Origin: Cytophagaceae bacterium
GTDB taxonomy: Bacteria; Bacteroidota; Bacteroidia; Cytophagales; Flexibacteraceae
Length of the DNA stretch: 64,000 bases
NCBI GenBank assembly: GCA_947458545.1
Contig: CANGYH010000001.1
Span: 992,001 to 1,056,000 of the forward strand
Direction of reading: 5' to 3'
Part shown: one piece after another, positions 1 through 64,000 of the stretch
Numbering within the stretch: the first letter of the stretch is position 1
Layout: every line of letters begins with the position of its first letter
Notes under the pieces: model-generated
Told to the model about the DNA's origin: nothing
The model's input: the letters and a program-made list of their open reading frames with translations, nothing else
The model's database searches: none
Made by a program: the position numbers and the translations under genes

Positions 1-822
1 TAGCACAGGCAAAAAGGCCACAAAAGGTGGTGCCCAAGGCCCGAAGCTGGCCCCAGACAGCACTCCAGAAAGAATGTCTGCCACGGCGCCGAGCGCGTAG
101 CCCTTGTGGCTGCCAGTTTGGGGCGACGAACCTAAGGGCAACAAGGCACCTCCGTGGCCTAGGGCGTGTGGATCTTGGGTAGGCTGGCCTTGGGAGTTTT
201 GAATCCAACCGAGGGGGGCAGGCTGTTGCTTGCGTTGCAGAATCTCTAGCTTGCCATTAGCGGCCGTGGTGGTGGCCATATCTGCTACAAAGGGCGGATA
301 CTTGCCGGCAGGCACGGCAAAAGCCAGGGGATTGGTACCCAGCATCCGCTTATTGCCGTGGGTTGGGGCAACCAAAGGGCTTGCGTTGGTGGTGGCAAAG
401 CCTATCATGCCCTCGGCAGCGGCCATAAGTGCGTAGCGGCCTGCAATGCCAAAGTGATTGCTGTTGCGCACGGCTACCCAGCCGGTGCCTACGGCCTTGG
501 CCATCTCTAGGGCCTTGGCCATGGCCAACTGCCCGGCAACCAGCCCGAGCCCTCCTCCGGCGTCAAGCGTGGCGGTGGCGGGGGTTTGATGTACCCAATC
601 GTAGCGTGCGTCTCCCTTTAGGCGGCCTGCCTGGTAGAGGCGGTAGTACCCTGACAGGCGTGCTACGCCATGGCTCTCTATGCCGCGCTGGTCTGCGGCA
701 ATTAAGTTTTCGGCAGCCATCTGGGCATGGGCGGGCTGGCAACCCATTTGGGCAAAAACGGCCTTTGCAAAGGCCAAAAGCCTGGCGGCCGGGTACCGCT
801 CAATATCTGGTTGGGTTTCCAT
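1..822 (-). CDS. Ldh-family (malate/L-lactate-like) dehydrogenase, C-terminus cut by window edge
   Basis: This is an NAD(P)-dependent oxidoreductase of the Ldh_2 family, whose members oxidise or reduce small 2-hydroxyacids such as malate, lactate, ureidoglycolate or sulfolactate. The frame stays open to base 1, so only 274 codons of a usual 330-350 are present and the C-terminus is missing. Family motifs seen are ADQRGIESHGVARLSGYY near residue 50, NSNHFGIAGRYA, GTNPLAFAVP and DMATTTAANGKLEI. The ATG at 822 lies 6 bases after the stop of the upstream glycosyltransferase, so it is probably the last gene of an operon with that gene and the FkbM methyltransferase. The substrate cannot be told from sequence. 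The family call is firm. Confidence 0.88.
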   Translation of the reverse strand, partial: METQPDIERYPAARLLAFAKAVFAQMGCQPAHAQMAAENLIAADQRGIESHGVARLSGYYRLYQAGRLKGDARYDWVHQTPATATLDAGGGLGLVAGQLAMAKALEMAKAVGTGWVAVRNSNHFGIAGRYALMAAAEGMIGFATTNASPLVAPTHGNKRMLGTNPLAFAVPAGKYPPFVADMATTTAANGKLEILQRKQQPAPLGWIQNSQGQPTQDPHALGHGGALLPLGSSPQTGSHKGYALGAVADILSGVLSGASFGPWAPPFVAFLPVL

Positions 823-828
823 GCAGGC

Positions 829-1692
829 CTAGGATGATTGCTTGAGTTTACGGGCCTTGAAACGCGCCAGACCCTCTGCCCCAAGGAGGGTGCGCAGGGT
901 TGTGTTGACCAGGCCCATGTACAGTTGCACCCACGCCTGGCGGGCCCGTACGCGAAGGGCATAGGCCAATCCGAAGTATTTACGGTTGATGGCAAAAGCG
1001 TCTTTGAGCGTCTGCGGGCTGGCGCTGGCGCCGCCGGGGCGCTTGTAGCTGATGACGCTGCCTGTATGGGCAAACTGCCCCCCTGCACTTACGATCTGAA
1101 GGTACCAGTCGTAGTCTGCACAGATGCGGTAACGAGTATCGTAACGATGGCGGGCATAGAGGGCCTGAGTGGCAAAGACGGTGCGGTGATCTACGCCGCC
1201 GTCTCGGCCGATGCGGTGGTGGTCTGAGCGGAAGAGGCTGGTTTGCAGCGGCTCCTCTTGCCAGACGACGAGCGTGTCGCCATAGACAAAGCCAGCGCCG
1301 GTGGCTTGCCAGGTTTTTACTACGTCTGCCACGGCATGGGGGGTGTACCAGTCGTCAGCATTTTTGAGGCCGATGAGCGTACCTGTGCAGAGGCTAATGC
1401 CCTCGTTCATGGCGGCGTAAATGCCTGCATCCGGGGCAGAGCGCCAATAGGCCAGGCGGTCGTTGTAGGCCCGAATGATGTCGAGGGTACCATCGGTCGA
1501 GCCGCCGTCTAGGATGATGTATTCGACGTAGGGGTATGTCTGGCCCAAGACAGACTCGATGGTTTGCCTCAGGTGCTTTTGCCCGTTGAGTACCACCGTT
1601 ACGATACTCACCAGCGGCAACCCCTCTGGGGCGGCAAAGGTGCGGCCGGTAAGCCGGAGGCCACCCTCTAGGGGCACTGATGGCAGGGGCAT
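829..1692 (-). CDS. Family 2 glycosyltransferase
   Basis: A 287-residue GT-A fold glycosyltransferase that transfers a sugar from a nucleotide-sugar donor in the cytoplasm. The GT2 domain starts near residue 27 (PLVSIVTVVLNG). It carries the nucleotide-binding motif DGGSTDGT at 62-69, and NADDW at 111-115 supplies the metal-binding acidic residues. PDAGIYAAMNEGI at about 87-99 is typical of the GT2 subgroup found in exopolysaccharide and O-antigen loci. There is no membrane segment. It sits 12 bases after the FkbM methyltransferase and 6 bases before the Ldh-family gene, suggesting one operon that decorates a glycan. Donor and acceptor are unknown. Confidence 0.9.
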   Translation of the reverse strand: MPLPSVPLEGGLRLTGRTFAAPEGLPLVSIVTVVLNGQKHLRQTIESVLGQTYPYVEYIILDGGSTDGTLDIIRAYNDRLAYWRSAPDAGIYAAMNEGISLCTGTLIGLKNADDWYTPHAVADVVKTWQATGAGFVYGDTLVVWQEEPLQTSLFRSDHHRIGRDGGVDHRTVFATQALYARHRYDTRYRICADYDWYLQIVSAGGQFAHTGSVISYKRPGGASASPQTLKDAFAINRKYFGLAYALRVRARQAWVQLYMGLVNTTLRTLLGAEGLARFKARKLKQSS

Positions 1693-1704
1693 GAAGTGGG
1701 ACGG

Positions 1705-2427
1705 TCAGGCTTTCAGAAAGATGGCGTCTTGCTGCAAGGGGCGGCCGTTGATGGGCGAGTTGCGCTGCCCGCCCGAGCCTGCATAGGCAAAGCCGCGCTC
1801 GGCCAAAAACTGGGCCACGTCTGCAAAAAGCCGTTGGCCTTGATAAAGCTCTACAAAGCTGGTTTCGCAAATGATGGCTTTGCAGTGGGCCAACGTATTA
1901 GGGGCTCCCTCTAAGGCAGGCAGCTCGAACCCTTGCACGTCTAACTTGAGCAAGAAGGGGCCTGTAATCTGGTGTTCCGCCAGCAGATCGTCTAGCCGCA
2001 CCACTTCTATCTGCTGGCGGCTAGAGCCAGCCGTGTAGGGATAGGCCTTTTTATGGGCATCGGCCATGGGCAGCAGCGAGCTGGAGAGCGCATAGTCTGA
2101 CCGATGAATTTCTGCCTGCGCCCGGGCGGGGCCTGCCGCCAGATTGAAGCCTTGCCACCAGCTTTGGCCTTGCAGGTTTTGCTGCATGGCGGCAAAAGAG
2201 TCTGGCAATGGCTCTAGACTAACGACGCGAGCCTGTGGCAATCGCTCGTGCAGCTCAATGGCAGACTCGCCTCGGTTGGCCCCTACGTCTAACACGGTGG
2301 CTATGCCTAGCTCTTGGAGCCAGGTGTCTTTGCGGGCAATTTTGCGGGTATTGAGCAGCAGGTACCCACTCGCCTCCAAGCGGTTGAGCATCCAGCCTTT
2401 AAGTCCGCGACGGATGGGTGGGGCCAT
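1705..2427 (-). CDS. FkbM family SAM-dependent methyltransferase
   Basis: A class I SAM methyltransferase of the FkbM type, usually an O-methyltransferase acting on glycans or polyketides. The SAM-binding motif VLDVGANRGE lies at about 45-54, the acidic second-strand motif VVSLEPLPDSF follows, and LLKLDVQGFELPALEGA is the FkbM signature near residue 160. The ATG at 2427 (product 240 residues) is preferred over one 39 bases further upstream. A minus-strand -7 element at 2437-2444 lies between the two, so a transcript could not include the longer start. It is the first gene of the operon with the GT2 and Ldh-family genes, and methylation of a sugar made by the neighbouring GT2 is a reasonable inference. 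Confidence 0.88.
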   Translation of the reverse strand: MAPPIRRGLKGWMLNRLEASGYLLLNTRKIARKDTWLQELGIATVLDVGANRGESAIELHERLPQARVVSLEPLPDSFAAMQQNLQGQSWWQGFNLAAGPARAQAEIHRSDYALSSSLLPMADAHKKAYPYTAGSSRQQIEVVRLDDLLAEHQITGPFLLKLDVQGFELPALEGAPNTLAHCKAIICETSFVELYQGQRLFADVAQFLAERGFAYAGSGGQRNSPINGRPLQQDAIFLKA

Positions 2428-2436
2428 AATAGGCCA

Positions 2437-2444
2437 CAAAAATA
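2437..2444 (-). promoter_or_regulatory. Promoter -7 element (TATTTTTG) for the FkbM operon
   Basis: On the minus strand the octamer reads TATTTTTG, a full match to the Bacteroidota consensus TAnnTTTG. It lies 9 bases before the ATG at 2427, so the mRNA would have almost no 5' leader. Confidence 0.6.
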
Positions 2445-2491
2445 GAAACCGGCACGGCCCTGGCACGTTAATTGGCTGGGCGGCCTTTAGC

Positions 2492-2499
2492 TACCTTTA
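2492..2499 (+). promoter_or_regulatory. Promoter -7 element (TACCTTTA) for the GH3 gene
   Basis: TACCTTTA matches TAnnTTTG at all but the last base. A TTG at 2472-2474 lies 17 bases upstream as a possible -33 element. It is divergent from the FkbM promoter about 50 bases away. Confidence 0.5.
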
Positions 2500-2517
2500 C
2501 CGCACAGAAGAATCTGC

Positions 2518-4047
2518 ATGGGCCTGATTGATACTGCAACCACCTTTTTGATGCGCAGGCGGATTGCCCGCATCCAAGGCGTATTGGCAGACCCTATCCG
2601 CGCCCAGCAAGAGCAATTGCGGCGCTTACTGGCCTCGGCTGGTGGGGCAGAGTATGGCAGGACGTATGGCTTGCGAGACTGCCGCACCTACGAAACCTTC
2701 CGCAGCAGGGTGCCGATTGTGACCTATGAGGAGCTGTGGCCCTACATAGAGCGCACCATGCATGGCGAGCGAGACGTGCTATGGCCGGGGCGCACTCGGC
2801 TGTTTGCCAAAAGCAGCGGCACCACGGGGGCAAGATCTAAATTCATACCCGTTACTTCGGCCAGCCTGCACCATTGCCACTACATGGGGGGTAAAGACAT
2901 GATTACCCTCTACCTGAATAACAACCCGGGCAGCCAGGTGTTGGCTGGTAAGAACCTGGCCGTTGGGGGCAGCCTGGAGCGTAACCCGCACCAGGCATAC
3001 GGCAGTTGGATTGGCGACGTATCTGCCCTCATCATGAACAACCTGCCGGGTTGGGCCCAGCGGATGCGAAGCCCAAGGCTGGAGACCGCCATTTTGCCCA
3101 ACTGGGAAGAAAAGCTTGAGCGTATAGCCCGCGAGTCTAGCCAAGAGAATGTAACGAGTCTCTCTGGGGTGCCTACCTGGATGCTGCTTTTGCTAGATAA
3201 GGTGCTCGAGATTAACAAGGCGACAGATTTGCGGCAGGTTTGGCCCAACCTGGAGTGTATTATCCACGGGGCAGTATCTTTTGCGCCATATAGGGAGATT
3301 TTTAAGAAGTACGTCCAGGGTACGCCCTTACGCACCATGGAGGTGTACAATGCCTCTGAGGGCTACTTTGCCCAGCAGGATGTGCAGCCTGGCCCCGAGG
3401 GAGAGATGGCCCTGATGCCCGACTATGGCATCTTCTATGAGTTTATCCCGGCCGAGCAGTTCAGGCGCGGGTCAGACCTGGCCATCCCGTTGGAAGAAGT
3501 TGAGGCCGGGCAAGACTATGCCTTGGTTATCAGCACGAACGGGGGGCTGTGGCGGTATCTGATAGGAGACACGGTCCGCTTTACAAGTACCGACCCGTAC
3601 CGGGTTGTGATTTCTGGCCGGACGAAGCACTTTATCAATGCCTTTGGCGAAGAGGTGGTGGTTGAAAACGCCGAGGCTGCCATCACCTATGCCAGCCAGC
3701 AGACGGGCACCGCCGTGCGCAACTTTACGGTGGCTCCTATCTATATGGGGGGCAGCACCCAGGCCTGCCACGAATGGTTGGTGGAGTTTGAAGGGGAGCC
3801 GCCGGCACAGGCGCAGGCCTTTATCCAATTGATAGACGACCGTCTGCGGCAGGTAAACTCAGATTATGATGCCAAGCGACAGGCCAATCTGGCGCTTAAA
3901 GCACCCGAGCTGCACATTCTGCCAGACGGCACTTTTTACCGCTGGCTTAAAAGCAAAGGCAAACTGGGCGGGCAAAACAAAGTGCCTCGGCTGAGCAATA
4001 CGCGCGAATACGTAGAGCAGATTCTGGCCTTTGTACAGGCTGCCTAG
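2518..4047 (+). CDS. GH3 auxin-responsive promoter family protein (acyl-amido synthetase-like)
   Basis: A 509-residue member of the GH3 branch of the ANL adenylating superfamily. Plant members use ATP to join carboxylic acids to amino acids; bacterial members are common in Bacteroidota but their substrates are unknown. The ATP/AMP-binding motif KSSGTTGARSKFIPVT is at 98-113. The central YNASEGYFAQQD and the later GLWRYLIGDTVRFT and GRTKHFINAFGEEVVVEN are the conserved GH3 adenylation and C-terminal lobe segments. The length is typical. The ATG follows a -7 element at 2492-2499. Its stop overlaps the stop of the convergent ChaN-like gene (shared bases CTAG). The physiological role is not evident from the context. 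Confidence 0.9.
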   Translation: MGLIDTATTFLMRRRIARIQGVLADPIRAQQEQLRRLLASAGGAEYGRTYGLRDCRTYETFRSRVPIVTYEELWPYIERTMHGERDVLWPGRTRLFAKSSGTTGARSKFIPVTSASLHHCHYMGGKDMITLYLNNNPGSQVLAGKNLAVGGSLERNPHQAYGSWIGDVSALIMNNLPGWAQRMRSPRLETAILPNWEEKLERIARESSQENVTSLSGVPTWMLLLLDKVLEINKATDLRQVWPNLECIIHGAVSFAPYREIFKKYVQGTPLRTMEVYNASEGYFAQQDVQPGPEGEMALMPDYGIFYEFIPAEQFRRGSDLAIPLEEVEAGQDYALVISTNGGLWRYLIGDTVRFTSTDPYRVVISGRTKHFINAFGEEVVVENAEAAITYASQQTGTAVRNFTVAPIYMGGSTQACHEWLVEFEGEPPAQAQAFIQLIDDRLRQVNSDYDAKRQANLALKAPELHILPDGTFYRWLKSKGKLGGQNKVPRLSNTREYVEQILAFVQAA

Positions 4048-4958
4048 GGCTTGCCTGCGGGCCGAGCCGGACCTACCACCACGATGTCTGCCAGCGCTTT
4101 GTTGCCGGCATCCTCTGCCCCGGTGGGGCGATAGCTGATGGTGAGCGTACGCACCCGGGGGTCGTTGCGGCGCAGGTAGTACAGGATTCCCTCGTTATAG
4201 TCTGAGTGAAAGCTGCCGTTGATATGTAGCAAACGACCGCCTGCGGGCCGGTTTCTGGCTATGATGTAGCCCATCGTGGCATCCTTTATGGCTTGTGCCG
4301 CCACAAAGCGGTTGGTGGCAGCCGTATCTGCCATACCGTGGCCTGCCATCATGCCGCGCATCTTTTGGTAGCTGCTTTGCTGGTAGGGCACCATTATGGG
4401 CAAGGGCGCTATCCACAGCTTGGCCTGTTCGGAGAGGCTATCGAGGGCAGGCAGGCCGCGGCGCGCTACGAGCGAGGCATATCGCCGGGGTACGTTGGTG
4501 GCGTAAATGGGTAGCTTGCGCTGCACCGCAAAGCGTACCAGGGGCAGATAGTCGGTCTCCCAATTGCCCCAGAGGTTGGCGCTGGCCTCTAGCTGAGCTT
4601 GGGTGGCAAAGCCTGAGCGGTACTCGTCGAGCACGGTTTGGTCTTCAGTTTCCAGCATCTCCAGGCCCAGGGCCAGCGGGCCGGGTAGGGCCGCCAGGTC
4701 TTCCAACAGTTCTTGCTCGGCCAGGTGGCCGATGCTGTCGTCGTGCAGCTCGCCAAAGAAGATGACGTCTGCCTCTTTGCAGCGGGCCAGCAGTTGGGCA
4801 TAGGTGATGGGCTTGCCACCGGCAGAGAGCTTGAGGCCAGCCATCACCTCGGGGGCGGCGGGTGTTTGAGCCTGGGCGGAAGGCGCCAAGGCCCACAGCA
4901 GCGTCAGCAGGCAAGCGGCGAAGGGTAGCACGTTCATTCTGCCCGTAATGGTACGCAT
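4044..4958 (-). CDS. ChaN-like haem-binding lipoprotein family protein
   Basis: A 304-residue exported protein of the ChaN/Tiki superfamily; Campylobacter ChaN binds haem and is linked to iron uptake. The N-terminus carries a signal peptide with a hydrophobic core LPFAACLLTLLWALAPSAQA. The family motifs VIFFGELHDDSIGH and LGLEMLETEDQ follow, and HINGSFHSDYNEGILYYL near the C-terminus gives the second His cluster. No lipobox Cys is obvious, so it is more likely soluble periplasmic. An internal Met at 4937 would also start in front of the signal peptide. It converges on the GH3 gene with overlapping stop codons. Iron or haem function is inferred from family only. Confidence 0.82.
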   Translation of the reverse strand: MRTITGRMNVLPFAACLLTLLWALAPSAQAQTPAAPEVMAGLKLSAGGKPITYAQLLARCKEADVIFFGELHDDSIGHLAEQELLEDLAALPGPLALGLEMLETEDQTVLDEYRSGFATQAQLEASANLWGNWETDYLPLVRFAVQRKLPIYATNVPRRYASLVARRGLPALDSLSEQAKLWIAPLPIMVPYQQSSYQKMRGMMAGHGMADTAATNRFVAAQAIKDATMGYIIARNRPAGGRLLHINGSFHSDYNEGILYYLRRNDPRVRTLTISYRPTGAEDAGNKALADIVVVGPARPAGKP

Positions 4959-4991
4959 AAGCCCGGAAATCTACCGCCCTAAACGCAAAAC

Positions 4992-5009
4992 GCCCGGCCA
5001 AGGCCGGGC
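4992..5009 (-). terminator. Rho-independent terminator of tRNA-Phe
   Basis: Eight-base-pair GC stem (GCCCGGCC / GGCCGGGC) with a 2-base loop. On the minus strand it is followed by a T-rich tail (GTTTTGCGTTT). It lies 11 bases beyond the 3' end of tRNA-Phe. Confidence 0.85.
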
Positions 5010-5020
5010 ATTTAAGGGCG

Positions 5021-5093
5021 TGGTGTTGATTGGAATCGAACCAACGACACAAGGATTTTCAGTCCTTTGCTCTACCAACTGAGCTACAACACC
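5021..5093 (-). tRNA. tRNA-Phe (anticodon GAA)
   Basis: A 73-nt cloverleaf on the minus strand. The 7-bp acceptor stem is GGTGTTG / CAACACC with discriminator A. The D-arm GTAGCTCAGTTGGTAGAGC, an anticodon arm with GAA at 5058-5060, and the T-arm with GGTTCGATTCC are all canonical. CCA is not encoded and must be added after transcription. A strong -7 element lies at 5122-5129 and a hairpin terminator at 4992-5009, so it is a single-gene transcript. Confidence 0.97.
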
Positions 5094-5103
5094 AAATGTG
5101 TGC

Positions 5104-5117
5104 CCCTTTCGAAAGGG
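5104..5117. repeat. Perfect 14-bp palindrome in the tRNA-Phe 5' leader
   Basis: CCCTTTCGAAAGGG is a perfect palindrome between the -7 element and the mature 5' end of tRNA-Phe. It sits at or just after the expected transcription start, so it could be an operator or part of the precursor leader. Confidence 0.5.
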
Positions 5118-5121
5118 ACTG

Positions 5122-5129
5122 CAAAGATA
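5122..5129 (-). promoter_or_regulatory. Promoter -7 element (TATCTTTG) for tRNA-Phe
   Basis: On the minus strand the bases read TATCTTTG followed by C, a perfect TAnnTTTG. Transcription would begin about 24 bases before the tRNA. Confidence 0.75.
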
Positions 5130-5302
5130 GCAGAGGCCGGTCTTTGCTGCAAAGCTGCCTGCAATTTTCTGCCAATTTTCTGGTTTGCCTATGGGCATGT
5201 TTTAGCCTTACCTCTAAATCTAAATCTGGGTGAATGGATGGCAGGCAGAGTAGTTTATGATGCCGACGGCCTAAATTTCGACTTCAAAGTGCCTCGAGCC
5301 TC

Positions 5303-6667
5303 ATGCACCTACTTCAACAGCTCCTTTTTGCCCTAACCTTGGGAGGGTTCTCGTTCTGGATTTACCGCCGGGTGATGCGCATCCTGGCCAATCTGGCCCT
5401 AGGTAAGCCCATGCAGCCCGACGCAACCCCTGCCGCAGAGCGCTGGCGGATGGTAGCCGTGTACGCCCTGGGGCAGAAGAAGATGTTCGAGAAGCCCCTG
5501 GTCGGGGTGATGCACATGGTCATCTACCTGGGCTTCTTTATCGTCAATGTCGAGATACTGGAGATTATCTTGGATGGACTTCTGGGTACGCACCGGCTGT
5601 TTGCCCCTTGGTTAGGCGGCTTGTACCCGGTGCTCATCAACGTGTTTGAGGCGTTGGCTTTTGGCGTGCTGGCCGTGTGCGTGGTCTTTTTGGCGCGGCG
5701 GAACATGGTCCATATCAAGCGGTTCCACGCGCGGGAGCTGGTCGGCTGGCCCTTTAAGGACGCCAACCAGATCCTGGTGGCCGAGATTATCCTGATGCTG
5801 CTATTTCTGACCTGGAACGCCTCTGAAACGGTGTTGCGCGGCAGGGCCTTGGCTGGCGAGGCCGCGTTGGAGCATTACCAGGTTGCAGGGTTAGGTGCAC
5901 ATCCTTTCTGGATATCAGGCGTGCTCACCGGCTTGTTTGAGGGTTGGGGCACCCAAGCCTTGCATATCTATGAGCGTGCTGCCTGGTGGCTCCACATTAC
6001 GGGTATCTTAGGGTTTGGCGTGTATGTTACCTACAGCAAGCACCTGCACATTGCGATGGGCTTTCCGAACACGTATTGGAAGCGCACCCAGCCCGTGGGC
6101 CAGGCGCGCAACATGCCGGAGATTGCCACCGAAGTACGCTCTATGCTGGGCCTGCCTGCCTTGGCAGAGGTTGCAGCATCTGAAACAGCTGCGGCAGAGC
6201 CCGGCCGCTTTGGGGCTAAGGACGTAACCGACCTAAGCCGCAAAAACCTAATGGATGCCTACAGCTGCACCGAGTGCGGGCGCTGTACGGCGGCCTGCCC
6301 GGCCAACATTACGGGCAAGCTCCTCTCTCCGCGGAAAATCATGATGGACACTCGAGACCGCATGGAAGAGATCGGGCGCCATCAGGAAGCTACCAAGACG
6401 CAGGACATTCCTAAGGAGAAGCCTTTGCTGGATGGATACATCTTGCGCGAAGAGATTCTGGCCTGCACCAACTGCAATGCCTGCATAGATGCCTGCCCCA
6501 TAGGCATCAACCCGCTCGACATTATCACGGAGCTGCGTCGCTATGCGGTAATGGAAGAGTCTAAGGCACCTGCGAGCTGGAACGCCATGTTTCAGAATCT
6601 GGAGAACCAGCAAGCGCCTTGGGCGTATCCGGCTTCTGAGCGGCTCAAGTGGCTGGAGAACGCCTAA
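5303..6667 (+). CDS. Membrane-bound 4Fe-4S oxidoreductase (HdrC/NarI-like electron carrier)
   Basis: A 454-residue electron-transfer protein. The N-terminal half has about five membrane segments (roughly 5-25, 68-90, 110-130, 157-175 and 228-245). It resembles the membrane cytochrome-like domain of respiratory reductases. The C-terminal half carries two 4Fe-4S sites: C322, C325, C328 and C332 (CTECGRCTAACP), and C388, C391, C394 and C398 (CTNCNACIDACP). In many Bacteroidota the next gene encodes a partner with two CCG (heterodisulfide reductase B-like) domains, but here mutL follows. It probably passes electrons between a quinone and an unknown soluble partner. The start at 5303 leaves the first membrane helix intact. 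Confidence 0.85.
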   Translation: MHLLQQLLFALTLGGFSFWIYRRVMRILANLALGKPMQPDATPAAERWRMVAVYALGQKKMFEKPLVGVMHMVIYLGFFIVNVEILEIILDGLLGTHRLFAPWLGGLYPVLINVFEALAFGVLAVCVVFLARRNMVHIKRFHARELVGWPFKDANQILVAEIILMLLFLTWNASETVLRGRALAGEAALEHYQVAGLGAHPFWISGVLTGLFEGWGTQALHIYERAAWWLHITGILGFGVYVTYSKHLHIAMGFPNTYWKRTQPVGQARNMPEIATEVRSMLGLPALAEVAASETAAAEPGRFGAKDVTDLSRKNLMDAYSCTECGRCTAACPANITGKLLSPRKIMMDTRDRMEEIGRHQEATKTQDIPKEKPLLDGYILREEILACTNCNACIDACPIGINPLDIITELRRYAVMEESKAPASWNAMFQNLENQQAPWAYPASERLKWLENA

Positions 6668-6736
6668 GCGCTCTTCTATCTGGGCTGTATTGTCTCTTTC
6701 TTAACTCTGCTACTTAACGGTCTCACCGCATTCTCT

Positions 6737-8650
6737 GTGGATATCATCCGCCTGCTTCCTGACGCCATTGCCAACCAGATAGCGGCAGGTGAGGTCGTGC
6801 AGCGCCCGGCGTCGGTGGTAAAGGAGTTGCTGGAAAACAGCCTGGATGCCCGCGCTACCAAGATTACGCTCATCGTAAAAGAGGCTGGGCGGCAGTTGGT
6901 GCAAGTGGTGGATGATGGCACCGGCATGAGCGAGACCGATGCCCGGATGTGCTTTGAGCGGCACGCCACCAGCAAGATAAAAAATGCTGAGGACCTCTGG
7001 GCCATCCGCACGATGGGCTTCCGGGGCGAGGCTATGGCATCCATAGCAGCTGTGGCCCGGGTAGAGCTCAAGACCCGACTGCATGGCGAAGATGTTGGGA
7101 CTGAGATCTGCATCGAAGGCTCAGCCATCAAATCCATTGGCCCGGTTGCCACACCTGCCGGCACCAGTATCTCCGTCAAAGACCTTTTCTACAACACACC
7201 TGCCAGGCGCAACTTCTTAAAGAGCAATACGGCCGAGCTAAAGCACATTGTAGATGAGTTTACCCGCGTAGCATTGGCCAAGCCAGATGTGGCTCTGCAC
7301 CTCTTTCGCGGGGAGGAGGAGTTTTTGCGCCTGCCCAAGGGCAAGCTGGCCCAGCGCATTGCGGGCCTCTTTGGCAAGGGGTATGCGGCCGGGCTGGTAC
7401 CACTGCAAGAGGCGGCGGGGGCCTTTTCTGTGCATGGGTATATGGGCAAGCCAGACTTGGCAAAGAAAACGCGAGGCGAGCAGTTCTTTTTTGTGAACGG
7501 ACGTTATATACGCCACCCGTTTTTGCACCATGCCGTAATGTCTGCGCTGGAAGGGCTACTGCCGGCAGACTTTCATCCCTTCTACACCATCTTCATCCAA
7601 ACCGACCCTGCCCGGCTGGACGTGAACGTCCACCCTACAAAGACGGAGGTGAAGTTTGAGGACGAGCGCTCGCTTTATGCCATTTTGTTTGCGACGGTGC
7701 GCAAGGCCATGGCAGACTTCCACGTGACGCCGCCGCTGGATTTTGAGGGGGATGTCAACTTCGGCTTAAGCAAGCCGGCCACAGACGGGGATGGCTTTAC
7801 TGCTGAGCACGATACGGCATTGCCCGCTGCACCGCCCACTTGGCGTTGGCCAACACCCCCTACCCCACCCTCTGGGTTAGACGATTGGCGTACGCTGCCC
7901 CAAAGCTCATCTGGCGGAGGTGGCGGCTGGCCCGGTGGCAGTGGAGACAGGCCCGGAGGGACGACATCTTTTGACGGCAGGGCCGACGGCATTGAGTTAG
8001 GCAAGACGCTGGTGGGGGCAGGTGGGCAACTTTTTGAGTCTGAATCCGGGGGGCTTGTGCCTGAAATGGGCAGGCCCATGCCAAAGGGTACGTTTCAGTT
8101 TGGCAACCAGTACCTGGCCACGGCTGTACGATCTGGCCTGATGTTAATAGATATAGATGCCGCGCGCGAGCGTATTCTGTACGAGAAGTTTATGCGCAGG
8201 CAGGGTACGGAGGGGCTTTGCCAACAAAGCATCTTTCCGGTGACGGTGGAATTGTCGCCGAGCCAGTCTGTTGTGCTGGAAGAAGTTTGGGAAGATATTA
8301 GCCGCCTTGGGTTTAACCTAGAACGGTTGGGGCAGCATAAGCTACAGATTTTGGGATCGCCTACGGAGGCTTACGCAGGCACTGAGAAAGAGCTGCTGGA
8401 GGGCTTGTTAGAGCAATATGCCTTTGCCAAAGACCAGCTTAAAATTCCGCGCAAAGAGCAGGTGGCGCGGGCGCTTGCGGCCAAGGCAGCCAAGCGCCCA
8501 GGCCAGACAGAGCTAGACCCGGCCGAGCAAGAGAGCCTCATTAGCCGGTTGTTTACCTGCCAAGTGCCCAACATTACCCCAGACGGCAGGCCTGTGACGG
8601 TTTTGTTGGGCCTGCAGGCCGTAGGCGGTTGGTTTGGCAAAGCACAGTAG
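6737..8650 (+). CDS. mutL: DNA mismatch repair protein MutL
   Basis: MutL couples mismatch recognition by MutS to strand excision. The GTG start gives a product beginning MDIIRLLPDAIANQ, aligned with the normal MutL N-terminus. GHKL ATPase motifs are ELLEN (30-34), DDGTGM (59-64), RHATSK (75-80) and GFRGEA (94-99). A Gly/Pro-rich linker spans about 375-430, followed by the C-terminal dimerisation domain. The site that is DQHA(X)2E(X)4E in endonuclease-type MutL reads DIDAARERILYE, and the C-terminal Cys-Pro-His site reads TPDGRP. Loss of these metal ligands is common in this phylum, so nicking activity is doubtful. At 637 residues the length is normal. The gene is followed directly by the mutase. 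Confidence 0.97.
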   Translation: MDIIRLLPDAIANQIAAGEVVQRPASVVKELLENSLDARATKITLIVKEAGRQLVQVVDDGTGMSETDARMCFERHATSKIKNAEDLWAIRTMGFRGEAMASIAAVARVELKTRLHGEDVGTEICIEGSAIKSIGPVATPAGTSISVKDLFYNTPARRNFLKSNTAELKHIVDEFTRVALAKPDVALHLFRGEEEFLRLPKGKLAQRIAGLFGKGYAAGLVPLQEAAGAFSVHGYMGKPDLAKKTRGEQFFFVNGRYIRHPFLHHAVMSALEGLLPADFHPFYTIFIQTDPARLDVNVHPTKTEVKFEDERSLYAILFATVRKAMADFHVTPPLDFEGDVNFGLSKPATDGDGFTAEHDTALPAAPPTWRWPTPPTPPSGLDDWRTLPQSSSGGGGGWPGGSGDRPGGTTSFDGRADGIELGKTLVGAGGQLFESESGGLVPEMGRPMPKGTFQFGNQYLATAVRSGLMLIDIDAARERILYEKFMRRQGTEGLCQQSIFPVTVELSPSQSVVLEEVWEDISRLGFNLERLGQHKLQILGSPTEAYAGTEKELLEGLLEQYAFAKDQLKIPRKEQVARALAAKAAKRPGQTELDPAEQESLISRLFTCQVPNITPDGRPVTVLLGLQAVGGWFGKAQ

Positions 8651-8680
8651 TGCCAGCATGGTTGGCAAGCCAGCCCCTGG

Positions 8681-10762
8681 GTGCGAACTTTGCCCGCACA
8701 CCCAGACCTATTTGCGATGAAAAACTGGCAAGACCTGCTCAACGTAGCCGACGGCGCAGCGCCTTACTTGCGGGGCCCCTACGCAGGCATGTATGCCCGC
8801 CAGCCCTGGACACTGCGGCAATATGCGGGTTTTTCTACGGCAGAAGAGAGCAATGCTTTTTACCTGCGCAATTTGGCAGCAGGGCAAAAAGGGTTGTCGG
8901 TAGCGTTTGATCTGGCTACCCACCGAGGGTATGACAGCGACCACCCCCGCGTGGAAGGCGACGTTGGCAAGGCCGGCGTAGCTATTGATAGCGTGGAGGA
9001 TATGAAGAGCTTGTTTGCGGGGATACCCTTGGGAGATATCACCGTCTCTATGACGATGAATGGGGCGGTGATTCCGGTGCTGGCTTTTTACATCGTAGCA
9101 GCCGAAGAGCAGGGCGTATCTGCCGATAAGCTGGGGGGCACCATCCAGAACGACATTCTGAAGGAGTTCATGGTGCGGAACACCTACATCTATCCGCCCA
9201 GGCCGAGCATGGCGCTGATTGCGGCCATCTTTCGGTACTGTGCCAGAAAGATGCCGCGGTTTAATCCGATATCGATCTCTGGCTATCACATGCATGAGGC
9301 TGGTGCTACGCCCGAGCTGGAGCTGGCCTACACCATTGCCGATGGCTTGGAATATGTCCGCCGCGGCCTGGACGCAGGCATGTCTGTTGATGAATTTGCG
9401 CCGAGGCTTAGCTTTTTTTGGGCCATCGGTATGGACTTCTACAGCGAGATTGCCAAGTTGCGGGCCGGGCGCCTGCTGTGGGCGGCACTGATGCAGAAGC
9501 ACTTTGCACCTAAAAACCCTAAAAGCCTGATGCTGCGTGCGCACTGCCAAACCAGCGGATGGAGCCTAACCTCGCGCCAGCCCTTTAACAACGTGGCGAG
9601 GACATTGATTGAGGCTTTAGCTGCGGCATTCGGTGGCACGCAGAGTTTGCATACCAACTCTTTGGACGAGGCTATTGCATTGCCTACTGATTTTTCTGCC
9701 CGCATAGCGCGTAATACGCAGCTCTACCTGCAACTAGAGGCAGGCACCACGCACGCCGCCGACCCTTGGGCAGGCTCTGAAGTGGTAGAAAAGCGCACCC
9801 AAGAGCTTGCCGAGGCAGCCTTAGCCTTGATTGATGAGATTGAGGCTGCTGGTGGTATGGTGGCTGCCATCGAACAGGGCATCCCCAAGCGGCGTATCGA
9901 GGAGGCCGCCGCGAGGCGGCAGGCCGAAATTGATACGGGGCGAGAGGTCATTGTGGGGGTAAACAGATTTACAGCCGAGAATGAAGCGCCACTCGAGCTG
10001 TTGCAGGTTGATAACCAAGCCGTCCGGCGCCAGCAGGTTGATCAGTTGGGTGCCATCAGAGCCGAGCGTAACGATGGTGCCGTGGCGACGGCACTGCAAG
10101 CTTTAACCAAGGCCTGCAAGGCATTGGCCGAGAATGATTACATTTTGCCCAGCAACGAGGATACGTTGATGGAAGCTGCCCTTGCAGCGGCCCGTGCCCG
10201 GGCTACCTTGGGCGAAATCTCTGACGCGATGGAGGCTGTTTTTGGACGACATAAGGCAGCGCAAGCCACCATATCTGGCGTTTATGCCGCTGCGGCACAT
10301 GGCTCTGCCAGCCTTCAGAAGGCCCGGATGCTTGCGGCCCGGTTTGCCGACTTAGATGGCCGCCGCCCCCGCATACTAGTGGCCAAGATGGGCCAAGACG
10401 GGCACGACCGTGGTGCCCGCGTGATTGCCACCGGCTTTGCCGACGTTGGGTTTGACGTGGACGTGGGCCCGCTCTTCTCTACTCCGGCAGAAGTAGCCTT
10501 GCAAGCTGCCGAAAACGACGTGCATCTGGTAGGCGTTAGCAGCCTTGCCGCCGGCCACCTGACCCTGGTACCTGCCCTGATAGCTGAACTGGCCAAGGTA
10601 GGCAGGCCAGATATTGGTGTTATTGTGGGTGGCATTATACCCCCGCCAGACCATGCCGCCTTGTATGCGGCAGGGGTGCAGGGTATATACGGCCCCGGCA
10701 CGGTGCTATCTGAGGCCGCGGTTGAGATACTGGAGCGGGCATTGCAAGAGGCTGAGGCCTAG
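8681..10762 (+). CDS. mutB: Methylmalonyl-CoA mutase, catalytic (large) subunit, with short N-terminus
   Basis: A B12-dependent enzyme that interconverts methylmalonyl-CoA and succinyl-CoA in propionate metabolism. The catalytic barrel keeps the residues around the radical-site Tyr ([15 protein letters not shown]) and the active-site His loop ([12 protein letters not shown]). The cobalamin domain has DGHDRG (His ligand), GVSSLAAGH and VGGIIPPPD. The N-terminus is unusual: about 60-80 residues that precede GPYxxMY in characterised large subunits are absent. The frame is closed 30 bases upstream by the mutL stop, so no longer start exists. GTG 8681 gives 693 residues and ATG 8717 gives 681; I cannot choose with certainty. 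No small subunit (mutA) or MeaB chaperone lies in the window. Confidence 0.93.
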
Positions 10763-10780
10763 CGAGGTAAGACCCGACAC

Positions 10781-11326
10781 CTACTTTTCGGAAATTTTGA
10801 GGGAGGCCAGGGCGGCTTGGGCCGTCTTGGCCCATTTAACGCGAGTCTTCTCTTCAGACGAGAAGGTAGCCACCACTACACGCCGCTTGCGAAGGCCGTA
10901 ATGGGCGCAGATGTATTTGCGGATAGGCTTAGGCGTGCTGCGGTCTGCCACTTCGGCCGTGAACTCGAAAACGAGGCCACGCTTGCCAGAGACGGTTTCT
11001 ATGGCGTCTTTGGTAAACTGAACTTTGGTGTAAAGACTGCGGATATTGGCTCGGTAGAAATCGCGCATAATCTCGATGTCTTTGGCATCGAAAAAGGCAT
11101 TGGCCGTATTGACGACAAGGTCTGCATCGCCGTTTACGTCGACGAAGACGCCAAGCGGCTCGCGGAAGGAGAGAGACCGTGCCTGGGCCTGTGCACCAGT
11201 GAGCCGCTTAAAACCCTCTGGCACTGAGATGGATATGGTTTTGTCCAGCTCTGTGCGTACAAGATTCTGGCCTCTGACAAGGCCTGGCAACGAAAGCAGA
11301 GCAGCAAATAGCGTGGCTTTGATCAT
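10781..11326 (-). CDS. Small secreted protein of unknown function
   Basis: I do not recognise this protein. From the ATG at 11326 it has 181 residues and a clear signal peptide (MIKATLFAALLSLPGLVRGQ), so it is exported. An upstream in-frame ATG at 11458 would bury the signal peptide 44 residues inside and is rejected. The mature part reads as a mixed alpha/beta domain (ISISVPEGFKRLTG, then RSLSFREPLGVFVDVNG, then GKRGLVFEFTAEV). The shape recalls PsbP/Mog1-like folds, but that is a guess. It ends 18 bases from the convergent mutase gene with no hairpin between, and is divergent from rpoC. Confidence 0.7.
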   Translation of the reverse strand: MIKATLFAALLSLPGLVRGQNLVRTELDKTISISVPEGFKRLTGAQAQARSLSFREPLGVFVDVNGDADLVVNTANAFFDAKDIEIMRDFYRANIRSLYTKVQFTKDAIETVSGKRGLVFEFTAEVADRSTPKPIRKYICAHYGLRKRRVVVATFSSEEKTRVKWAKTAQAALASLKISEK

Positions 11327-11651
11327 ACCTGTAGGGCCATAAAAGCCCTGCGTAGTTGGAACGTGCGGCTGGGCTGCAAAATTTGCTTGTATCGGGCCAA
11401 AAAACCAGCCTGCTGGCGGGCCCAATACATGCCGATTTGAGGATTTATGAATTGACAAAGAAAAGTCTTGGTAAAGCCGCCAAAACTTTTTATATAGCCC
11501 TACGTGTTGCTATCTTTGCAGGCTTATAAAACCGGGCTTGAGCAGTCGGTATACTTCACATAGCTAACAAGGTGACACCCGCCCAAAAATTGGGTTGGGT
11601 ATCGTTTTGTCTGCCAAGCAGTTACCCTTCGCCTGCACATCCTACTTCCGT
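11327..11651. other. 325-bp intergenic region between the secreted protein and rpoC
   Basis: There is no gene here. It carries the rpoC -7 element (11511-11518) and about 130 bases of predicted rpoC leader. The leader contains a small hairpin CCCAA/TTGGG at 11582-11594. The left half should hold the promoter of the minus-strand secreted protein, but no good TAnnTTTG match was found there. No rpoB remnant or ribosomal protein gene is visible. Confidence 0.7.
11511..11518 (+). promoter_or_regulatory. Promoter -7 element (TATCTTTG) for rpoC
   Basis: TATCTTTG followed by CA is a perfect Bacteroidota -7 element, 134 bases before the rpoC ATG. It indicates that rpoC is transcribed from its own promoter rather than by read-through from rpoB. 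Confidence 0.65.
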
Positions 11652-14600
11652 ATGGCATTTCGCAACAACCGAAAACTAAACCAGGACTTCACCAAGGTCA
11701 CCATTAGCCTGGCCTCTCCGGAATCTATACTGGAGTCCAGCCATGGGCAGGTGACCCAACCTGAGACCATCAACTACAGGACCTATAAGCCCGAGATGGA
11801 CGGCCTCTTCTGCGAGCGCATCTTCGGGCCTGTTAAGGACTGGGAGTGCCACTGCGGCAAGTACAAGCGCATTCGCTATAAAGGCATTGTTTGCGACCGC
11901 TGCGGGGTAGAAGTAACCGAGAAGAAGGTGCGCCGCGAGCGCATGGGCCACATCGAACTGGTTGTACCGGTGGCGCACATTTGGTACTTCCGCTCTTTGC
12001 CCAACAAGATTGGCTATCTGCTGGGGCTGCCTACCAAGAAGCTGGATCAAATCATCTATTACGAGCGATATGCCGTAGTACAACCCGGCGTAAAAGAGGC
12101 TGATGGTATTGAATATCAGCAATTTTTGACGGAAGACGAATACCTGGACATCATCGACAAGCTGCCTGCCGACAACCAGCGCCTGGACGATAGCGACCCC
12201 AACAAGTTCATCGCTAAGATGGGCGCCGAGGCGTTGGAGATGATGCTGCAACGCACCAACCTAGACGACCTCTCCTACGCCCTACGCCACGCAGCTGCCA
12301 ACGACACCAGCCAACAGCGTAAGGCCGAGGCCTTGAAGCGCCTGAAGGTCGTCGAGGCATTCCGCGAGGCCCGTACCCGCATCGAAAACAAGCCTGAGTG
12401 GATGATCGTCCGCATGGTGCCGGTTATCCCACCCGAGCTTCGCCCGCTTGTACCCCTGGACGGTGGCCGGTTTGCAACCTCGGATTTGAACGACCTTTAT
12501 CGTAGGGTTATCATCCGCAACAACCGCCTCAAGCGCCTGATTGACATCAAAGCGCCGGAGGTAATCTTGCGTAACGAGAAGCGTATGCTGCAAGAGGCCG
12601 TTGACAGCCTCTTTGACAACAGCCGCAAAGTGAACGCCGTACGCGCTGAAGGTAACCGCGCCTTGAAGTCGCTCTCTGACATGCTGAAAGGCAAGCAGGG
12701 CCGCTTCCGCCAAAACCTGCTTGGTAAGCGTGTAGACTACTCAGGCCGTTCGGTTATCGTTGTTGGCCCTGAGCTGAAGCTGCATGAGTGCGGCTTGCCC
12801 AAAGACATGGCGGCAGAGCTTTTCAAGCCGTTTATCATCCGCAAGCTCATCGAGCGCGGCATTGTGAAGACGGTGAAAAGCGCCAAAAAGATCGTTGACC
12901 GGAAGGATCCCGTGGTTTGGGATATCCTGGAAAACGTCTTGAAGGGCCACCCAGTACTGCTGAACCGCGCCCCGACGCTCCACCGTTTGGGTATCCAGGC
13001 CTTCCAGCCCAAGTTGATTGAAGGTAAAGCCATTCAGCTACACCCGCTGGTTTGTACCGCCTTCAACGCTGACTTTGACGGTGACCAGATGGCCGTACAC
13101 GTGCCCTTGGGCCACGAAGCCATCTTGGAAGCATCTATGCTGATGCTGGCCTCACACAACATCCTGAACCCTGCCAACGGCGCACCCATCACGGTGCCAA
13201 GCCAAGACATGGTTCTGGGCCTATACTACGTAACCAAAGGGCGCAAAACAACCCCTGAGGTGCCTATCGCTGGCGAAGGCATGACCTTCTACAGCCACGA
13301 TGAAGTAGTAATAGCCATGAACGAGGGCCGCTTGAGCAAGCATGCCCACATCAAGGTACGTACTACCGTTAAGAACCCAACTACCGGCGAGCTGGAAATC
13401 AAGACCATTGATACCATCGCAGGCCGGGTGTTGTTCAACCAGTTTGTGCCCAAAGAAGTCGGGTTCGTAAACGAGCTGCTGACCAAGAAAAAGCTCCAGG
13501 AGATTATCAGCCGCGTCTTCAAGGCATCGGGCATGGCCCGGACGGCTCAGTTCCTCGATGATATCAAACAGCTGGGATTCCAGATGGCCTTCCGGGGCGG
13601 TCTGTCTATCCGCTTGGGCGACGTTAAGGTGCCTGCCGCCAAAGACAAACTGATTGGCCAGGCCAAAGAAGAAGTAGCCGCCGTGTGGGATAACTACTAC
13701 ATGGGTCTGATTACTGACAACGAGCGCTACAACCAGGTAATTGATATCTGGACGCGTATCAATAACCAGATCACCGAGAATCTAATGAAGCAGATGGAAG
13801 AGGAGCAGCAAGGCTTCAACTCCATCTACATGATGATGCACTCGGGCGCACGCGGCTCTCGCGAGCAAATCCGCCAGCTTGGCGGTATGCGGGGCCTGAT
13901 GGCCAAGCCTCAGAAGAACCTGCAAGGCTCTGTCGGCGAGATTATCGAGAACCCCATCCTGTCAAACTTCAAAGAAGGCCTGGACGTACTGGAGTACTTT
14001 ATCTCTACGCACGGCGCCCGTAAGGGTCTGGCAGATACGGCCTTGAAAACGGCCGACGCCGGCTACCTGACGCGCCGCCTTGTGGACGTCGCTCAAGACG
14101 TTGTAATCAACGAGGCCGACTGCGGTACGCTGCGCGGCATCGTGGTGAGCGACCTGAAGGATAACGAGGAAGTAGTGGAGTCTCTCTTCGATCGTATCCT
14201 GGGCCGTGTATCTGTCCACGACGTGTTGGATCCGCTAACGGGCGAGATGATCATCCAGGCGGGCAACCAGTTTACCGAGGATATTGCCAACCGCATCACA
14301 GAGACGGCCATCGAAGAGGTGGAAATCCGCTCTGTGCTGACCTGCGAAAGCAAGCGTGGCGTGTGCTCTAAGTGCTATGGCCGCAACCTGGCCACGGGCC
14401 GCATGGTAGAGCAAGGCGAGGCGGTAGGCGTTATTGCCGCCCAGTCTATCGGCGAGCCGGGCACGCAGCTTACCCTGCGCACCTTCCACGTAGGTGGTAC
14501 GGCCTCAAACATTGCCGTTGATGCTAACATCAAGAGCAAGTTTGATGGTGTAATCGGCTTTGAAGAAATCCGCACCGTAAAAACCCTCAACAACGAGGGC

Positions 14601-16001
14601 CAAGACGTGGACGTGGTGATGGGCCGCTCTGGCGAGATTAAAGTGATGGAGCCAGGCAGCAACAAACTACTGATCAGCTATGTGGCACCTTACGGCTCTT
14701 TCTTGAAAGTGAAAGAAGGCGACAAGATTGCCAAAGGCCAGGAGCTCTGCAGCTGGGATCCATACAACGCCGTTATACTATCAGAGTTCTCGGGCAAAGT
14801 GAAGTACGATGCCATTGAGGAGTCGATCACCTTCCGCGAGGAGTATGACGAGCAGACGGGCCACCGCGAGAAGGTCATCATCGAGACGAAAGACAAGGCG
14901 AAGAACCCTGGTATCGTCGTAGTTGCCGGCAAAGGCGACCATGGCGTTGACCAGAAACTATACAACCTGCCTGTAGGCGCTCACATCAACGTAGAAGACG
15001 GGGAGTCGATTAAGGCAGGCCACATCCTGGCTAAGATCCCTCGCTCTGTTGGTAAGACCCGTGACATCACAGGTGGTCTGCCCCGTGTGACGGAGCTTTT
15101 TGAGGCGCGTAACCCTTCTAACCCAGCTGTTGTATCTGAGATTGACGGCGTGGTAACCTATGGTGGCATCAAACGCGGTAACCGCGAGATCTACGTAGAA
15201 AGCCGCGACGGGGTGAAGAAGAAATACATGGTGCCGCTGTCTAAGCACATTCTGGTGCAAGACAACGACTATGTACGCGCCGGTATGCCTTTGTCTGACG
15301 GTGCCATTACACCTTCTGACATCCTGGCCATCAAAGGCCCCACGGCCGTGCAAGAGTACCTTGTGAATGAGATTCAGGAGGTTTACCGCCTGCAGGGTGT
15401 AAAAATCAACGACAAGCACATTGAGTGCATCGTGCGCCAGATGATGCAGAAAGTGGAAATCACCGAAGCTGGTGATACCGGTTTCTTGCAGAATCAGGTG
15501 GTAGATAAGTACACCTTCCGCGTGGAGAACGACCAGATGATGGACAAGAAGGTAGTGGTAGAGGCCGGCGGAAGCGACAGGTTGAAGCCCGGCCAGATTG
15601 TAACCGCCCGCCAACTGCGCGACGAAAACTCTAGCCTCCGCCGGCGCGACCTGGCTTTGGTAGAAGTACGTGATGCTGAAACGGCCGTATCTCGCCCGAT
15701 TTTGATGGGTATCACGCAGGCCTCGCTGGGTACGGAGTCGTTCATCTCAGCGGCATCTTTCCAGGAGACAACGAAGGTGCTTTCTGAAGCTTCTATCCGT
15801 GGCAAGGCAGACAACCTACTCGGTCTGAAAGAGAACGTGATTGTGGGCCACCTGATCCCTGCGGGTACAGGTATGCGTGCCTTCGACAACGTTATCGTCG
15901 GCAACGAGGAGCGTATCGATGCCATCCGGAAGGAGCAAGAAGCTGCCTACGGCAAGCCTGAGCGCCGCCCGGCAGCAAAGCGCGAGCTAGCAACACGCTA
16001 A
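11652..16001 (+). CDS. rpoC: DNA-directed RNA polymerase subunit beta'
   Basis: The catalytic clamp subunit of RNA polymerase, 1,449 residues from the ATG at 11652. That start gives [13 protein letters not shown], matching the usual Bacteroidota N-terminus; a TTG 57 bases upstream is rejected. The first zinc site is C66, C68, C81 and C84 (CHCGKYKR, then CDRC). The active-site magnesium loop [12 protein letters not shown] begins at about residue 472. The second zinc site includes [16 protein letters not shown], and the bridge/trigger region includes [13 protein letters not shown]. Nothing is missing. The gene is flanked by an unrelated minus-strand gene on each side and lacks the usual upstream rpoB. 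It has its own promoter and a strong terminator, so it is monocistronic here. Confidence 0.99.
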
Positions 16002-16024
16002 ACTGCTCGACACCGTTTACATAC

Positions 16025-16055
16025 AGAAGCCCTGCCATTGTTTGGCAGGGCTTCT
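16025..16055 (+). terminator. Strong terminator after rpoC
   Basis: A perfect 13-bp stem (AGAAGCCCTGCCA with its complement) and a 5-base TTGTT loop, followed by TGTATTTA, lies 24 bases after the rpoC stop. The tail is only moderately T-rich. It may also stop the convergent membrane-protein transcript. Confidence 0.85.
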
Positions 16056-16100
16056 TGTATTTAGGCTTCGCCGATTTTCGCCCTTCAGATACAGAAGTAC

Positions 16101-16511
16101 TTACGCTTTGCTTATCGACTTGCCAGCGGCGAAAGCAAGCCCTGCAAAGCACAGCATGAGCAGCAGCGTTACCGGTGTAAACAAGACCCTCTCCAAGCTA
16201 TTGTGGGATAGAAGATTGCCTATTGTGTTTATACCGAATAGTACGGACATGAGGCTGAACCCCACCAGGTAGGCAATACGTGAGAACTTGAAAGGTAGCT
16301 TCCTCAAAAAGCTTAGCACCATCGTTAGCATGATTCCATTAAGGGTTAAAGAAATGGATTCGGCTATATACAGCGCTTGCAAACTATCTATTCGGCCGCC
16401 CCAAACCATTTGATAGGGCACTACACGCACCAACACCAGAATATGAAGCACGAAGGCCACAGCCAAAACTGTGGCAATGAGCATAGCCGTGAGCCGAAAA
16501 GCGGGTCTCAT
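16101..16511 (-). CDS. Four-helix membrane protein of unknown function
   Basis: I do not recognise this 136-residue protein. Four hydrophobic segments are visible at about 8-30, 46-68, 77-97 and 108-130. The connecting loops are short and positively charged (FLRKLPFKFSR). It starts 28 bases after the stop of the T9SS-sorted protein on the same strand and may be co-transcribed with it. No catalytic motif is seen. Confidence 0.65.
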   Translation of the reverse strand: MRPAFRLTAMLIATVLAVAFVLHILVLVRVVPYQMVWGGRIDSLQALYIAESISLTLNGIMLTMVLSFLRKLPFKFSRIAYLVGFSLMSVLFGINTIGNLLSHNSLERVLFTPVTLLLMLCFAGLAFAAGKSISKA

Positions 16512-16539
16512 TTTGCTACCAAATGTAAAAAAAGCGGGC

Positions 16540-18210
16540 CTATAGGGTGGTTAAGCGAAGGTGTTGAGGCTGGCCTACACGATGGATTCTAACCAAGTAC
16601 GTCCCTTTGGGGTATGCCGTAAGGTCAAGTTCTGCCGTGCCGCGGGCGCGGTACAAACACTTGCCTTGAGCATTATAAACCTCCAAATGGTCTGAATCTG
16701 AAATACCACGCACCGTGAAAAAGCCTGCCTGGCTGGGGTTGGGATAAGCAACAATTGTAGAGGCATTCTGCTTTACCAGACCCACACGTATAAAATTAAA
16801 GGCGGCAGAAGTGGCCCGACATCCGTTAGTATCTGTGATGCTGACGGTATAGAAGCCTTCATTCTGAGGAACAAGCGTATCGGTAGCAGCGGGCAACGGT
16901 TGATTATTATAACTCCAGGTGTATTGAATATATCCTCTGGGCGCAATCAATGAGTTACCCTGCTGCCTGATAAGTGGTAAGGCAGGCAGTGGGGCAACTG
17001 TGATAGTAACAGGCACCAATGCACTCTGGCAAAACCCAAGCCTTGCTTGTGCCCAGTAACGTGTGGTTTGCCCAACGGTACGCTGAAAAACGAGACCTGA
17101 ATCTATGAGGGATTGCCGTAGCGAATCGGCATACCAACGTACGACTGGATCTGGTGGCAGCGTAAGTACCTGAAGACTGAAAGCACCGCCCGGGGCACAC
17201 AACAAAGTTGTTCCGCTAAATCGGGGCGTGTCTGGTGCAGGAGCTACCTCTACGACGACGCCCTGACGCTGACTCGGGCAGCCGTCTTGGCGGATAAGGG
17301 CAAAGTACACAGTCGTATCCAGCAAGGGCGGGGTCGTAAAAGTGGCCCCCGATGCCAGCAGCGTCTGGCTGGTGTCGCTGTCGTACCACTCGTAGGTGGC
17401 ATTGCCTTGAGCGCCCCTTGCCGTAAGCGTGGCAGCATTGCCTGCACACGTAAACGTGGCAATGGCCGACGGGGGCGTGACGGGTGGCCGAACAACGACG
17501 GAGACATCGTTGCTTTGGCCGAGGCTATCTGCAGAGGTAGCTATTGCCGAATAGTTGCCAAACTGGCTTACCGTCAAAGTTCTGAAAGTATCACCGGGTA
17601 AAGCCAGACCATCTTTGCGCCACTGTACACGGGCTCTGGTTGAGGTTGAGGCGGTTAAGACGGTAGAGTCTCCATTACATAGCACGACAGGCCCCGCAGG
17701 CGTAACATTGATGGACAAGGCCGGCTGGCCAGCAATCTGCCCCTGTATTGGAAAGCTAATAATAAAGTCAGCGCAGTTGGTGACTGCGTCTTGACGTTTG
17801 CCTTCTCGCGCCCATGGATTGGCCGCCGGGCCACCGTTTAGCACAAAGCACAATTGCTGGATGGTGTCGGCACGCTGGCCGTAGTAATCACTGGGCTTAA
17901 TTTTCTTTTGCCATAGCCCATTAGGCAGCCGGCTAAAGGCTACGCGTGCACTATCTGCCCCAAGCCCGGCACCAACGATAGATTGCCAGGCGTTGCCGTT
18001 GAGGGTAACGCCACTGTGTATCCGCATTATTTGGGCACCAACCAGGCCGGGCGTTCCTGCGGGACAAACCAAGGCAGGGTCTACCGTGATGGTAATTGTA
18101 TCTGCAGGGGTGGCGCGAGCCGGGGTAATGGTGACACCCGAGATTTGTGCCCTAAGAAGACTGGGGCAGATGCACAGGCAAAGCAGGGCAAGGGTGTAGA
18201 GTTTTTTCAT
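16540..18210 (-). CDS. Surface protein with Ig-like/PKD-type repeats and T9SS C-terminal sorting domain
   Basis: A 556-residue exported protein. The ATG at 18210 starts MKKLYTLALLCLCICPSLLRAQ, a clean signal peptide; a start 66 bases further upstream is rejected. The middle has several beta-rich Ig-like modules recognisable by repeated lines such as PVVLCNGDSTVLTAST, TFTCAGNAATLTARGAQGNATYEWYDSD, and PRFSGTTLLCAPGGAFSLQV. A final module has YTWSYNNQPLP with DTNGC. The last 80 residues (YPNPSQAGFFTVRG through YPKGTYLVRI) form a type A sorting domain, so the protein should cross the outer membrane by the type IX system. No enzyme domain is present; adhesion or matrix function is inferred. Confidence 0.85.
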   Translation of the reverse strand: MKKLYTLALLCLCICPSLLRAQISGVTITPARATPADTITITVDPALVCPAGTPGLVGAQIMRIHSGVTLNGNAWQSIVGAGLGADSARVAFSRLPNGLWQKKIKPSDYYGQRADTIQQLCFVLNGGPAANPWAREGKRQDAVTNCADFIISFPIQGQIAGQPALSINVTPAGPVVLCNGDSTVLTASTSTRARVQWRKDGLALPGDTFRTLTVSQFGNYSAIATSADSLGQSNDVSVVVRPPVTPPSAIATFTCAGNAATLTARGAQGNATYEWYDSDTSQTLLASGATFTTPPLLDTTVYFALIRQDGCPSQRQGVVVEVAPAPDTPRFSGTTLLCAPGGAFSLQVLTLPPDPVVRWYADSLRQSLIDSGLVFQRTVGQTTRYWAQARLGFCQSALVPVTITVAPLPALPLIRQQGNSLIAPRGYIQYTWSYNNQPLPAATDTLVPQNEGFYTVSITDTNGCRATSAAFNFIRVGLVKQNASTIVAYPNPSQAGFFTVRGISDSDHLEVYNAQGKCLYRARGTAELDLTAYPKGTYLVRIHRVGQPQHLRLTTL

Positions 18211-18255
18211 CAGAATAGGTGCCGATAGACATCTATAGCAGTACGGAGGTCTAAA

Positions 18256-18263
18256 CAAATATA
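18256..18263 (-). promoter_or_regulatory. Promoter -7 element (TATATTTG) for the T9SS-sorted protein
   Basis: The minus strand reads TATATTTG, a perfect match, about 45 bases before the ATG at 18210. It is divergent from the element at 18294-18301. Confidence 0.6.
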
Positions 18264-18293
18264 GGGTAATAGCCAAGGCTCAAAGCAGGGCTC

Positions 18294-18301
18294 TACTTTT
18301 G
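18294..18301 (+). promoter_or_regulatory. Promoter -7 element (TACTTTTG) for the 18.3 kb glycosyltransferase
   Basis: A perfect TAnnTTTG match 9 bases before the TTG start at 18311. The mRNA would have almost no leader. Confidence 0.6.
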
Positions 18302-18310
18302 CGGTGACCA

Positions 18311-19240
18311 TTGTGGAGACCTAACAATAGAACTGCATTGCTGACCCTCGTTTACCAAGCCTACGGCCAAAAGGCCATTTACCAAGAAGCGGCCTTAAGC
18401 ATACTGACCTGGCTGCACCAGCCTGGTAGCGCGGCATCTCAGGTTCTGGTTTATACCGATGCGCCTGAGGCGTTGCAGGCGATGATTGGCACGAGGCTCA
18501 ACGTATTTTATCAGCCTGTCTCGGCTGATCAATGGCAGGCCTGGCGAGGCGAAATCGACTTTGTGCACAGGGTTAAGATCTGTGTTTTGCAGGATGCCCT
18601 TATGCGGGTTGCAGGGCCATTGCTCTACCTAGATACCGACACCGTATGGACAGCGCCAGCAGATACTTTGGCGGCCACTCTGGCAGCAGGAAGACGACTG
18701 ATGCACCTTAAAGAAGGCAGCTTGGCGGCAGGCAATGCCCTTAACAGAAAAATCTACAAGGCCTTATCGGGCCAGGTTGTGAAACTGGAAAACGGCGACA
18801 CCTTCCAGGCCAATGCTACGCTTATGATGTACAATGCAGGCGTACTGGGCTTATTACCGCAAGATGCTCCGTTACTAGCAATTGTACTAGCCCTTACCGA
18901 GGCGCTTTACAGGGCGCTGCCGAAGCATGTGATGGAGCAACTGGCTTTCAGCTATGTGTTGCAGCAGGCAGGCCCCGTAGACAGCGCCGACGGGCCAATT
19001 TTGCATTATTGGAACCTGAAGGCGCTAAGAGAACAACTGCCTGCTTTTTTTGAAAACCTGCAGACGCTGGCCCCAGAAGTCTGGCCTGCGGCTGCTTCGG
19101 CGTTGGGGCAAGAATTGATAGCTCCTTATGAAGCAGAGCTTGCCTACCGAGGGCTGCCTGGGTGGCGCAGGGCTTTTCTAAAATTGGCAGGCGGCCGTTG
19201 GCAAATGCCAGACTTACAAACAGCCAGGCCAAGGGCTTAA
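18311..19240 (+). CDS. Glycosyltransferase-like protein with a DxD motif
   Basis: A 309-residue predicted cytoplasmic nucleotide-sugar transferase. The key motif is LLYLDTDTVW near residue 105, a DxD metal and sugar-nucleotide site. It follows a segment (FVHRVKICVLQDAL) typical of GT8-like or 'nucleotide-diphospho-sugar transferase' families. Later blocks ATLMMYNAGVLGL and MEQLAFSYVLQQ fit the same fold. The start is uncertain: no in-frame ATG lies near the N-terminus, and the TTG at 18311 directly follows the -7 element. It converges on the VOC dioxygenase gene, the two stops overlapping through TTAA. Donor and acceptor are unknown. Confidence 0.75.
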   Translation: MWRPNNRTALLTLVYQAYGQKAIYQEAALSILTWLHQPGSAASQVLVYTDAPEALQAMIGTRLNVFYQPVSADQWQAWRGEIDFVHRVKICVLQDALMRVAGPLLYLDTDTVWTAPADTLAATLAAGRRLMHLKEGSLAAGNALNRKIYKALSGQVVKLENGDTFQANATLMMYNAGVLGLLPQDAPLLAIVLALTEALYRALPKHVMEQLAFSYVLQQAGPVDSADGPILHYWNLKALREQLPAFFENLQTLAPEVWPAAASALGQELIAPYEAELAYRGLPGWRRAFLKLAGGRWQMPDLQTARPRA

Positions 19241-20184
19241 TCTAGGTGAGCAAGCTCACCTTCTATCTGCGCGCGGCGCGGCTCAAGCCACTCGGGTAGC
19301 TGCAGCTTTTGGCCTAGGGTTTCCAGGGGCTCGTCTGTGGCCATGCCGGGTGGGTCGGTGGCTACTTCAAACAATATGCCGCCGGGCTCGCGGAAGTAGA
19401 TACTGCGGAAGTAGTTTCGATCTAGCACTTCTGTAACATGCAGGCCAGATGCCTCTACCAGGGCACGCACCTGTCGCTGGCTGGCCTCCGTCGGTGTGCG
19501 GAAGGCAATATGGTGTACTGATCCGGCGCCTTGCAGGGCACGGGCCTGGTTGTTGGCGTAAATGTCTATATAGTGGCCTGGCGCGGCAACTTTACCCGGT
19601 GCTACCAAACGGCTGTAGGCACCTTGGCGCTCAGCCAAGGTATAGCCCAGCAGTTGCTCTAACACAGCCTCTGTGGGGCTGGCCTGAGTTACATGCAACT
19701 GGGCACTATGAAAACCGCTGAGCGCAGCGTCGGCGGGTATGTTGGCTGAGGGATTGCCATTAGGCTGCCCGGGGCCGAGTTCAGAGGTAAAGACGATCTC
19801 GATGCCCATGCCATCTGGATCAGTAAAGCGAAGCAGAGACTCGCCGAATGGGCTCTCGGCCGTCTGAAAGGTGATCCGCTTTTCGATAAGCCTGTCACTC
19901 CAGAAGGCGCGGGCAGCTTTGGGAGCCGTGTAGCGCGTGTATTGCACCTGGCCAGCTCCTCCCCTGCCCCGCACCAGGCCCTCGTAGGGGAAAAAGGTGA
20001 TGAGGGTGCCAGGGCTGCCGGCGGCGTCGCCATAGTAAAGGTGGTACACCTCGGGCGCGTCGAAGTTCACGGTGCGCTTCACCAGGCGCTGCCCGATGAC
20101 GTCGGTGTAAAACTCTTTATTGGCCTTGGCCCCGCTGGCAAGGGCAGTTATGTGATGAATGCCGGTAATCAGGTGGTTTTCCAT
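19237..20184 (-). CDS. VOC-family ring-cleaving dioxygenase / glyoxalase-like protein
   Basis: A 315-residue protein with two vicinal-oxygen-chelate modules (about 6-140 and 155-290), close in layout to MhqO-type proteins linked to quinone detoxification. The first module starts GIHHITALASGAKANKEFY. The second contains SVHHIAFRTP and ends GILFEVATDPPG. These place His and Glu where the family binds a divalent metal. The length is normal. The true substrate is not known; 'ring-cleaving dioxygenase' is a family label. A -7 element lies at 20245-20252. The gene converges with the preceding glycosyltransferase. Confidence 0.87.
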   Translation of the reverse strand: MENHLITGIHHITALASGAKANKEFYTDVIGQRLVKRTVNFDAPEVYHLYYGDAAGSPGTLITFFPYEGLVRGRGGAGQVQYTRYTAPKAARAFWSDRLIEKRITFQTAESPFGESLLRFTDPDGMGIEIVFTSELGPGQPNGNPSANIPADAALSGFHSAQLHVTQASPTEAVLEQLLGYTLAERQGAYSRLVAPGKVAAPGHYIDIYANNQARALQGAGSVHHIAFRTPTEASQRQVRALVEASGLHVTEVLDRNYFRSIYFREPGGILFEVATDPPGMATDEPLETLGQKLQLPEWLEPRRAQIEGELAHLD

Positions 20185-20244
20185 AGTTTAGAGATTGCTT
20201 GGCAAACCCTACGCAAGATTAACGTCTCCAGATTGGGGCTACCC

Positions 20245-20252
20245 TAAATATA
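20245..20252 (-). promoter_or_regulatory. Promoter -7 element (TATATTTA) for the VOC gene
   Basis: The minus strand reads TATATTTA, one mismatch from TAnnTTTG, about 60 bases before the ATG at 20184. Confidence 0.45.
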
Positions 20253-20306
20253 GGTTAAGAAAGACGAAGCAGCACTAATGCTGGCCAGAACTAGAGAGCG
20301 CGCCTG

Positions 20307-21698
20307 CTACTGAACAAATGCCTCTAAGGCCTGGGCTGCAAAAAAGAAGAAAAGCAACGCGGCACCCAAGGCCAAAAGCGCTACAAGCGCCAGCCGCCGC
20401 TGTGGCTCTGGTTGCTCTTGGGCGGGCTTAAATATGAGATGGTAGGGCAGCTTTAGATAATAATACAAACTAACGGCGGTATTGAGTGCCACGAAGGCCG
20501 CAAGCCCATAGGCCCAGGCCGGGCCGAAAACCTGTTGCTGCCTAGCAAGCCCCAGCACCAGCTTGAACTTGGCCACAAAGCCTACCGTGGGCGGCAGGCC
20601 CGCCAGGGCAAGGCCACTTACAACGGCCAGCACCGCCCAGAGGGTATGCCCCTTGGCCCAGCCACTTACGGAGGCAAGCTCGGGGCTGGCGCCCCCTGCT
20701 TGCAATTGCCCCCAAAGGCCGAAAGCCATGTAGTTGATGCCCAGTAAGGCTAAGCTGTAAAAACCGGCGACCTCTAATGGTGCCGGGCAAGCCAGGCAAA
20801 GCAACATAAAGCCCGCATGCGCTACGGATGAGAAACCCATAAGCCGCAGAAAGCGGGTCTGGTAGAAAGCCCCAACGTTGCCTGCCAACACGCTGGCTGC
20901 CCCCACTACGGCAAGGGGCAGGGCAATCTGTGGCAAGGTGGTGTGTGAGAAGTAGGCCAGGTTGGATACCCACCCCAGAGAGGCAACCTTAGGTGCAACA
21001 CTCAAAAACGCCACCATTGGTAGCGGCGCAGCCTCGTAGATCCGGGGCACCCAACCATGCAGCGGAAATGCGCCCAACTTAAACAATACCCCAACCAGCA
21101 ACAATGCCTGGGCTATATACCAAGCTTGCGGGCTTGCGTTAGAGGGGGGCAGCAAGGATAATCCGTAGCTCCAGCTGAGGCCATAGGCCAGGCAGGCGGA
21201 GCTAAACAGGCCAAGAAGCGCATAACGCAAGGTTGCCTGCAATGCAGGCTTGCGGCCTGGCCAGGCCATGGCTGCATAGCTGGCAAGCGATAGCGTCTCA
21301 AGGGCTAGGAAGCTCAAAACTGGGCCGTGGGCCAACACCAATACGTGGGCTCCAGCCAGGGCAGCGAGCAGAAAGAAACTGAGAGGACCGGCGTCGTATC
21401 GGGCGGGCCTTCGGGCTAGCTGAAGCCAAAGCACTGAGACCAGAGCTGCAACGTCTGCCACAGCCAGGAAGGGTGTCTGCCACTGGGCAAGCTGAAGCGA
21501 TAAAAAGGGAACTAAAAAGGGCTGTGCAGGCAGACCTTGGGCACGCCAGCAAATGCCAAACAGGCTCACAGTAATGGCCACCAAAGAGACCCAGCCTCCC
21601 ATCCGACGACCGGGTAGGGCAAGCAACCAAAGTTCTACCAGAAAAGCTGCGACCAAAGTCAGCTCTGGCAGTAGAGTTTGGTAGGGGACGGTCGGCAT
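20307..21698 (-). CDS. nuoN: NADH-quinone oxidoreductase subunit N (orphan location)
   Basis: A 463-residue, largely hydrophobic protein of the proton-pumping antiporter-like subunits of complex I. About 13-14 membrane segments are visible. The family blocks FKLGAFPLHGWVPRIYEAAPLPMVAFLSVAPK and RLMGFSSVAHAGFMLL carry the conserved Lys and His of the proton channel, and the C-terminal block is LAGLPPTVGFVAKFKLV. The ATG at 21698 is chosen over one 12 bases upstream because MPTVPYQTLLPEL fits family starts. NuoN is normally the last gene of the nuo operon after nuoM. Here its upstream neighbour is on the opposite strand and no other nuo gene is in the window. Confidence 0.93.
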   Translation of the reverse strand: MPTVPYQTLLPELTLVAAFLVELWLLALPGRRMGGWVSLVAITVSLFGICWRAQGLPAQPFLVPFLSLQLAQWQTPFLAVADVAALVSVLWLQLARRPARYDAGPLSFFLLAALAGAHVLVLAHGPVLSFLALETLSLASYAAMAWPGRKPALQATLRYALLGLFSSACLAYGLSWSYGLSLLPPSNASPQAWYIAQALLLVGVLFKLGAFPLHGWVPRIYEAAPLPMVAFLSVAPKVASLGWVSNLAYFSHTTLPQIALPLAVVGAASVLAGNVGAFYQTRFLRLMGFSSVAHAGFMLLCLACPAPLEVAGFYSLALLGINYMAFGLWGQLQAGGASPELASVSGWAKGHTLWAVLAVVSGLALAGLPPTVGFVAKFKLVLGLARQQQVFGPAWAYGLAAFVALNTAVSLYYYLKLPYHLIFKPAQEQPEPQRRLALVALLALGAALLFFFFAAQALEAFVQ

Positions 21699-21864
21699 GC
21701 ACAACAGCACAATGGCTGGCGCAAAGATGGCCCAAAAAGGCAGAGGCCTTTATGCGAGCCTACAACATTTGCCGTATGTAAGGCTTGGCGACCGTACTTT
21801 CCTTTCAAAATCGCTACCGAGGCGAGCGGCACAATGCGCTCGCTCGTGTTTCTTTGAAGTGCTT

Positions 21865-23427
21865 ATGAAGATTTTAACGCCTGAGCAGATCCGCCGCGTA
21901 GAGGAAAAAACGATGCAACGCCAAGGCATCTCTGAGCGGCAGCTGATTGAAAGGGCTGCCGAAGCGGCCTGGAACGCCATGCAGGCCGAACTCTATGGTG
22001 CCGGGCCGGTAATAGTGCTGTGTGGGCCAGGCAAAAACGGCGCAGATGGATTGGCGCTTTGTATGCACCTGCTGGAGGCCGGTAAGGCACCGCAGATTTA
22101 CGTGCTGGCTGCAGAGCACTACCACGATGCTTTTAATGAGCAAATGGGCCGCCTTTTTGAGCGCGGCGTAGAAGTAAAATGGATGCGGAAACCAAAAGAT
22201 ATTCCGGCCTTCTCTGAAGAGGATATCGTGGTTGATGCACTGTTTGGCACAGGGCTAAACCGGCCGCTGGCAGGCATTGCCGCAGACCTTGCCATTAGCC
22301 TTAGTAGTGCAAGCTCTTACGTAATCTCGTTAGACATACCCAGCGGCATACCCAGCACCGGCGTAGCCGAGCCTGGCCCTTGGCCGCACATCGAGGCAAG
22401 CTCTACCTATACGTTTGGGTTGCCAAAGCTGGCCCTTTTTATGAGCGACACAGGCCGGGTGGCGGGTGAGTTTCAGGTGTTGGACATTGGCCTGGACAAG
22501 GACGCCATCCAAGAAGAAGAATCGCCGTACTTGATTCCGGACGAGGCGCAGATGGCTTTTTTGGGCCCTTACGAGCGGGTGCGCTTTTCGCATAAAGGCG
22601 ACTATGGCCATGCCTTGCTTGTTGGCGGCAGGCTGGGGGTTTGCGGATGCATGATCTTGGCCAGCCAGGCAGCCCTGCGCGCGGGCTGCGGCCTGGTGAC
22701 GGTAGGCCTGCCTAAGAGCGGCCTTATGGCGCTGCAAGCTGCCGTACCCGAGGCCATGGTGGTGCCCGACACTTCAGATGACTTTATCACAGGGTTGCCC
22801 GAGAAGCTAGACCGCTACACAGCCATCGGTATGGGGCCAGGTATGGGCAAGGGCCCGGGCGCTGTAGCTGCATTGCAAGCACTACTACGCTCTAAGCATC
22901 CGCGCCTAGTGCTGGATGCAGATGCACTCAACATCCTGGCTGAGCATAAAGAGATGCTGAAGGATTTGCCCATAGGCACTGTCCTTACCCCGCATGCAGG
23001 CGAGCTAGACCGCTTGGTAGAGCACAACGGGACGGCCCTTGCACGGCTGGATGCTGCCCGTAATCTGGCCCAAAAACACACTTGCTTTGTAGTGCTTAAA
23101 GGTGCCTTTACGGCCATCTGCGCCCCCACCGGCGATGTGCTGTTTAACCAGAACGGCAACCCTGGCATGGCCACTGCAGGTACGGGCGACGTGCTTACCG
23201 GTTTATTGACGGGCCTGCTGGCCTATTTTAATGACCCGCTGGATGCCTTGGTGCTGGGAATTTACCTGCATGGGCTGGCCGGTGATTTGGCCGCCCAACG
23301 GCTGAGCCAACAGGCACTTACGGCTGGGGCCGTCGCACGGATGCTGGGCAAGGCCTGGCTGCATGTGGATGCCATGCGCCAAATGCCAGACCTACTCTCT
23401 GCAGCAGAAGACGATGTGCCCTTTTGA
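21865..23427 (+). CDS. nnr: Bifunctional NAD(P)HX epimerase / ADP-dependent dehydratase
   Basis: A 520-residue repair enzyme that restores NADH and NADPH from their hydrated, damaged forms. The N-terminal YjeF_N domain (about 1-215) is the epimerase, with GPGKNGADGLALCMHLL and VVDALFGTGLNRPL. The C-terminal domain (about 225-510) is the ADP-dependent dehydratase with GDYGHALLVGGR, LDADALN, TPHAGELDRLV and NPGMATAGTGDVLTG. The start at 21865 gives MKILTPEQIRRVEEKT, the normal family start; the frame is open further upstream but that part has no domain similarity. The gene is divergent from nuoN and converges on the efflux operon at a long palindromic terminator. Confidence 0.95.
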   Translation: MKILTPEQIRRVEEKTMQRQGISERQLIERAAEAAWNAMQAELYGAGPVIVLCGPGKNGADGLALCMHLLEAGKAPQIYVLAAEHYHDAFNEQMGRLFERGVEVKWMRKPKDIPAFSEEDIVVDALFGTGLNRPLAGIAADLAISLSSASSYVISLDIPSGIPSTGVAEPGPWPHIEASSTYTFGLPKLALFMSDTGRVAGEFQVLDIGLDKDAIQEEESPYLIPDEAQMAFLGPYERVRFSHKGDYGHALLVGGRLGVCGCMILASQAALRAGCGLVTVGLPKSGLMALQAAVPEAMVVPDTSDDFITGLPEKLDRYTAIGMGPGMGKGPGAVAALQALLRSKHPRLVLDADALNILAEHKEMLKDLPIGTVLTPHAGELDRLVEHNGTALARLDAARNLAQKHTCFVVLKGAFTAICAPTGDVLFNQNGNPGMATAGTGDVLTGLLTGLLAYFNDPLDALVLGIYLHGLAGDLAAQRLSQQALTAGAVARMLGKAWLHVDAMRQMPDLLSAAEDDVPF

Positions 23428-23437
23428 ATCCCAGCCA

Positions 23438-23493
23438 AGAGCCCTATAAATCAAATAGCCCGCAGTTGCGGGCTATTTGATTTATAGGGCTCT
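23438..23493. terminator. 56-bp perfect inverted repeat, bidirectional terminator
   Basis: Two 27-base arms are exact reverse complements around a 2-base centre, running from 23438 to 23464 and from 23467 to 23493. The core is GC-rich (TAGCCCGCA) and the outer arms AT-rich. It lies between the stops of nnr and the RND pump and would form a very stable hairpin in either transcript. Confidence 0.85.
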
Positions 23494-23503
23494 AATTACG
23501 GCT

Positions 23504-26500
23504 TTAGGCCTGGCTTGCCAACGTATGCGTTGGCTGAATATGTCCGTCTTGCCCCTCGTCTGTGGTGGGGCGTTTTGGGAACCAGCGCTCGCGCGCACGC
23601 TCGATGAGGTAGTACATGGCCGGAGCGATGACGAGGGTCAGAAAGGTGGATACCACCAGACCGAAGATGATCGTCCAGGCAAGTGGCCCCCAGAAGATGG
23701 AGCTCTCGCCACCGATGTAAAACTCAGGGTCCCACTTGGAGAGTAAGGAGCCGAAGTTGATGTTCATCCCTATGGCCAAGGGTACCAAGCCCAACGTGGC
23801 TGCCGCTGCAGTAAGCAATACGGGGGTCATACGGGTGGCGCCGCCATCAATTATGGCATCGTGCAAATTCTCGCCCCGGTTGCGGAGCTCTTCGATGAAC
23901 TCCACCAGGATGATACCATTTTTTACTACGATACCTGCCAAGGCCAGAATACCCACGCCCGACATGACGATGGAGAACTCCATGCCGGTAAGCCAGAATC
24001 CGCCAAATACGCCAATCCAACTGAAGGCTATGGTCGCAAAGGTGATGAAAGGCTTGGACAACGAGTTAAACTGCGTGACCAGAATCATAAACATGAGCAG
24101 AATGGCCGCCGCAAACGCCGTTACCAAGAATTGGCCAGTCTCTTGCTGGTCTTCTTGCTGGCCACCCAGCCTGACGGAGTAGCCCTCTGGCAGCTTTAGG
24201 TTGGGGAATACCTTTTGCTGAATCTGCTGGTTGATCTCGTTGGCGTTGTAGCCGGGTACAACCTCGGAGCCTAAAGACACCAGGCGCTCTTGGTTTTTGC
24301 GTTTGATGGCCGAGTAGGTTGTGCTGTAACGCATAGTGGCTACAGACGAGATGGGTATGCTCTTGAACTGCCCGGTGGCCATGTCTCTAAAATCGAGACG
24401 CTGGTTGAGCAGGGCATCGAGGCGGTCTCGGTAGGTACGGTCTAGGCGGAGCATGATGGGATACTCGTCTTTGGCCTCGCGATACTGGCTGACCTCTTTG
24501 CCGAAGAGGGCCGTGCGCAGGGCCAAGGCTACCTGAGCCGTAGCAATGCCCTCGCGGCTGGCTTTCTCGCGGTCAACGTCCAGAATAATCTCTGGCTTAT
24601 TAAGCTCCAGGTCAGACTTGAGCTGGTCTATGCCGCGGATGTTCTGTCGGGCAATTTCGGCCGAGATGCTGTTTTGAATTTTGAGTAACTCTTGCAGGTC
24701 GTCGCCGGCAATTTCGACCAAGATGGGCTTGCCTACGGGCGGGCCGTTGGCTTCTTTCTCTACCGAGACCTGGGCCCCTGGGATGTTAGACACGGCATCG
24801 CGGATTTGCGTCAGGATGGTGCTGGTGCTGATGCCGATGCGCTCAGCCAAGGGTACGAAGGCCACCGTTAGCTTGCCCTTGTGGGGGGCTACCACGCGGT
24901 CAGGGTCTTGAGGGTCTCCGGCCCCGATGCCCACGTTGGTGATGACCGACTTCACGATGGCACCATGTGGTTTAAGCAACTGCTCTACTTTGCCATAAAC
25001 GCCTTGCATCACAGAATCTGTAACGCGCCCGTCCGTCCCGATTGGGAGCTGGACATAGACATAGACGTAGTTAGGATCGCCTTGAGGGAAGAAGCCGATC
25101 TTAGGGTTTGAGCTAAAGTAGCCGAACATGGTCCCAACCAGCAGCAAGAATGTCGCAAGCACAAACCAGAGGGGCCGCCAGCCGTGGATGACAAACATGA
25201 TCAATCTTTTGTAGCCCCGCTCTATGGCAGGGATTACCCTGGCCTGAAAACCCCGAATCATAGGGCTCAGCACAAATCGGTTTGCTACATAGAGCCCAAG
25301 CAGTATGCCCATTAGCGTGCCCAACGATTTGGTTATGAGGAAGCCGACCACCGTCAGGATGACCAGCACCACGGATACGCGCCAAAACGTGCGGTTGGCC
25401 TTGGCGTGATCCTGCTCCTCGTGCCGTTTCATGAAACTGACGGCAAACACCGGGTTGATGACGAAAGCCACGAACAACGACCCGAACAACGTCAGGATCA
25501 GCGTTATGGGCAAAAAGCGCATGAACTCGCCAATGATGCCGGGCCAAAAGGCCAGCGGGGCAAACGGAGCCACGTTTACCAGCGTGCCTGACAAAACGGG
25601 GTAGAACACCTCGCCGGCTGCCTTCTTAGCCGCCACTTTGATGGGCAACTTCTCTTGGTTGAAGATTCTGTGGGTGTTTTCGATTACCACGATGGCATCG
25701 TCTACTACAATGCCTAGGCCAAGCAAGAAGGCAAACATCACGATCAGATTCAGCGTGAAGTCTAGCCCAATCATGGGAATGAAGGCCACGAGCGCCGAGA
25801 GCGGTACAGACAGCCCTACGAAGAATGCATCCGTTGTACCCATGAAGAACATGAGTACAAACACCACGAAGATGAAGCCCAGCACTACCGTGTTGATCAG
25901 GTCGTTCAGGTCGGCGCGGGTGCGCTCAGACTGATCTGCGGTTGTTACGATGGAGAGGCCCTTAGGGAACTTGGTCTCTTGCAGGCGATGGGTAATGGCC
26001 TCGATTTTGTCGGCGGCGTCCACCAGGTTTTCGCCCCCGCGCTTGATGACGTTGAGCGATATAACGGGCTTGCCGTCTAGCGAGGCGAAGTCTTGCTTCT
26101 CTTCGAACCCGTCTTTGACCTCGGCAATGTCCTTAAGAAAAACGGACTGCCCGCGGCCGCCGCGCACGACGATGTTGCGCAGGGCATCCATAGACTTGAT
26201 CTCGCCGGTTACCCGCAAGGTGCGGCGTATGTTGGCCATGTTAAGCTCGCCGCCAGAGATATTGACGTTCTCGCCGGCGATGGCCTGCTCTATGTTGCCG
26301 AAGGTGATGCCTGCGGCCTCTGCTCTGAAGAGATCGACGTTGATCTGAATCTCGCGGTTGAGGGCACCTATTATGTCTACACGTTTTATCTGTGGCAGCT
26401 CTTCAATCTCGTCTTCCAATACCTCTGCGTACTCCTTCAGGTTTTTGAGTGAGAAATTGCCCGAGAGGTTCAGGTTCATGATGGGGAACTCAGAGAATTC

Positions 26501-26926
26501 CACTTCTTGAATTTGGGGGTCGCGGTCTAGGTCATCGGGTAGTTCGTTTTTGGCACGGTCTACGGCATCGGTGATGCGCTGTTTGGCTACAGGAACATCT
26601 ACACCGGCATTAAACTCTACCAACACGGCAGAGAAATCTTGGATGGAGGTGCTTGTGATTTTCTTTACCCCCGAAACCGACTTCAGTTCTTTCTCAACCG
26701 GCTTGGTAATAAGGTTCTCCATATCCTCTGGGCTAGTACCCGGGTAGATGGTGGAGACGTAAATGTTGGGGATTACAATGTCAGGGAACTGCTCTTTAGG
26801 GAGCGAGTTGTACACCATGGAGCCAGCCAGGGTGATGATGAAGGTGAAGATGTACACCGTCGTCTTGTTCTCTATGCACCAACTGGTGATGGAGAACTCT
26901 TTGAATCTGCGCAGGGCGTCTTTCAT
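23504..26926 (-). CDS. RND efflux pump, inner-membrane permease (AcrB/HAE1-like)
   Basis: A 1,140-residue proton-driven exporter. The N-terminal helix (TVYIFTFIITLAGSMVYNS) is followed by the porter domain line PNIYVSTIYPGTSPEDMENL. The central membrane block has VFVLMFFMGTTDAFFVGLSVPL and GIVVDDAIVVIENTHRIF, with the paired Asp of the proton relay. A second half repeats the layout and ends with ALAGIVVKNGIILVEFIEELR. The length fits the drug/hydrophobe branch with a slight insertion. It is the last gene of the tetR-tolC-adaptor-pump operon. Substrates cannot be predicted, although a co-encoded TetR favours lipophilic compounds over metals. Confidence 0.93.
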   Translation of the reverse strand: MKDALRRFKEFSITSWCIENKTTVYIFTFIITLAGSMVYNSLPKEQFPDIVIPNIYVSTIYPGTSPEDMENLITKPVEKELKSVSGVKKITSTSIQDFSAVLVEFNAGVDVPVAKQRITDAVDRAKNELPDDLDRDPQIQEVEFSEFPIMNLNLSGNFSLKNLKEYAEVLEDEIEELPQIKRVDIIGALNREIQINVDLFRAEAAGITFGNIEQAIAGENVNISGGELNMANIRRTLRVTGEIKSMDALRNIVVRGGRGQSVFLKDIAEVKDGFEEKQDFASLDGKPVISLNVIKRGGENLVDAADKIEAITHRLQETKFPKGLSIVTTADQSERTRADLNDLINTVVLGFIFVVFVLMFFMGTTDAFFVGLSVPLSALVAFIPMIGLDFTLNLIVMFAFLLGLGIVVDDAIVVIENTHRIFNQEKLPIKVAAKKAAGEVFYPVLSGTLVNVAPFAPLAFWPGIIGEFMRFLPITLILTLFGSLFVAFVINPVFAVSFMKRHEEQDHAKANRTFWRVSVVLVILTVVGFLITKSLGTLMGILLGLYVANRFVLSPMIRGFQARVIPAIERGYKRLIMFVIHGWRPLWFVLATFLLLVGTMFGYFSSNPKIGFFPQGDPNYVYVYVQLPIGTDGRVTDSVMQGVYGKVEQLLKPHGAIVKSVITNVGIGAGDPQDPDRVVAPHKGKLTVAFVPLAERIGISTSTILTQIRDAVSNIPGAQVSVEKEANGPPVGKPILVEIAGDDLQELLKIQNSISAEIARQNIRGIDQLKSDLELNKPEIILDVDREKASREGIATAQVALALRTALFGKEVSQYREAKDEYPIMLRLDRTYRDRLDALLNQRLDFRDMATGQFKSIPISSVATMRYSTTYSAIKRKNQERLVSLGSEVVPGYNANEINQQIQQKVFPNLKLPEGYSVRLGGQQEDQQETGQFLVTAFAAAILLMFMILVTQFNSLSKPFITFATIAFSWIGVFGGFWLTGMEFSIVMSGVGILALAGIVVKNGIILVEFIEELRNRGENLHDAIIDGGATRMTPVLLTAAAATLGLVPLAIGMNINFGSLLSKWDPEFYIGGESSIFWGPLAWTIIFGLVVSTFLTLVIAPAMYYLIERARERWFPKRPTTDEGQDGHIQPTHTLASQA

Positions 26927-26997
26927 GTTTTAGGTTATGGCCGAGACGGGAGAATTTTGAAGAGTTTTGGGCATGCAGCCCAGGCAACACGCCATGC

Positions 26998-28140
26998 CTA
27001 GAAAGCGATGGCCTGGCCTTCGGTTACGTCTTGGTAGCCGGTGGTGATGATGCGGTCGCCTGGGCGCAGGCCGCTTTTGATCTGGATTCGTCCGTTGTAG
27101 GCAAGGCCGGTCTCAACCTTTCGGGCCTCGGCTACGGTTTTGCCTTCTTTCTCAACGGCTACATACACCAGGGTGCCTTGGTCTGAGTTGATGAGCACGT
27201 TCTGGTTTATCACCAAGGCATTGGTAATGGTCTGATCGTTGATGCGCAGCTTGGCCAGCATATTGGGGCGCAGGCTTTCTATGGCTTGCACGTTGGCCTC
27301 TACACGGATGGTTCGAGAGGTAGCATCGACAACAGACGATACAAAACTCAAGGTGCCGGGCAGGGTCTTTTTCAACTCCGGAAAGTCGATTTCGATGGCA
27401 TCTCCACGTTTGATGTAAGAGAGATATGCCTCGGCCACATTGCCTGATACTTTAAGGTCTGCCAGGTTTACGATGCGGAACAAGCCCGTCATCGGGTTTT
27501 GGCTGGGCTCTCCCACGCGTGCGCTAACGGCATCTATTGTGCCGGCTATTGGGGCGGTTATGGTGCTCATAGCAAGCTGCTCTCGCAGGGTGGCCAGGCG
27601 GCGCTTGGCCGCATCGTAATTGGTTTTAGCCTGGATGAACTGAACCTCTGAGCCGATTTTCTGATCCCATAGGGCTTTTTGGCGGTTGTAGAAATCCTCT
27701 GCTGCGGCCAACTGCGTTTCTACCTCAGCAATAGAGCTGCGGGTGATGGCAGCATCTATTCGGGCAAGCACCTGGCCTTTAGCTACGCGGTCGCCCTCGC
27801 GCACCAGCACGGCCTCTATCATGCCAGGGGCCTTGCCGTTGACGGTTACCACGTTGTCAGACTCTACCTGGCCCTGCACTTCTACAAAGTGTTTGAAGGT
27901 GCCTGGCTGCACCGTAGCTACGGCTACGGACTTTGGTTTAGAAGAGGCAGCCTGTTCTTCTTTGCCATCGTTGGCAGTGGCGCGTTCTAGCGAGGCTATT
28001 TCTGTGGCGATGCGGCTTTGCTCTAGGCGGAGCTCTTCTAGCCGGGCTTTACGGCCTTCGGGCGTGGTGGTATTGGGGCCGCCACAGGCAGCCAGTAAGA
28101 TTACCAGGCCTGCAACGAGTGCGTGTTTTACGTTTTTCAT
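26998..28140 (-). CDS. RND efflux periplasmic adaptor (membrane fusion) lipoprotein
   Basis: A 380-residue adaptor that joins the inner-membrane pump to the TolC channel. The signal sequence ends in a lipobox LLAAC with Cys19 as lipidation site. An early coiled segment (RLEELRLEQSRIATEIASLERA, about 33-54) precedes the biotinyl-lipoyl half motif VNGKAPGMIEAVLVREGDRV. The hairpin region is about 135-185, and the second lipoyl half MSTITAPIAGTIDAVSARVG follows. The C-terminus has the beta-barrel and membrane-proximal domains (RPNMLAKLRIND, GLRPGDRIITTG). It lies 71 bases upstream of the pump and 64 bases downstream of the channel gene. Confidence 0.94.
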   Translation of the reverse strand: MKNVKHALVAGLVILLAACGGPNTTTPEGRKARLEELRLEQSRIATEIASLERATANDGKEEQAASSKPKSVAVATVQPGTFKHFVEVQGQVESDNVVTVNGKAPGMIEAVLVREGDRVAKGQVLARIDAAITRSSIAEVETQLAAAEDFYNRQKALWDQKIGSEVQFIQAKTNYDAAKRRLATLREQLAMSTITAPIAGTIDAVSARVGEPSQNPMTGLFRIVNLADLKVSGNVAEAYLSYIKRGDAIEIDFPELKKTLPGTLSFVSSVVDATSRTIRVEANVQAIESLRPNMLAKLRINDQTITNALVINQNVLINSDQGTLVYVAVEKEGKTVAEARKVETGLAYNGRIQIKSGLRPGDRIITTGYQDVTEGQAIAF

Positions 28141-28204
28141 AGTCTTAGGTCTTAGGGCGAAGTTTTTCGGAAACAGGAGGGATTGAGGAGGCTACAGGCT
28201 TAGA

Positions 28205-29740
28205 TTAGTTGGCGGTGAGGCGGCCAGTAGCTACGTCTGCATCTACTTTGGCCACTAGGGCATCGTAGAGGGCGGCATAGTAGTTGGTTTGGGCCACGCG
28301 GAGGTCTACCTCGGCATTGGTAACCTCTAGACTGCTGCCTACGCCTTGCTGGTATTTGATTCGCGTAACGCGTACCACCTCTTTGGCCAGGTTCAGGTTG
28401 CGCTCTTGCGTTTGCAGGCGCACGCGGGCGTTTTGGCCTGCTATGTTGGCGCGGTCTATCTCGAAGTCGATGGCGTTTTTGACAAGCTCGCGGCTGTCTG
28501 CCACCTTTTTGAGGGTGAGGCGCGCCTGGGTAATCTGGTATTCTTTAGATAGGCCGTCGAAAATGGGGACATTGAGCGTAAGCCCGATGACGGAGTTGGC
28601 ATACCAACGGTAGCCGTCTTGATAGGCCTTGATGGGCTGCCCATTGGGCCCGAGAACGGGATTATCGTTGGCATCGCGTACGAGCACGTCTGGATAGCGG
28701 CCTGCCAGGCCCGAGGCTTTGTAAACCCGGCCATCTGCCCCTGTAAACGAGGCATAAGGCGGTAGCATGTCAATAAACCGCGTTGCCGCCGAGGCAGCCC
28801 CGAGCGAGGCAAAGCCCACCAACGTAGGCAAATAGCCTGCCCGGCGGTTTTTCAGGTCTAGCTGGGCTAGTTGCTCTTGCGTGTTGAGGATTTGCAGGTC
28901 TAGGCGCTGGTCGTAGTTGCCGAAGGCTTCGGGCTGGGTGGCCAGCTCTACCTTGGCACCCTCTAACTGATCTGTGATGGTTAGCTGTTGCTGAATGGGG
29001 TAGCCCATAGAAAACTTAAGTGCCGATACCGCCAGTTGCACCTGGCGTAGGGCGTTCTCTCGGTCAGACTCCAGGTTGTTGCGTTGTACCTCTAGGCGGT
29101 AAACGTCTATCTGCTCGGCAAAGCCGTTTTTGTGCAATGCACGGGTGGCGCGCAGGGCGGTGTCTAGCCGGGCCAGGTTGTAGTCTAGCAGTTTTGTTTG
29201 CTCTTGGCCTACCATGGCTTGATAGTAAGCCTTGGTGACGGAGGCCTTTACATCTATACGGGCCTTGTCTAACTGCTTGGCCGTAAGGCCGGTATAAACG
29301 CTTGATGCCTTAAGCCCCAATAGGTAACTGGGCGAAAAAATGAGCTGGTTGAGCTGCAAGCCCATATTGAGCGAATGTGGCAGCGCAAAACCAAGGCCTA
29401 AGGGCATACCCACCGGCACGGGGCTGGGTTGCCCTCCGCCAAACAAGGCTGCTGCCCCTTTGCCAGACTCAAGTACAGAGCGGGGTACGATGGCGTTGTA
29501 GTTGTAGGCCACAGATCCGTTGACCTGGGGCAGCCCTGCCGCCCGGATCTCGCCCACGCGGGCCCGGCTGCTCAGAAAATCTGTCTGGGCGTTTTTGATA
29601 TTTATGTTGTTGGCCAGGGCGTAAGCCACGGCTTGGTCTAGGCTGAAGGCCGTTTGCCCGGCGCTGTTGGCCATGGGCCTTACCTGAGCCTGTGCAGCAA
29701 AGGCTGCCCCGATGGCCAAGGCAGCTAAAATGTTTTTCAT
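28205..29740 (-). CDS. TolC-family outer membrane efflux protein
   Basis: A 511-residue outer membrane channel component. A signal peptide (MKNILAALAIGAAFAAQAQ) precedes two OEP repeats. The first begins FSLDQAVAYALANNINIKNAQTDFL, the second FGNYDQRLDLQILNTQEQLAQLDLKN. Long helices typical of the periplasmic tunnel follow each (LNLAKEVVRVTRIKYQQGVG near the end). An insertion at about 320-365 (PYASFTGADGRVYKASG through PNGQPIKAYQDG) probably forms an extracellular loop. It follows tetR by 79 bases and precedes the adaptor, so the channel is dedicated to this pump. Confidence 0.93.
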   Translation of the reverse strand: MKNILAALAIGAAFAAQAQVRPMANSAGQTAFSLDQAVAYALANNINIKNAQTDFLSSRARVGEIRAAGLPQVNGSVAYNYNAIVPRSVLESGKGAAALFGGGQPSPVPVGMPLGLGFALPHSLNMGLQLNQLIFSPSYLLGLKASSVYTGLTAKQLDKARIDVKASVTKAYYQAMVGQEQTKLLDYNLARLDTALRATRALHKNGFAEQIDVYRLEVQRNNLESDRENALRQVQLAVSALKFSMGYPIQQQLTITDQLEGAKVELATQPEAFGNYDQRLDLQILNTQEQLAQLDLKNRRAGYLPTLVGFASLGAASAATRFIDMLPPYASFTGADGRVYKASGLAGRYPDVLVRDANDNPVLGPNGQPIKAYQDGYRWYANSVIGLTLNVPIFDGLSKEYQITQARLTLKKVADSRELVKNAIDFEIDRANIAGQNARVRLQTQERNLNLAKEVVRVTRIKYQQGVGSSLEVTNAEVDLRVAQTNYYAALYDALVAKVDADVATGRLTAN

Positions 29741-29819
29741 AGTTTCGTTTTAGGTTGAACGGTTTTGATCGTTTGAAGAGAAGGACAATTACGGAGCGTT
29801 GTGGGAGGTTAGGGCTTGG

Positions 29820-30482
29820 CTATGGCCCTGGGTTGGGTTTTAGGTTGCTGAGTAGGTTGATGGCTTCGGGATCTGCCTTGAGGTTCTGCCAGGCTTGGGC
29901 GCCCATCTCAGTTAGCAGGCCACGTACGAAATGCTCGAGCAATTGCTCTTGCACGAGGGCAAAGTCGAAGTCTTGAGGTGGGAAAACCTCTGGGTCGAAG
30001 GACATCGTCACCATGGTAAAGCGAAAGCGTGCCATCACCTTGGCATCAAGGTCTTGCCGGTAAACGCCCTCGGCCTTGCCACGGGTGACGTTGCTGATGA
30101 TGCTTTGCTCAAACAGGTTATCGCGCTGAGCCTCGAACAATCGCCAGGCCTTGGGGTGAAAGCGTTTGAGCTCGTGCACGATGATGGGATTGATTTCTGC
30201 CATCTCTTTGCGTAGCATCTGGGTTACCATCATCATCTCTATCAGAGCACCTTGGCCCTCGCTGGTGGCGTGGAGCTGGCCCCACTTGGCGCAATCCTCA
30301 TCTACATGCTTTTGGGCGATTTGGAGTACGAGTTCTTCTTTATTTTCAAAATGCTGGTATAAGGTCTTCTTGCTCATGGCCAGATGCCGGGCTACCTCAT
30401 CCATAGAGATAGACCGGATACCAAAGCGGAAGAAGAGCTGCTCGGCGCCTTCGAGAATGCGCTGCCGGATGGGATCTGTCAT
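29820..30482 (-). CDS. TetR/AcrR-family transcriptional regulator of the efflux operon
   Basis: A 220-residue repressor. The N-terminal helix-turn-helix spans about 8-55 (RQRILEGAEQLFFRFGIRSISMDEVARHLAMSKKTLYQHFENKEELV), which is the classical TetR_N signature. The C-terminal ligand-binding part is all-helical and divergent. It is the first gene of the operon whose later genes encode channel, adaptor and pump. A 24-bp perfect inverted repeat sits just upstream of its -7 element, so the protein most likely represses its own operon and is released by a pump substrate. Autoregulation is inferred from this layout. Confidence 0.92.
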   Translation of the reverse strand: MTDPIRQRILEGAEQLFFRFGIRSISMDEVARHLAMSKKTLYQHFENKEELVLQIAQKHVDEDCAKWGQLHATSEGQGALIEMMMVTQMLRKEMAEINPIIVHELKRFHPKAWRLFEAQRDNLFEQSIISNVTRGKAEGVYRQDLDAKVMARFRFTMVTMSFDPEVFPPQDFDFALVQEQLLEHFVRGLLTEMGAQAWQNLKADPEAINLLSNLKPNPGP

Positions 30483-30493
30483 GCTGGTTGCTG

Positions 30494-30501
30494 CAAAACT
30501 A
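30494..30501 (-). promoter_or_regulatory. Promoter -7 element (TAGTTTTG) of the tetR efflux operon
   Basis: The minus strand reads TAGTTTTG followed by CAG, a perfect match, 11 bases before the tetR ATG. The palindrome at 30505-30528 lies immediately upstream. Confidence 0.7.
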
Positions 30502-30504
30502 TGG

Positions 30505-30528
30505 AAACTTTTGCGATTACAAAAGTTT
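30505..30528. promoter_or_regulatory. Palindromic operator, probable TetR binding site
   Basis: Two perfect 9-base arms (AAACTTTTG and CAAAAGTTT) flank a 6-base spacer. The 24-bp site begins 3 bases upstream of the -7 element, covering the spacer towards -33. A bound dimer would block RNA polymerase. Arm length and total size fit TetR-family operators. Confidence 0.7.
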
Positions 30529-30659
30529 TTTCCGTTTAGTTTGTTTCTTTTTATGCATTTTTCGTATTAAGGTTTTGTAATGAGCATATCTCGTAGAGAT
30601 TATTAAGGCAGCCAGCATGCCCGTACAAAGGACGGTGCGTACCGAACTTAGGCCCGCAG

Positions 30660-31700
30660 ATGAGAAAGCTGGAGCCGGACGTGTTTTTAGCCCAACAAGC
30701 AACAGGCCTGGTATGGGATGTCCGAAGCCCGGTTGAGTATGCCGCAGGCCACCTACCGGGGGCTGTATCAGTGCCATTGTTTTCTGATGAAGAGCGGGCA
30801 CAGGTAGGCATTTGCTACAAGCAAAAAGGCGGGCCACAGGCCGTTGAGCTAGGATTAGAGATGGTGGGGCCCAAAATGGCCAGTTGGGTACGCCAGGCCA
30901 GGCAGACCATAGGCACAGGTGGGTCTATTGGGTTGTATTGCTGGCGAGGGGGTATGCGCTCGGGCAGCATGGCCTGGCTGCTAGAGCAAGCCGGCTTTGA
31001 CGTATCTCTGGTGCTGGGCGGTTATAAGGCCTACCGCCACTATGTGCGTGCTGTGTTGGAGCGGCCATGGCGCTTACATGTATTAGGTGGCCATACCGGA
31101 AGCGGCAAAACCGAGCTGCTGCACCACCTGGCAGAGGCAGGCGCGCAGGTAATAGACCTGGAAGGTTTGGCCCGGCACAAAGGCTCGGCCTTTGGTGCCA
31201 TTGGCCAGCCAGAAGGGCAACCCCGCATAGAGCATTTTGAAAACCTGCTGGCGGGCCAGCTTCTTACAAAAGATGCCAGCAAGCCTATTTGGGTAGAGGA
31301 CGAGAGCCAAACGATTGGACAGGTCTTTATTTACAAACCCTTTTATGATCTGATGGAAGCCGCGCCGCTCTACTGCCTGCAAGTACCCCTGACAGACAGA
31401 GTTGCCAGGCTTGTCGCAGACTATGCGCAGGGGCCAGAGGCAGACCTGGCAGCGGCCATACAAAAAATTGCACGGCGCATGGGCCCGCAGCATGCACAAA
31501 CTGCCCTAGCGGCACTAAAGGTTGGGGAGTATGCCCATGTTGCAGAGCTGGCTCTGGCCTATTACGACCCATGCTACGACCATGCTCTGGCCCGGCGGCC
31601 TAACCCGCCCGTTGCCTTTGTCCCTTACCTTAAAGGGCAAGAAATACCCACCGCTAAAGCATTGCTAGCCGAAGAACAGCTAAACCAAACTGCACCTTAA
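30660..31700 (+). CDS. mnmH: tRNA 2-selenouridine/geranyl-2-thiouridine synthase MnmH (SelU)
   Basis: A 346-residue enzyme that replaces sulfur by selenium in 2-thiouridine at the wobble position of tRNAs for Lys, Glu and Gln, using selenophosphate. The N-terminal rhodanese domain (about 1-125) has the catalytic Cys94 in LYCWRGGMRSG. The C-terminal part has a P-loop GGHTGSGKT at 143-151, typical of this family. The length is normal. The stop is 3 bases before the selD start, so the two form an operon that makes and uses selenophosphate. A good -7 element was not found in front of the ATG. Confidence 0.95.
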   Translation: MRKLEPDVFLAQQATGLVWDVRSPVEYAAGHLPGAVSVPLFSDEERAQVGICYKQKGGPQAVELGLEMVGPKMASWVRQARQTIGTGGSIGLYCWRGGMRSGSMAWLLEQAGFDVSLVLGGYKAYRHYVRAVLERPWRLHVLGGHTGSGKTELLHHLAEAGAQVIDLEGLARHKGSAFGAIGQPEGQPRIEHFENLLAGQLLTKDASKPIWVEDESQTIGQVFIYKPFYDLMEAAPLYCLQVPLTDRVARLVADYAQGPEADLAAAIQKIARRMGPQHAQTALAALKVGEYAHVAELALAYYDPCYDHALARRPNPPVAFVPYLKGQEIPTAKALLAEEQLNQTAP

Positions 31701-31703
31701 GAC

Positions 31704-32744
31704 ATGCCGAACGAAACGATCAGATTGACGCAGTACTCTCATGGCGCGGGCTGTGGATGCAAAATAGCGCCAGGCGTACTAGACCAGATACTGCATAATA
31801 GCGGGCACTCAGAAGCATTTAGCGGCTTGCTCGTTGGCCACGAGAGCAAAGACGATGCCGCAGTGATGGATCTGGGCAACGGCATGGGCGTTGTGAGCAC
31901 AACAGACTTTTTTATGCCTATTGTGGACGACGCCTTCATCTTTGGGAAGATTGCCGCTGTTAATGCCATCTCAGACGTGTACGCCATGGGCGGTAAGCCG
32001 CTGATGGCCATTGCCATTTTGGGTTGGCCCGTAAACCAATTGCTGCCTGATTTGGCAGGACAAGTAGTGGCCGGGGGCAGAGCAGCCTGCCTAGAGGCAG
32101 GTATTCCGCTAGCAGGCGGGCATAGTATAGATGCGCCGGAGCCGATCTTCGGCCTTGCCGTGACGGGCTTGGTAGAGTTGGCACACCTTAAACAGAACAA
32201 CACGGCTACCGCAGGCTGCAAGCTCTACCTAACCAAGCCGTTGGGCGTAGGCCTGCTCACAACGCTGGGCAAGGCAGGCAAGGTAAACCCCGAGGCATTG
32301 GCACCGGCCATTGCCAGTATGACGACCCTTAATAAGCCGGGGTTTGCATTCGGTGCTGTGGGTGGTGTACGTGCCATGACAGACGTAACCGGCTTTGGCC
32401 TGCTGGGCCATTTGCTTGAGATGTGCGAAGGCGCAGGACTGGCAGCTACTGTGCGTTATACAGATGTACCAATGCTGCCTGGGCTAACACCTTGGCAAGA
32501 CTTAGCCCATGCCCCGGGCGGCACCAAAAGAAACCTGACCAGCTACGGCCACAAGGTAGAAATGGCCAGCCCCAACATGGCCGTTCTGTTGGCAGATCCG
32601 CAGACGAGCGGCGGCTTGCTATGCGCTGTGGACCCAGCCCATGAGGCAGCGTTTTTGGCGGTGGCCAAGGCCGAGGGTTTACACCTGCAGGCTTTTGGCG
32701 AGTTGCACGCGGCGGTAGCTGGGCCTACCATCCGGGTAGTTTAG
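31704..32744 (+). CDS. selD: Selenide, water dikinase (selenophosphate synthase)
   Basis: A 346-residue enzyme that makes selenophosphate from selenide and ATP. The catalytic pair Cys17 and Lys20 lies in GAGCGCK, so this is the Cys form, not a selenoprotein. Further conserved blocks are [57 protein letters not shown] and [10 protein letters not shown]. It is strikingly close to the enterobacterial protein in these blocks. The only user of selenophosphate in the window is the adjacent mnmH; selA, selB and selC are not seen. Its stop overlaps the stop of convergent hutG by 4 bases. Confidence 0.97.
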
Positions 32745-33724
32745 GCCAGGCAGGCGGCTGCCACCTCAAAAGCTATGGCTGCGCCAAGGCGTGCTGTGCG
32801 GTTGTCCACGTCGTAGCGGGGGTTTAGCTCGGCTATGTCTGCCGAGCGCAGACTGGGGCAGGCCAATACCTGGCGCAATAGGCGCATAGTACCCGGGCCA
32901 GGCAAGATGCCAATGGCATTGGGTGCGCTTACCCCTGGCGCAAGGCTGGCAGAAAATAAGTCCATATCTATGGTAAGCATCTGCGGATTGTGGCTGCGCA
33001 GCCACTGGGCCAGCTCGTCTGAGACCTGGCCCAGGGCTGCCCCGCCCATTTCTTCTGCCATTACGGTATGGACGCCTAGTTCGTCTGCCCGATTAAAGAG
33101 GCGACGGGTGTTGCCCGTGCGCTGGATACCCAGTGCTGCGTAGGCAAAAGCACGGCCATCTGCCTGGCAATCTTGCGCTATGGCGGTAAAGCTGTTGCCA
33201 CTGTGGTGCTGGCCGTCGGCAAGGTCTCGCAGGTCGTAATGGGCGTCGAAGTTTACGATGCCTACCCCCTGCCCTGCCCGCAAGCCGGGGCGCAGGCCCA
33301 ACCACTGGCCGTAGGTTACCTCGTGGCCACCGCCAAAGACGAGCGTGAAGTAGCCCTTGGCTTGTGCGGCGGCCAACTGCAGGCCTAGCTCGGCATGCGC
33401 CTGATCAAGGTCTTGGTTGTGGCAGGCTATGGTGCCAAGATCTGCCAGCAGGTGCCGTTCGGCATCAAAGTGTACGGGCATGCCGGCACAAAACTGGCGG
33501 AGCGCCTGTGGGCCTTCTGCAGCACCCACGCGGCCGAGGTTTCGTACAACGCCTTCGTCGCTTGCGAAGCCTACAAGGGCCAGGCCTTTTTGCCCTTGTG
33601 CCAGGGCAGGTAAACCTTCAGCACCGTCTCTCTGAAACCTGAGCACTTGGTGCCAACGCCAGACGTCGGGCTCGTTGCCGTCGGTACGGGCGCGCCAGGC
33701 GGCCCTGTCAGCGGGTATATACAT
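32741..33724 (-). CDS. hutG: Formimidoylglutamase-like arginase-family hydrolase
   Basis: A 327-residue ureohydrolase with a binuclear manganese centre. Metal motifs are [18 protein letters not shown] and TIDMDLF, followed by [12 protein letters not shown], which is characteristic of HutG rather than arginase or agmatinase. HutG cleaves N-formimidoyl-glutamate to glutamate and formamide in histidine breakdown. It lies 10 bases after kbl on the same strand and is probably co-transcribed, grouping two amino-acid catabolic steps. No other hut gene is in the window, so the specific substrate is likely but not proven. Confidence 0.85.
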
Positions 33725-33734
33725 GCTGCTGTGT

Positions 33735-34931
33735 TTATGCGGCTTGCAGCACGCCCAGCTCGTTGCCGACGGTGATAAAGGCCTGAATGGCTTGGTCTAG
33801 ATGCTGACGGGTGTGGGCAGCCGATAGCTGAACGCGGATGCGCGCCTGCCCTTTGGGCACTACTGGATAGAAGAAGCCTATGACATAGATGCCATGAGCC
33901 AGCAAACGCTCGGCGAATTTCTGTGCGATGACAGAGTCGTAAAGCATGACGGGGACAATGGGGTGCTCGCCAGGTTTAATGTCGAAGCCGGCGGCGGTCA
34001 TGGCTTGGCGAAAGTATTGGGTGTTTTCTTCTAGCCGGTCTCGCAGCTCGGTGGTTTGGCTTAACATATCCAGCACAGCAATGCTAGCTCCGACAATGGA
34101 AGGCGCTACGGTATTGCTAAAGAGATAGGGCCTGGAGCGTTGGCGCAGCATCTCTACAATCTCTTTGCGCCCGCTGGTAAACCCACCCGATGCACCACCG
34201 AGGGCCTTGCCGAGCGTACCGGTGATGATGTCTATCCGGCCTAAAACGTTGCGAAACTCGTGGGTGCCGCGGCCCGTCTTGCCCATAAAGCCCGAGGCAT
34301 GGCATTCGTCAATCATCACCAAGGCCTTGTAGCGATCGGCCAAGTCGCAGATTTTATCGAGCTGGGCTATGGTGCCATCCATAGAAAATACCCCGTCTGT
34401 TACGATGATGCGGTGGCGTTGGCCCTGGGTGGCTTGCAGCTTGGCCTCTAGGTCGGCCATGTCGTTGTGCTTGTATCGGTGGCGCTGGGCCTTGCAGAGC
34501 CGGATGCCGTCTATGATGGAGGCATGGTTGAGCTCGTCAGAGATGATGGCATCCTGCTCGTTGAAGAGCGGCTCGAAGACCCCACCGTTGGCATCGAATG
34601 CAGCGGCGTACAGGATGGTATCTTCTGTACCCAGAAACTGTGCAATTTTCTCCTCTAGTGTTTTGTGGATGTCTTGCGTGCCGCAGATAAACCGCACCGA
34701 GCTTAGGCCGAAGCCGTGGCTATCGATGGCCTCTTTGGCGGCCTGCACTACCTGCGGATGGCTGCTGAGGCCCAGGTAGTTGTTGGCGCAAAAGTTGAGC
34801 ACGTCGGCGCTTGCTGTGGTGTCTATCTGCGCGCCTTGGGGCGTGGTAATGATGCGCTCACGCTTAAAGAGGCCGTCGGCTTGAATTTGGGCCAGCTCTT
34901 GCTCTAGGACAGGTTTGAGAGTCTCGTACAT
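33735..34931 (-). CDS. kbl: Glycine C-acetyltransferase (2-amino-3-ketobutyrate CoA ligase)
   Basis: A 398-residue PLP enzyme of the alpha-oxoamine synthase family that cleaves 2-amino-3-ketobutyrate with CoA to glycine and acetyl-CoA in threonine breakdown. From the ATG at 34931 the length equals that of the E. coli enzyme; an ATG 75 bases upstream adds a non-homologous tail. The PLP Lys is about K242 in [15 protein letters not shown]. The cofactor Asp/His motif is [12 protein letters not shown] and the substrate-side motif is [15 protein letters not shown]. Threonine dehydrogenase (tdh) is not next to it. It is followed by hutG after 10 bases. Confidence 0.94.
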
Positions 34932-35072
34932 GGTGTAGTGCGTATCAAAGGGGCCAGGCTGTTGCGCAGCCGCTGGCATTGTCGGTAATAAGTGGCAATT
35001 TCGCACCAGAGGTGGCAGCTGCTACCTCTGGTGGGCTGGTAGCCCATCAAAAAAAATCAGTGCTTGAGCTTC

Positions 35073-36107
35073 ATGCCTACGTTTTTGGTCATCCGCTTTT
35101 CTTCTATCGGCGATATTTTGATGACCACGGCCGCCGTGCGATGCCTGAAGCTGCAAGTGCCGGGCGCCCGGGTGTTGTTTGCCACCAAGCCTGCCTTTAC
35201 CGGGCTTGTTGCGGCCAATCCTCACGTGGATAAGGTATTAACGCTAGATTCTAACTTGGTGGGGTTGGCAGCCAAAGCCTACAAGGAGGGGGTAACCCAT
35301 GTTGTAGATCTTCACAGCAACGTGCGCAGCCGGCTTTTGTGCGCCATGCTGCCGTTTGCCAAAGTGTACCGAGTGGCCAAGGGTACGGCCGACAGAGAGG
35401 CACTTATCAGGGACAAACGGCACCAAGTGGCACCGCTGCACATGGTAGACCGCCACCTTGCAGCTCTCCAAAAGCTGGGCGTCTGCGACGACGGGGGCGG
35501 CCTGGAGTACCACGTGCCCAAACCGGACGCGGTAGATTACACCCTTTGGGCCATGATTGGGCAGCGGCCGTATGCTGCCGTGTGCCTTGGCGGCACCCAT
35601 GCCTGCAAAAAGTTGCCTGAAGAGAAAGCCATAGAGCTTTTGAGGTCGATTGAGCTTCCTGTCATCTTGTTGGGTGGGCGCACTGAGGCAGAAGAAGGGC
35701 AGCGGATAGCAGGCACGCTAGCCCTTGAAGGTCGCTGGGATATTTTTTCGGCCTGTGGTAGCCTGACACTGGGCCAATCAGGGTCTGTGCTTGCGCAAGC
35801 TGCCGTGGTTTACAGCCACGATACTGGGCTTATGCACATGGCCGCTGCCTTGGGCAAGCCGGTGGTAAGCATCTGGGGCAGTACGGTGCCCGCCTTTGGG
35901 ATGTACCCCTATGCACGGCAGTTTGCCATCCAGCAGGTGGCAGGCCTGGCTTGCAGGCCATGCCACCGCCATGGGGCAGACGTATGCCCCGAGGGGCACT
36001 TCCGCTGCATGAAAGACCAATCTTTTGGCCATCCACTGGCCTGGTATGACATGGCCGACCCTGGCACGCGGGCACAAATGGCGCAGATTCACCGGGGCCA
36101 GGCTTAG
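35073..36107 (+). CDS. Family 9 glycosyltransferase (heptosyltransferase-like)
   Basis: A 344-residue GT-B enzyme related to the heptosyltransferases of LPS core synthesis. The N-terminal domain begins FLVIRFSSIGDILMTTAAVRCL. The C-terminal nucleotide-sugar site is YSHDTGLMHMAAALGKPVVSIWGST, the GT9 signature. A Cys cluster near the C-terminus (CRPCHRHGADVCPEGHFRCM) is the usual short motif of the Bacteroidota subgroup. The ATG at 35073 is chosen over a TTG 9 bases upstream. It is the first gene of a plus-strand polysaccharide cluster that continues with the Wzm/Wzt transporter. Confidence 0.92.
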   Translation: MPTFLVIRFSSIGDILMTTAAVRCLKLQVPGARVLFATKPAFTGLVAANPHVDKVLTLDSNLVGLAAKAYKEGVTHVVDLHSNVRSRLLCAMLPFAKVYRVAKGTADREALIRDKRHQVAPLHMVDRHLAALQKLGVCDDGGGLEYHVPKPDAVDYTLWAMIGQRPYAAVCLGGTHACKKLPEEKAIELLRSIELPVILLGGRTEAEEGQRIAGTLALEGRWDIFSACGSLTLGQSGSVLAQAAVVYSHDTGLMHMAAALGKPVVSIWGSTVPAFGMYPYARQFAIQQVAGLACRPCHRHGADVCPEGHFRCMKDQSFGHPLAWYDMADPGTRAQMAQIHRGQA

Positions 36108-36125
36108 GCAAGGGCGGCAGGCACC

Positions 36126-36133
36126 TATTTTTA
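36126..36133 (+). promoter_or_regulatory. Possible -7 element (TATTTTTA) for wzm
   Basis: TATTTTTA matches TAnnTTTG at all but the last base. It lies between the GT9 stop and the proposed TTG start at 36160. Confidence 0.4.
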
Positions 36134-36159
36134 CGCAGGCTTTAACCTACGTACCTCTC

Positions 36160-37023
36160 TTGTCTAGTGGCTCCGACAAGCAGGGCTGGTCTTTGGAAAT
36201 CAAACCGAAGGTCGGCCTGCTGAACATAAACATCGCTGAAGTCTGGCGGTATCGCGACCTGATCATGCTGTTTGTACGGCGCGACCTGGTCTCGGCATAT
36301 AAGCAGACCATTCTAGGTCCGCTCTGGTTTGTACTGCAGCCTGCCTTCAGCACCATTACGTTCACCATCGTTTTCTCGCGTATTGCGGGTATCTCTACCA
36401 GTGGTGTGCCGCCGCTGCTATTCTATTTGAGCGGCACTGTCGTGTGGAACTATTTCAGCTCTAGCCTGGTGAAAACGAGCGGAAGCCTCGTGTCTAATGC
36501 AGGCATCTTTGGTAAAGTTTACTTTCCGCGGCTGGCCGTGCCGGTGTCTGGGGTTATATCCAACCTGGTGACTTTTGGTGTGCAACTGGGGCTTTTTCTG
36601 TTGGTTTACGCTTATTACATGGTCACCTCGCCGGAGGTCATTAAGCCTAATGGCCTTGCATTGCTGCTGCTGCCCCTGCTGCTGGCTATGATAGCCTTAC
36701 TGGGCATGGGCCTGGGGCTGATAGTCTCTGCACTTACGACGCGCTTTCGAGACTTGCAGTTCTTTCTGGGTTTCGGCGTTCAGCTTTTGATGTATGCTAC
36801 TCCCATCGTCTATCCACTGGCGATTGTACCTGCCGAGCTGTCACCTTTTGTAATGCTAAATCCGATGACACCTTTGGTGGAGCTTTTCAGGTTTGCTACA
36901 CTGGGTGCAGGGCTATTTAGCTGGGTTCTGCTGCTCCGCTCGGCCCTGGTAACGGTCGTTATCCTGGTGATTGGCATTGTTGCCTTCAACCAAGTAGAGC
37001 GGACGTTTATGGATACGGTTTAA
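36160..37023 (+). CDS. wzm: ABC-2 type polysaccharide export permease
   Basis: The membrane subunit of an ABC exporter that moves a lipid-linked polysaccharide across the inner membrane. Six hydrophobic segments are visible. The family line WRYRDLIMLFVRRDLVSAYKQTILGPLWFVLQP is the conserved N-terminal amphipathic and first-helix region, and the middle has NAGIFGKVYFPRL. No ATG lies near the expected start. I use TTG 36160 (287 residues, MSSGSDKQGWSLEIKP), with TTG 36190 also possible. The frame is open back to 36025, but that part overlaps the GT9 gene. The ATP-binding partner follows after 30 bases. Confidence 0.92.
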   Translation: MSSGSDKQGWSLEIKPKVGLLNINIAEVWRYRDLIMLFVRRDLVSAYKQTILGPLWFVLQPAFSTITFTIVFSRIAGISTSGVPPLLFYLSGTVVWNYFSSSLVKTSGSLVSNAGIFGKVYFPRLAVPVSGVISNLVTFGVQLGLFLLVYAYYMVTSPEVIKPNGLALLLLPLLLAMIALLGMGLGLIVSALTTRFRDLQFFLGFGVQLLMYATPIVYPLAIVPAELSPFVMLNPMTPLVELFRFATLGAGLFSWVLLLRSALVTVVILVIGIVAFNQVERTFMDTV

Positions 37024-37053
37024 GCCATTGATTACGATTCAGACGAAAAAACA

Positions 37054-38253
37054 ATGAGTGCCGTAATCGAAGTTCGCAATATTGGCAAGGAGTACAAGCT
37101 GGGGGCGGTTACCACCCGCAACCTGCGCGAGGACATTGCCCGCCTGTTTGGCGGCAAAGCAGACTCGTCTATAGAGCGTGTGTGGGCGGTTAAAGACATC
37201 AGCTTCGATGTGCCTGCCGGACAGGCGTTGGGCGTCATCGGCAAGAACGGCGCGGGCAAAAGCACCTTGCTCAAAATCCTGAGCCGGGTAACGGCACCAA
37301 CTACAGGCATCATCAGGGCCAAGGGTCGTATCGCCTCGTTGCTGGAGGTCGGGACGGGCTTCCACCCAGAGCTGACCGGGCGCGAGAACATCTTTTTGAA
37401 CGGGGCCATCCTGGGTATGAGCAAGGCCGAAATACGCCGCAAGCTCGATGAGATCATTGCTTTCTCGGGCGTTGCCAAGTATGTGGATACGCCGGTAAAG
37501 CGCTACAGCTCGGGCATGTATGTGCGGCTGGCCTTTGCCGTGGCGGCCCACCTAGAGAGCGAGATCCTGATTATGGATGAGGTGCTAGCGGTGGGTGATG
37601 CCGAGTTCCAGAAGAAGTGCCTGGGCAAGATGAATGATGTAGCTCGCAACGAGGGCCGAACCGTCCTCTTTGTGAGCCACAACATGGCTGCCGTTACCCA
37701 GCTTTGCTCTCAGGCCATTATGCTTGTGCAAGGGCAACTGGCCCACAGTGGCAGTGCAGAGTCTGTGGTGAATGAGTACCTGCGATTTAATGCGAGCCAG
37801 GTACGCAAGGCGGGTTTCTCGGCCGATACGGCCGTTAAAGCCATTCGTTTTGTTGGCGTTAAAGAGGTTCAGCAAGAGCCTGCCGTGGGCCAAATGATTG
37901 AGCTGGAGATAGACGTAGAACCTCAAGACCGTGGCTTGTCGCTAGACCTTTACCTGAAAAACAGAGAGAGCATTATTGCCACGGCCAGCAGTGCCTACCA
38001 CAGCAACACAGAGCTGATACCCGGCAAAGCACAGACCATCCGGTGTACGCTGGGGCCCGTTAATCTATGCCTGGGCACCTACCACATAGACGTAGAGTTG
38101 GTTATGCCCAAAGTACGGCAGATGGAACGGTACGAAGACGCCATAGAGTTTGACATCGACAAGCAACCTGTCTCTAACCTTTACCATGCCCAGCTAGAGG
38201 CAGGTGGCCGCTTTGGCTACTGGGTGCCCCAACAGGTGTGGGAACGGGTGTAA
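37054..38253 (+). CDS. wzt: ABC polysaccharide export ATP-binding protein with C-terminal substrate domain
   Basis: The 399-residue ATPase that powers the Wzm permease. Walker A GKNGAGKST is at 63-71, the signature RYSSGMYVRLAFA at about 149-161 and Walker B ILIMDEVLAVGDA at about 170-182. After the ATPase domain (about 1-245) comes a beta-rich extension of about 150 residues (FVGVKEVQQEPAVGQMIELEIDVEP through EFDIDKQPVSNLYH). This matches the Wzt C-terminal domain that recognises the cap on the polysaccharide end. That form implies the glycan is finished in the cytoplasm and checked before export. It is followed by glycosyltransferases in the same operon. Confidence 0.95.
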   Translation: MSAVIEVRNIGKEYKLGAVTTRNLREDIARLFGGKADSSIERVWAVKDISFDVPAGQALGVIGKNGAGKSTLLKILSRVTAPTTGIIRAKGRIASLLEVGTGFHPELTGRENIFLNGAILGMSKAEIRRKLDEIIAFSGVAKYVDTPVKRYSSGMYVRLAFAVAAHLESEILIMDEVLAVGDAEFQKKCLGKMNDVARNEGRTVLFVSHNMAAVTQLCSQAIMLVQGQLAHSGSAESVVNEYLRFNASQVRKAGFSADTAVKAIRFVGVKEVQQEPAVGQMIELEIDVEPQDRGLSLDLYLKNRESIIATASSAYHSNTELIPGKAQTIRCTLGPVNLCLGTYHIDVELVMPKVRQMERYEDAIEFDIDKQPVSNLYHAQLEAGGRFGYWVPQQVWERV

Positions 38254-38269
38254 TGCCGACCATTAACCC

Positions 38270-39157
38270 ATGAATACAGCAGGCGTTGTTCCAACCTTGG
38301 GGGTGGTTGTCAGCTACTACAACCCAGCGGGGCAGCCAGCATTGCGCACCCAGACAGAGCTTTGCGCCATACGCGCATTTGCCAGCCAAGATGCCGGCCT
38401 GCGGGTAGAGGTTTTGGTATCTGACGGGAGCGGGCAGGTAGATGCGGAACTGAAGGCAAGGCTAGACCAGCTCGGCATAGGTTATCTATCGACTGACGCG
38501 CCACTGGCCTTTGGGCCTGGTTACAACCAGGGCTTGCGGCACTTTGCAGAACGGCCTGAGCCCCCACAATTGCTTGCCACCTGCGCCAACGACGTCTTTT
38601 GTGATGCCCCTACCCTCCCCCTGCTGGCCGGGGCCTTGCTAACGGACCCTGGGGTAGGATGCGCGATACCCTATTTATCGCAGAGTGACTACCTGACACA
38701 GAATGCCTTTGTGGCCCCTATTTACCGTAGGGCCAGCTCTATGACGCTGAATCTAAACGTCTTTAGGACGGCAGATTTGGCAACGCTGGGCTTTATATCT
38801 GAGGCCCTGTCGGGCTATTTTAACGATACTGCGCTGATGATTGGTCTGCGCCGTATGGGCAAGTATGTGGTCATCATCAATGGGGGTAATGTAGTGCACT
38901 TGGGGCGCACCACAACCTCGGCAAGCTCTATGGCCCGGGCAGACCAAGACCGTGAAACCTTTAGGAGGCTTTTTCCGGCCGAATCAAAGCCTGGCGCAGT
39001 GGCCACCAAAGAGGAGCAACTGGCAGCAGGCAAGTGGAACCAGGCTTGGTATTACCTCCAATGCAGAGTTCCTCGCCGGGCAAGACTGTTAATGATGGGG
39101 ATATCGGCTTTGGCACTTCATATCAAAAGGATTTGGTACGACCTGCGTCAATCTTAA
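38270..39157 (+). CDS. Family 2 glycosyltransferase
   Basis: A 295-residue GT2-like enzyme of the polysaccharide cluster. The N-terminus TLGVVVSYYNPAG opens the GT-A fold and VEVLVSDGSGQVDAEL carries the first nucleotide-binding Asp. LATCANDVFCD stands where the DxD motif is expected, but here reads N-D. The acceptor side has LSGYFNDTALMIGLRRMGKYVV. The variant second motif makes the exact family uncertain. It starts 16 bases after wzt. The role is presumably addition of one sugar of the exported polymer. Confidence 0.82.
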   Translation: MNTAGVVPTLGVVVSYYNPAGQPALRTQTELCAIRAFASQDAGLRVEVLVSDGSGQVDAELKARLDQLGIGYLSTDAPLAFGPGYNQGLRHFAERPEPPQLLATCANDVFCDAPTLPLLAGALLTDPGVGCAIPYLSQSDYLTQNAFVAPIYRRASSMTLNLNVFRTADLATLGFISEALSGYFNDTALMIGLRRMGKYVVIINGGNVVHLGRTTTSASSMARADQDRETFRRLFPAESKPGAVATKEEQLAAGKWNQAWYYLQCRVPRRARLLMMGISALALHIKRIWYDLRQS

Positions 39158-39191
39158 GGTTTATGCAGCAGCTACATCTTTGCAGGCAGGC

Positions 39192-40148
39192 GTGAAAACG
39201 ATTAAGCTAACCACTCCCTGGCAGTTGCCCTATCTGGATCAGAGCCCGGGTGGCAAGGGTATTTGGGATGGCTACCGCTTTTGTATCAACGACGATTGCG
39301 ACGAAGCCGATTACTGGATTGTGTGGGGTTGGGAGCCTAAGCCCCAGCGTGTACGGGTGCCGCGCAACCATGTAGTTTACCTTACCGACGAAGCCCACGA
39401 GCAACGGCATTACCACCCAGGATACCTCGGCCAGTTTGCCCGTGTGGCCACGCCGCGCAAAGACATTACCGGGAACAATGTGGTGGCCTACCAAGAGATT
39501 GCCCCCTGGTATCTGCCAGCCACATGGGAGGACCTTGCCGAAATGCCGGTGCCTGCTAAAGAAGCTAGACAGCTATCCCTCATAAGCTCAAGTCTTGTGC
39601 ATTTGCCAGGGCATCTGAAGCGGTTTGCCTTTTTGAACCAACTGCGGGGGCATTTCAAAGACAGGCTGCACGTTTTTGGCCGAGGTATTAGACCGGTGGA
39701 CGATAAGCGGGAGGCGTTTTTCCCCTATCCTTACTCGGTAGCGTTAGAAAATAGCGCAATACCAGACTACTTTACTGAGAAGATACGGGAGATATGGCTT
39801 GGCTATGGGTTTCCCTTTTATTGGGGTTGCCCCAATCTGGCCGACTACTTTGATGCCGATGCCTTTGTAGCTCTGGACATTGATGATCTAAAAACCAGTG
39901 TCGAGCAGATAGAATACGCCATTGGGCACGACTATTGGAACAGCCGTTTTGATTTAATCTGTGAGGCCAGGCACAAGGTATTGCATACTTACCACCTCTT
40001 CCCCGCGCTGGTGCGCTTGGTAGAAGCACTACCAGAGGCTGGCAAAGTAGAAGATGTGCGAATCAGGCCCGAGAAGAAGTATTGGGCTGCAGATCAGCAT
40101 CCGGCCCGGCAATGGGCCAGGGCGGCCTTGCGTGCCCTTGGCCGCTAG
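39192..40148 (+). CDS. Family 10 glycosyltransferase (alpha-1,3-fucosyltransferase-like)
   Basis: A 318-residue enzyme whose C-terminal half matches the GT10 fucosyltransferase donor site. YSVALENSAIPDYFTEKI corresponds to the conserved ENS...DYxTEK block. PFYWGCPNLADYFDADAFVALDIDDL corresponds to the GxPN and final D-D block. GT10 enzymes transfer L-fucose from GDP-fucose in alpha-1,3/1,4 linkage, as in Lewis antigens. The start is uncertain: GTG 39192 is used, and TTG 39180 overlaps a possible -7 element (CATCTTTG, 39175-39182). It lies between two other glycosyltransferases. Fucose as donor is inferred, and no GDP-fucose synthesis gene is in the window. Confidence 0.85.
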   Translation: MKTIKLTTPWQLPYLDQSPGGKGIWDGYRFCINDDCDEADYWIVWGWEPKPQRVRVPRNHVVYLTDEAHEQRHYHPGYLGQFARVATPRKDITGNNVVAYQEIAPWYLPATWEDLAEMPVPAKEARQLSLISSSLVHLPGHLKRFAFLNQLRGHFKDRLHVFGRGIRPVDDKREAFFPYPYSVALENSAIPDYFTEKIREIWLGYGFPFYWGCPNLADYFDADAFVALDIDDLKTSVEQIEYAIGHDYWNSRFDLICEARHKVLHTYHLFPALVRLVEALPEAGKVEDVRIRPEKKYWAADQHPARQWARAALRALGR

Positions 40149-40173
40149 GTGTTTTTGCTAACTTGCCGCACAA

Positions 40174-41280
40174 ATGAGTGCACCGGCCACTTCTATAATT
40201 CTAGGCTACCGAGATAGGGAAATCTGGCGTTTATCTGCTTGCCTCAAGAGCCTGCTGGCAGGCACCGTGGCTGACTTAGAAGTGATTGTGCTAGATTATG
40301 GTAGCACTGCCGCCTATGCCCAAGAAACAGCGCAACTGTGCCAAGCACTCGGGCCGAGGGTTCGATACGCTTATGCCCCTGTATTGGGCCAACCATGGAA
40401 CCGTAGCCAAGCCCTTAACCTCGGGGCCGAGCTTGCCAGCGGGCATTTACTTGTCTTTGGTGATATAGATCTTGTCTATCCGGGCAATTTCATTGAGTTG
40501 GTGGCTCAATTGGCAAAACCAGGGCTAAAGGTCAATTACCGGTGCCGGTACTTGCCACCAGAGGCTACCTCGACAGATTACGAGCAACTGGCTGCCGCCT
40601 TTGGCCAGGCGCCCCTTAGTGCCGACACTGGCTTGGGCCTTAGCATCCTAAACCGCGCCGATTTTGAGAAAATAGGAGGCTACGACGAGCGCTTTATGAT
40701 CTGGGGTATCGAGGATATTGCCTTGCAATACCGCGCCTTACAAGCAGGCATCGAGCATCTATGGCTAGACCCCGCCTTGGCTTGTACCTACCACATCTGG
40801 CACCCCACGGCCGCTGCGGGCCTGCCAAAAAACTGGTATGCCAGTATGTGGAGCCTTTACGAAGAAACCCGTACCCAGCCATGCCTGCGGCTGGCCAACT
40901 GGGCATCGCTGGCCGAGCGGCGTTTGAGCCATGGTGCCAAACCACATCAAACCTTCATCATCAACGACGATGTTGTGGCTCATACTGCACGGTTTATGTA
41001 TGGGTTTACTGCTGCAGCGCCTGGGCAGGTACTCTGCCTTGCGGCAGATAGACACCACTTAAAGACACACCCGCTTATAGAGCAGGCCAATAAGGTATTA
41101 AAGTCGGTTGGGGTTTCATATAGGCTTGGGCCAAAGGAGTTTCAAGACCGGCTCTGGGAGCCTGAGGACCGCTATGAAGCTGCCATGCTGTATTTTCTGC
41201 TTTACAACAGGCAGCATTTGGCTGATTTTATGATTGAATCGGACGAGAAGAGCATTAGGATGACGGTTTTAAAGAAGTAA
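40174..41280 (+). CDS. Glycosyltransferase with GT2 N-terminus and galactosyltransferase-type (GT7) C-terminal motif
   Basis: A 368-residue GT-A enzyme. The N-terminal fold begins TSIILGYRDREIWRLSACL. LVFGDIDLVYPGNF gives the metal-binding D-I-D motif near residue 95. IGGYDERFMIWGIEDIALQYRALQAG is the typical acceptor/metal block of the GT7 C-terminal family (GGxDExFxxWGxEDxxL). The last 110 residues have no recognisable domain. It is the last gene of the export cluster, 25 bases after the GT10 gene. The ATG at 40174 lies just after a weak -7 element (TAACTTGC). Confidence 0.88.
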   Translation: MSAPATSIILGYRDREIWRLSACLKSLLAGTVADLEVIVLDYGSTAAYAQETAQLCQALGPRVRYAYAPVLGQPWNRSQALNLGAELASGHLLVFGDIDLVYPGNFIELVAQLAKPGLKVNYRCRYLPPEATSTDYEQLAAAFGQAPLSADTGLGLSILNRADFEKIGGYDERFMIWGIEDIALQYRALQAGIEHLWLDPALACTYHIWHPTAAAGLPKNWYASMWSLYEETRTQPCLRLANWASLAERRLSHGAKPHQTFIINDDVVAHTARFMYGFTAAAPGQVLCLAADRHHLKTHPLIEQANKVLKSVGVSYRLGPKEFQDRLWEPEDRYEAAMLYFLLYNRQHLADFMIESDEKSIRMTVLKK

Positions 41281-41323
41281 CGCCTAGGCATTCTGCCGGC
41301 ATTGTCGGCAATGGCGCCGTCTC

Positions 41324-41331
41324 TATCTTTG
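41324..41331 (+). promoter_or_regulatory. Promoter -7 element (TATCTTTG) for metK
   Basis: A perfect match, with a TTG at 41302-41304 placed 19 bases upstream as -33 element. It lies 45 bases before the metK ATG. No SAM riboswitch fits in that short leader. Confidence 0.7.
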
Positions 41332-41376
41332 CGTGCTTATTACCCCTAACCTCTCATTAGCTGAGCGCCCCGCGTA

Positions 41377-42666
41377 ATGCCATACCTGTTCACCTCCGAG
41401 TCCGTTTCTGAAGGACATCCAGATAAAGTTGCTGATCAGATTTCTGATGCCCTCATTGACCATTTTTTGGCCTTTGATCCAGACTCTAAGGTTGCGTGCG
41501 AGACGCTGGTAACTACCGGGCAGGTGGTGCTGGCAGGTGAAATCAAAACAACCACGTATCTGGACGTGCAGCGCATCACCCGCGAGGTGATTGCTGGTAT
41601 TGGCTACACCAAGGCCGAGTACATGTTTGAAGCGCAGAGCTGCGGCATCTTCTCTGCCCTGCATGAACAGTCTGCCGACATCAACCAAGGCGTTGATAAG
41701 AAACAAAAAGAAGAGCAAGGCGCCGGCGACCAAGGGATGATGTTTGGCTACGCCACCAACGAGACCGACAATTACATGCCGCTGGCCCTGGATCTGGCCC
41801 ATGACATCTTGAAGGAGATGAGCCACATCCGCAAAAACGAGCTGCATTTGATGCCCTACCTGCGCCCTGATGCCAAAAGCCAGGTAACGATCGAATATAG
41901 CGACGATCACAAGCCAGTCCGCATCGACACCATTGTAGTGTCTACCCAGCACGATGAGTTTGTGAAACCCAACGGCACGGCTGACAGTGTTCTGGCTGCG
42001 CAGAAGGCCATGCAGGCCAAAATCACAGGGGACATTCAGAAGATTGTTATCCCCCGGGTGCGTGCTCGGCAGAGTGCTGCCATCCAGCCTTTGTTCGACG
42101 GTGAGATTACCTACTACATCAACCCAACGGGTAACTTCGTCATCGGCGGACCGCACGGTGATACCGGCCTGACGGGCCGCAAGATTATCGTAGATACCTA
42201 CGGCGGCAAGGGTGCCCACGGGGGCGGCGCTTTCTCTGGCAAAGACCCCAGCAAGGTAGACCGTTCGGCTGCTTATGCCACGCGCCACATTGCCAAAAAC
42301 CTGGTTGCTGCCGGCGTGGCAGACGAGGTGTTGGTGCAGGTATCGTACGCCATCGGTGTTGCCAAGCCTTGCGGCCTGTATGTAAACACAAACGGTACGG
42401 CCAAAGTCGGTATGACCGACGGCGAGATTGCCCGCAAGGTGGAGGAAATCTTCGACATGCGCCCATACTTCATTGAGCAGCGCCTGAAACTGCGCAGCCC
42501 GATGTACAGCGAAACAGCAGCTTATGGACACATGGGCCGCAAGAACGAGGTTGTTACAAAGCACTTCTTAAAAGCAGACGGCTCTAAAGAGGCCCGGCAG
42601 GTAGAGTTGTTTACCTGGGAGAAGCTAGACTACGTGGATAAAGTAAAAGCTGCCTTTGGATTGTAA
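41377..42666 (+). CDS. metK: S-adenosylmethionine synthase
   Basis: MetK makes S-adenosylmethionine from methionine and ATP. The 429-residue protein has the N-terminal [17 protein letters not shown] with the ATP-binding His and magnesium Asp. It also has [16 protein letters not shown], the central signature [20 protein letters not shown], and [19 protein letters not shown]. It is slightly longer than the E. coli protein because of small insertions (about residues 105-115 and the C-terminus), usual in this phylum. It is monocistronic, with a perfect -7 element and a strong terminator shared with hpf. Confidence 0.98.
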
Positions 42667-42687
42667 GGCAGTGCTTATCCTAAAAAC

Positions 42688-42722
42688 AAAAGGGGCCGCA
42701 TCTTACAGATGCGGCCCCTTTT
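42688..42722. terminator. Bidirectional terminator between metK and hpf
   Basis: A perfect 16-bp stem with a TAC loop. The arms end in AAAA on one side and TTTT on the other, so a T-tract follows the GC-rich core in both directions. Confidence 0.92.
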
Positions 42723-42746
42723 CTATGTTGGGTTTAAGCCTGCGCG

Positions 42747-43112
42747 TTACTCAAGGTCTGCGTCGGCGTCTTCTTCTACGGGCACCAGAGCGTCCTTAGG
42801 CGAGGAAGTATGCTCTTTCTGGCGCTCGTTGGCGCGCTTTAGCTGGCCTTTCAGTGCCTCTACGCACAGGTCAGTGGCGGCCTCGAAGCTGGGTTGCTGC
42901 TCTTTGGCAAAGAGAGAGCCCCCCGGAATGAAGAGCTTTATCTCGACGATCTTGTTAGAGCCTTGGATTTCTTTATCGGAGCTGACGCGGAGGTAAACCT
43001 CGCCGCTGGTGATTCTGTCGTGAAAGGTGTCTAGTTTGTTGGCTTTGGTCTGGATGAAGTCAAGCAGCTTTTGGTCTGCCTTAAAGTGTACGGAATGAAT
43101 TTGCAGCTTCAT
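42747..43112 (-). CDS. hpf: Ribosome hibernation-promoting factor (HPF/YfiA family)
   Basis: A 121-residue short-form hibernation factor that binds the 30S subunit in slow growth and blocks the mRNA and tRNA channel. The beta-alpha-beta fold is seen in MKLQIHSVHFKADQKLLDFI, the conserved basic helix and the IVEIKLFIPGGSLFAKEQ strand, followed by the second helix FEAATDLCVEALKGQLKR. An acidic tail (VEEDADADLE) ends the protein. A -7-like element TGCCTTTG lies on the minus strand at 43159-43166. The gene stands alone. Confidence 0.93.
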   Translation of the reverse strand: MKLQIHSVHFKADQKLLDFIQTKANKLDTFHDRITSGEVYLRVSSDKEIQGSNKIVEIKLFIPGGSLFAKEQQPSFEAATDLCVEALKGQLKRANERQKEHTSSPKDALVPVEEDADADLE

Positions 43113-43301
43113 AAGAAACCAGGTGCTAGAGTTGAGAGAAATAAAACGGCACAGGCCGCAAAGGCAGGCAAGTTGGCTGCCTTGCGGGTTTGAAAGGTAA
43201 GGCAGGCCATTGGCACTTCCAAACGCGTAAGCTGCGGTTTTGGCACGTGACCAAGCCCGCTTATCGAAATGTTGCCTTTGGTGCCTTGTGTAACGCAGGG
43301 G

Positions 43302-44573
43302 TTAAGCCGGCGTTACCAACTCTTGCAGCATAATTCGTACCAAGTTGAGCATGTGTACTACGGCCACCTCAATGTTGGTGGCTCTGTCTGGCGTAAGGAG
43401 CAGCGCCTTGGCCTGGGTGCCTTGCGGGCCCGCACAGGCAATGTATATGGTGCCGACGGGCACAGGGTCTTGCCCGGTGGCGGGGCCGGCAATGCCAGTG
43501 CATGCTACGGCCAACGTAGTGCCGTAAAATGCGCGGGCTGCCTCGGCCATGGCCTGGGCAGTTTCTGGCGCATAAATTCCGAAAGTGTCTAACACTTGCT
43601 TAGGAACGCCCAAAGCCTCTTTGGCAGGCCGGTTGTACACCACGGCTGACCCTGCAAAGTATCGGCTTGCACCTGGCTGCGCGGTTAGGCGGGCGGCAAA
43701 AGCGCCACCGGTGCAACTCTCGGCTGCTGCCACGGTGGCCCTGTGGGCCATCAGCTGTTCTGCTAAGGCTGTCTCCACGTCTTCGTCTTGCTGGCTGTAT
43801 AGGTTCTTCCCTATGATAGGAACAGCAGCCTGTGCCAAAGCCTCTAGCTCGGCCTTGAGGTTATGCTCATCGGGGCCGGTGCCCGTAAGGCGCAGCTTTA
43901 CGCGCCCACGGCTGGGCAGGTAGGCCAGCTTTACATGGGGCGGCAGCGCATCCTCCCAATCGTTGAGCTTGATCGCAAGGTCTGACTCGGGAATGGCAAC
44001 CGTTTGCAGGTAGCGGTGGACAATGGCCTGCGTCTGGAAGCGGGTTAAAAGCTTGGGCAATACCCGTACCTCCATCAGGTGCTTCATCTCGGCAGGTACG
44101 CCGGGCATCGAGATGACAACTTGATCTAAGCCTGCCTCGAACCACATACCGGGTGCAGTACCGCGTTCGTTTTTAAGATAGGTAGCATTTTCAGGCAAGT
44201 GGGCCTGCAGCATGTTTAGCTCGTTCATGGCACGGCCTCGGGCTGTAAAGTAGGCCTCCAGGTCTGCCACGGCATCAGGATGTGCCACCACAGCCGTGCC
44301 GAAGTACTGCGCAATGGTCTTTTTGGTGATGTCGTCTTTGGTGGGGCCCAGGCCGCCTGTAATAAGCACTACATGTGCGCGGGCCAAGGCCTCTTGCAAG
44401 GCACCGGTTATGGCCTCGGCGGTGTCTCCGATGCTGGTTTGGCGGACGGTGCGGTAGCCAAGCTCTGCCAAGCGGGCCGAGATGTAGGTGGCGTTGGTGT
44501 TGGTGATTTGCCCCCAGAGGATTTCGTCACCGATGGTGATTACCTCTGCCCGAATTTCGTTGTTGCTGTGCAT
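43302..44573 (-). CDS. cinA: CinA family protein (nicotinamide-nucleotide amidase / ADP-ribose pyrophosphatase-like)
   Basis: A 423-residue two-domain protein. The N-terminal molybdopterin-binding-like domain (about 8-175) has EVITIGDEILWGQITNTNA and LITGGLGPTKDD. The C-terminal CinA domain (about 260-420) has the catalytic Ser in AAAESCTGGAFAARLT and AVACTGIAGPATGQDPVPVGT. The family recycles pyridine nucleotides by deamidating NMN and is named for competence induction in some bacteria. The length is normal. With nnr at 21.9 kb this is the second NAD-maintenance gene in the window, although the two are not linked. Confidence 0.95.
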   Translation of the reverse strand: MHSNNEIRAEVITIGDEILWGQITNTNATYISARLAELGYRTVRQTSIGDTAEAITGALQEALARAHVVLITGGLGPTKDDITKKTIAQYFGTAVVAHPDAVADLEAYFTARGRAMNELNMLQAHLPENATYLKNERGTAPGMWFEAGLDQVVISMPGVPAEMKHLMEVRVLPKLLTRFQTQAIVHRYLQTVAIPESDLAIKLNDWEDALPPHVKLAYLPSRGRVKLRLTGTGPDEHNLKAELEALAQAAVPIIGKNLYSQQDEDVETALAEQLMAHRATVAAAESCTGGAFAARLTAQPGASRYFAGSAVVYNRPAKEALGVPKQVLDTFGIYAPETAQAMAEAARAFYGTTLAVACTGIAGPATGQDPVPVGTIYIACAGPQGTQAKALLLTPDRATNIEVAVVHMLNLVRIMLQELVTPA

Positions 44574-44728
44574 ACGTATTGAAGACTGCTCGGCTTTTTT
44601 AGGACCCGCCTGCAGGCCAAACCAGGTATGGCAGATGGAGGTTTAGTAGTTTTACAAGTGCCTTTGGCCGACCACAAAGCTAGCCGAGATAATACCCTTT
44701 GGCTCAGAACCGTTTAACAACCATACCG

Positions 44729-45205
44729 ATGAAAAATTTGAGTCTTTTGATGGCTTTGATCCTCTTGGCCTTGTTGCCTTTGAAGGGCCATGCACAAGCC
44801 ACGCCAGCTGGCGCGGAGGCCGCCGTTGCAGCGCCGGTAGGGCCTAAAGCACAAATAGTTTTTAAAGAGAGCCGGCACGACTTTGGCACCATCAAGCAGG
44901 GCGAGAAGGTTGAGTACGTTTTTGAGTATACGAATACGGGCCAGGCGCCTTTAATACTGAGCAACGTACAGACTACCTGCGGATGTACTGCCAGCGAATG
45001 GAGCCGCGCACCTCTGCCTCCGGGCCAGACGGGTAAGCTAAAGGCCACCTTTAACTCGGCCGGCAAGATGGGTAGGCAGAACAAGGTGATTAGCATATTC
45101 AGCAATGCCGTAAACCCCGAAGAGCGCGTTAGCCTTGTAGTTAGCATAGTGCCTGCTGACGCCGCCCCCTTACCTGATCAAAAGGTAGACCTACCCAAGA
45201 ACTAA
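44729..45205 (+). CDS. Exported DUF1573 domain protein
   Basis: A 158-residue exported protein with one Ig-like DUF1573 domain, a family abundant in Bacteroidota and of unknown function. The ATG at 44729 starts a signal peptide (MKNLSLLMALILLALLPLKGHAQ); a TTG 30 bases upstream is rejected. The domain shows the hallmark pattern HDFGTIKQGEKVEYVFEYTN, then LSNVQTTCGCTASEW with the paired Cys, then GKLKATFNSAGKMGRQNK. It precedes the HtrA protease gene by 130 bases and could act in the same envelope compartment. Confidence 0.88.
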   Translation: MKNLSLLMALILLALLPLKGHAQATPAGAEAAVAAPVGPKAQIVFKESRHDFGTIKQGEKVEYVFEYTNTGQAPLILSNVQTTCGCTASEWSRAPLPPGQTGKLKATFNSAGKMGRQNKVISIFSNAVNPEERVSLVVSIVPADAAPLPDQKVDLPKN

Positions 45206-45335
45206 CCCTACACGATGGTGCAAAGCTGTCAGGCAGGTTGGCTGTAATAGGCAGGTTTTTGCTTTGCCGATGCCACTGGCATGGCACTTGATAGCCCCCA
45301 GTTCCGTTTAGTTTAGCAAACACACATAGAGTCAG

Positions 45336-46781
45336 ATGGCATCTTGGCGCTTGTTTTCACTTGCTTCTTTCATCAAACTGTCTGCTGTAGGCGTTTTGGC
45401 TGTGGTAGGGGGCTATGCAGGCAGCCACATCTACCGGCTGAACGCCACCAGCGAGATTGCCGGGCCAACGGGAACGCCGGTGCCGACCTGGCAGATGGCT
45501 CTGCCGCCGGGTGGCGCTCATGCAGGTGCCTTAGATTTTGTGGCGGCCAGTGAGGCTGCTATCCCCTCGGTGGTATACATCACCAGCGTGTCGGCCCAGC
45601 AAGAGAGCTCTTTAGATTGGTTCTTCTTCGGTGCGCCGGCCAGCCAGCAAACCAGCTCTGGGTCTGGTGTTATTTTCTCGGCCAATGGGTACATCGTAAC
45701 CAACAACCATGTCATCGACCAGGCCGAAACCATAGAGGTGCTGCATCAGCGCAAGAGCTACACGGCGCGGGTGGTAGGTACAGACCCATCGACAGACCTG
45801 GCGTTGCTGAAAATAGACGGACAGGGCTTCCCGGCCATACGGGTGGCAGACAGCCGAAAGGTTGCCGTCGGCGAGTGGGTGCTGGCCGTGGGCAACCCCT
45901 TTAACCTGACCTCTACCGTGACGGCTGGCATTATTTCTGCCAAAGGGCGCAACATCAATATACTAAACAGCCAGTTTCCGATAGAGAGCTTCATACAAAC
46001 CGACGCGGCCATAAACCCAGGCAACTCTGGCGGGGCCTTGGTAAATCTGAAGGGCGAGCTGGTGGGCATCAACACGGCCATCTTCTCTAAAACGGGCAGT
46101 TACACCGGCTATGGATTTGCAGTGCCGTCTGACATAGTCAAAAAAGTAGTTGAAGACCTGATCAAGTATGGCACCGTTCAAAAGGCTTTTTTAGGAGCCG
46201 AGGTGCAAGAGGTAGATAGCAAGCTTGCCAAAAAGCTTGACCTGCCCGACTATAAAGGTGTTGTGCTGACGATGGTGAACGAGGAAGGCGCGGCCGCAGA
46301 AGCAGGCCTTAAGGCCAATGATGTAGTCCTTAAGCTGAACGGCCAACCTATTACGGGCAAGGGTGTATTTGACGAAGAAGTAAGCTACTACAACCCTGGC
46401 GACAAGGTAACGGTAAGCTTTCGCCGAGGCAAAGACATACGAACGGCCGTGATTACACTGCGCAACCGAGAAGGAACGACAGAGCTGGTGCGCCGCCAGA
46501 TGTTTTCTAGTAAAACCATTGGGGCTGATTTGGAGCCGCTAAGCAAGGTAGAGCGAGAGCGCTACAAGGTAGAAAATGGAGTACGCATTGCTAAGGCCTA
46601 TGCCAAGGGCCTTGTAAGGCGACTGGGCTTTGAGGAGGGCTTCGTGATCTTGTCCATCAACCAAGTGCCTGTGAAGGAGCCCCGAGACGTGGAACGGCTG
46701 CTGTCTGGAAACCAAAGCAGGATTGACGTGGAAGCAATCAACAAAAGTGGAAGAGTGGTGTACTACCAGTTTGGCTACTAG
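45336..46781 (+). CDS. HtrA/DegP-like periplasmic serine protease with two PDZ domains
   Basis: A 481-residue envelope protease for misfolded proteins. The N-terminal hydrophobic segment (about 10-30) may remain as a membrane anchor. The trypsin-like domain has the catalytic triad His125 (VTNNHVIDQA), Asp154 (DPSTDLALLKI) and Ser231 (NPGNSGGALV). PDZ1 follows at about 285-375 (EEGAAAEAGLKANDVVLKLNG) and a second, less conserved PDZ at about 405-480 (LGFEEGFVILSINQVPV). A linker between cleavage and catalysis (SSLDWFFFGAPASQQTSSGS) corresponds to the LA loop but is short. Stress control is likely but no sigma element is seen. Confidence 0.93.
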   Translation: MASWRLFSLASFIKLSAVGVLAVVGGYAGSHIYRLNATSEIAGPTGTPVPTWQMALPPGGAHAGALDFVAASEAAIPSVVYITSVSAQQESSLDWFFFGAPASQQTSSGSGVIFSANGYIVTNNHVIDQAETIEVLHQRKSYTARVVGTDPSTDLALLKIDGQGFPAIRVADSRKVAVGEWVLAVGNPFNLTSTVTAGIISAKGRNINILNSQFPIESFIQTDAAINPGNSGGALVNLKGELVGINTAIFSKTGSYTGYGFAVPSDIVKKVVEDLIKYGTVQKAFLGAEVQEVDSKLAKKLDLPDYKGVVLTMVNEEGAAAEAGLKANDVVLKLNGQPITGKGVFDEEVSYYNPGDKVTVSFRRGKDIRTAVITLRNREGTTELVRRQMFSSKTIGADLEPLSKVERERYKVENGVRIAKAYAKGLVRRLGFEEGFVILSINQVPVKEPRDVERLLSGNQSRIDVEAINKSGRVVYYQFGY

Positions 46782-46919
46782 CAATTGCGGAGCAGTGTTT
46801 GAATGTTAGGCTAGGGTCTGATTTTCAGACTGCTTGCCTAAACTTGGCACAACAAAGGCAGCAGCCTTAGGAGATTGCAAATTTTTATCCTTTAAAACAG
46901 ATAAATTGCTTTGGGATGT

Positions 46920-46927
46920 TATATTTG
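46920..46927 (+). promoter_or_regulatory. Promoter -7 element (TATATTTG) for siaB
   Basis: A perfect match 10 bases before the ATG at 46938. It indicates transcription of siaB-siaC separate from the HtrA gene. Confidence 0.6.
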
Positions 46928-46937
46928 TGCTCCAGTT

Positions 46938-47507
46938 ATGTTGTTCCGTATGTCTATGCCTTCTGCTGAAGACGGCCTGCCAATCGGCAGAGGCCAGGGT
47001 ATGGACGGCACTAATCGGTTGGTTATGGCTTATAAAGGCCAGTTGACGGAGGAGGTCATTTCTAATACGCTGGGGTTTATAGAGCAAAAAATAAAGCAGT
47101 TTGCAGCGCCTGCCCGGATTAGACGCAAAGTATTCTCTGTATTGGTTGAGGCATTGCAAAACATCTTTTGGCACGGTAGGCAGTATGGGCAACCACTAGA
47201 GCCCGAGGCTGAAGTGCAGGTTTATCAGCAGGGGGAAGATTACTTACTAGTAACTGGTAATTGGATTGAGGCCCATAAAGCGGTAGACCTTAAGCGGCGC
47301 GTGGAGCTGATTAGCGCCATGAGCCAAGATGAATTGAATGACAACTACCGCAGAATCTTGGCCACGAAAGCCAAAACCAGCCCGCAGGGCAGCGGCGTAG
47401 GAATGCTCGATATAGCACGCAGAACGGGCAATAAGATAGAATTAATTATAGATAAAATAGAGGGAGATTACTACTATTGCACGCTCAACATTAAAATCGG
47501 CGGATAA
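46938..47507 (+). CDS. siaB: SiaB family protein kinase (DUF6272, GHKL-type)
   Basis: A 189-residue small GHKL-fold kinase. In Pseudomonas, SiaB phosphorylates SiaC on Thr and so controls a diguanylate cyclase. Seen here are VFSVLVEALQNIFWHGRQYG, equivalent to the N-box helix with Glu and Asn/His, and SPQGSGVGMLDIARRTGNKIE, equivalent to the G-rich ATP lid. The ATG at 46938 follows the -7 element by 10 bases; ATGs at 46950 and 46956 are possible. The SiaC homologue starts 32 bases downstream. Neither the SiaA phosphatase nor the SiaD cyclase is next to the pair, so the output here is unknown. Confidence 0.88.
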   Translation: MLFRMSMPSAEDGLPIGRGQGMDGTNRLVMAYKGQLTEEVISNTLGFIEQKIKQFAAPARIRRKVFSVLVEALQNIFWHGRQYGQPLEPEAEVQVYQQGEDYLLVTGNWIEAHKAVDLKRRVELISAMSQDELNDNYRRILATKAKTSPQGSGVGMLDIARRTGNKIELIIDKIEGDYYYCTLNIKIGG

Positions 47508-47539
47508 GCATTACATTCACGCAGAGAAAGTAGGCTTGC

Positions 47540-47947
47540 GTGGAACCATTACATCTCGAAGCAGGAAACAGAAGTCCGAAGGTCAGCTTTGACCCTCATA
47601 GTGGTCTTTTTGTGCTGGCAGGCAGATCTATTCCAGAAAATGCCCTTGATTTGTACGCGCCGGTTTTGACTTGGGTGCGTGCATATGTAAATGCGCCTGC
47701 AGCCCATACCCATCTTGAGTTTAAGCTTAGTTACTTTAACTCAAGCAGCACAGAGTATTTATTGGAGATGTTCCAACTGCTGAAGTCTGTCTCTGAAAAA
47801 GGAAAGCGATTTACCTGCAAATGGTATCGTGAGGCAGATGATGAAGATATGGAGCAGATAGCACAAGACTTCATGGTGCTCACCAACATGCAGTTTGAGC
47901 TAGCCATCACCTTGCCCGCTGCAGATATAGAGCAAGAAGATTATTAA
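47540..47947 (+). CDS. siaC: SiaC family regulatory phosphoprotein (DUF1987)
   Basis: A 135-residue partner-switch protein. The fold is that of a STAS-like phospho-acceptor. The family line is FKLSYFNSSSTEYLLEMFQLL, where the phosphorylated residue in Pseudomonas (a Thr in the N-T-S-S motif) is here one of a run of Ser. FDPHSGLFVLAGRSIPENA at the start is the conserved N-terminal block. The start codon is GTG at 47540. It is 32 bases after siaB and so co-transcribed with its likely kinase. Whether phospho-acceptance occurs on Ser is inferred from alignment by eye. Confidence 0.88.
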   Translation: MEPLHLEAGNRSPKVSFDPHSGLFVLAGRSIPENALDLYAPVLTWVRAYVNAPAAHTHLEFKLSYFNSSSTEYLLEMFQLLKSVSEKGKRFTCKWYREADDEDMEQIAQDFMVLTNMQFELAITLPAADIEQEDY

Positions 47948-47963
47948 CCTTGCCCGAAAAAGA

Positions 47964-47994
47964 CACAAGCCCGGCATACCATGCCGGGCTTGTG
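47964..47994. terminator. Terminator hairpin between siaC and the DUF4142 gene
   Basis: A perfect 14-bp stem (CACAAGCCCGGCAT) with an ACC loop. On the minus strand it is followed by TCTTTTTC, so it mainly stops the DUF4142 transcript. The plus-strand side lacks a T-tract. Confidence 0.75.
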
Positions 47995-48153
47995 CAAACT
48001 GTCGTGGGTTTTGTGGTTGTTGGTTTGCCCACTGTAACGGGTTTTGTTGGCCCGATAGTTCCCTCCTAGAATACTTTTCTTTGGTAACATCTCTGCACGG
48101 GCGGAGGGGGGAAGGCTCCACTTAGTGCAGAGGCAGCTTAAGAGACGCCAGGC

Positions 48154-48765
48154 TTACCGGTTAGAGGCACCCATGCTGCCGTCGGCACGATCCTCACGTT
48201 TGCCAACCATGGCCAAGTGTTGCTCGATGATGGGCAGCGTCTTGGCGGCAAAGGCTTTAAATTCAGGATCTTCTGAGTCTGTGCTAGCCTCTCGAAAAAG
48301 CTTCACGTCTTTCTCGTGCGCTTCTTCCATGGCCTCTAGGTATGCCATGTCAAAGTCTTTGGCATCTTTCTCTTTCAGGTTGTTGAGTTTACCCATCATG
48401 CCGGTGCCCAAAGCTTGCGGCAACGCCACGTTCTTGCTGCCAGCCAATTGCTTTAGCTCGTCGTTTGCCTTACTGTGGTGGTCAACCATCATTTGGGCGA
48501 TTTTCTTGATTTCGGGGTTGGCGCTCCGGGCCAAGGCAAGCTGGCTGGCCTCCACTTCGAACATGCCGCCTTCGGCAGCTTGCACCATATGGTCAGTTTC
48601 GTCTTCCTTGTCGTCTTTATCTTCAGCTTGAACGGCGGTAGTGCCAGAGTCGATCATGGCTTCGTTGGCCTCTCGGGCCATTTCGGCAGAGTCTTGTCCT
48701 TTTTGGCCGCAGCCGCCCAGCAGAGATGCGCCTAAGATGGCGGCCAGTAGTAGTACGTGTTTCAT
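48154..48765 (-). CDS. DUF4142 domain lipoprotein
   Basis: A 203-residue lipoprotein of unknown function. The ATG at 48765 gives MKHVLLLAAILGASLLGGCGQ, with a lipobox ending at Cys19; an upstream ATG 33 bases away is rejected. A charged linker (EDKDDKEDETD) leads to the DUF4142 four-helix domain. Its motifs are GGMFEVEASQLALARSANPEIKKIAQMMVDHH and an alternating helix YLEAMEEAHEKDVKLFREAS, a ferritin-like arrangement without clear metal ligands. Relatives are widespread in soil bacteria and often linked to stress. It converges on siaC across a hairpin. Confidence 0.85.
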   Translation of the reverse strand: MKHVLLLAAILGASLLGGCGQKGQDSAEMAREANEAMIDSGTTAVQAEDKDDKEDETDHMVQAAEGGMFEVEASQLALARSANPEIKKIAQMMVDHHSKANDELKQLAGSKNVALPQALGTGMMGKLNNLKEKDAKDFDMAYLEAMEEAHEKDVKLFREASTDSEDPEFKAFAAKTLPIIEQHLAMVGKREDRADGSMGASNR

Positions 48766-48973
48766 GGGTAAAAGCAGTTTTGATGCAAGGGCTACCACGC
48801 AAAGAGATTGATTTGGCAGCGCTTGCTATGGCACCTTATACGCAGCCGTCTGATGCAGGTTACCGCTACCTGATTAGCCTGCCAACTTTCTAAAACTCGG
48901 GCTTGCTGGCACAGGCAAGAAACACTGCCCAACCGAAGCATGCCAACAGTCGCGAAAATGGAATTTTTGCATC

Positions 48974-49420
48974 ATGTATAGATTCCTTATTACCCAATTC
49001 CTCTTGGGGATTTCTCTATGGGGGTTCACCTCGACTAACTGCTGGGCCCAGCATCAACAGGCCGAAGCTATGATAAAGGCCTGCGCAGATCGGCAGGATG
49101 AATCTCTTTGTGATTCTGCCTTAGTCCTTTTGGCAAAGCTGCCCCCGTCTGACGCATTGCAACTTATGCATGGCCATGCAGCCTTTACACGGTTTAAGGT
49201 TGAGCAGAAGAATTTGCTGGCGCCAGCCTACGCAGCCATAGGCGAAGCGTATTACAATCCTGCGCGCGGATACCAGTATATCGGCGCGGTGAAAAGGGCA
49301 CGCCTTGCCGCCTTGGCTCAAGAGGCCATAAATCAGTTGACGCCTGTAAGGAAAGACCCTGCCGCAAGGTTGGCATTGCGAGAGCTTGAAAACGCCCTGG
49401 ACGATATGGCGCTCGAGTAA
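48974..49420 (+). CDS. Small secreted protein of unknown function
   Basis: I do not recognise this 148-residue protein. It has a signal peptide (MYRFLITQFLLGISLWGF, cleaved near CWAQ). The mature part is nearly all helical (QQAEAMIKACADRQDESLCDSALVLLAKL, then VKRARLAALAQEAINQLTPV), like a TPR-type or helical-bundle domain. Two Cys (CADRQDESLC) may pair. A -7-like element (AATTTTTG, 48961-48968) lies 5 bases before the ATG, so the mRNA would be leaderless. Confidence 0.6.
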   Translation: MYRFLITQFLLGISLWGFTSTNCWAQHQQAEAMIKACADRQDESLCDSALVLLAKLPPSDALQLMHGHAAFTRFKVEQKNLLAPAYAAIGEAYYNPARGYQYIGAVKRARLAALAQEAINQLTPVRKDPAARLALRELENALDDMALE

Positions 49421-49519
49421 TCGATCAAAGAGCGTTGGGAAGGATATAGATTTTTTGAGCCGTATGCACAGAAATGCATAATTGAACGTTAGATTACTAA
49501 GGCCTCCATTTCAAGAGGC

Positions 49520-49527
49520 TATCTTTA
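49520..49527 (+). promoter_or_regulatory. Promoter -7 element (TATCTTTA) for the DUF6150 gene
   Basis: One mismatch from TAnnTTTG and only 4 bases before the ATG at 49532. Transcription would start at or on the start codon, a leaderless mRNA. Confidence 0.55.
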
Positions 49528-49531
49528 GCCC

Positions 49532-49870
49532 ATGGGCAAACGCTTGCTATTGATAATGGCCATGTACTGTCTGGCAGTGGCCGGATACGCCCAGCGTAAC
49601 AGTACCTTTTGCGACCTAAAAGGCGCTGTGTTTGTTGTACCAGACAGAAGCCAAGCTACCTACAGGGTGTTTGTAGAAAAGTCTGAAGCGTTTGCCGATC
49701 TGTCTGTTTACAAGGCGCCCAACCTGCTATTTGCTGATAGGGGCGGGCTTTGGTACTTCTCTACTACGCGGGCACAGGCTGCTTTTACGGTAGCCTTTGT
49801 GGCAGAGAAGGCGTTGGCAGATTTTTCTATCTACTACATTGAAAACGAGTCGTTTGCAGGATGTCGCTAA
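49532..49870 (+). CDS. Secreted DUF6150-family repeat protein
   Basis: A 112-residue exported protein. After a signal peptide (MGKRLLLIMAMYCLAVAGYA) the mature part is made of short beta-strand repeats of the form V-x-V-x5-A-D/x-x-V-Y. These are VFVEKSEAFADLSVYKA, LWYFSTTRAQAAFTVAFVA and EKALADFSIYYIENESFAG. This is the DUF6150 pattern seen in Bacteroidota, function unknown. Its last 10 bases overlap the start of prmA, so the two are translated from one mRNA. The link between a secreted repeat protein and ribosome methylation is unexplained. Confidence 0.78.
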   Translation: MGKRLLLIMAMYCLAVAGYAQRNSTFCDLKGAVFVVPDRSQATYRVFVEKSEAFADLSVYKAPNLLFADRGGLWYFSTTRAQAAFTVAFVAEKALADFSIYYIENESFAGCR

Positions 49871-50733
49871 CCGGGCCTGAAGATTATTGGGAGCTAACGC
49901 TTGCCGTTGAGGGCGACGCAGCAGAGATTTGGACAGCAAGGCTTGCAGATGCGGGTTTTGAGATGTTTCTGGAAGAGGACCCGGGGCTGAAAGCCTACGT
50001 GCCTGCCAGCCAATACCAGGCAGAGCCTATTCAGGCGCTGGTACATGAGGCGCAGGGGGCTACGCCGCTCTTCGGGGGTTGGCAGCATATACCTGCCCAA
50101 AACTGGAACCAGACCTGGGAGAACCACTTTGAGCCCGTCCGTATTGCAGACCAGCTTTATGTACGTGCCCAGCACCACGCCCCAGACCCTGCCGCACGCC
50201 TAGAGCTCGTCATAGAGCCGAAGATGAGCTTTGGTACAGGGCACCATGCCACCACCAGCCAGGTGGCTGCCTTCCAGCTAGGGTTGCCGCATCAGGGTGC
50301 CACCGTCGTAGATGCGGGTAGTGGCACGGGGATTCTGGCTATTTTAGCTGAGAAGCTGGGTGCGGCTAGGGTAATTGCCTTTGACCACGAATCCTGGGCC
50401 ACAGAGAATGCCCGCGAAAACGCCGCCAACAATGGTTGTACCCGGGTAGAGGTATCGCAAGCCGACCTGGAGACATTTGAGCCGGGCGTATTGGCAGACG
50501 GCGTACTGGCCAATATTACCCGAAACCTGGTTATCACTTACCTGCCCCGGTTTGCGCAGTGGCTAAAACCGGGCGGCTGGCTACTTACCAGCGGCTATTA
50601 CGAGGATGACCTGGATGCCGTAAGGCAAGCCGCCGAGGCAGAAGGGCTAGCCTACATGGGGCACACCGTGCAAGAGAAGTGGTGTGCGGCACATTTTGGC
50701 AAGCCAACACAAAACAGTGCGGTTGGGCCGTAA
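49861..50733 (+). CDS. prmA: Ribosomal protein L11 methyltransferase
   Basis: PrmA trimethylates ribosomal protein L11 in the cytoplasm. The 290-residue protein has the L11-recognition domain (about 1-110, with QNWNQTWENHFEPVRIADQLYVRA) and the methyltransferase domain with SFGTGHHATTSQVAAFQL, the SAM motif VVDAGSGTGILAILAEKLGA and LANITRNLVITYLP. The length is normal. Its ATG lies inside the last codons of the DUF6150 gene and its 3' end overlaps a possible long start of the giant protein. Confidence 0.96.
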   Translation: MSLTGPEDYWELTLAVEGDAAEIWTARLADAGFEMFLEEDPGLKAYVPASQYQAEPIQALVHEAQGATPLFGGWQHIPAQNWNQTWENHFEPVRIADQLYVRAQHHAPDPAARLELVIEPKMSFGTGHHATTSQVAAFQLGLPHQGATVVDAGSGTGILAILAEKLGAARVIAFDHESWATENARENAANNGCTRVEVSQADLETFEPGVLADGVLANITRNLVITYLPRFAQWLKPGGWLLTSGYYEDDLDAVRQAAEAEGLAYMGHTVQEKWCAAHFGKPTQNSAVGP

Positions 50734-50739
50734 CATTTC

Positions 50740-50747
50740 TAACTTTA
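50740..50747 (+). promoter_or_regulatory. Possible -7 element (TAACTTTA) for the giant secreted protein
   Basis: One mismatch from TAnnTTTG, 60 bases before the proposed TTG start at 50807 and just after the prmA stop. Confidence 0.4.
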
Positions 50748-50806
50748 ACACTGCAAATGCGGGCCAGGCAACCCGTAAAATCGCGGCTAGAATAAACCTG
50801 AACCCG

Positions 50807-53800
50807 TTGGGCGCTTATCAAAAGGTATGCTGGCAATTAGGCAAGGGCTATAGCCATGGGCTTTTTGCTGGGGCAAAGCGCGCTTTAGGTTTGGTTATAT
50901 GCCTGGGGTTGCTGTTTTGTGCAGGCACTGCTGGTGCGCAAACCAAGCCTGGTACGCTTAAGCCTCGGTGGAGTACGGTGCCAGATTCGTTTGCTACAGA
51001 AGTAACCAACATGATGCGCCTCTCTAAAGATCCGGCGCAGACAGAGGCCGCAGATGCTTTTGGGGCGGCATGGGGTAGCTTATCGGAGGCACATAAGGCC
51101 AGCCTAATGGCGGCTTGCACTGAGTTTGACAAGCGCAGGTACCGCGCTAGCCCCTACTACCTGGCTCTGATGCAACTGGTGGTGCAGGGTGTGCAATCGC
51201 TGGGTAATGACAAGACCAACCTGGATGGCCTGATGGCCTGTATCCAAAAAACGGCCTTACAAGAGCCTGCCCGCAATTGGGTGCCCTTTTGCGACAGGAT
51301 GAAGTTCTTTCTGGTAAACCAGGCGTTGTATTTCAACAAGTTTTATACGTTGCGGGTAGGCCCCGGAGCTTATAAAATCGAATATGCCGATCAGAGCACT
51401 GATGTGGCGGACACGATAGCTGCAACACCTGCCGAGGCAGCGCCTGCACAGCAGAAATTTGATGAATGGAACAGTGAGCCGGCACCTGTAACTGCCGAAG
51501 ATGCGGCCCTGACGACGTCTGAGGCACTACAACAAGGGCCAGACGTAGTGCAGCCGGGGCTAGAAGGTGCCATCATTCGCTTTACGAAAGTGGACCTAAC
51601 GCTTGGCACTGGCTACGACAGCACCACCATTTATGGCACCAGCGGCGTATTTATGCTGGCTAAGAACCACTGGGTAGGAGAAGGCGGCAAGTTTGACTGG
51701 ACGGTGGCAGGCCTAGCACCTGACGAGGCTTACGTAGAACTTGACAAGTACAACTTCCGCGCACAGATACCTGCCTTTACAGCTGAGAATACGACCCTGC
51801 ACTACCCTACCAAACTTGCCGAGCCGGTGAAAGGCGCGTTTGAGTTCAGGTCAGTCAAGCATGCCTCGCCTGAGGTAAGCCGGTATCCGCGGTTTATGAG
51901 CTATAATGCCGTGTCTGCCTATAAAAACCTGGGCGAGGATGTGGAGCTGGTGGGCGGGTTTTCGCTGGATGGGCGCAAGGTTAATACCAGCGCGGTTTAT
52001 CTGGGCAAAAGTTCTATTGCCATCAAGCACAAGGGGCAGGTTGTTTACCGCGGCATAAGCCGCCGATACGACTTGGGAGATACAGCCATTACCAGCCTGG
52101 GCACCTACTCGGTATTGCCGCGTGGGCTAGACTCCATCAGCCAGGCGCATGCGCGCCTGATTTACACGCGCAATCCTAGCCCGCAAATCAGGCTCTATAA
52201 AAACGTAGGGCAATACAAGGAGGCTCCTTTTTTTGACAGCTACTACCGGGTAGAGATTACTTGCGAGGCCTTGTTCTACAACCTAGATAGCAACAAGATA
52301 GACTTTTGGAACGAGAGCAACAGGCTGCGCGCGCCGGTGGTGGTAGAGTCTATGGACTATTTTACCACAGACCGGTATGCCGATGTGCAGGGGCTGAACA
52401 AGTTTTCTCCGATTGGATTGCTGGCCAACAACTACACACGCACCAACAACAACGAACGATTTTACGCAGACGACATAGCCGAGCACTACAAGCTGAACGG
52501 CAGGCAGGTGCGCGGCGCGCTGCAAAGCCTGGCAAATGAAGGTTTTATAGACTACGACCCTGTATCTGGCGAGGGCACCCTGGGCCACAAGCTGAAGCAC
52601 TATTACAGCTCGATGAAGAAGACCAAGGATTACGACTTTATCGCAATCCAGTCTGTCGCGCCCGAGCGGATGAATGCCCGTATCGACCTTGACTCTAACT
52701 GCCTGTTTGTGTATGGGGTAGATCGGTTTTCGCTTAATGATTCGCTTGATGTGTCGATTAAGCCGCTCAACCGAAAGATAAAGCTCTACCAGAACCGAGA
52801 TTTCAGCTTCGACGGTGAGGTGCAGGCAGGGCCATTTTTGGTAAAGGGAGAGAAGTTCAACTTCAATTACAACTTTTACCAGATAGATCTGACCAAGATT
52901 GATTCGGTAGATGTAATGGCCGACAAAAAGGTAAAGGGCCGCCAGCGTAAAAAGAGTGCCAGCCGCCTCTCTGGTGCTGACCGCAATGCCGAGACAACAG
53001 GCAAGCCCACCTTTACCAGCGGGGTGCTGCTGATTAACAAACCCGACAATAAGAGCAACTTACAAAACCTGCCCCAGTACCCGGTGTTCGATATCCAGGC
53101 ACCGTCGTACATCTATTTCGACAAGCCGACGGTGCTGAAGGGGGCCTACGACAAGCGGGTATTCTTTTATGTGCCTCCGTTTAAGGTCGATTCCATCTCT
53201 GGGCCTAACCTGGCCGCCATCTCATTTAACGGCACCTTCCATTCGGATGGAATATTCCCCGAGTTTGAAGAGAAGCTGGAGATCCAGCCAGACAAGACGA
53301 TGGGCTTTAACCACTCTACGCCGGCAGAGGGTTACAACTTGTATGGTAAAGGCCCGGCCAAGTTTTTTGGAGACATCTCGCTGAACGGTAAGGGTATCCG
53401 GGGCAAAGGAGAGATTAAATACCTGACTACGACGGTAAAGTCTGATGACTTTATCTTCTACCAAGACTCTGTAATTGCCAAGGGGCCGACGGTGCGCATG
53501 GAAAAAGGCACCTACGGAGACTCTGCTGCCTACCCAGATGCTTATGCCCAAGACTTCGCCATGAAGTGGAGCACCAAGCAAGACACCATGTACCTAACCA
53601 ACGTGGGGAAAACGCCTTGGTACTTTTACGGCAAACGGGTGCGGATGAATGGCACCTTGGCCATTAACGAGACGGGCGCCTATGGATATGGTCTTATAAA
53701 AGCGGCAGGATCGCGGGCAGAAAGCCCGGCTTACAGCTTTAAGCACGACCGTATTACAGGCCGGAATGCTTTTTTTGAGGTACAGTCTGCCAACCCGGTT

Positions 53801-56254
53801 AAGCCTGCCTTCGCCTGTAAGAACGTAAAGTTTGACTTCTATGTGGACGACGAGTACGCCACGTTTAGCCCGGAGGTGGAAGGTGAGGCCAGCAACGAGT
53901 TTCCGTATGCACGTTACAAGACGAGCATACCCAAGGCGACGTGGGACCTGAAAAAGAAGACCGTAACGATGAATAAGCCGGAGGATGCCGAGCTATCGTC
54001 TTCTATCTTCTACAGTACGCTACCAGAACAAGACTCGCTTAATTTTATGGCGACGGGGGCCGTTTACGACATCGCCAATAACAAGCTGGCAATATCTGGC
54101 GTGCCCTTTATCTACGTGGCCGACGGGATGGTGATACCAGACTCGGGGCGGGTAGAGATTCTGGAGAATGCGGAGATGACTCCGCTGAAAAAATCGGTTC
54201 TCATTCTTGATACCATCAATAAGTATCATCGCCTTATAGATGCCAGCATCACCGTAAAAAGCCGCTATGCCTTTGAGGGTGAGGCCACTTACTTGTATGT
54301 AAACACGGTGAACGACACACTCAAAATCAAGTTTGACAAGTTTGAGTTTATCACCGAGAAGGAGGGCAAAAACGGCGGGGATCCCATATTGCACACCAAG
54401 TCTGGCGGCGAGATCATGGAGGACGCACCACTGAAAATTGCCGATGGAGTGCTCTTTAAGGGAACAGCTACGATGTGGGCCAACAGGCCGACGCTGGAGT
54501 TCCAGGGTTTTGTGAAGCTAGACCTGCGCAAGACCGATACCGAGTGGCTTAAGTACGAAAGCACGGGCGAGAGCAAGGAGTTTGTGCTAGACCTGAAAAA
54601 CGCTGCCGATGCCGACGGAAACCCGGTAACGACGGGCCTCTTCATAGAAGACGGGGCAGCCAACCTCTATGGGGTGTTTGTGAACGGCAAACGTACCTCG
54701 GCCGACCAGGAGGTTTTTGCCGTGACCGGGGTGATGAATTTCAACTCTGAGACGAAGGAGTTCAGGGTAGGGTCGGCCGAGCGCCTGGCCGAAAAGACAA
54801 CTGAGGGCAACATCTTCGCCTACAACGACTCTACAGGGCGTACCTCGTTTGAGGGTAAGCTCAACTTTTTGCGCAACAACACGAGCGACTTCAACATCAA
54901 AGCGGCAGGCACTGGAGCAGGCCTCATGGACTCGGCCGACTTTGACATCAACGCTGTATTGGCGCTGCAGATGAGCCTGCCCACAAAGGCCTGGGCCAGC
55001 ATGACGAAAACGGCCCAGCAGCGCATAAAAGACCTGGGCTTGCCCGAAGCCATGGGAGACCGCGGCTTGTTTGGGCAACGGGTAATAGACCTCTTTGGTA
55101 AAAACGTGGGCGACGCTTTCCGCAAGGGGGGCAACAAGCCCGTACACGAGCTAGTCCCTAAGCTGGCAAAGGGCGTTACGTTTACGGATCTGGGCCTGAA
55201 ATGGAATAAGAAATACGCCGCCTTCTACACACCGCTGAAAGAGGGAGATGAGATGTTTGCCAAACTCAACATTCTCAATATCCTCAATACGAATCTGAAC
55301 GCCCAACTGAATGGGTATCTCGAGATTAAAAAGGCAGATGGGCTGGATATAATCTCGCTCTATATAGAGGCATCGCCCGATGCATGGTGGTTTATCACTT
55401 TTGACGATCAGCAACGGCTGGCAGCCACCAGCTCTGTGGCAGAGTTTACCGATGCCGTGCAAGAAAAAAGCAAAGGCGTAAAACCTGGCAGCTTTTACCT
55501 GGAGGCTACCGACGAGCAGGAGAAGAATCAGTTCTTAAAACATTTCCGCCAGGATTACCTGGGCATGAAGGTGAACGATGCCGACTACGAGACCAAACCC
55601 AAAGAGGAGGCAGAGCCTGCTGAAGGTGAGGAGGAAGAAAAACCTAAAGACGAGGTAGCCTCAGACGATACGGACGAGAATCCTGACGCCAGCACCGACG
55701 ACGGCAAGGATAAAAAAGGCAAGAAAGGCAAAAAGAAGAAGAAACAAGACGACCAAACCGAGGCGCCTGCTGCCGAAGACGCTGGTGCGGATGATGGGTT
55801 TGGAGGCAGCGACGAAAGCAAGCCAGCCAAAGAAAAACCTGCAGACGAAGAAGAGAGCGAAGAAACGGCTAAACCAGATACAGACTCTACCGCAGGGACT
55901 GATAGCACCCTTACAGAGCCCGCAAAACCGGCTGAGGAGAAGCCCAAAGAAGTAGAAGAACCCAAGCAGGACGAAAAGCCTGCGGAAGAGTCTAAGCCTG
56001 AGCCAGCCGCAGAAGAAAAACAAGAAGAGAAAACAGACGGAAAACCTGCTGAAACCACCCCTGCAGAAGGCGATGCAGGGTTTGGCGCCGAAGAAGAAAA
56101 GCCGGTAGATACCCCTAAAAAGGAAGATTCTAAAGACGAAAAACCTAAAAAGAAGGAAAAAGACAAAAAGAAAGAAGAGCCCAAAAAAGACGAAAAGCCA
56201 GCCGAAGGCGATAAGAAAGACGAGGAGAAAAAGGAGGAAGGCGAAGGCTTTTAA
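50807..56254 (+). CDS. Giant secreted protein of unknown function with a Lys/Glu/Pro-rich C-terminal tail
   Basis: I do not recognise a named family. The product has about 1,815 residues from TTG 50807; the frame is open from GTG 50684 (1,856 residues), but that overlaps prmA. A signal sequence (RALGLVICLGLLFCAGTAGA) shows export. The N-terminal quarter is partly helical. A segment near 620-680 (numbered from GTG 50684) resembles a winged helix (LNGRQVRGALQSLANEGFIDY). Most of the rest is long beta-rich sequence with repeated asides such as SDGIFPEFEEKLEI and GKGIRGKGEIKYL. The last 230 residues are almost only K, E, P, A, D, S and T, with GFG repeated (DDGFGGSDE, DAGFGAEEE, then GEGF). There is no T9SS sorting domain or outer membrane anchor. 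It ends at a hairpin. Confidence 0.8.
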   Translation: MGAYQKVCWQLGKGYSHGLFAGAKRALGLVICLGLLFCAGTAGAQTKPGTLKPRWSTVPDSFATEVTNMMRLSKDPAQTEAADAFGAAWGSLSEAHKASLMAACTEFDKRRYRASPYYLALMQLVVQGVQSLGNDKTNLDGLMACIQKTALQEPARNWVPFCDRMKFFLVNQALYFNKFYTLRVGPGAYKIEYADQSTDVADTIAATPAEAAPAQQKFDEWNSEPAPVTAEDAALTTSEALQQGPDVVQPGLEGAIIRFTKVDLTLGTGYDSTTIYGTSGVFMLAKNHWVGEGGKFDWTVAGLAPDEAYVELDKYNFRAQIPAFTAENTTLHYPTKLAEPVKGAFEFRSVKHASPEVSRYPRFMSYNAVSAYKNLGEDVELVGGFSLDGRKVNTSAVYLGKSSIAIKHKGQVVYRGISRRYDLGDTAITSLGTYSVLPRGLDSISQAHARLIYTRNPSPQIRLYKNVGQYKEAPFFDSYYRVEITCEALFYNLDSNKIDFWNESNRLRAPVVVESMDYFTTDRYADVQGLNKFSPIGLLANNYTRTNNNERFYADDIAEHYKLNGRQVRGALQSLANEGFIDYDPVSGEGTLGHKLKHYYSSMKKTKDYDFIAIQSVAPERMNARIDLDSNCLFVYGVDRFSLNDSLDVSIKPLNRKIKLYQNRDFSFDGEVQAGPFLVKGEKFNFNYNFYQIDLTKIDSVDVMADKKVKGRQRKKSASRLSGADRNAETTGKPTFTSGVLLINKPDNKSNLQNLPQYPVFDIQAPSYIYFDKPTVLKGAYDKRVFFYVPPFKVDSISGPNLAAISFNGTFHSDGIFPEFEEKLEIQPDKTMGFNHSTPAEGYNLYGKGPAKFFGDISLNGKGIRGKGEIKYLTTTVKSDDFIFYQDSVIAKGPTVRMEKGTYGDSAAYPDAYAQDFAMKWSTKQDTMYLTNVGKTPWYFYGKRVRMNGTLAINETGAYGYGLIKAAGSRAESPAYSFKHDRITGRNAFFEVQSANPVKPAFACKNVKFDFYVDDEYATFSPEVEGEASNEFPYARYKTSIPKATWDLKKKTVTMNKPEDAELSSSIFYSTLPEQDSLNFMATGAVYDIANNKLAISGVPFIYVADGMVIPDSGRVEILENAEMTPLKKSVLILDTINKYHRLIDASITVKSRYAFEGEATYLYVNTVNDTLKIKFDKFEFITEKEGKNGGDPILHTKSGGEIMEDAPLKIADGVLFKGTATMWANRPTLEFQGFVKLDLRKTDTEWLKYESTGESKEFVLDLKNAADADGNPVTTGLFIEDGAANLYGVFVNGKRTSADQEVFAVTGVMNFNSETKEFRVGSAERLAEKTTEGNIFAYNDSTGRTSFEGKLNFLRNNTSDFNIKAAGTGAGLMDSADFDINAVLALQMSLPTKAWASMTKTAQQRIKDLGLPEAMGDRGLFGQRVIDLFGKNVGDAFRKGGNKPVHELVPKLAKGVTFTDLGLKWNKKYAAFYTPLKEGDEMFAKLNILNILNTNLNAQLNGYLEIKKADGLDIISLYIEASPDAWWFITFDDQQRLAATSSVAEFTDAVQEKSKGVKPGSFYLEATDEQEKNQFLKHFRQDYLGMKVNDADYETKPKEEAEPAEGEEEEKPKDEVASDDTDENPDASTDDGKDKKGKKGKKKKKQDDQTEAPAAEDAGADDGFGGSDESKPAKEKPADEEESEETAKPDTDSTAGTDSTLTEPAKPAEEKPKEVEEPKQDEKPAEESKPEPAAEEKQEEKTDGKPAETTPAEGDAGFGAEEEKPVDTPKKEDSKDEKPKKKEKDKKKEEPKKDEKPAEGDKKDEEKKEEGEGF

Positions 56255-56257
56255 GCA

Positions 56258-56290
56258 AAACGCCCCTGCGCTTTATGCACAGGGGCGTTT
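56258..56290. terminator. Bidirectional terminator after the giant protein
   Basis: An 11-bp stem (AAACGCCCCTG with its complement) and an 11-base loop, with TTT on the plus side and TTTTGCTT on the minus side. It separates the convergent giant-protein and dioxygenase genes. Confidence 0.85.
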
Positions 56291-56313
56291 GTGTATGGGG
56301 CCAGATACAAGCA

Positions 56314-57669
56314 CTAGGCAACCACAAGTGGCTGGTAGTTTTTAATTGCCTCGCCAAGGTCGTACACTGGTATGCGAGCGCCGAGGACGGCAGATACAAT
56401 ACTCTGACCAGCGGCAGACCGGTAGCCTGCCGCGCAGTGGATCATAACAGGCTTATCTGTCGGGATTTCTGCCAGGCGCTCGCGCAGCTCGGGCAGGGGG
56501 ATGGCCAGTGCTGAGGGGAACATCATGCCTGCGGCGTGCTCAGAGCGATTGCGGATATCGACAATGGTAAATGCTTCGGGGTTATTGGCGAACTGGTCGA
56601 GGTCTGGCTCTTGCTCTGCAAGGTAGCCTGCCTGTCTGGCCACCAGTACGGCTTGCACCTGGGCCTCGTAGCCGATAGCTGCAGCGCGGCGCAGCAGGTG
56701 GTCGGCTAAGGCTTCAGACTCAGCCACCAGCACAAATGGCTCTAGTGGGGCAACAATGGCGCCGAGCCACGTCTCAAACTTACCCCCTTGTTGCAAGTTT
56801 ATGGCACCCGCAAGGTGGCCTTGCTTAAACAGACTAGAGGGCCTCGTATCTATGACCAAGGCTTGGGCCGGCACCTCGTGCTCAGAGGCTAGACGTGGTA
56901 CGGCGGCTAAGGCAGGCTCAAGATCTGGTGCGCCGATGCGGTTAAGTTCAACCGAACCGGGGAAGTATTTAGGCACGAAAGGCTGGTCTGCCAGCAAGAG
57001 CCTAATAAAGGCATCTTCTTCCATCGCTTGCAGGCTGGGGTTAGAGAACCGCTCTTTACCGATGGTGGTGCTAACGTCCGCACTTAGCGCCTTGCCGCAT
57101 AACGAGCCTGCCCCATGCGCCGGATACACCACGATATCGTCGGCTAATGGAAGGAGCTTGGCGTGTATGGTGCGGTACATCATGCGGGCCAGGTCTTCGC
57201 GGCTTAGGCTGATAGCCCCTGCCTTCTCGCGCAAGTCGGGCCGGCCGACATCTCCGACAAAGAGCGTGTCTCCACTGAAAAGGTGCGTGGGTTTGTCGCC
57301 TTGGTAGAGTAAGACAGAGATGGAGTCTGGCGAATGGCCAGGTGTTTCCATGCAAACAAGGGTAGCCTCTGCCAGCTCTAGCCGGTCGCCTTCGTTGTAG
57401 GATGTTAAGTTGTAGGCAGCCCCAATGCTTCCGGATGCCATGATGGGGGCCCCGGTGCGGCGGTGCAGCTCGGCGTGGCTGCTCACAAAGTCGGCGTGGG
57501 GGTGCGTTTCTATGATGGCGGCAAGCTCAGCTCCATAGCGTTGCATGGCCTCCAGGTAGGGGCGGGTATCTCTGGCGGGGTCTATGACGACGGCCTTACG
57601 GTCGGCCTCGGAGATGATCAGGTACGAGAAGTGGCTTAGACCTTTGTCTTCAAACTGCTGAATTTTCAT
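56314..57669 (-). CDS. Persulfide dioxygenase-like MBL hydrolase with two rhodanese domains
   Basis: A 451-residue sulfide-detoxifying enzyme of the ETHE1/CstB type. The metallo-beta-lactamase domain (about 1-245) has ETHPHADFVSSH, ETPGHSPDS and FSGDTLFVGDVGRPD, which give the iron ligands (His56, His58, a His and an Asp). Two rhodanese domains follow. The first (about 260-345) lacks a catalytic Cys (FVLVAESEAL) and is probably structural. The second (about 365-450) keeps it in VMIHCAAGYRSAAGQ. It would oxidise glutathione or other persulfides to sulfite and move sulfane sulfur. A -7 element lies at 57719-57726. Confidence 0.92.
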   Translation of the reverse strand: MKIQQFEDKGLSHFSYLIISEADRKAVVIDPARDTRPYLEAMQRYGAELAAIIETHPHADFVSSHAELHRRTGAPIMASGSIGAAYNLTSYNEGDRLELAEATLVCMETPGHSPDSISVLLYQGDKPTHLFSGDTLFVGDVGRPDLREKAGAISLSREDLARMMYRTIHAKLLPLADDIVVYPAHGAGSLCGKALSADVSTTIGKERFSNPSLQAMEEDAFIRLLLADQPFVPKYFPGSVELNRIGAPDLEPALAAVPRLASEHEVPAQALVIDTRPSSLFKQGHLAGAINLQQGGKFETWLGAIVAPLEPFVLVAESEALADHLLRRAAAIGYEAQVQAVLVARQAGYLAEQEPDLDQFANNPEAFTIVDIRNRSEHAAGMMFPSALAIPLPELRERLAEIPTDKPVMIHCAAGYRSAAGQSIVSAVLGARIPVYDLGEAIKNYQPLVVA

Positions 57670-57718
57670 ATCGGTGGGTTTCGGGAGGGGTATTGGGCTT
57701 AAGTGTAGAACCTATGTT

Positions 57719-57726
57719 TAAAGATA
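57719..57726 (-). promoter_or_regulatory. Promoter -7 element (TATCTTTA) for the persulfide dioxygenase
   Basis: One mismatch from TAnnTTTG, about 50 bases before the ATG at 57669 on the minus strand. Confidence 0.5.
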
Positions 57727-57756
57727 GGCGGGCGCAGCTGCGGCAGGCAAAGTTGC

Positions 57757-58440
57757 TTAGGCAAGCCATACCCGGCTGGGGGCAGCGTCTAGCGCCCACT
57801 TGGCGGGCGCAATAAAGACGGTGTAGGCACCGTCGGGCACATGGCTTGGCACAAATACAAGCTCTGTAATGGTGGCATGCCGCCGCAATGGAGCGGGGCC
57901 CTCCGTCTGCCAAAAAGCCTTGTGAAACAAGAGTTTACCCCCATCTATCTCAGGGTCTACAGAAGGCAAATCAACCAGTAGATGGTCTATACCCAAGGCC
58001 ACAAGGCGGTGGGCAAGGGCAGGCTCTAAATAGGGTGGATTGGTGCCAGAGTAATTACGAACCGCCTTGGCTGTATCATTGGGCAAAGTGCGAAAAATCA
58101 CCGCCTCTTTTAGGCCGGGTTGGGGTAGCCTTGCCGCCACCGATGCCAAGGTGACCACCTGATCACGCCCGACTTGCTCGGGCGCCGCTGTGATGAGGGT
58201 GGCAGCAAATTGAAAGCGCGTCAGACACTTATCGATGGTAGCCTCCGGGTCCGCAGAGATGTGGCCGTAGCACTCCGTATGGGTGCCCGTGCCGTGGGGG
58301 GTAAAACGGATCTCCTTATGGTTTACGGTACCGCATTCTGCTACGGAACCTACCCAGTCTCCTGCACGGACGGGGTCGGCCGAGAAGGGGTCGGCATAGT
58401 AGCAAAGGGCGCCGGGCGAGGTCAGGGTGATGTCGTGCAT
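57757..58440 (-). CDS. Cyclase-family metal-dependent hydrolase (kynurenine formamidase-like)
   Basis: A 227-residue protein of the cyclase/KynB family, which hydrolyses amides such as N-formylkynurenine. The metal motif HxGTHxD is here FTPHGTGTHTECYGHI, where Glu replaces the usual Asp. GIDHLLVDLPSVDPEIDGG gives the later conserved Asp block, and LLFHKAFW is followed by a C-terminal beta-rich core. The Glu change and the unusual spacing leave the substrate open. The gene is divergent from the MORN-repeat gene. A -7-like element (CATTTTTG) lies at 58466-58473. Confidence 0.85.
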   Translation of the reverse strand: MHDITLTSPGALCYYADPFSADPVRAGDWVGSVAECGTVNHKEIRFTPHGTGTHTECYGHISADPEATIDKCLTRFQFAATLITAAPEQVGRDQVVTLASVAARLPQPGLKEAVIFRTLPNDTAKAVRNYSGTNPPYLEPALAHRLVALGIDHLLVDLPSVDPEIDGGKLLFHKAFWQTEGPAPLRRHATITELVFVPSHVPDGAYTVFIAPAKWALDAAPSRVWLA

Positions 58441-58560
58441 GACTATTCTTCAAAAGGGCTGCATGCAAAAATGGGCGGCCAAAGCTTTAAGCGCTGCGTT
58501 GCTGTGGCAGGTCTACCCTTGAAATGGCAATCTGCCCCCCTGCCCCCATATTTACACCTT

Positions 58561-60339
58561 GTGAGAAAAGCCCTCTGGCTATGGATAGCCTGCTGCCTTA
58601 GCGGGGCAGCCCAGGCCCAACCCGCCGATTTAATTCAGCGTTTTTACGACGTGATGATGACCACGCCAGGCCGCGGGCCAGTGGTTGCCGGCAAGCGGGA
58701 GGGCACCTGGACTTTTGCCGACCCTGCTACGGGTAAGCGGCGTGCCGTATTAGACTTTAAGGACGACTATCTGAATGGCCCGGCCACGCTCTTTGACCAA
58801 GACTCGATGCCGGACGTAACGGCTACCTTTCTATTAGAGAACCTGAATGGTCCCTTCCAAACTTTTTACCCCAACGGGCAAGTCCGCGAGGAGGGGCAAT
58901 ACCTGACAGACCTGCTGGAGGGGCTTTACACGCGCTACTACCCCAACGGTAAGACGGCTGAGGAGGGCTACTTTCAGGACAGCTTGCGCGAGGGCACCTG
59001 GGTGCGGTATCGGCCCAACGGTGGCCTACAAGACAGTGGCCAATATCGTGTAGGGTTGCGCGATGCAGACTGGTTTTTCTTTTACGAGAACGGCAATTTG
59101 CAGCGGCATGAGTTCTATAAGGCAGGCCGCCTGCAACAAGGAACAGCCGTGCAAACGGCAGACGGAAAGCCTTTGCCCCCCGGAACATTACAGCAGGGCT
59201 CGGGGCTGTACTTGGCTTACGACTCGACCGGGCGGACAAAGGCTAGGATTCCATATAAAAACGGACTACCCGACGGGCTGGCCGAGTATTTGGACGACCA
59301 GGGCCGAAAGCGGCTGGAGGTACCTTTTGTAGAGGGTGTAACTGAGGGCTACCGCCGAGATTTATATCCGGACGGCAAGCTGGAAACGGAAACCTACCTG
59401 CGCAATGGCCTGGAGGAGGGCCCAAGCCGTAGCTACTATGCCAATGGAAAACTGCGCGAGCAAGGGTGGTTTCGGGCAGGCGTGCAAGACTCTGTTTGGA
59501 CGGAATACCATGCGAATGGAAGGGTGGCCTCCAGAGGCACGTTCGTAGCAGGGAAACCAGCCGGCGTTTGGGGTACCTTCCACGACAATGGCCAGCCTGC
59601 TATGCAGGTCTCCTACGCCAGCGGCAAGCGCCAAGGCAGGTACCAGAAGCTATATCCTGATGGCAAGCCCGAGGTGGTGGGTAAATACAACCAAGGGCTA
59701 AGAGATAGCACCTGGACGGAGTACACGGCGAAGCAAGGCATCAAATTGCAAGGCACCTATGTAACCGGGCAACCTATTGGTGTCCATGTGGCCTACGACG
59801 AAGATGGAAATCTGGAAGAGGAGGTACGCTACCGTGCAGGCACAGATGTGGCCTATGTAAAGCGATATCTAGCCGGCAAGAAGTTGTGGAAAGAAGGCAA
59901 ACTGGTGGGCGGAATGCCTGATTCGACCTGGGCCATTTACCGGGCCGATGGAGGCCCATTACAACAAGAGCTGTTTGCAAAGGGCCAGTTGGTGCAGGCC
60001 AGTGAGGCTACGGTAGATGGCAAGGTACTTGCCGGTAGTGGCTACCCTACCCCGGCAGGTATGCCGCGCCGTATCTACAATGCTTTCGGCCAGAGGGTGG
60101 AAGAAGGCCATTACAAAAACGGCCTGAAAGAGGGTAGCTGGAAAGAGTTTTCTGATAAAGGCAGCTTAGAAGCCGAAGGCACTTACCGAGCAGGCGTAAA
60201 AGAGGGCACTTGGGTTCTATACGACGAAAAGGGCCGAAAAGCCCGAATGGGCCGCTTTGAGGCTAACGAACCCGTCGGGATCTGGGAGGTATACGACAAA
60301 AAGGGCCGGCTTACCGGCACACTAGCGGTAGAAGATTAG
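58561..60339 (+). CDS. Exported YwqK/MORN-repeat protein
   Basis: A 592-residue exported protein built of many 20-25-residue MORN-variant repeats such as NGQVREEGQYLTDLLEG, NGKTAEEGYFQDSLREGTWV and NGLKEGSWKEFSDKGSLE. The GTG at 58561 starts a signal peptide (MRKALWLWIACCLSGAAQAQ); the frame is open 387 bases further upstream but overlaps the divergent cyclase gene and lacks homology. These proteins are often named YwqK antitoxins, but nothing here looks like a toxin. Beta-solenoid packing at the cell surface is likely. It starts an apparent operon with the Cys-rich lipoprotein (7 bases apart) and the TIGR02757 gene. Confidence 0.88.
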   Translation: MRKALWLWIACCLSGAAQAQPADLIQRFYDVMMTTPGRGPVVAGKREGTWTFADPATGKRRAVLDFKDDYLNGPATLFDQDSMPDVTATFLLENLNGPFQTFYPNGQVREEGQYLTDLLEGLYTRYYPNGKTAEEGYFQDSLREGTWVRYRPNGGLQDSGQYRVGLRDADWFFFYENGNLQRHEFYKAGRLQQGTAVQTADGKPLPPGTLQQGSGLYLAYDSTGRTKARIPYKNGLPDGLAEYLDDQGRKRLEVPFVEGVTEGYRRDLYPDGKLETETYLRNGLEEGPSRSYYANGKLREQGWFRAGVQDSVWTEYHANGRVASRGTFVAGKPAGVWGTFHDNGQPAMQVSYASGKRQGRYQKLYPDGKPEVVGKYNQGLRDSTWTEYTAKQGIKLQGTYVTGQPIGVHVAYDEDGNLEEEVRYRAGTDVAYVKRYLAGKKLWKEGKLVGGMPDSTWAIYRADGGPLQQELFAKGQLVQASEATVDGKVLAGSGYPTPAGMPRRIYNAFGQRVEEGHYKNGLKEGSWKEFSDKGSLEAEGTYRAGVKEGTWVLYDEKGRKARMGRFEANEPVGIWEVYDKKGRLTGTLAVED

Positions 60340-60346
60340 CAATAAC

Positions 60347-60835
60347 ATGAAGCAATTACTGTTTGCCCTGGTGGCACTGTGCGGCCTGATGTCGTCTTGC
60401 TCGTCGGGTTGGACGGAGGATGAGAAGGCTACCTTTAAGCAAAGCTGCAAGGGTGCAGCTCTGATGGCCGGAGACCAGTGGCCAGAGCGAACCTGCGACT
60501 GCCTGGCAACCAAGCTGGAGGCCGAATATCCCAACCCGAATGCTATGGCAAGCCTGTTGGATAGCCTGCGTGTTAACCCCGTGCTCTTGTTTGACAAGTA
60601 TCCGGAGTGCCGCATTTATGCCCATGAAACGCCTGCCGAATGGTCTCCACAAGCAACGGAGGCATTTATGAGCAGCTGCACCAATCTGATTGGCGACTCT
60701 GCCAAATGCGCATGCATTCTGGATAAGGCCAAGAAGCGCCTGCCAACTGTACAGAAGCTGACCAAGCTGAATACGCAAACGATGCGGCTAATGGCAGAAG
60801 AGTGTGACGGAAAACGCCCGGCCCAACTTTATTGA
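60347..60835 (+). CDS. Cys-rich lipoprotein with two related halves
   Basis: I do not recognise a named family. The 162-residue protein has a lipoprotein signal (MKQLLFALVALCGLMSSC). The mature part contains two related segments of about 60 residues. Each has F-x-x-S-C, then C-x-C, then a helix with Lys and Pro: FKQSCKGAALMAGDQWPERTCDC and FMSSCTNLIGDSAKCAC. PEC and EEC end the halves. Two four-Cys modules could each form disulfides or bind a metal. It is 7 bases after the MORN-repeat gene and overlaps the next gene by 32 bases. Confidence 0.75.
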   Translation: MKQLLFALVALCGLMSSCSSGWTEDEKATFKQSCKGAALMAGDQWPERTCDCLATKLEAEYPNPNAMASLLDSLRVNPVLLFDKYPECRIYAHETPAEWSPQATEAFMSSCTNLIGDSAKCACILDKAKKRLPTVQKLTKLNTQTMRLMAEECDGKRPAQLY

Positions 60836-61697
60836 TTTAGCCGTGGGCAGGCAAGCTGCGCAAACGCGCCTATCGGGCAAAACAAAGACCTTTTTACAGG
60901 AGCAGATCCCGCTGTGGTATAATACTGAGCGCTTTCCGGTTGAGGCTGACCCGCTTGGTGTGGTGCGCACCTACCTGCCCAGCCGAGACAGGCGGTGTGT
61001 AGAGGTAGCCGCATTTTTTGCTGCCTTGTTTGCCTGGGGCCGCAGAGACATCGCCATTGCCAAAACCGAAGAGTTGCTCTTGCACCTGATTGCCATGCCA
61101 GGGGCCATTGTAGATGCGGAGCTACGGGGCAGTTTTGCCGATTTGCAAGGTTTTAAGCACCGCACCTTCACGCAGCCGGTGGTGCGGGCCTTGGTGCTGC
61201 GTATGCAAGATTTGTTTGACAGGTTTGGGACGCTTGAGCAGGCCTTTGTACACTTTGTCCAAACCAGCCCCGGAGGCGAGGCAAGCGAGCCCCACCACCG
61301 GGTAGAGCGTGCGTTGAACGGATTTAGGCGATGGTTTTTTGAGGTGCCATGGGCGCAACCTTGCGAGCGGCACATTGCCTCGCCTGAGCGAGGCTCAGCC
61401 TGCAAGCGGCTTAACCTGATGCTGAGGTGGCTGGTGCGACCCAACGACCATGGGCTGGATTTAGGGCTTTGGAAGCAGTTCTGCCCAGCGGAGCTTGTAA
61501 TGCCCCTTGACGTCCATGTGGTGAACTCTGCCCGGCAACTGAAGCTGATGCCTCGTGCCACCTTAAACTGGAAAGCTGCCACCGAGCTTACGGCCGTCTG
61601 CCGGCGGGTGGTGCCGGCAGACCCCGTGGTACTAGACTATGCGCTGTTCGGCCTGTCGCAGGGTGGATACTGGGGTCAGCCTGCCGATAAACGTTAG
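60804..61697 (+). CDS. TIGR02757 family protein (DUF2400)
   Basis: A 297-residue protein of a family common in Bacteroidota and some other phyla, function unknown. It is all-helical with a helix-hairpin-helix/DNA-glycosylase-like C-terminus. Conserved blocks are DPLGVVRTYLPSRDRRCVEVAAFFAALFAWGRR, FKHRTFTQPVVRAL, MLRWLVRPNDHGLDLGLW and MPLDVHVVNSARQLKLM. The latter half recalls base-excision enzymes and suggests a nucleic-acid role, which is not proven. The start is GTG 60804, overlapping the lipoprotein gene by 32 bases; GTG 60843 would lie after it. Its stop overlaps the stop of the convergent A2M gene. Confidence 0.9.
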   Translation: MTENARPNFIDLAVGRQAAQTRLSGKTKTFLQEQIPLWYNTERFPVEADPLGVVRTYLPSRDRRCVEVAAFFAALFAWGRRDIAIAKTEELLLHLIAMPGAIVDAELRGSFADLQGFKHRTFTQPVVRALVLRMQDLFDRFGTLEQAFVHFVQTSPGGEASEPHHRVERALNGFRRWFFEVPWAQPCERHIASPERGSACKRLNLMLRWLVRPNDHGLDLGLWKQFCPAELVMPLDVHVVNSARQLKLMPRATLNWKAATELTAVCRRVVPADPVVLDYALFGLSQGGYWGQPADKR

Positions 61698-64000
61698 CGA
61701 ACTTGCACTACGCCGCCTTTGGCTATGGCTTGGAATTGGGGTAGGTACATAGCCTCTGCTACAATGGCAGGCTTTGCAAAAGTGCCGCGATAGGCAGCCG
61801 TCAGCCTTGTACGGAAGGTGATTTGCTTGCCCGCTGCCAGGCTGAAAAAGCGGTGGACGCGATCGTCTCGGATGTCCTCATAATCTAGGCCTGGCAATTG
61901 GATGCTGGATTGGGAGGTGGCTCCGGCGGCCAAACGATCGTTCTCAATCTCCCAACCGGCAGGGATGGGGTAGCTAAGGGCTAGTCTGTCTAGGGGCTGG
62001 CCGCTTGTATTGCGTACGGTTATCAGCGCCTCGAAGGCCTGCCCCTGCCTGAGGAGTGCCGGGTCAACCGGCTTTTGCAAGGCATCAACGTACTTTACGG
62101 TAACCTGCAGCCCATTAGCGGTGGCAGCCTCTTGCCCAGGGCCTGGTGTATAGGTTTGGGTTAGCCGCAAATAAACGGGTGCCTTGCCTTCGTTGGCAAC
62201 AGTAGGCAGAGGCCTGCCTGCGGCTACATTAACCAAGACGGCCTTTGAGGTTACAGCTTGTTGCTGGCCACCAATGCTAACACTCGCCTGGCCCTGGCCC
62301 TGCGGCAATAGCGACAAAGCCGCAAAGGCCCAGCCAAGCTCCTGGGTCGATAAGTAAGGTGAGGTACGAACTTGGTTGGCCAACGCAAGGGCAGCACCAG
62401 AGGGTTTGCCCTTTGGTTGAAGCTGCACATCTATCCAGGCCAGGATTGCTTGTGTACGTAGAGGGCTGTCGTAGTCGGCCTCATAAGGTGGTGCATCTGG
62501 TACGGGGGGCTGTAGCCGTGCTTGAGCCTGTGCCAACTGGCCCCTGCGCATGTAGGCTCCGGCCAACCAAATCTGGGCCTGCCGTGGCAGCCTGGGTTTT
62601 TGAGCAAGCCTGTTGAGGTCTGCTTCTGCGGCATGCCTGCCAAGGCAAAATAAAACGAAGGCCAAGTTGATTTGCTCGGCAGGTTTTATGGCTCCTGCTG
62701 CAGAGCGCGCTTGCTGTGAAAGGGCGCCCTGTAAACGGGGCAGCAGGGGTGAGCTTCCGTAGCCAAGCCTGTCAGCCTCTTGCAAAAACCAACAGGCATA
62801 GGCTGATGCCGCCACGTCGGGTGCGCCCTCCTTAGGCCAAAGGGAGAGCAAACCTGAGGATAAGGCAAAGTTCTGCAACTGCTTTTGGGCAACCAACACG
62901 TTGGATGCTGCCACAGCAGCCGTAGGTTTAGAGAGGGCCATTAGCTGAGGCAAGTAAAGCTGCGCCAGTGCGGCAGATACGTTTTGCTCTAAACAGCCAT
63001 ATGGATACTGCACCAGATAATCCAGCTTATCGGCCAGGCCTAGGGCAGGCAAAGCACTTACTTCTACACTAGCAGGCCCCGCAAGACCCTTGCCTGCCGG
63101 AGGGGGCCAGTTGCTACGTTGGCCTTGAGCTAGTAAGAAGTCGGTTACCTTGCGGATGGGGCGGTTGGCAGCCCGCACAGGTAGCCTGAAGATTCTACGG
63201 GCTTGCGCCCCTGCCCCTTGGGCTGTGATTTCTATTACAGCGAGGCCTGGCATAGTACCTGCTTGCAATTGCAAATCAATACGCTTGCGGCCGGCTTTGG
63301 GCGCTAAAGAGAGCCTTGCCGTTGGGCTACCCACCCAAGCCGCCGGGCCAGATACGATGCGGGCAGTAATACTTGCCTGCACTTGTTTGGGCAAAAAAGA
63401 TTCTACCTCTATGGGTAGCATAAACTTATCTCCTACACTGGCCAGCCGTGGCAGCGTGGCCTCCAAAATCAAGTCTGCACGGATGCGTGTGATGGCCTCG
63501 GCAGATGCGGCTGCGGTGGGCGTGTTTGCAATCAGCATCCACCTAATGGCACCTGGGTAAGCTGGTGCGGTCAGTTTGTGTAGGGCTTGCTGCCCTTCTG
63601 CCAGGGTGAAGGGCCCCAAAACCCGGCTGACGGCATCAACGGCGAGGTTGTTGCGTGCCTCCTCTTTGAGCGCGGCTGCCTTCACAAAGGCATCACCTCC
63701 TGTGGCTAATATGGGTGTGCCACCGAGATATCCACTGGTGAGGACATCGTCAAAATTGTCGAAACTGGCGATGGCCAGGGGTTGGCGGCCGTTGAGAACA
63801 GTGGCGGGATCTGGTGTACGGAAATTGGTGAGGTAAAGGAGACCCTCATCAACCATAGCGAGGACGTATGTCATAGGGCGGCCTTGAGCCTCCGATACAT
63901 GTACTTGTAGCTCTTGGCCTGGTTTGCCTTCTGCAGGCGCTTTAATGGCAGGCTTTAAGGCAAGTGTTTTATCCGCTACCTCAAGATGGAGCAGACCGTA
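61694..64000 (-). CDS. Bacterial alpha-2-macroglobulin family protein, N-terminus cut by window edge
   Basis: The C-terminal 768 residues of a large envelope protease-trapping protein. The frame stays open to base 64000; the Met at 63874 is internal and not a start. The thioester motif Y-G-C-L-E-Q (in YPYGCLEQNVSAAL) is intact, so it should bind attacking proteases covalently. Upstream of it lie macroglobulin beta-sandwich domains (LASVGDKFMLPIEVESFLPKQ); downstream are the helical thioester domain (SSGLLSLWPKEGAPDVAASAYACWFLQEA) and the receptor-binding-like C-terminal domain (LPGLDYEDIRDDRVHRFFSL). Full members have about 1,500-1,900 residues. Partners such as pbpC are outside the window if present. 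Confidence 0.93.
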   Translation of the reverse strand, partial: YGLLHLEVADKTLALKPAIKAPAEGKPGQELQVHVSEAQGRPMTYVLAMVDEGLLYLTNFRTPDPATVLNGRQPLAIASFDNFDDVLTSGYLGGTPILATGGDAFVKAAALKEEARNNLAVDAVSRVLGPFTLAEGQQALHKLTAPAYPGAIRWMLIANTPTAAASAEAITRIRADLILEATLPRLASVGDKFMLPIEVESFLPKQVQASITARIVSGPAAWVGSPTARLSLAPKAGRKRIDLQLQAGTMPGLAVIEITAQGAGAQARRIFRLPVRAANRPIRKVTDFLLAQGQRSNWPPPAGKGLAGPASVEVSALPALGLADKLDYLVQYPYGCLEQNVSAALAQLYLPQLMALSKPTAAVAASNVLVAQKQLQNFALSSGLLSLWPKEGAPDVAASAYACWFLQEADRLGYGSSPLLPRLQGALSQQARSAAGAIKPAEQINLAFVLFCLGRHAAEADLNRLAQKPRLPRQAQIWLAGAYMRRGQLAQAQARLQPPVPDAPPYEADYDSPLRTQAILAWIDVQLQPKGKPSGAALALANQVRTSPYLSTQELGWAFAALSLLPQGQGQASVSIGGQQQAVTSKAVLVNVAAGRPLPTVANEGKAPVYLRLTQTYTPGPGQEAATANGLQVTVKYVDALQKPVDPALLRQGQAFEALITVRNTSGQPLDRLALSYPIPAGWEIENDRLAAGATSQSSIQLPGLDYEDIRDDRVHRFFSLAAGKQITFRTRLTAAYRGTFAKPAIVAEAMYLPQFQAIAKGGVVQVR

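Follow-up and report, generated by a model that had tools for sequence, protein, structure and literature searches.

A giant exported protein of Bacteroidia with a predicted Lpt-like fold and, in one order, a charged tail with a conserved acidic-aromatic end

Periplasmic lipid transit in Bacteroidota is still being worked out; in Flavobacterium johnsoniae, TamL and TamB were reported in 2025 to be essential (PMC12045153). In the window, by which we mean the whole 64,000-nucleotide stretch of a Cytophagaceae genome that was analyzed, we found a single open frame without interruption (positions 50684 to 56254, plus strand, as are all features below) for a giant protein that can be compared with two groups of described proteins. 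With LptA, LptC, and the periplasmic domain of LptD it shares export, a predicted groove-type beta structure, and, in two or more of its modules, the predicted fold (Z 11.4 to 11.7, 2.9 to 3.9 Å, 122 to 163 residues). Unlike the Lpt proteins, it is one chain, some 1,800 residues long, that includes a winged-helix insert, a helical N-domain, a C-domain, and a tail, it has neither an OstA/LptC/LptD Pfam match nor profile kinship to OstA_2, and its gene lies away from lpt genes in a genome that also carries OstA_2 and LptD_2. With TamB/AsmA and the bridge-like lipid-transfer proteins it shares great length, similar size, a beta-rich build, and export, but it has no PF04357 or profile match, and its N-terminal stretch looks, by eye, cleavable and not like an anchor. 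Known parallels for the tail are acidic-aromatic C-terminal tips such as that of SSB, GW-repeat hooks, and class III PDZ ligands. Like them, the giant protein has a disordered acidic tail whose last residue is aromatic, and some long tails repeat the motif, although here the protein is exported and the Gly preceding the aromatic residue belongs to the motif.

The open frame has 1,856 codons if translation starts at GTG 50684 (the numbering used here) and 1,815 if it starts at TTG 50807. The length of about 1,815 residues given in the original prediction thus fits the TTG start, while the full frame is longer. With the TTG start, the signal peptide would occupy residues 42 to 86 (50807 to 50941), where hydropathy is maximal (windows beginning at residues 60 to 68), and it ends, as read by eye, in AGTAGAQ. 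No membrane-like stretch was found beyond residue 100 (highest 19-residue hydropathy, 1.32), and no lipobox was seen by eye in the window's protein; among its relatives, 4 of 80 open frames have a lipobox-like pattern. The predicted export and lack of a membrane anchor are in line with these readings, and the predicted absence of a type IX secretion (T9SS) sorting domain agrees with the zero Pfam matches at E ≤ 1 and with a C terminus that is a charged tail.

The gene was expected to lie right after prmA, and the gene for this ribosomal protein L11 methyltransferase (49861 to 50733; PF06325, E 6e-46) is indeed its immediate upstream neighbor. A weak promoter of its own, also expected, was not borne out: no sigma-70-like site was found upstream of the gene, and the sole nearby match to the Bacteroidota-type TTTG/TAnnTTTG pattern (50864 to 50893) falls within the signal-peptide codons. 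The PrmA family is encoded directly upstream in 52 of 61 loci, and the recurrent neighbors are PrmA, TpiA, an M20 peptidase, PlsY, and UvrA, with lpt genes not among them. TpiA, PrmA, and PlsY are housekeeping neighbors, and only PlsY hints at lipid. A test of plasmid origin gave no DNA match to plasmid records.

A profile search identified the family in 324 of 395 Bacteroidia genomes. In the order sample it was matched in 38 of 39 genomes, the window's own included (37 of the 38 others), usually behind prmA and mostly in single copy, and three of the genomes that carry it are only 1.6 Mb in size. These counts rule out an orphan gene. Draws from the whole phylum gave matches in 11 of 296 and 11 of 198 genomes. 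Genome matching scored at most two candidates per genome, with the f23-f26 genomes having no entry among the matches; in the three genomes for which both candidates are listed, two matches are two pieces of one gene, and true tandem copies were seen in G351. By sequence, the protein matched no Pfam family at E ≤ 1, searches of NCBIfam and of PDB sequences returned chance-level matches only, mostly to winged helix-turn-helix domains, and no Lpt family match was found in six diverse members. A literature search, for which subscription papers were mostly out of reach, found no published description of the protein. The family appears undescribed and carries no Pfam or NCBIfam name. The original view that the protein has no known domain and fits no family holds at the level of sequence, but it gives way to a widespread family whose predicted fold is Lpt-like.

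Two overlapping AlphaFold2 models (pLDDT 87.3 and 87.6) were compared with the PDB by Foldseek and VIA-align. In the first model (mcc3445c35d5d), residues 100 to 213 (50981 to 51322) form an all-helical N-terminal domain (pLDDT about 90). It is followed by module A (residues 411 to 708; 51914 to 52807), delimited by VIA and hhalign as an Lpt-like beta module split by a winged helix, and the region from residue 419 to 703 matches LptD-N (9rps) with Z 11.4, an rmsd of 3.0, and 150 residues. The best Lpt match by VIA spans residues 893 to 1096 (53360 to 53971), which align with LptD (9a39; Z 11.7, 163 residues, 3.9 Å), LptC (6mjp; Z 11.4, 122 residues, 2.9 Å), and LptH (4uu4; Z 10.6, 112 residues, 3.2 Å). 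Module B (residues 969 to 1166; 53588 to 54181) overlaps the LptC and LptA matches of the second model and is a duplicate of module A (hhalign 96.4%, E 1.3e-9, 187 columns, versus 0.8% for the reversed control), so that the two modules are an internal duplication. In the second model (m8f7bfc84734f), a short helical stretch (residues 1434 to 1495; 54983 to 55168) and an alpha/beta C-terminal domain (residues 1498 to 1627; 55175 to 55564) precede the tail.

LptD chains were the top Foldseek matches of both models (E 4e-5 and 4e-6), and the second model also had local LptC and LptA matches with probabilities of 0.99 and 0.96, respectively, but E of 0.1. The Foldseek TM-scores are about 0.1, and the match is therefore limited to modules. 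By VIA, the top 13 rows of model 1 (Z 11.7 to 8.9) and the top 17 rows of model 2 (Z 10.3 to 7.4) are all Lpt chains, with the first non-Lpt row of model 1, a winged helix at Z 8.7, close under the last of its 13 Lpt rows. The strands show modest hydrophobic alternation, a level that 20 of 2,000 shuffles also reached. On these predictions, the beta region would adopt an Lpt-like beta-jellyroll or beta-taco fold. The winged-helix-like segment that had been suspected is seen in the predicted fold at residues 561 to 649 (52364 to 52630), as an insert in module A with a weak sequence echo; its Z of up to 8.7 (the Rio2 N-domain, then YusO, CadC, and MarR-like chains) is little above the range that VIA calls common. 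That it binds DNA is improbable, since the protein is exported.

The genome of the window encodes OstA_2, LptD_2, and two TamBs as separate genes, so the giant protein replaces none of them, and its identity with canonical OstA_2, LptD_2, or TamB is ruled out. Profile comparison, which covered OstA_2 and TamB, gave hhalign values of about 1% or less against 12 OstA_2 sequences from the order, not above those of the reversed controls, and no match to TamB from this order.

The charged, low-complexity tail, predicted at about 230 residues, measures 229 (residues 1628 to 1856; 55565 to 56251) and consists of 56% D/E/K/R. It contains two internal motif copies, D-D-G-F-G (55790 to 55804, recovered at the same place in the motif scan) and D-A-G-F-G (56072 to 56086), and ends in E-G-E-G-F (56237 to 56251), so all three Phe residues of the tail are preceded by Gly. 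The GFG repeats described earlier are therefore present at the two internal acidic sites, whereas the very end is GEGF. An end of the form acidic-(x)-G-F/W was found in 54 of 79 orthologues, compared with 0.14 expected (F at position -1 in 59, G at -2 in 61, D or E at -3 in 55), and in none of 18 TamB ends of the same order, used as a control. On a quick tree, the tip requires 6 changes, compared with 20.8 when labels are shuffled; every one of the 47 rows in the largest clade has kept it, and none of the 16 rows in the Pontibacter clade has it, which means that the core can do without it. Tail length within the order ranges from 25 to 602 residues, and internal motif copies occur inside the tails of several lineages. 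The linkers show complete turnover, with the final residues retained. Beyond the order, the orthologues that were read end shortly and lack the tip, and a check of whether tail and core evolve together, proposed earlier, came out negative: the core is class-wide, and the tail belongs to the order. That the tail is a frameshift or assembly artefact is improbable, because it reads in frame and is of the same kind as the tails of relatives. The tip counts and the internal copies strengthen the suggestion that the repeats serve in binding or docking, and the conserved acidic-aromatic end on a disordered tail is a likely candidate docking peptide.

We also scanned genomes for the motif. A tip-like end was found in one lipoprotein family in 10 of 19 genomes, and in 3 genomes of one genus the lipoprotein gene lies beside lptC. 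Pairing of the two ends by genome was not significant (7 with both, 6 with neither, 3 and 3 discordant, the window's own genome among the latter; Fisher p 0.18 with relatedness ignored). The C-terminal pattern, which does not match the window's own giant protein (ending EGEGF), gave 5 matches in its genome compared with 8 for the reversed pattern; 2 of the 5 have no following stop, and the rest look by eye unlike real gene ends. In six relatives, 11 of 14 matches have a stop, and those judged by eye to be real proteins are the giant protein (3) and one lipoprotein (1). The internal motif pattern, whose wobble letters let in some non-F/W codons as well, gave 64 matches in five genomes compared with 47 for the reversed pattern (18 versus 7 in G036, 10 versus 13 in the window's own), so there is no broad enrichment. 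In G006, G008, G018, and G036, the only place with at least two close matches is the tail of the giant protein. An apparent F/W agreement between the giant protein and the lipoprotein in G018 and G036 was ruled out by the full ends, EEDDWDGF and DDDDGFRP, and is withdrawn; the internal G-W copies remain.

Our preferred reading, which we hold tentatively and put a little short of an even chance, is a periplasmic Lpt-fold protein that carries lipid or a like cargo in its groove and is tethered by a disordered docking tail. We infer a soluble periplasmic location, with Lpt-like beta modules joined in one chain whose hydrophobic groove, like those of LptA, LptC, and periplasmic LptD, would probably shield lipid acyl chains. 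The cargo may be a lipid of the envelope, such as phospholipid or LPS, or a comparable hydrophobic client en route to the outer membrane. The charged tail, added in this order, would act as a tether, and its end, together with internal copies in some lineages, would offer the acidic-Gly-Phe/Trp motif for recognition by a receptor in the periplasm or in a membrane. The family, its predicted fold, the duplication, and the conserved tip come from computation; the cargo of the groove, the location, and the receptor are inferred.

An Lpt-like fold is no proof of lipid cargo, and the beta region could instead be the rigid arm of a periplasmic scaffold or chaperone that holds proteins, such as outer-membrane proteins or peptidoglycan enzymes, recruited by the tail. 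The winged helix and helical N-domain could bind proteins, the tail resembles a multivalent protein-binding region, and single-layer beta proteins (OspA) also match with Z of 4 to 6; Lpt chains, however, rank over OspA and the remaining unrelated beta proteins in both models, and we consider a scaffold rather unlikely. Foldseek aligns nearly all of both models to LptD, barrel included, and some VIA rows extend through LptD residue 737, as they might if some strands past residue 870 formed a membrane barrel and the Lpt-like modules were periplasmic. An LptD-like outer-membrane protein is nonetheless very doubtful: the long LptD rows have an rmsd near 30 Å, residues 948 to 1141 of this same stretch match soluble LptC, LptA, and LptH at 2.5 to 3.5 Å, a globular domain and disordered tail follow so that there is no C-terminal barrel strand, and the genome has its own LptD_2.

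Least probable of these is an AsmA/TamB bridge-like lipid-transfer member minus its membrane anchor, for which size, beta-rich build, and a bridge-like LPD-3 complex placed 38th by Foldseek (E 0.09) can be cited, as against the lack of PF04357, the absence of a profile match to the order's TamB, and the two separate TamBs of the genome. The tail could also be an inert low-complexity spacer with a GF end inherited without function, as the tip-less Pontibacter rows and the orthologues outside the order, without tail or tip, might suggest, but the persistence of the final residues while linkers are wholly replaced and the internal copies in several lineages make this very improbable.

Returning to the Lpt-fold carrier, a broader form of it would be a one-chain lipid conduit or carrier that operates alongside Lpt and Tam in Bacteroidia, combined with an order-specific envelope docking code in which the multivalent acidic-Gly-Phe/Trp motif of the giant tail and the like end of the lipoprotein share one common receptor. 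We regard this combination as decidedly unlikely, the more so because the pairing of tip-like ends was not significant. Being widespread, mostly single-copy, exported, Lpt-like in predicted fold, and unnamed, the giant protein is well placed as a candidate for a missing component of lipid transit in the periplasm of these bacteria, and its conserved tip offers a simple way, open to direct testing, to reach its partner.

The reading frame at window positions 50684 to 56254 on the forward strand is uninterrupted and encodes a giant protein of 1,856 codons from a GTG at 50684, from which residues are numbered here, or of 1,815 codons from a TTG at 50807; the latter count agrees with the length of about 1,815 residues in the original prediction. 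Judged by eye, the N terminus carries a signal peptide, and no other membrane-like stretch was seen in a hydropathy scan. The gene lies directly 3' of prmA, which is itself just 3' of a gene for a small DUF6150 protein (49532 to 49870; PF19647). On its 3' side are a metallo-β-lactamase/rhodanese gene on the opposite strand and a gene for a MORN_2 repeat protein (58174 to 60339; PF07661, E of 3.5e-37, 4 stretches).

With the protein as the query, we found the giant in 38 of the 39 genomes sampled from the order, its own included, with best matches of 25 to 44% identity and mostly one full-length copy per genome; the sole genome without a match is 1.1 Mb in size. A 34-row profile of the family matched 324 of 395 genomes across the class, and in two phylum-wide draws 11 of 296 and 11 of 198 genomes matched. 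Named relatives, taken from the best 80 of 145 loci, include Marivirga, Fulvivirga, Chryseolinea, Pontibacter, Sporocytophaga, Rhodocytophaga, and Nafulsella; by their titles they are mostly Cytophagales, with one Chitinophagaceae member, and the window's order is accordingly taken to be Cytophagales. At the 61 loci with enough flanking sequence (the window and 60 of the 80 relatives), a PrmA-family gene is near the giant gene in 55 cases and directly 5' of it in 52, and further neighbors encode TpiA (48 loci), an M20 peptidase (39), a DUF6150 protein (27, two genes 5' of the giant gene in all of them), PlsY (25), and UvrA (23); Pfam confirmed the PrmA, TIM, PlsY, and DUF6150 neighbors on single examples, while the M20 peptidase and UvrA were named by reading. 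Outside the order, we read TpiA-PrmA-giant-PlsY, PrmA-giant-PlsY, and PrmA-giant arrangements at loci L137, L138, and L134, and the recurrence of gene orders of this type supports the giants found there as orthologues. Another such locus (L133, genome G351, 5200 to 14546) holds tandem giant paralogues of 1,549 and 1,566 residues.

A Pfam search of the giant returned no family at E ≤ 1, and NCBIfam and PDB sequence searches gave chance-level matches only, the best of them to winged-helix proteins near residues 590 to 650. Searches with 6 diverse orthologues likewise found nothing beyond chance level. Against profiles of 12 OstA_2 proteins and of 18 partial TamB proteins from the order, the giant scored no better than reversed controls; by sequence, it belongs to neither family. 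Its own genome encodes OstA_2 (a 556-residue frame), LptD_2 (944 residues), and two TamBs (1,659 and 1,594 residues) elsewhere; therefore, the giant gene is an addition and not a substitute. OstA_2 was above the cutoff in 15 of 19 genomes searched, and the four without a match (G006, G008, G009, and G010) all belong to one genus, in which LptD_2 was nevertheless found in G006 and G008 and an LptC-like gene was read in G006 and G010. In the literature searched, no paper was found to describe the giant.

Two overlapping AlphaFold2 models, for which the window and named loci supplied alignments of 65 rows, had pLDDT values of 87.3 (model 1, residues 88 to 1100) and 87.6 (model 2, residues 600 to 1640). 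In Foldseek, LptD chains ranked at the top for both models with TM-scores near 0.1, and model 2 gave local LptC and LptA matches (probability of 0.99 and 0.96, E of 0.1). In VIA-align, rows 1 to 13 for model 1 (Z of 11.7 to 8.9) and rows 1 to 17 for model 2 (Z of 10.3 to 7.4) were all Lpt chains, aligned to residues 419 to 703, 648 to 870, and 893 to 1141, and the first unrelated rows had Z of 8.7 (a winged helix) and 6.8, respectively. Because best Z values of 7 to 8 are typical even of models without a clear match, the argument for an Lpt fold rests on the model 1 values. A predicted winged helix at residues 561 to 649 is inserted into the first Lpt-like module. In profile-profile comparison, this module (411 to 708, minus the winged helix) matched a second, its duplicate (969 to 1166), at 96.4% (E of 1.3e-9, 187 columns), compared to 0.8% for the reversed second module; with the winged helix retained, the match was 81.9% (E of 1.1e-5). 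Repeats spaced by about 93 residues were also found within residues 833 to 1057 (81.7%). The original prediction that the protein fits no known family holds for sequence searches of Pfam, NCBIfam, PDB, and profiles, but not for its predicted fold, which is Lpt-like, and the family is widespread.

The charged C-terminal tail ranges from 25 to 602 residues among 79 tails (81 rows, the window and 80 relatives, minus 2 without a stop codon). An acidic-(x)-G-F/W-COOH tip ends 54 of these, compared to 0.14 expected when each tail is shuffled, and we take it to resemble SSB tips, class III PDZ ligands, and GW hooks. On a quick core tree, the tip (55 rows, Tyr permitted) requires 6 changes, versus a shuffled mean of 20.8; every one of the 47 rows in the largest clade has kept it, whereas none of the 16 Pontibacter-clade rows has it. 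As a control, it ends 0 of 18 TamB proteins from the order. Tails of at least 60 residues contain 30 internal F/W residues past their first 20 residues, of which 10 follow Gly (1.2 expected); all 10 come from five rows in the window's own clade, and one relative (L057) alone holds 15 of the 30, none after Gly. Internal acidic-GF/GW motifs occur in the tails of L055, L078, L083, and L107 as well, with several copies each in those of genomes G018 and G036. Outside the order, where 5 of 8 fetched loci were read, the tip is absent from the last residues of all 6 giant proteins, and three such orthologues have 39 to 43 residues past the position of residue 1592 of the window's giant, compared to 264 in that protein.

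In 6 relatives, we searched for D-D-G-F directly before a stop codon; the hits that we accepted as real proteins were the giant, in 3 genomes, and a lipoprotein, in 1. By profile search, this undescribed family, with a lipobox Cys followed by a C-P-A-Y-x-S-A-F stretch and often an acidic tail with F or W as its last residue, is found in 19 of 39 genomes (loci L156/L160 in G028, L161 to L170, and L195 to L213), including the giant's own (G000:C1:150104-150487, minus strand); some of the weaker matches (G011, G012, G022, and G027) may not be true orthologues. When we scored an acidic residue at -2 to -4 plus an aromatic last residue as a tip-like end, both proteins had one in 7 genomes (G002, G006, G010, G018, G022, G027, and G028), the giant only in 3 (its own, G005, and G016), the lipoprotein only in 3 (G003, G007, and G036), and neither in 6 (G001, G004, G011, G012, G015, and G029), a pairing that is not significant over the 19 genomes with relatedness ignored (Fisher P = 0.18). 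Lipoprotein/giant end pairs include EEDKF/EDDGF, EDEKF/EEDGF, DDDDGF/DDDGF, DDANW/DDWDGF, and KEDEGF/SADGF. The lipoprotein gene adjoins lptC in G002 (PF06835, E of 5.6e-9) and, by reading, in G006 and G010, all of one genus; it is near MlaE and ABC ATPase genes in G028 and, by reading, in G036. These observations are a lead to a receptor common to both proteins, but do not prove one.

The giant's family, predicted fold, duplication, and tip are computed. The giant is a real, widespread, and unnamed protein that has an Lpt-like predicted fold, is not an Lpt member by sequence, and conserves a docking-type tip. TamL and TamB are reported to be essential in F. johnsoniae (PMC12045153). Some relatives have a PlsY gene next to that of the giant, which hints weakly at a phospholipid link, and the PDZ domains of an HtrA-like gene in the window (45336 to 46781, named by reading) would be candidate tip receptors. 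We infer that the giant is exported to the periplasm, where a putative groove may carry lipid by analogy with the Lpt bridge, while its tail would act as a tether and its tip as a ligand for a PDZ-like or other end-reading receptor.
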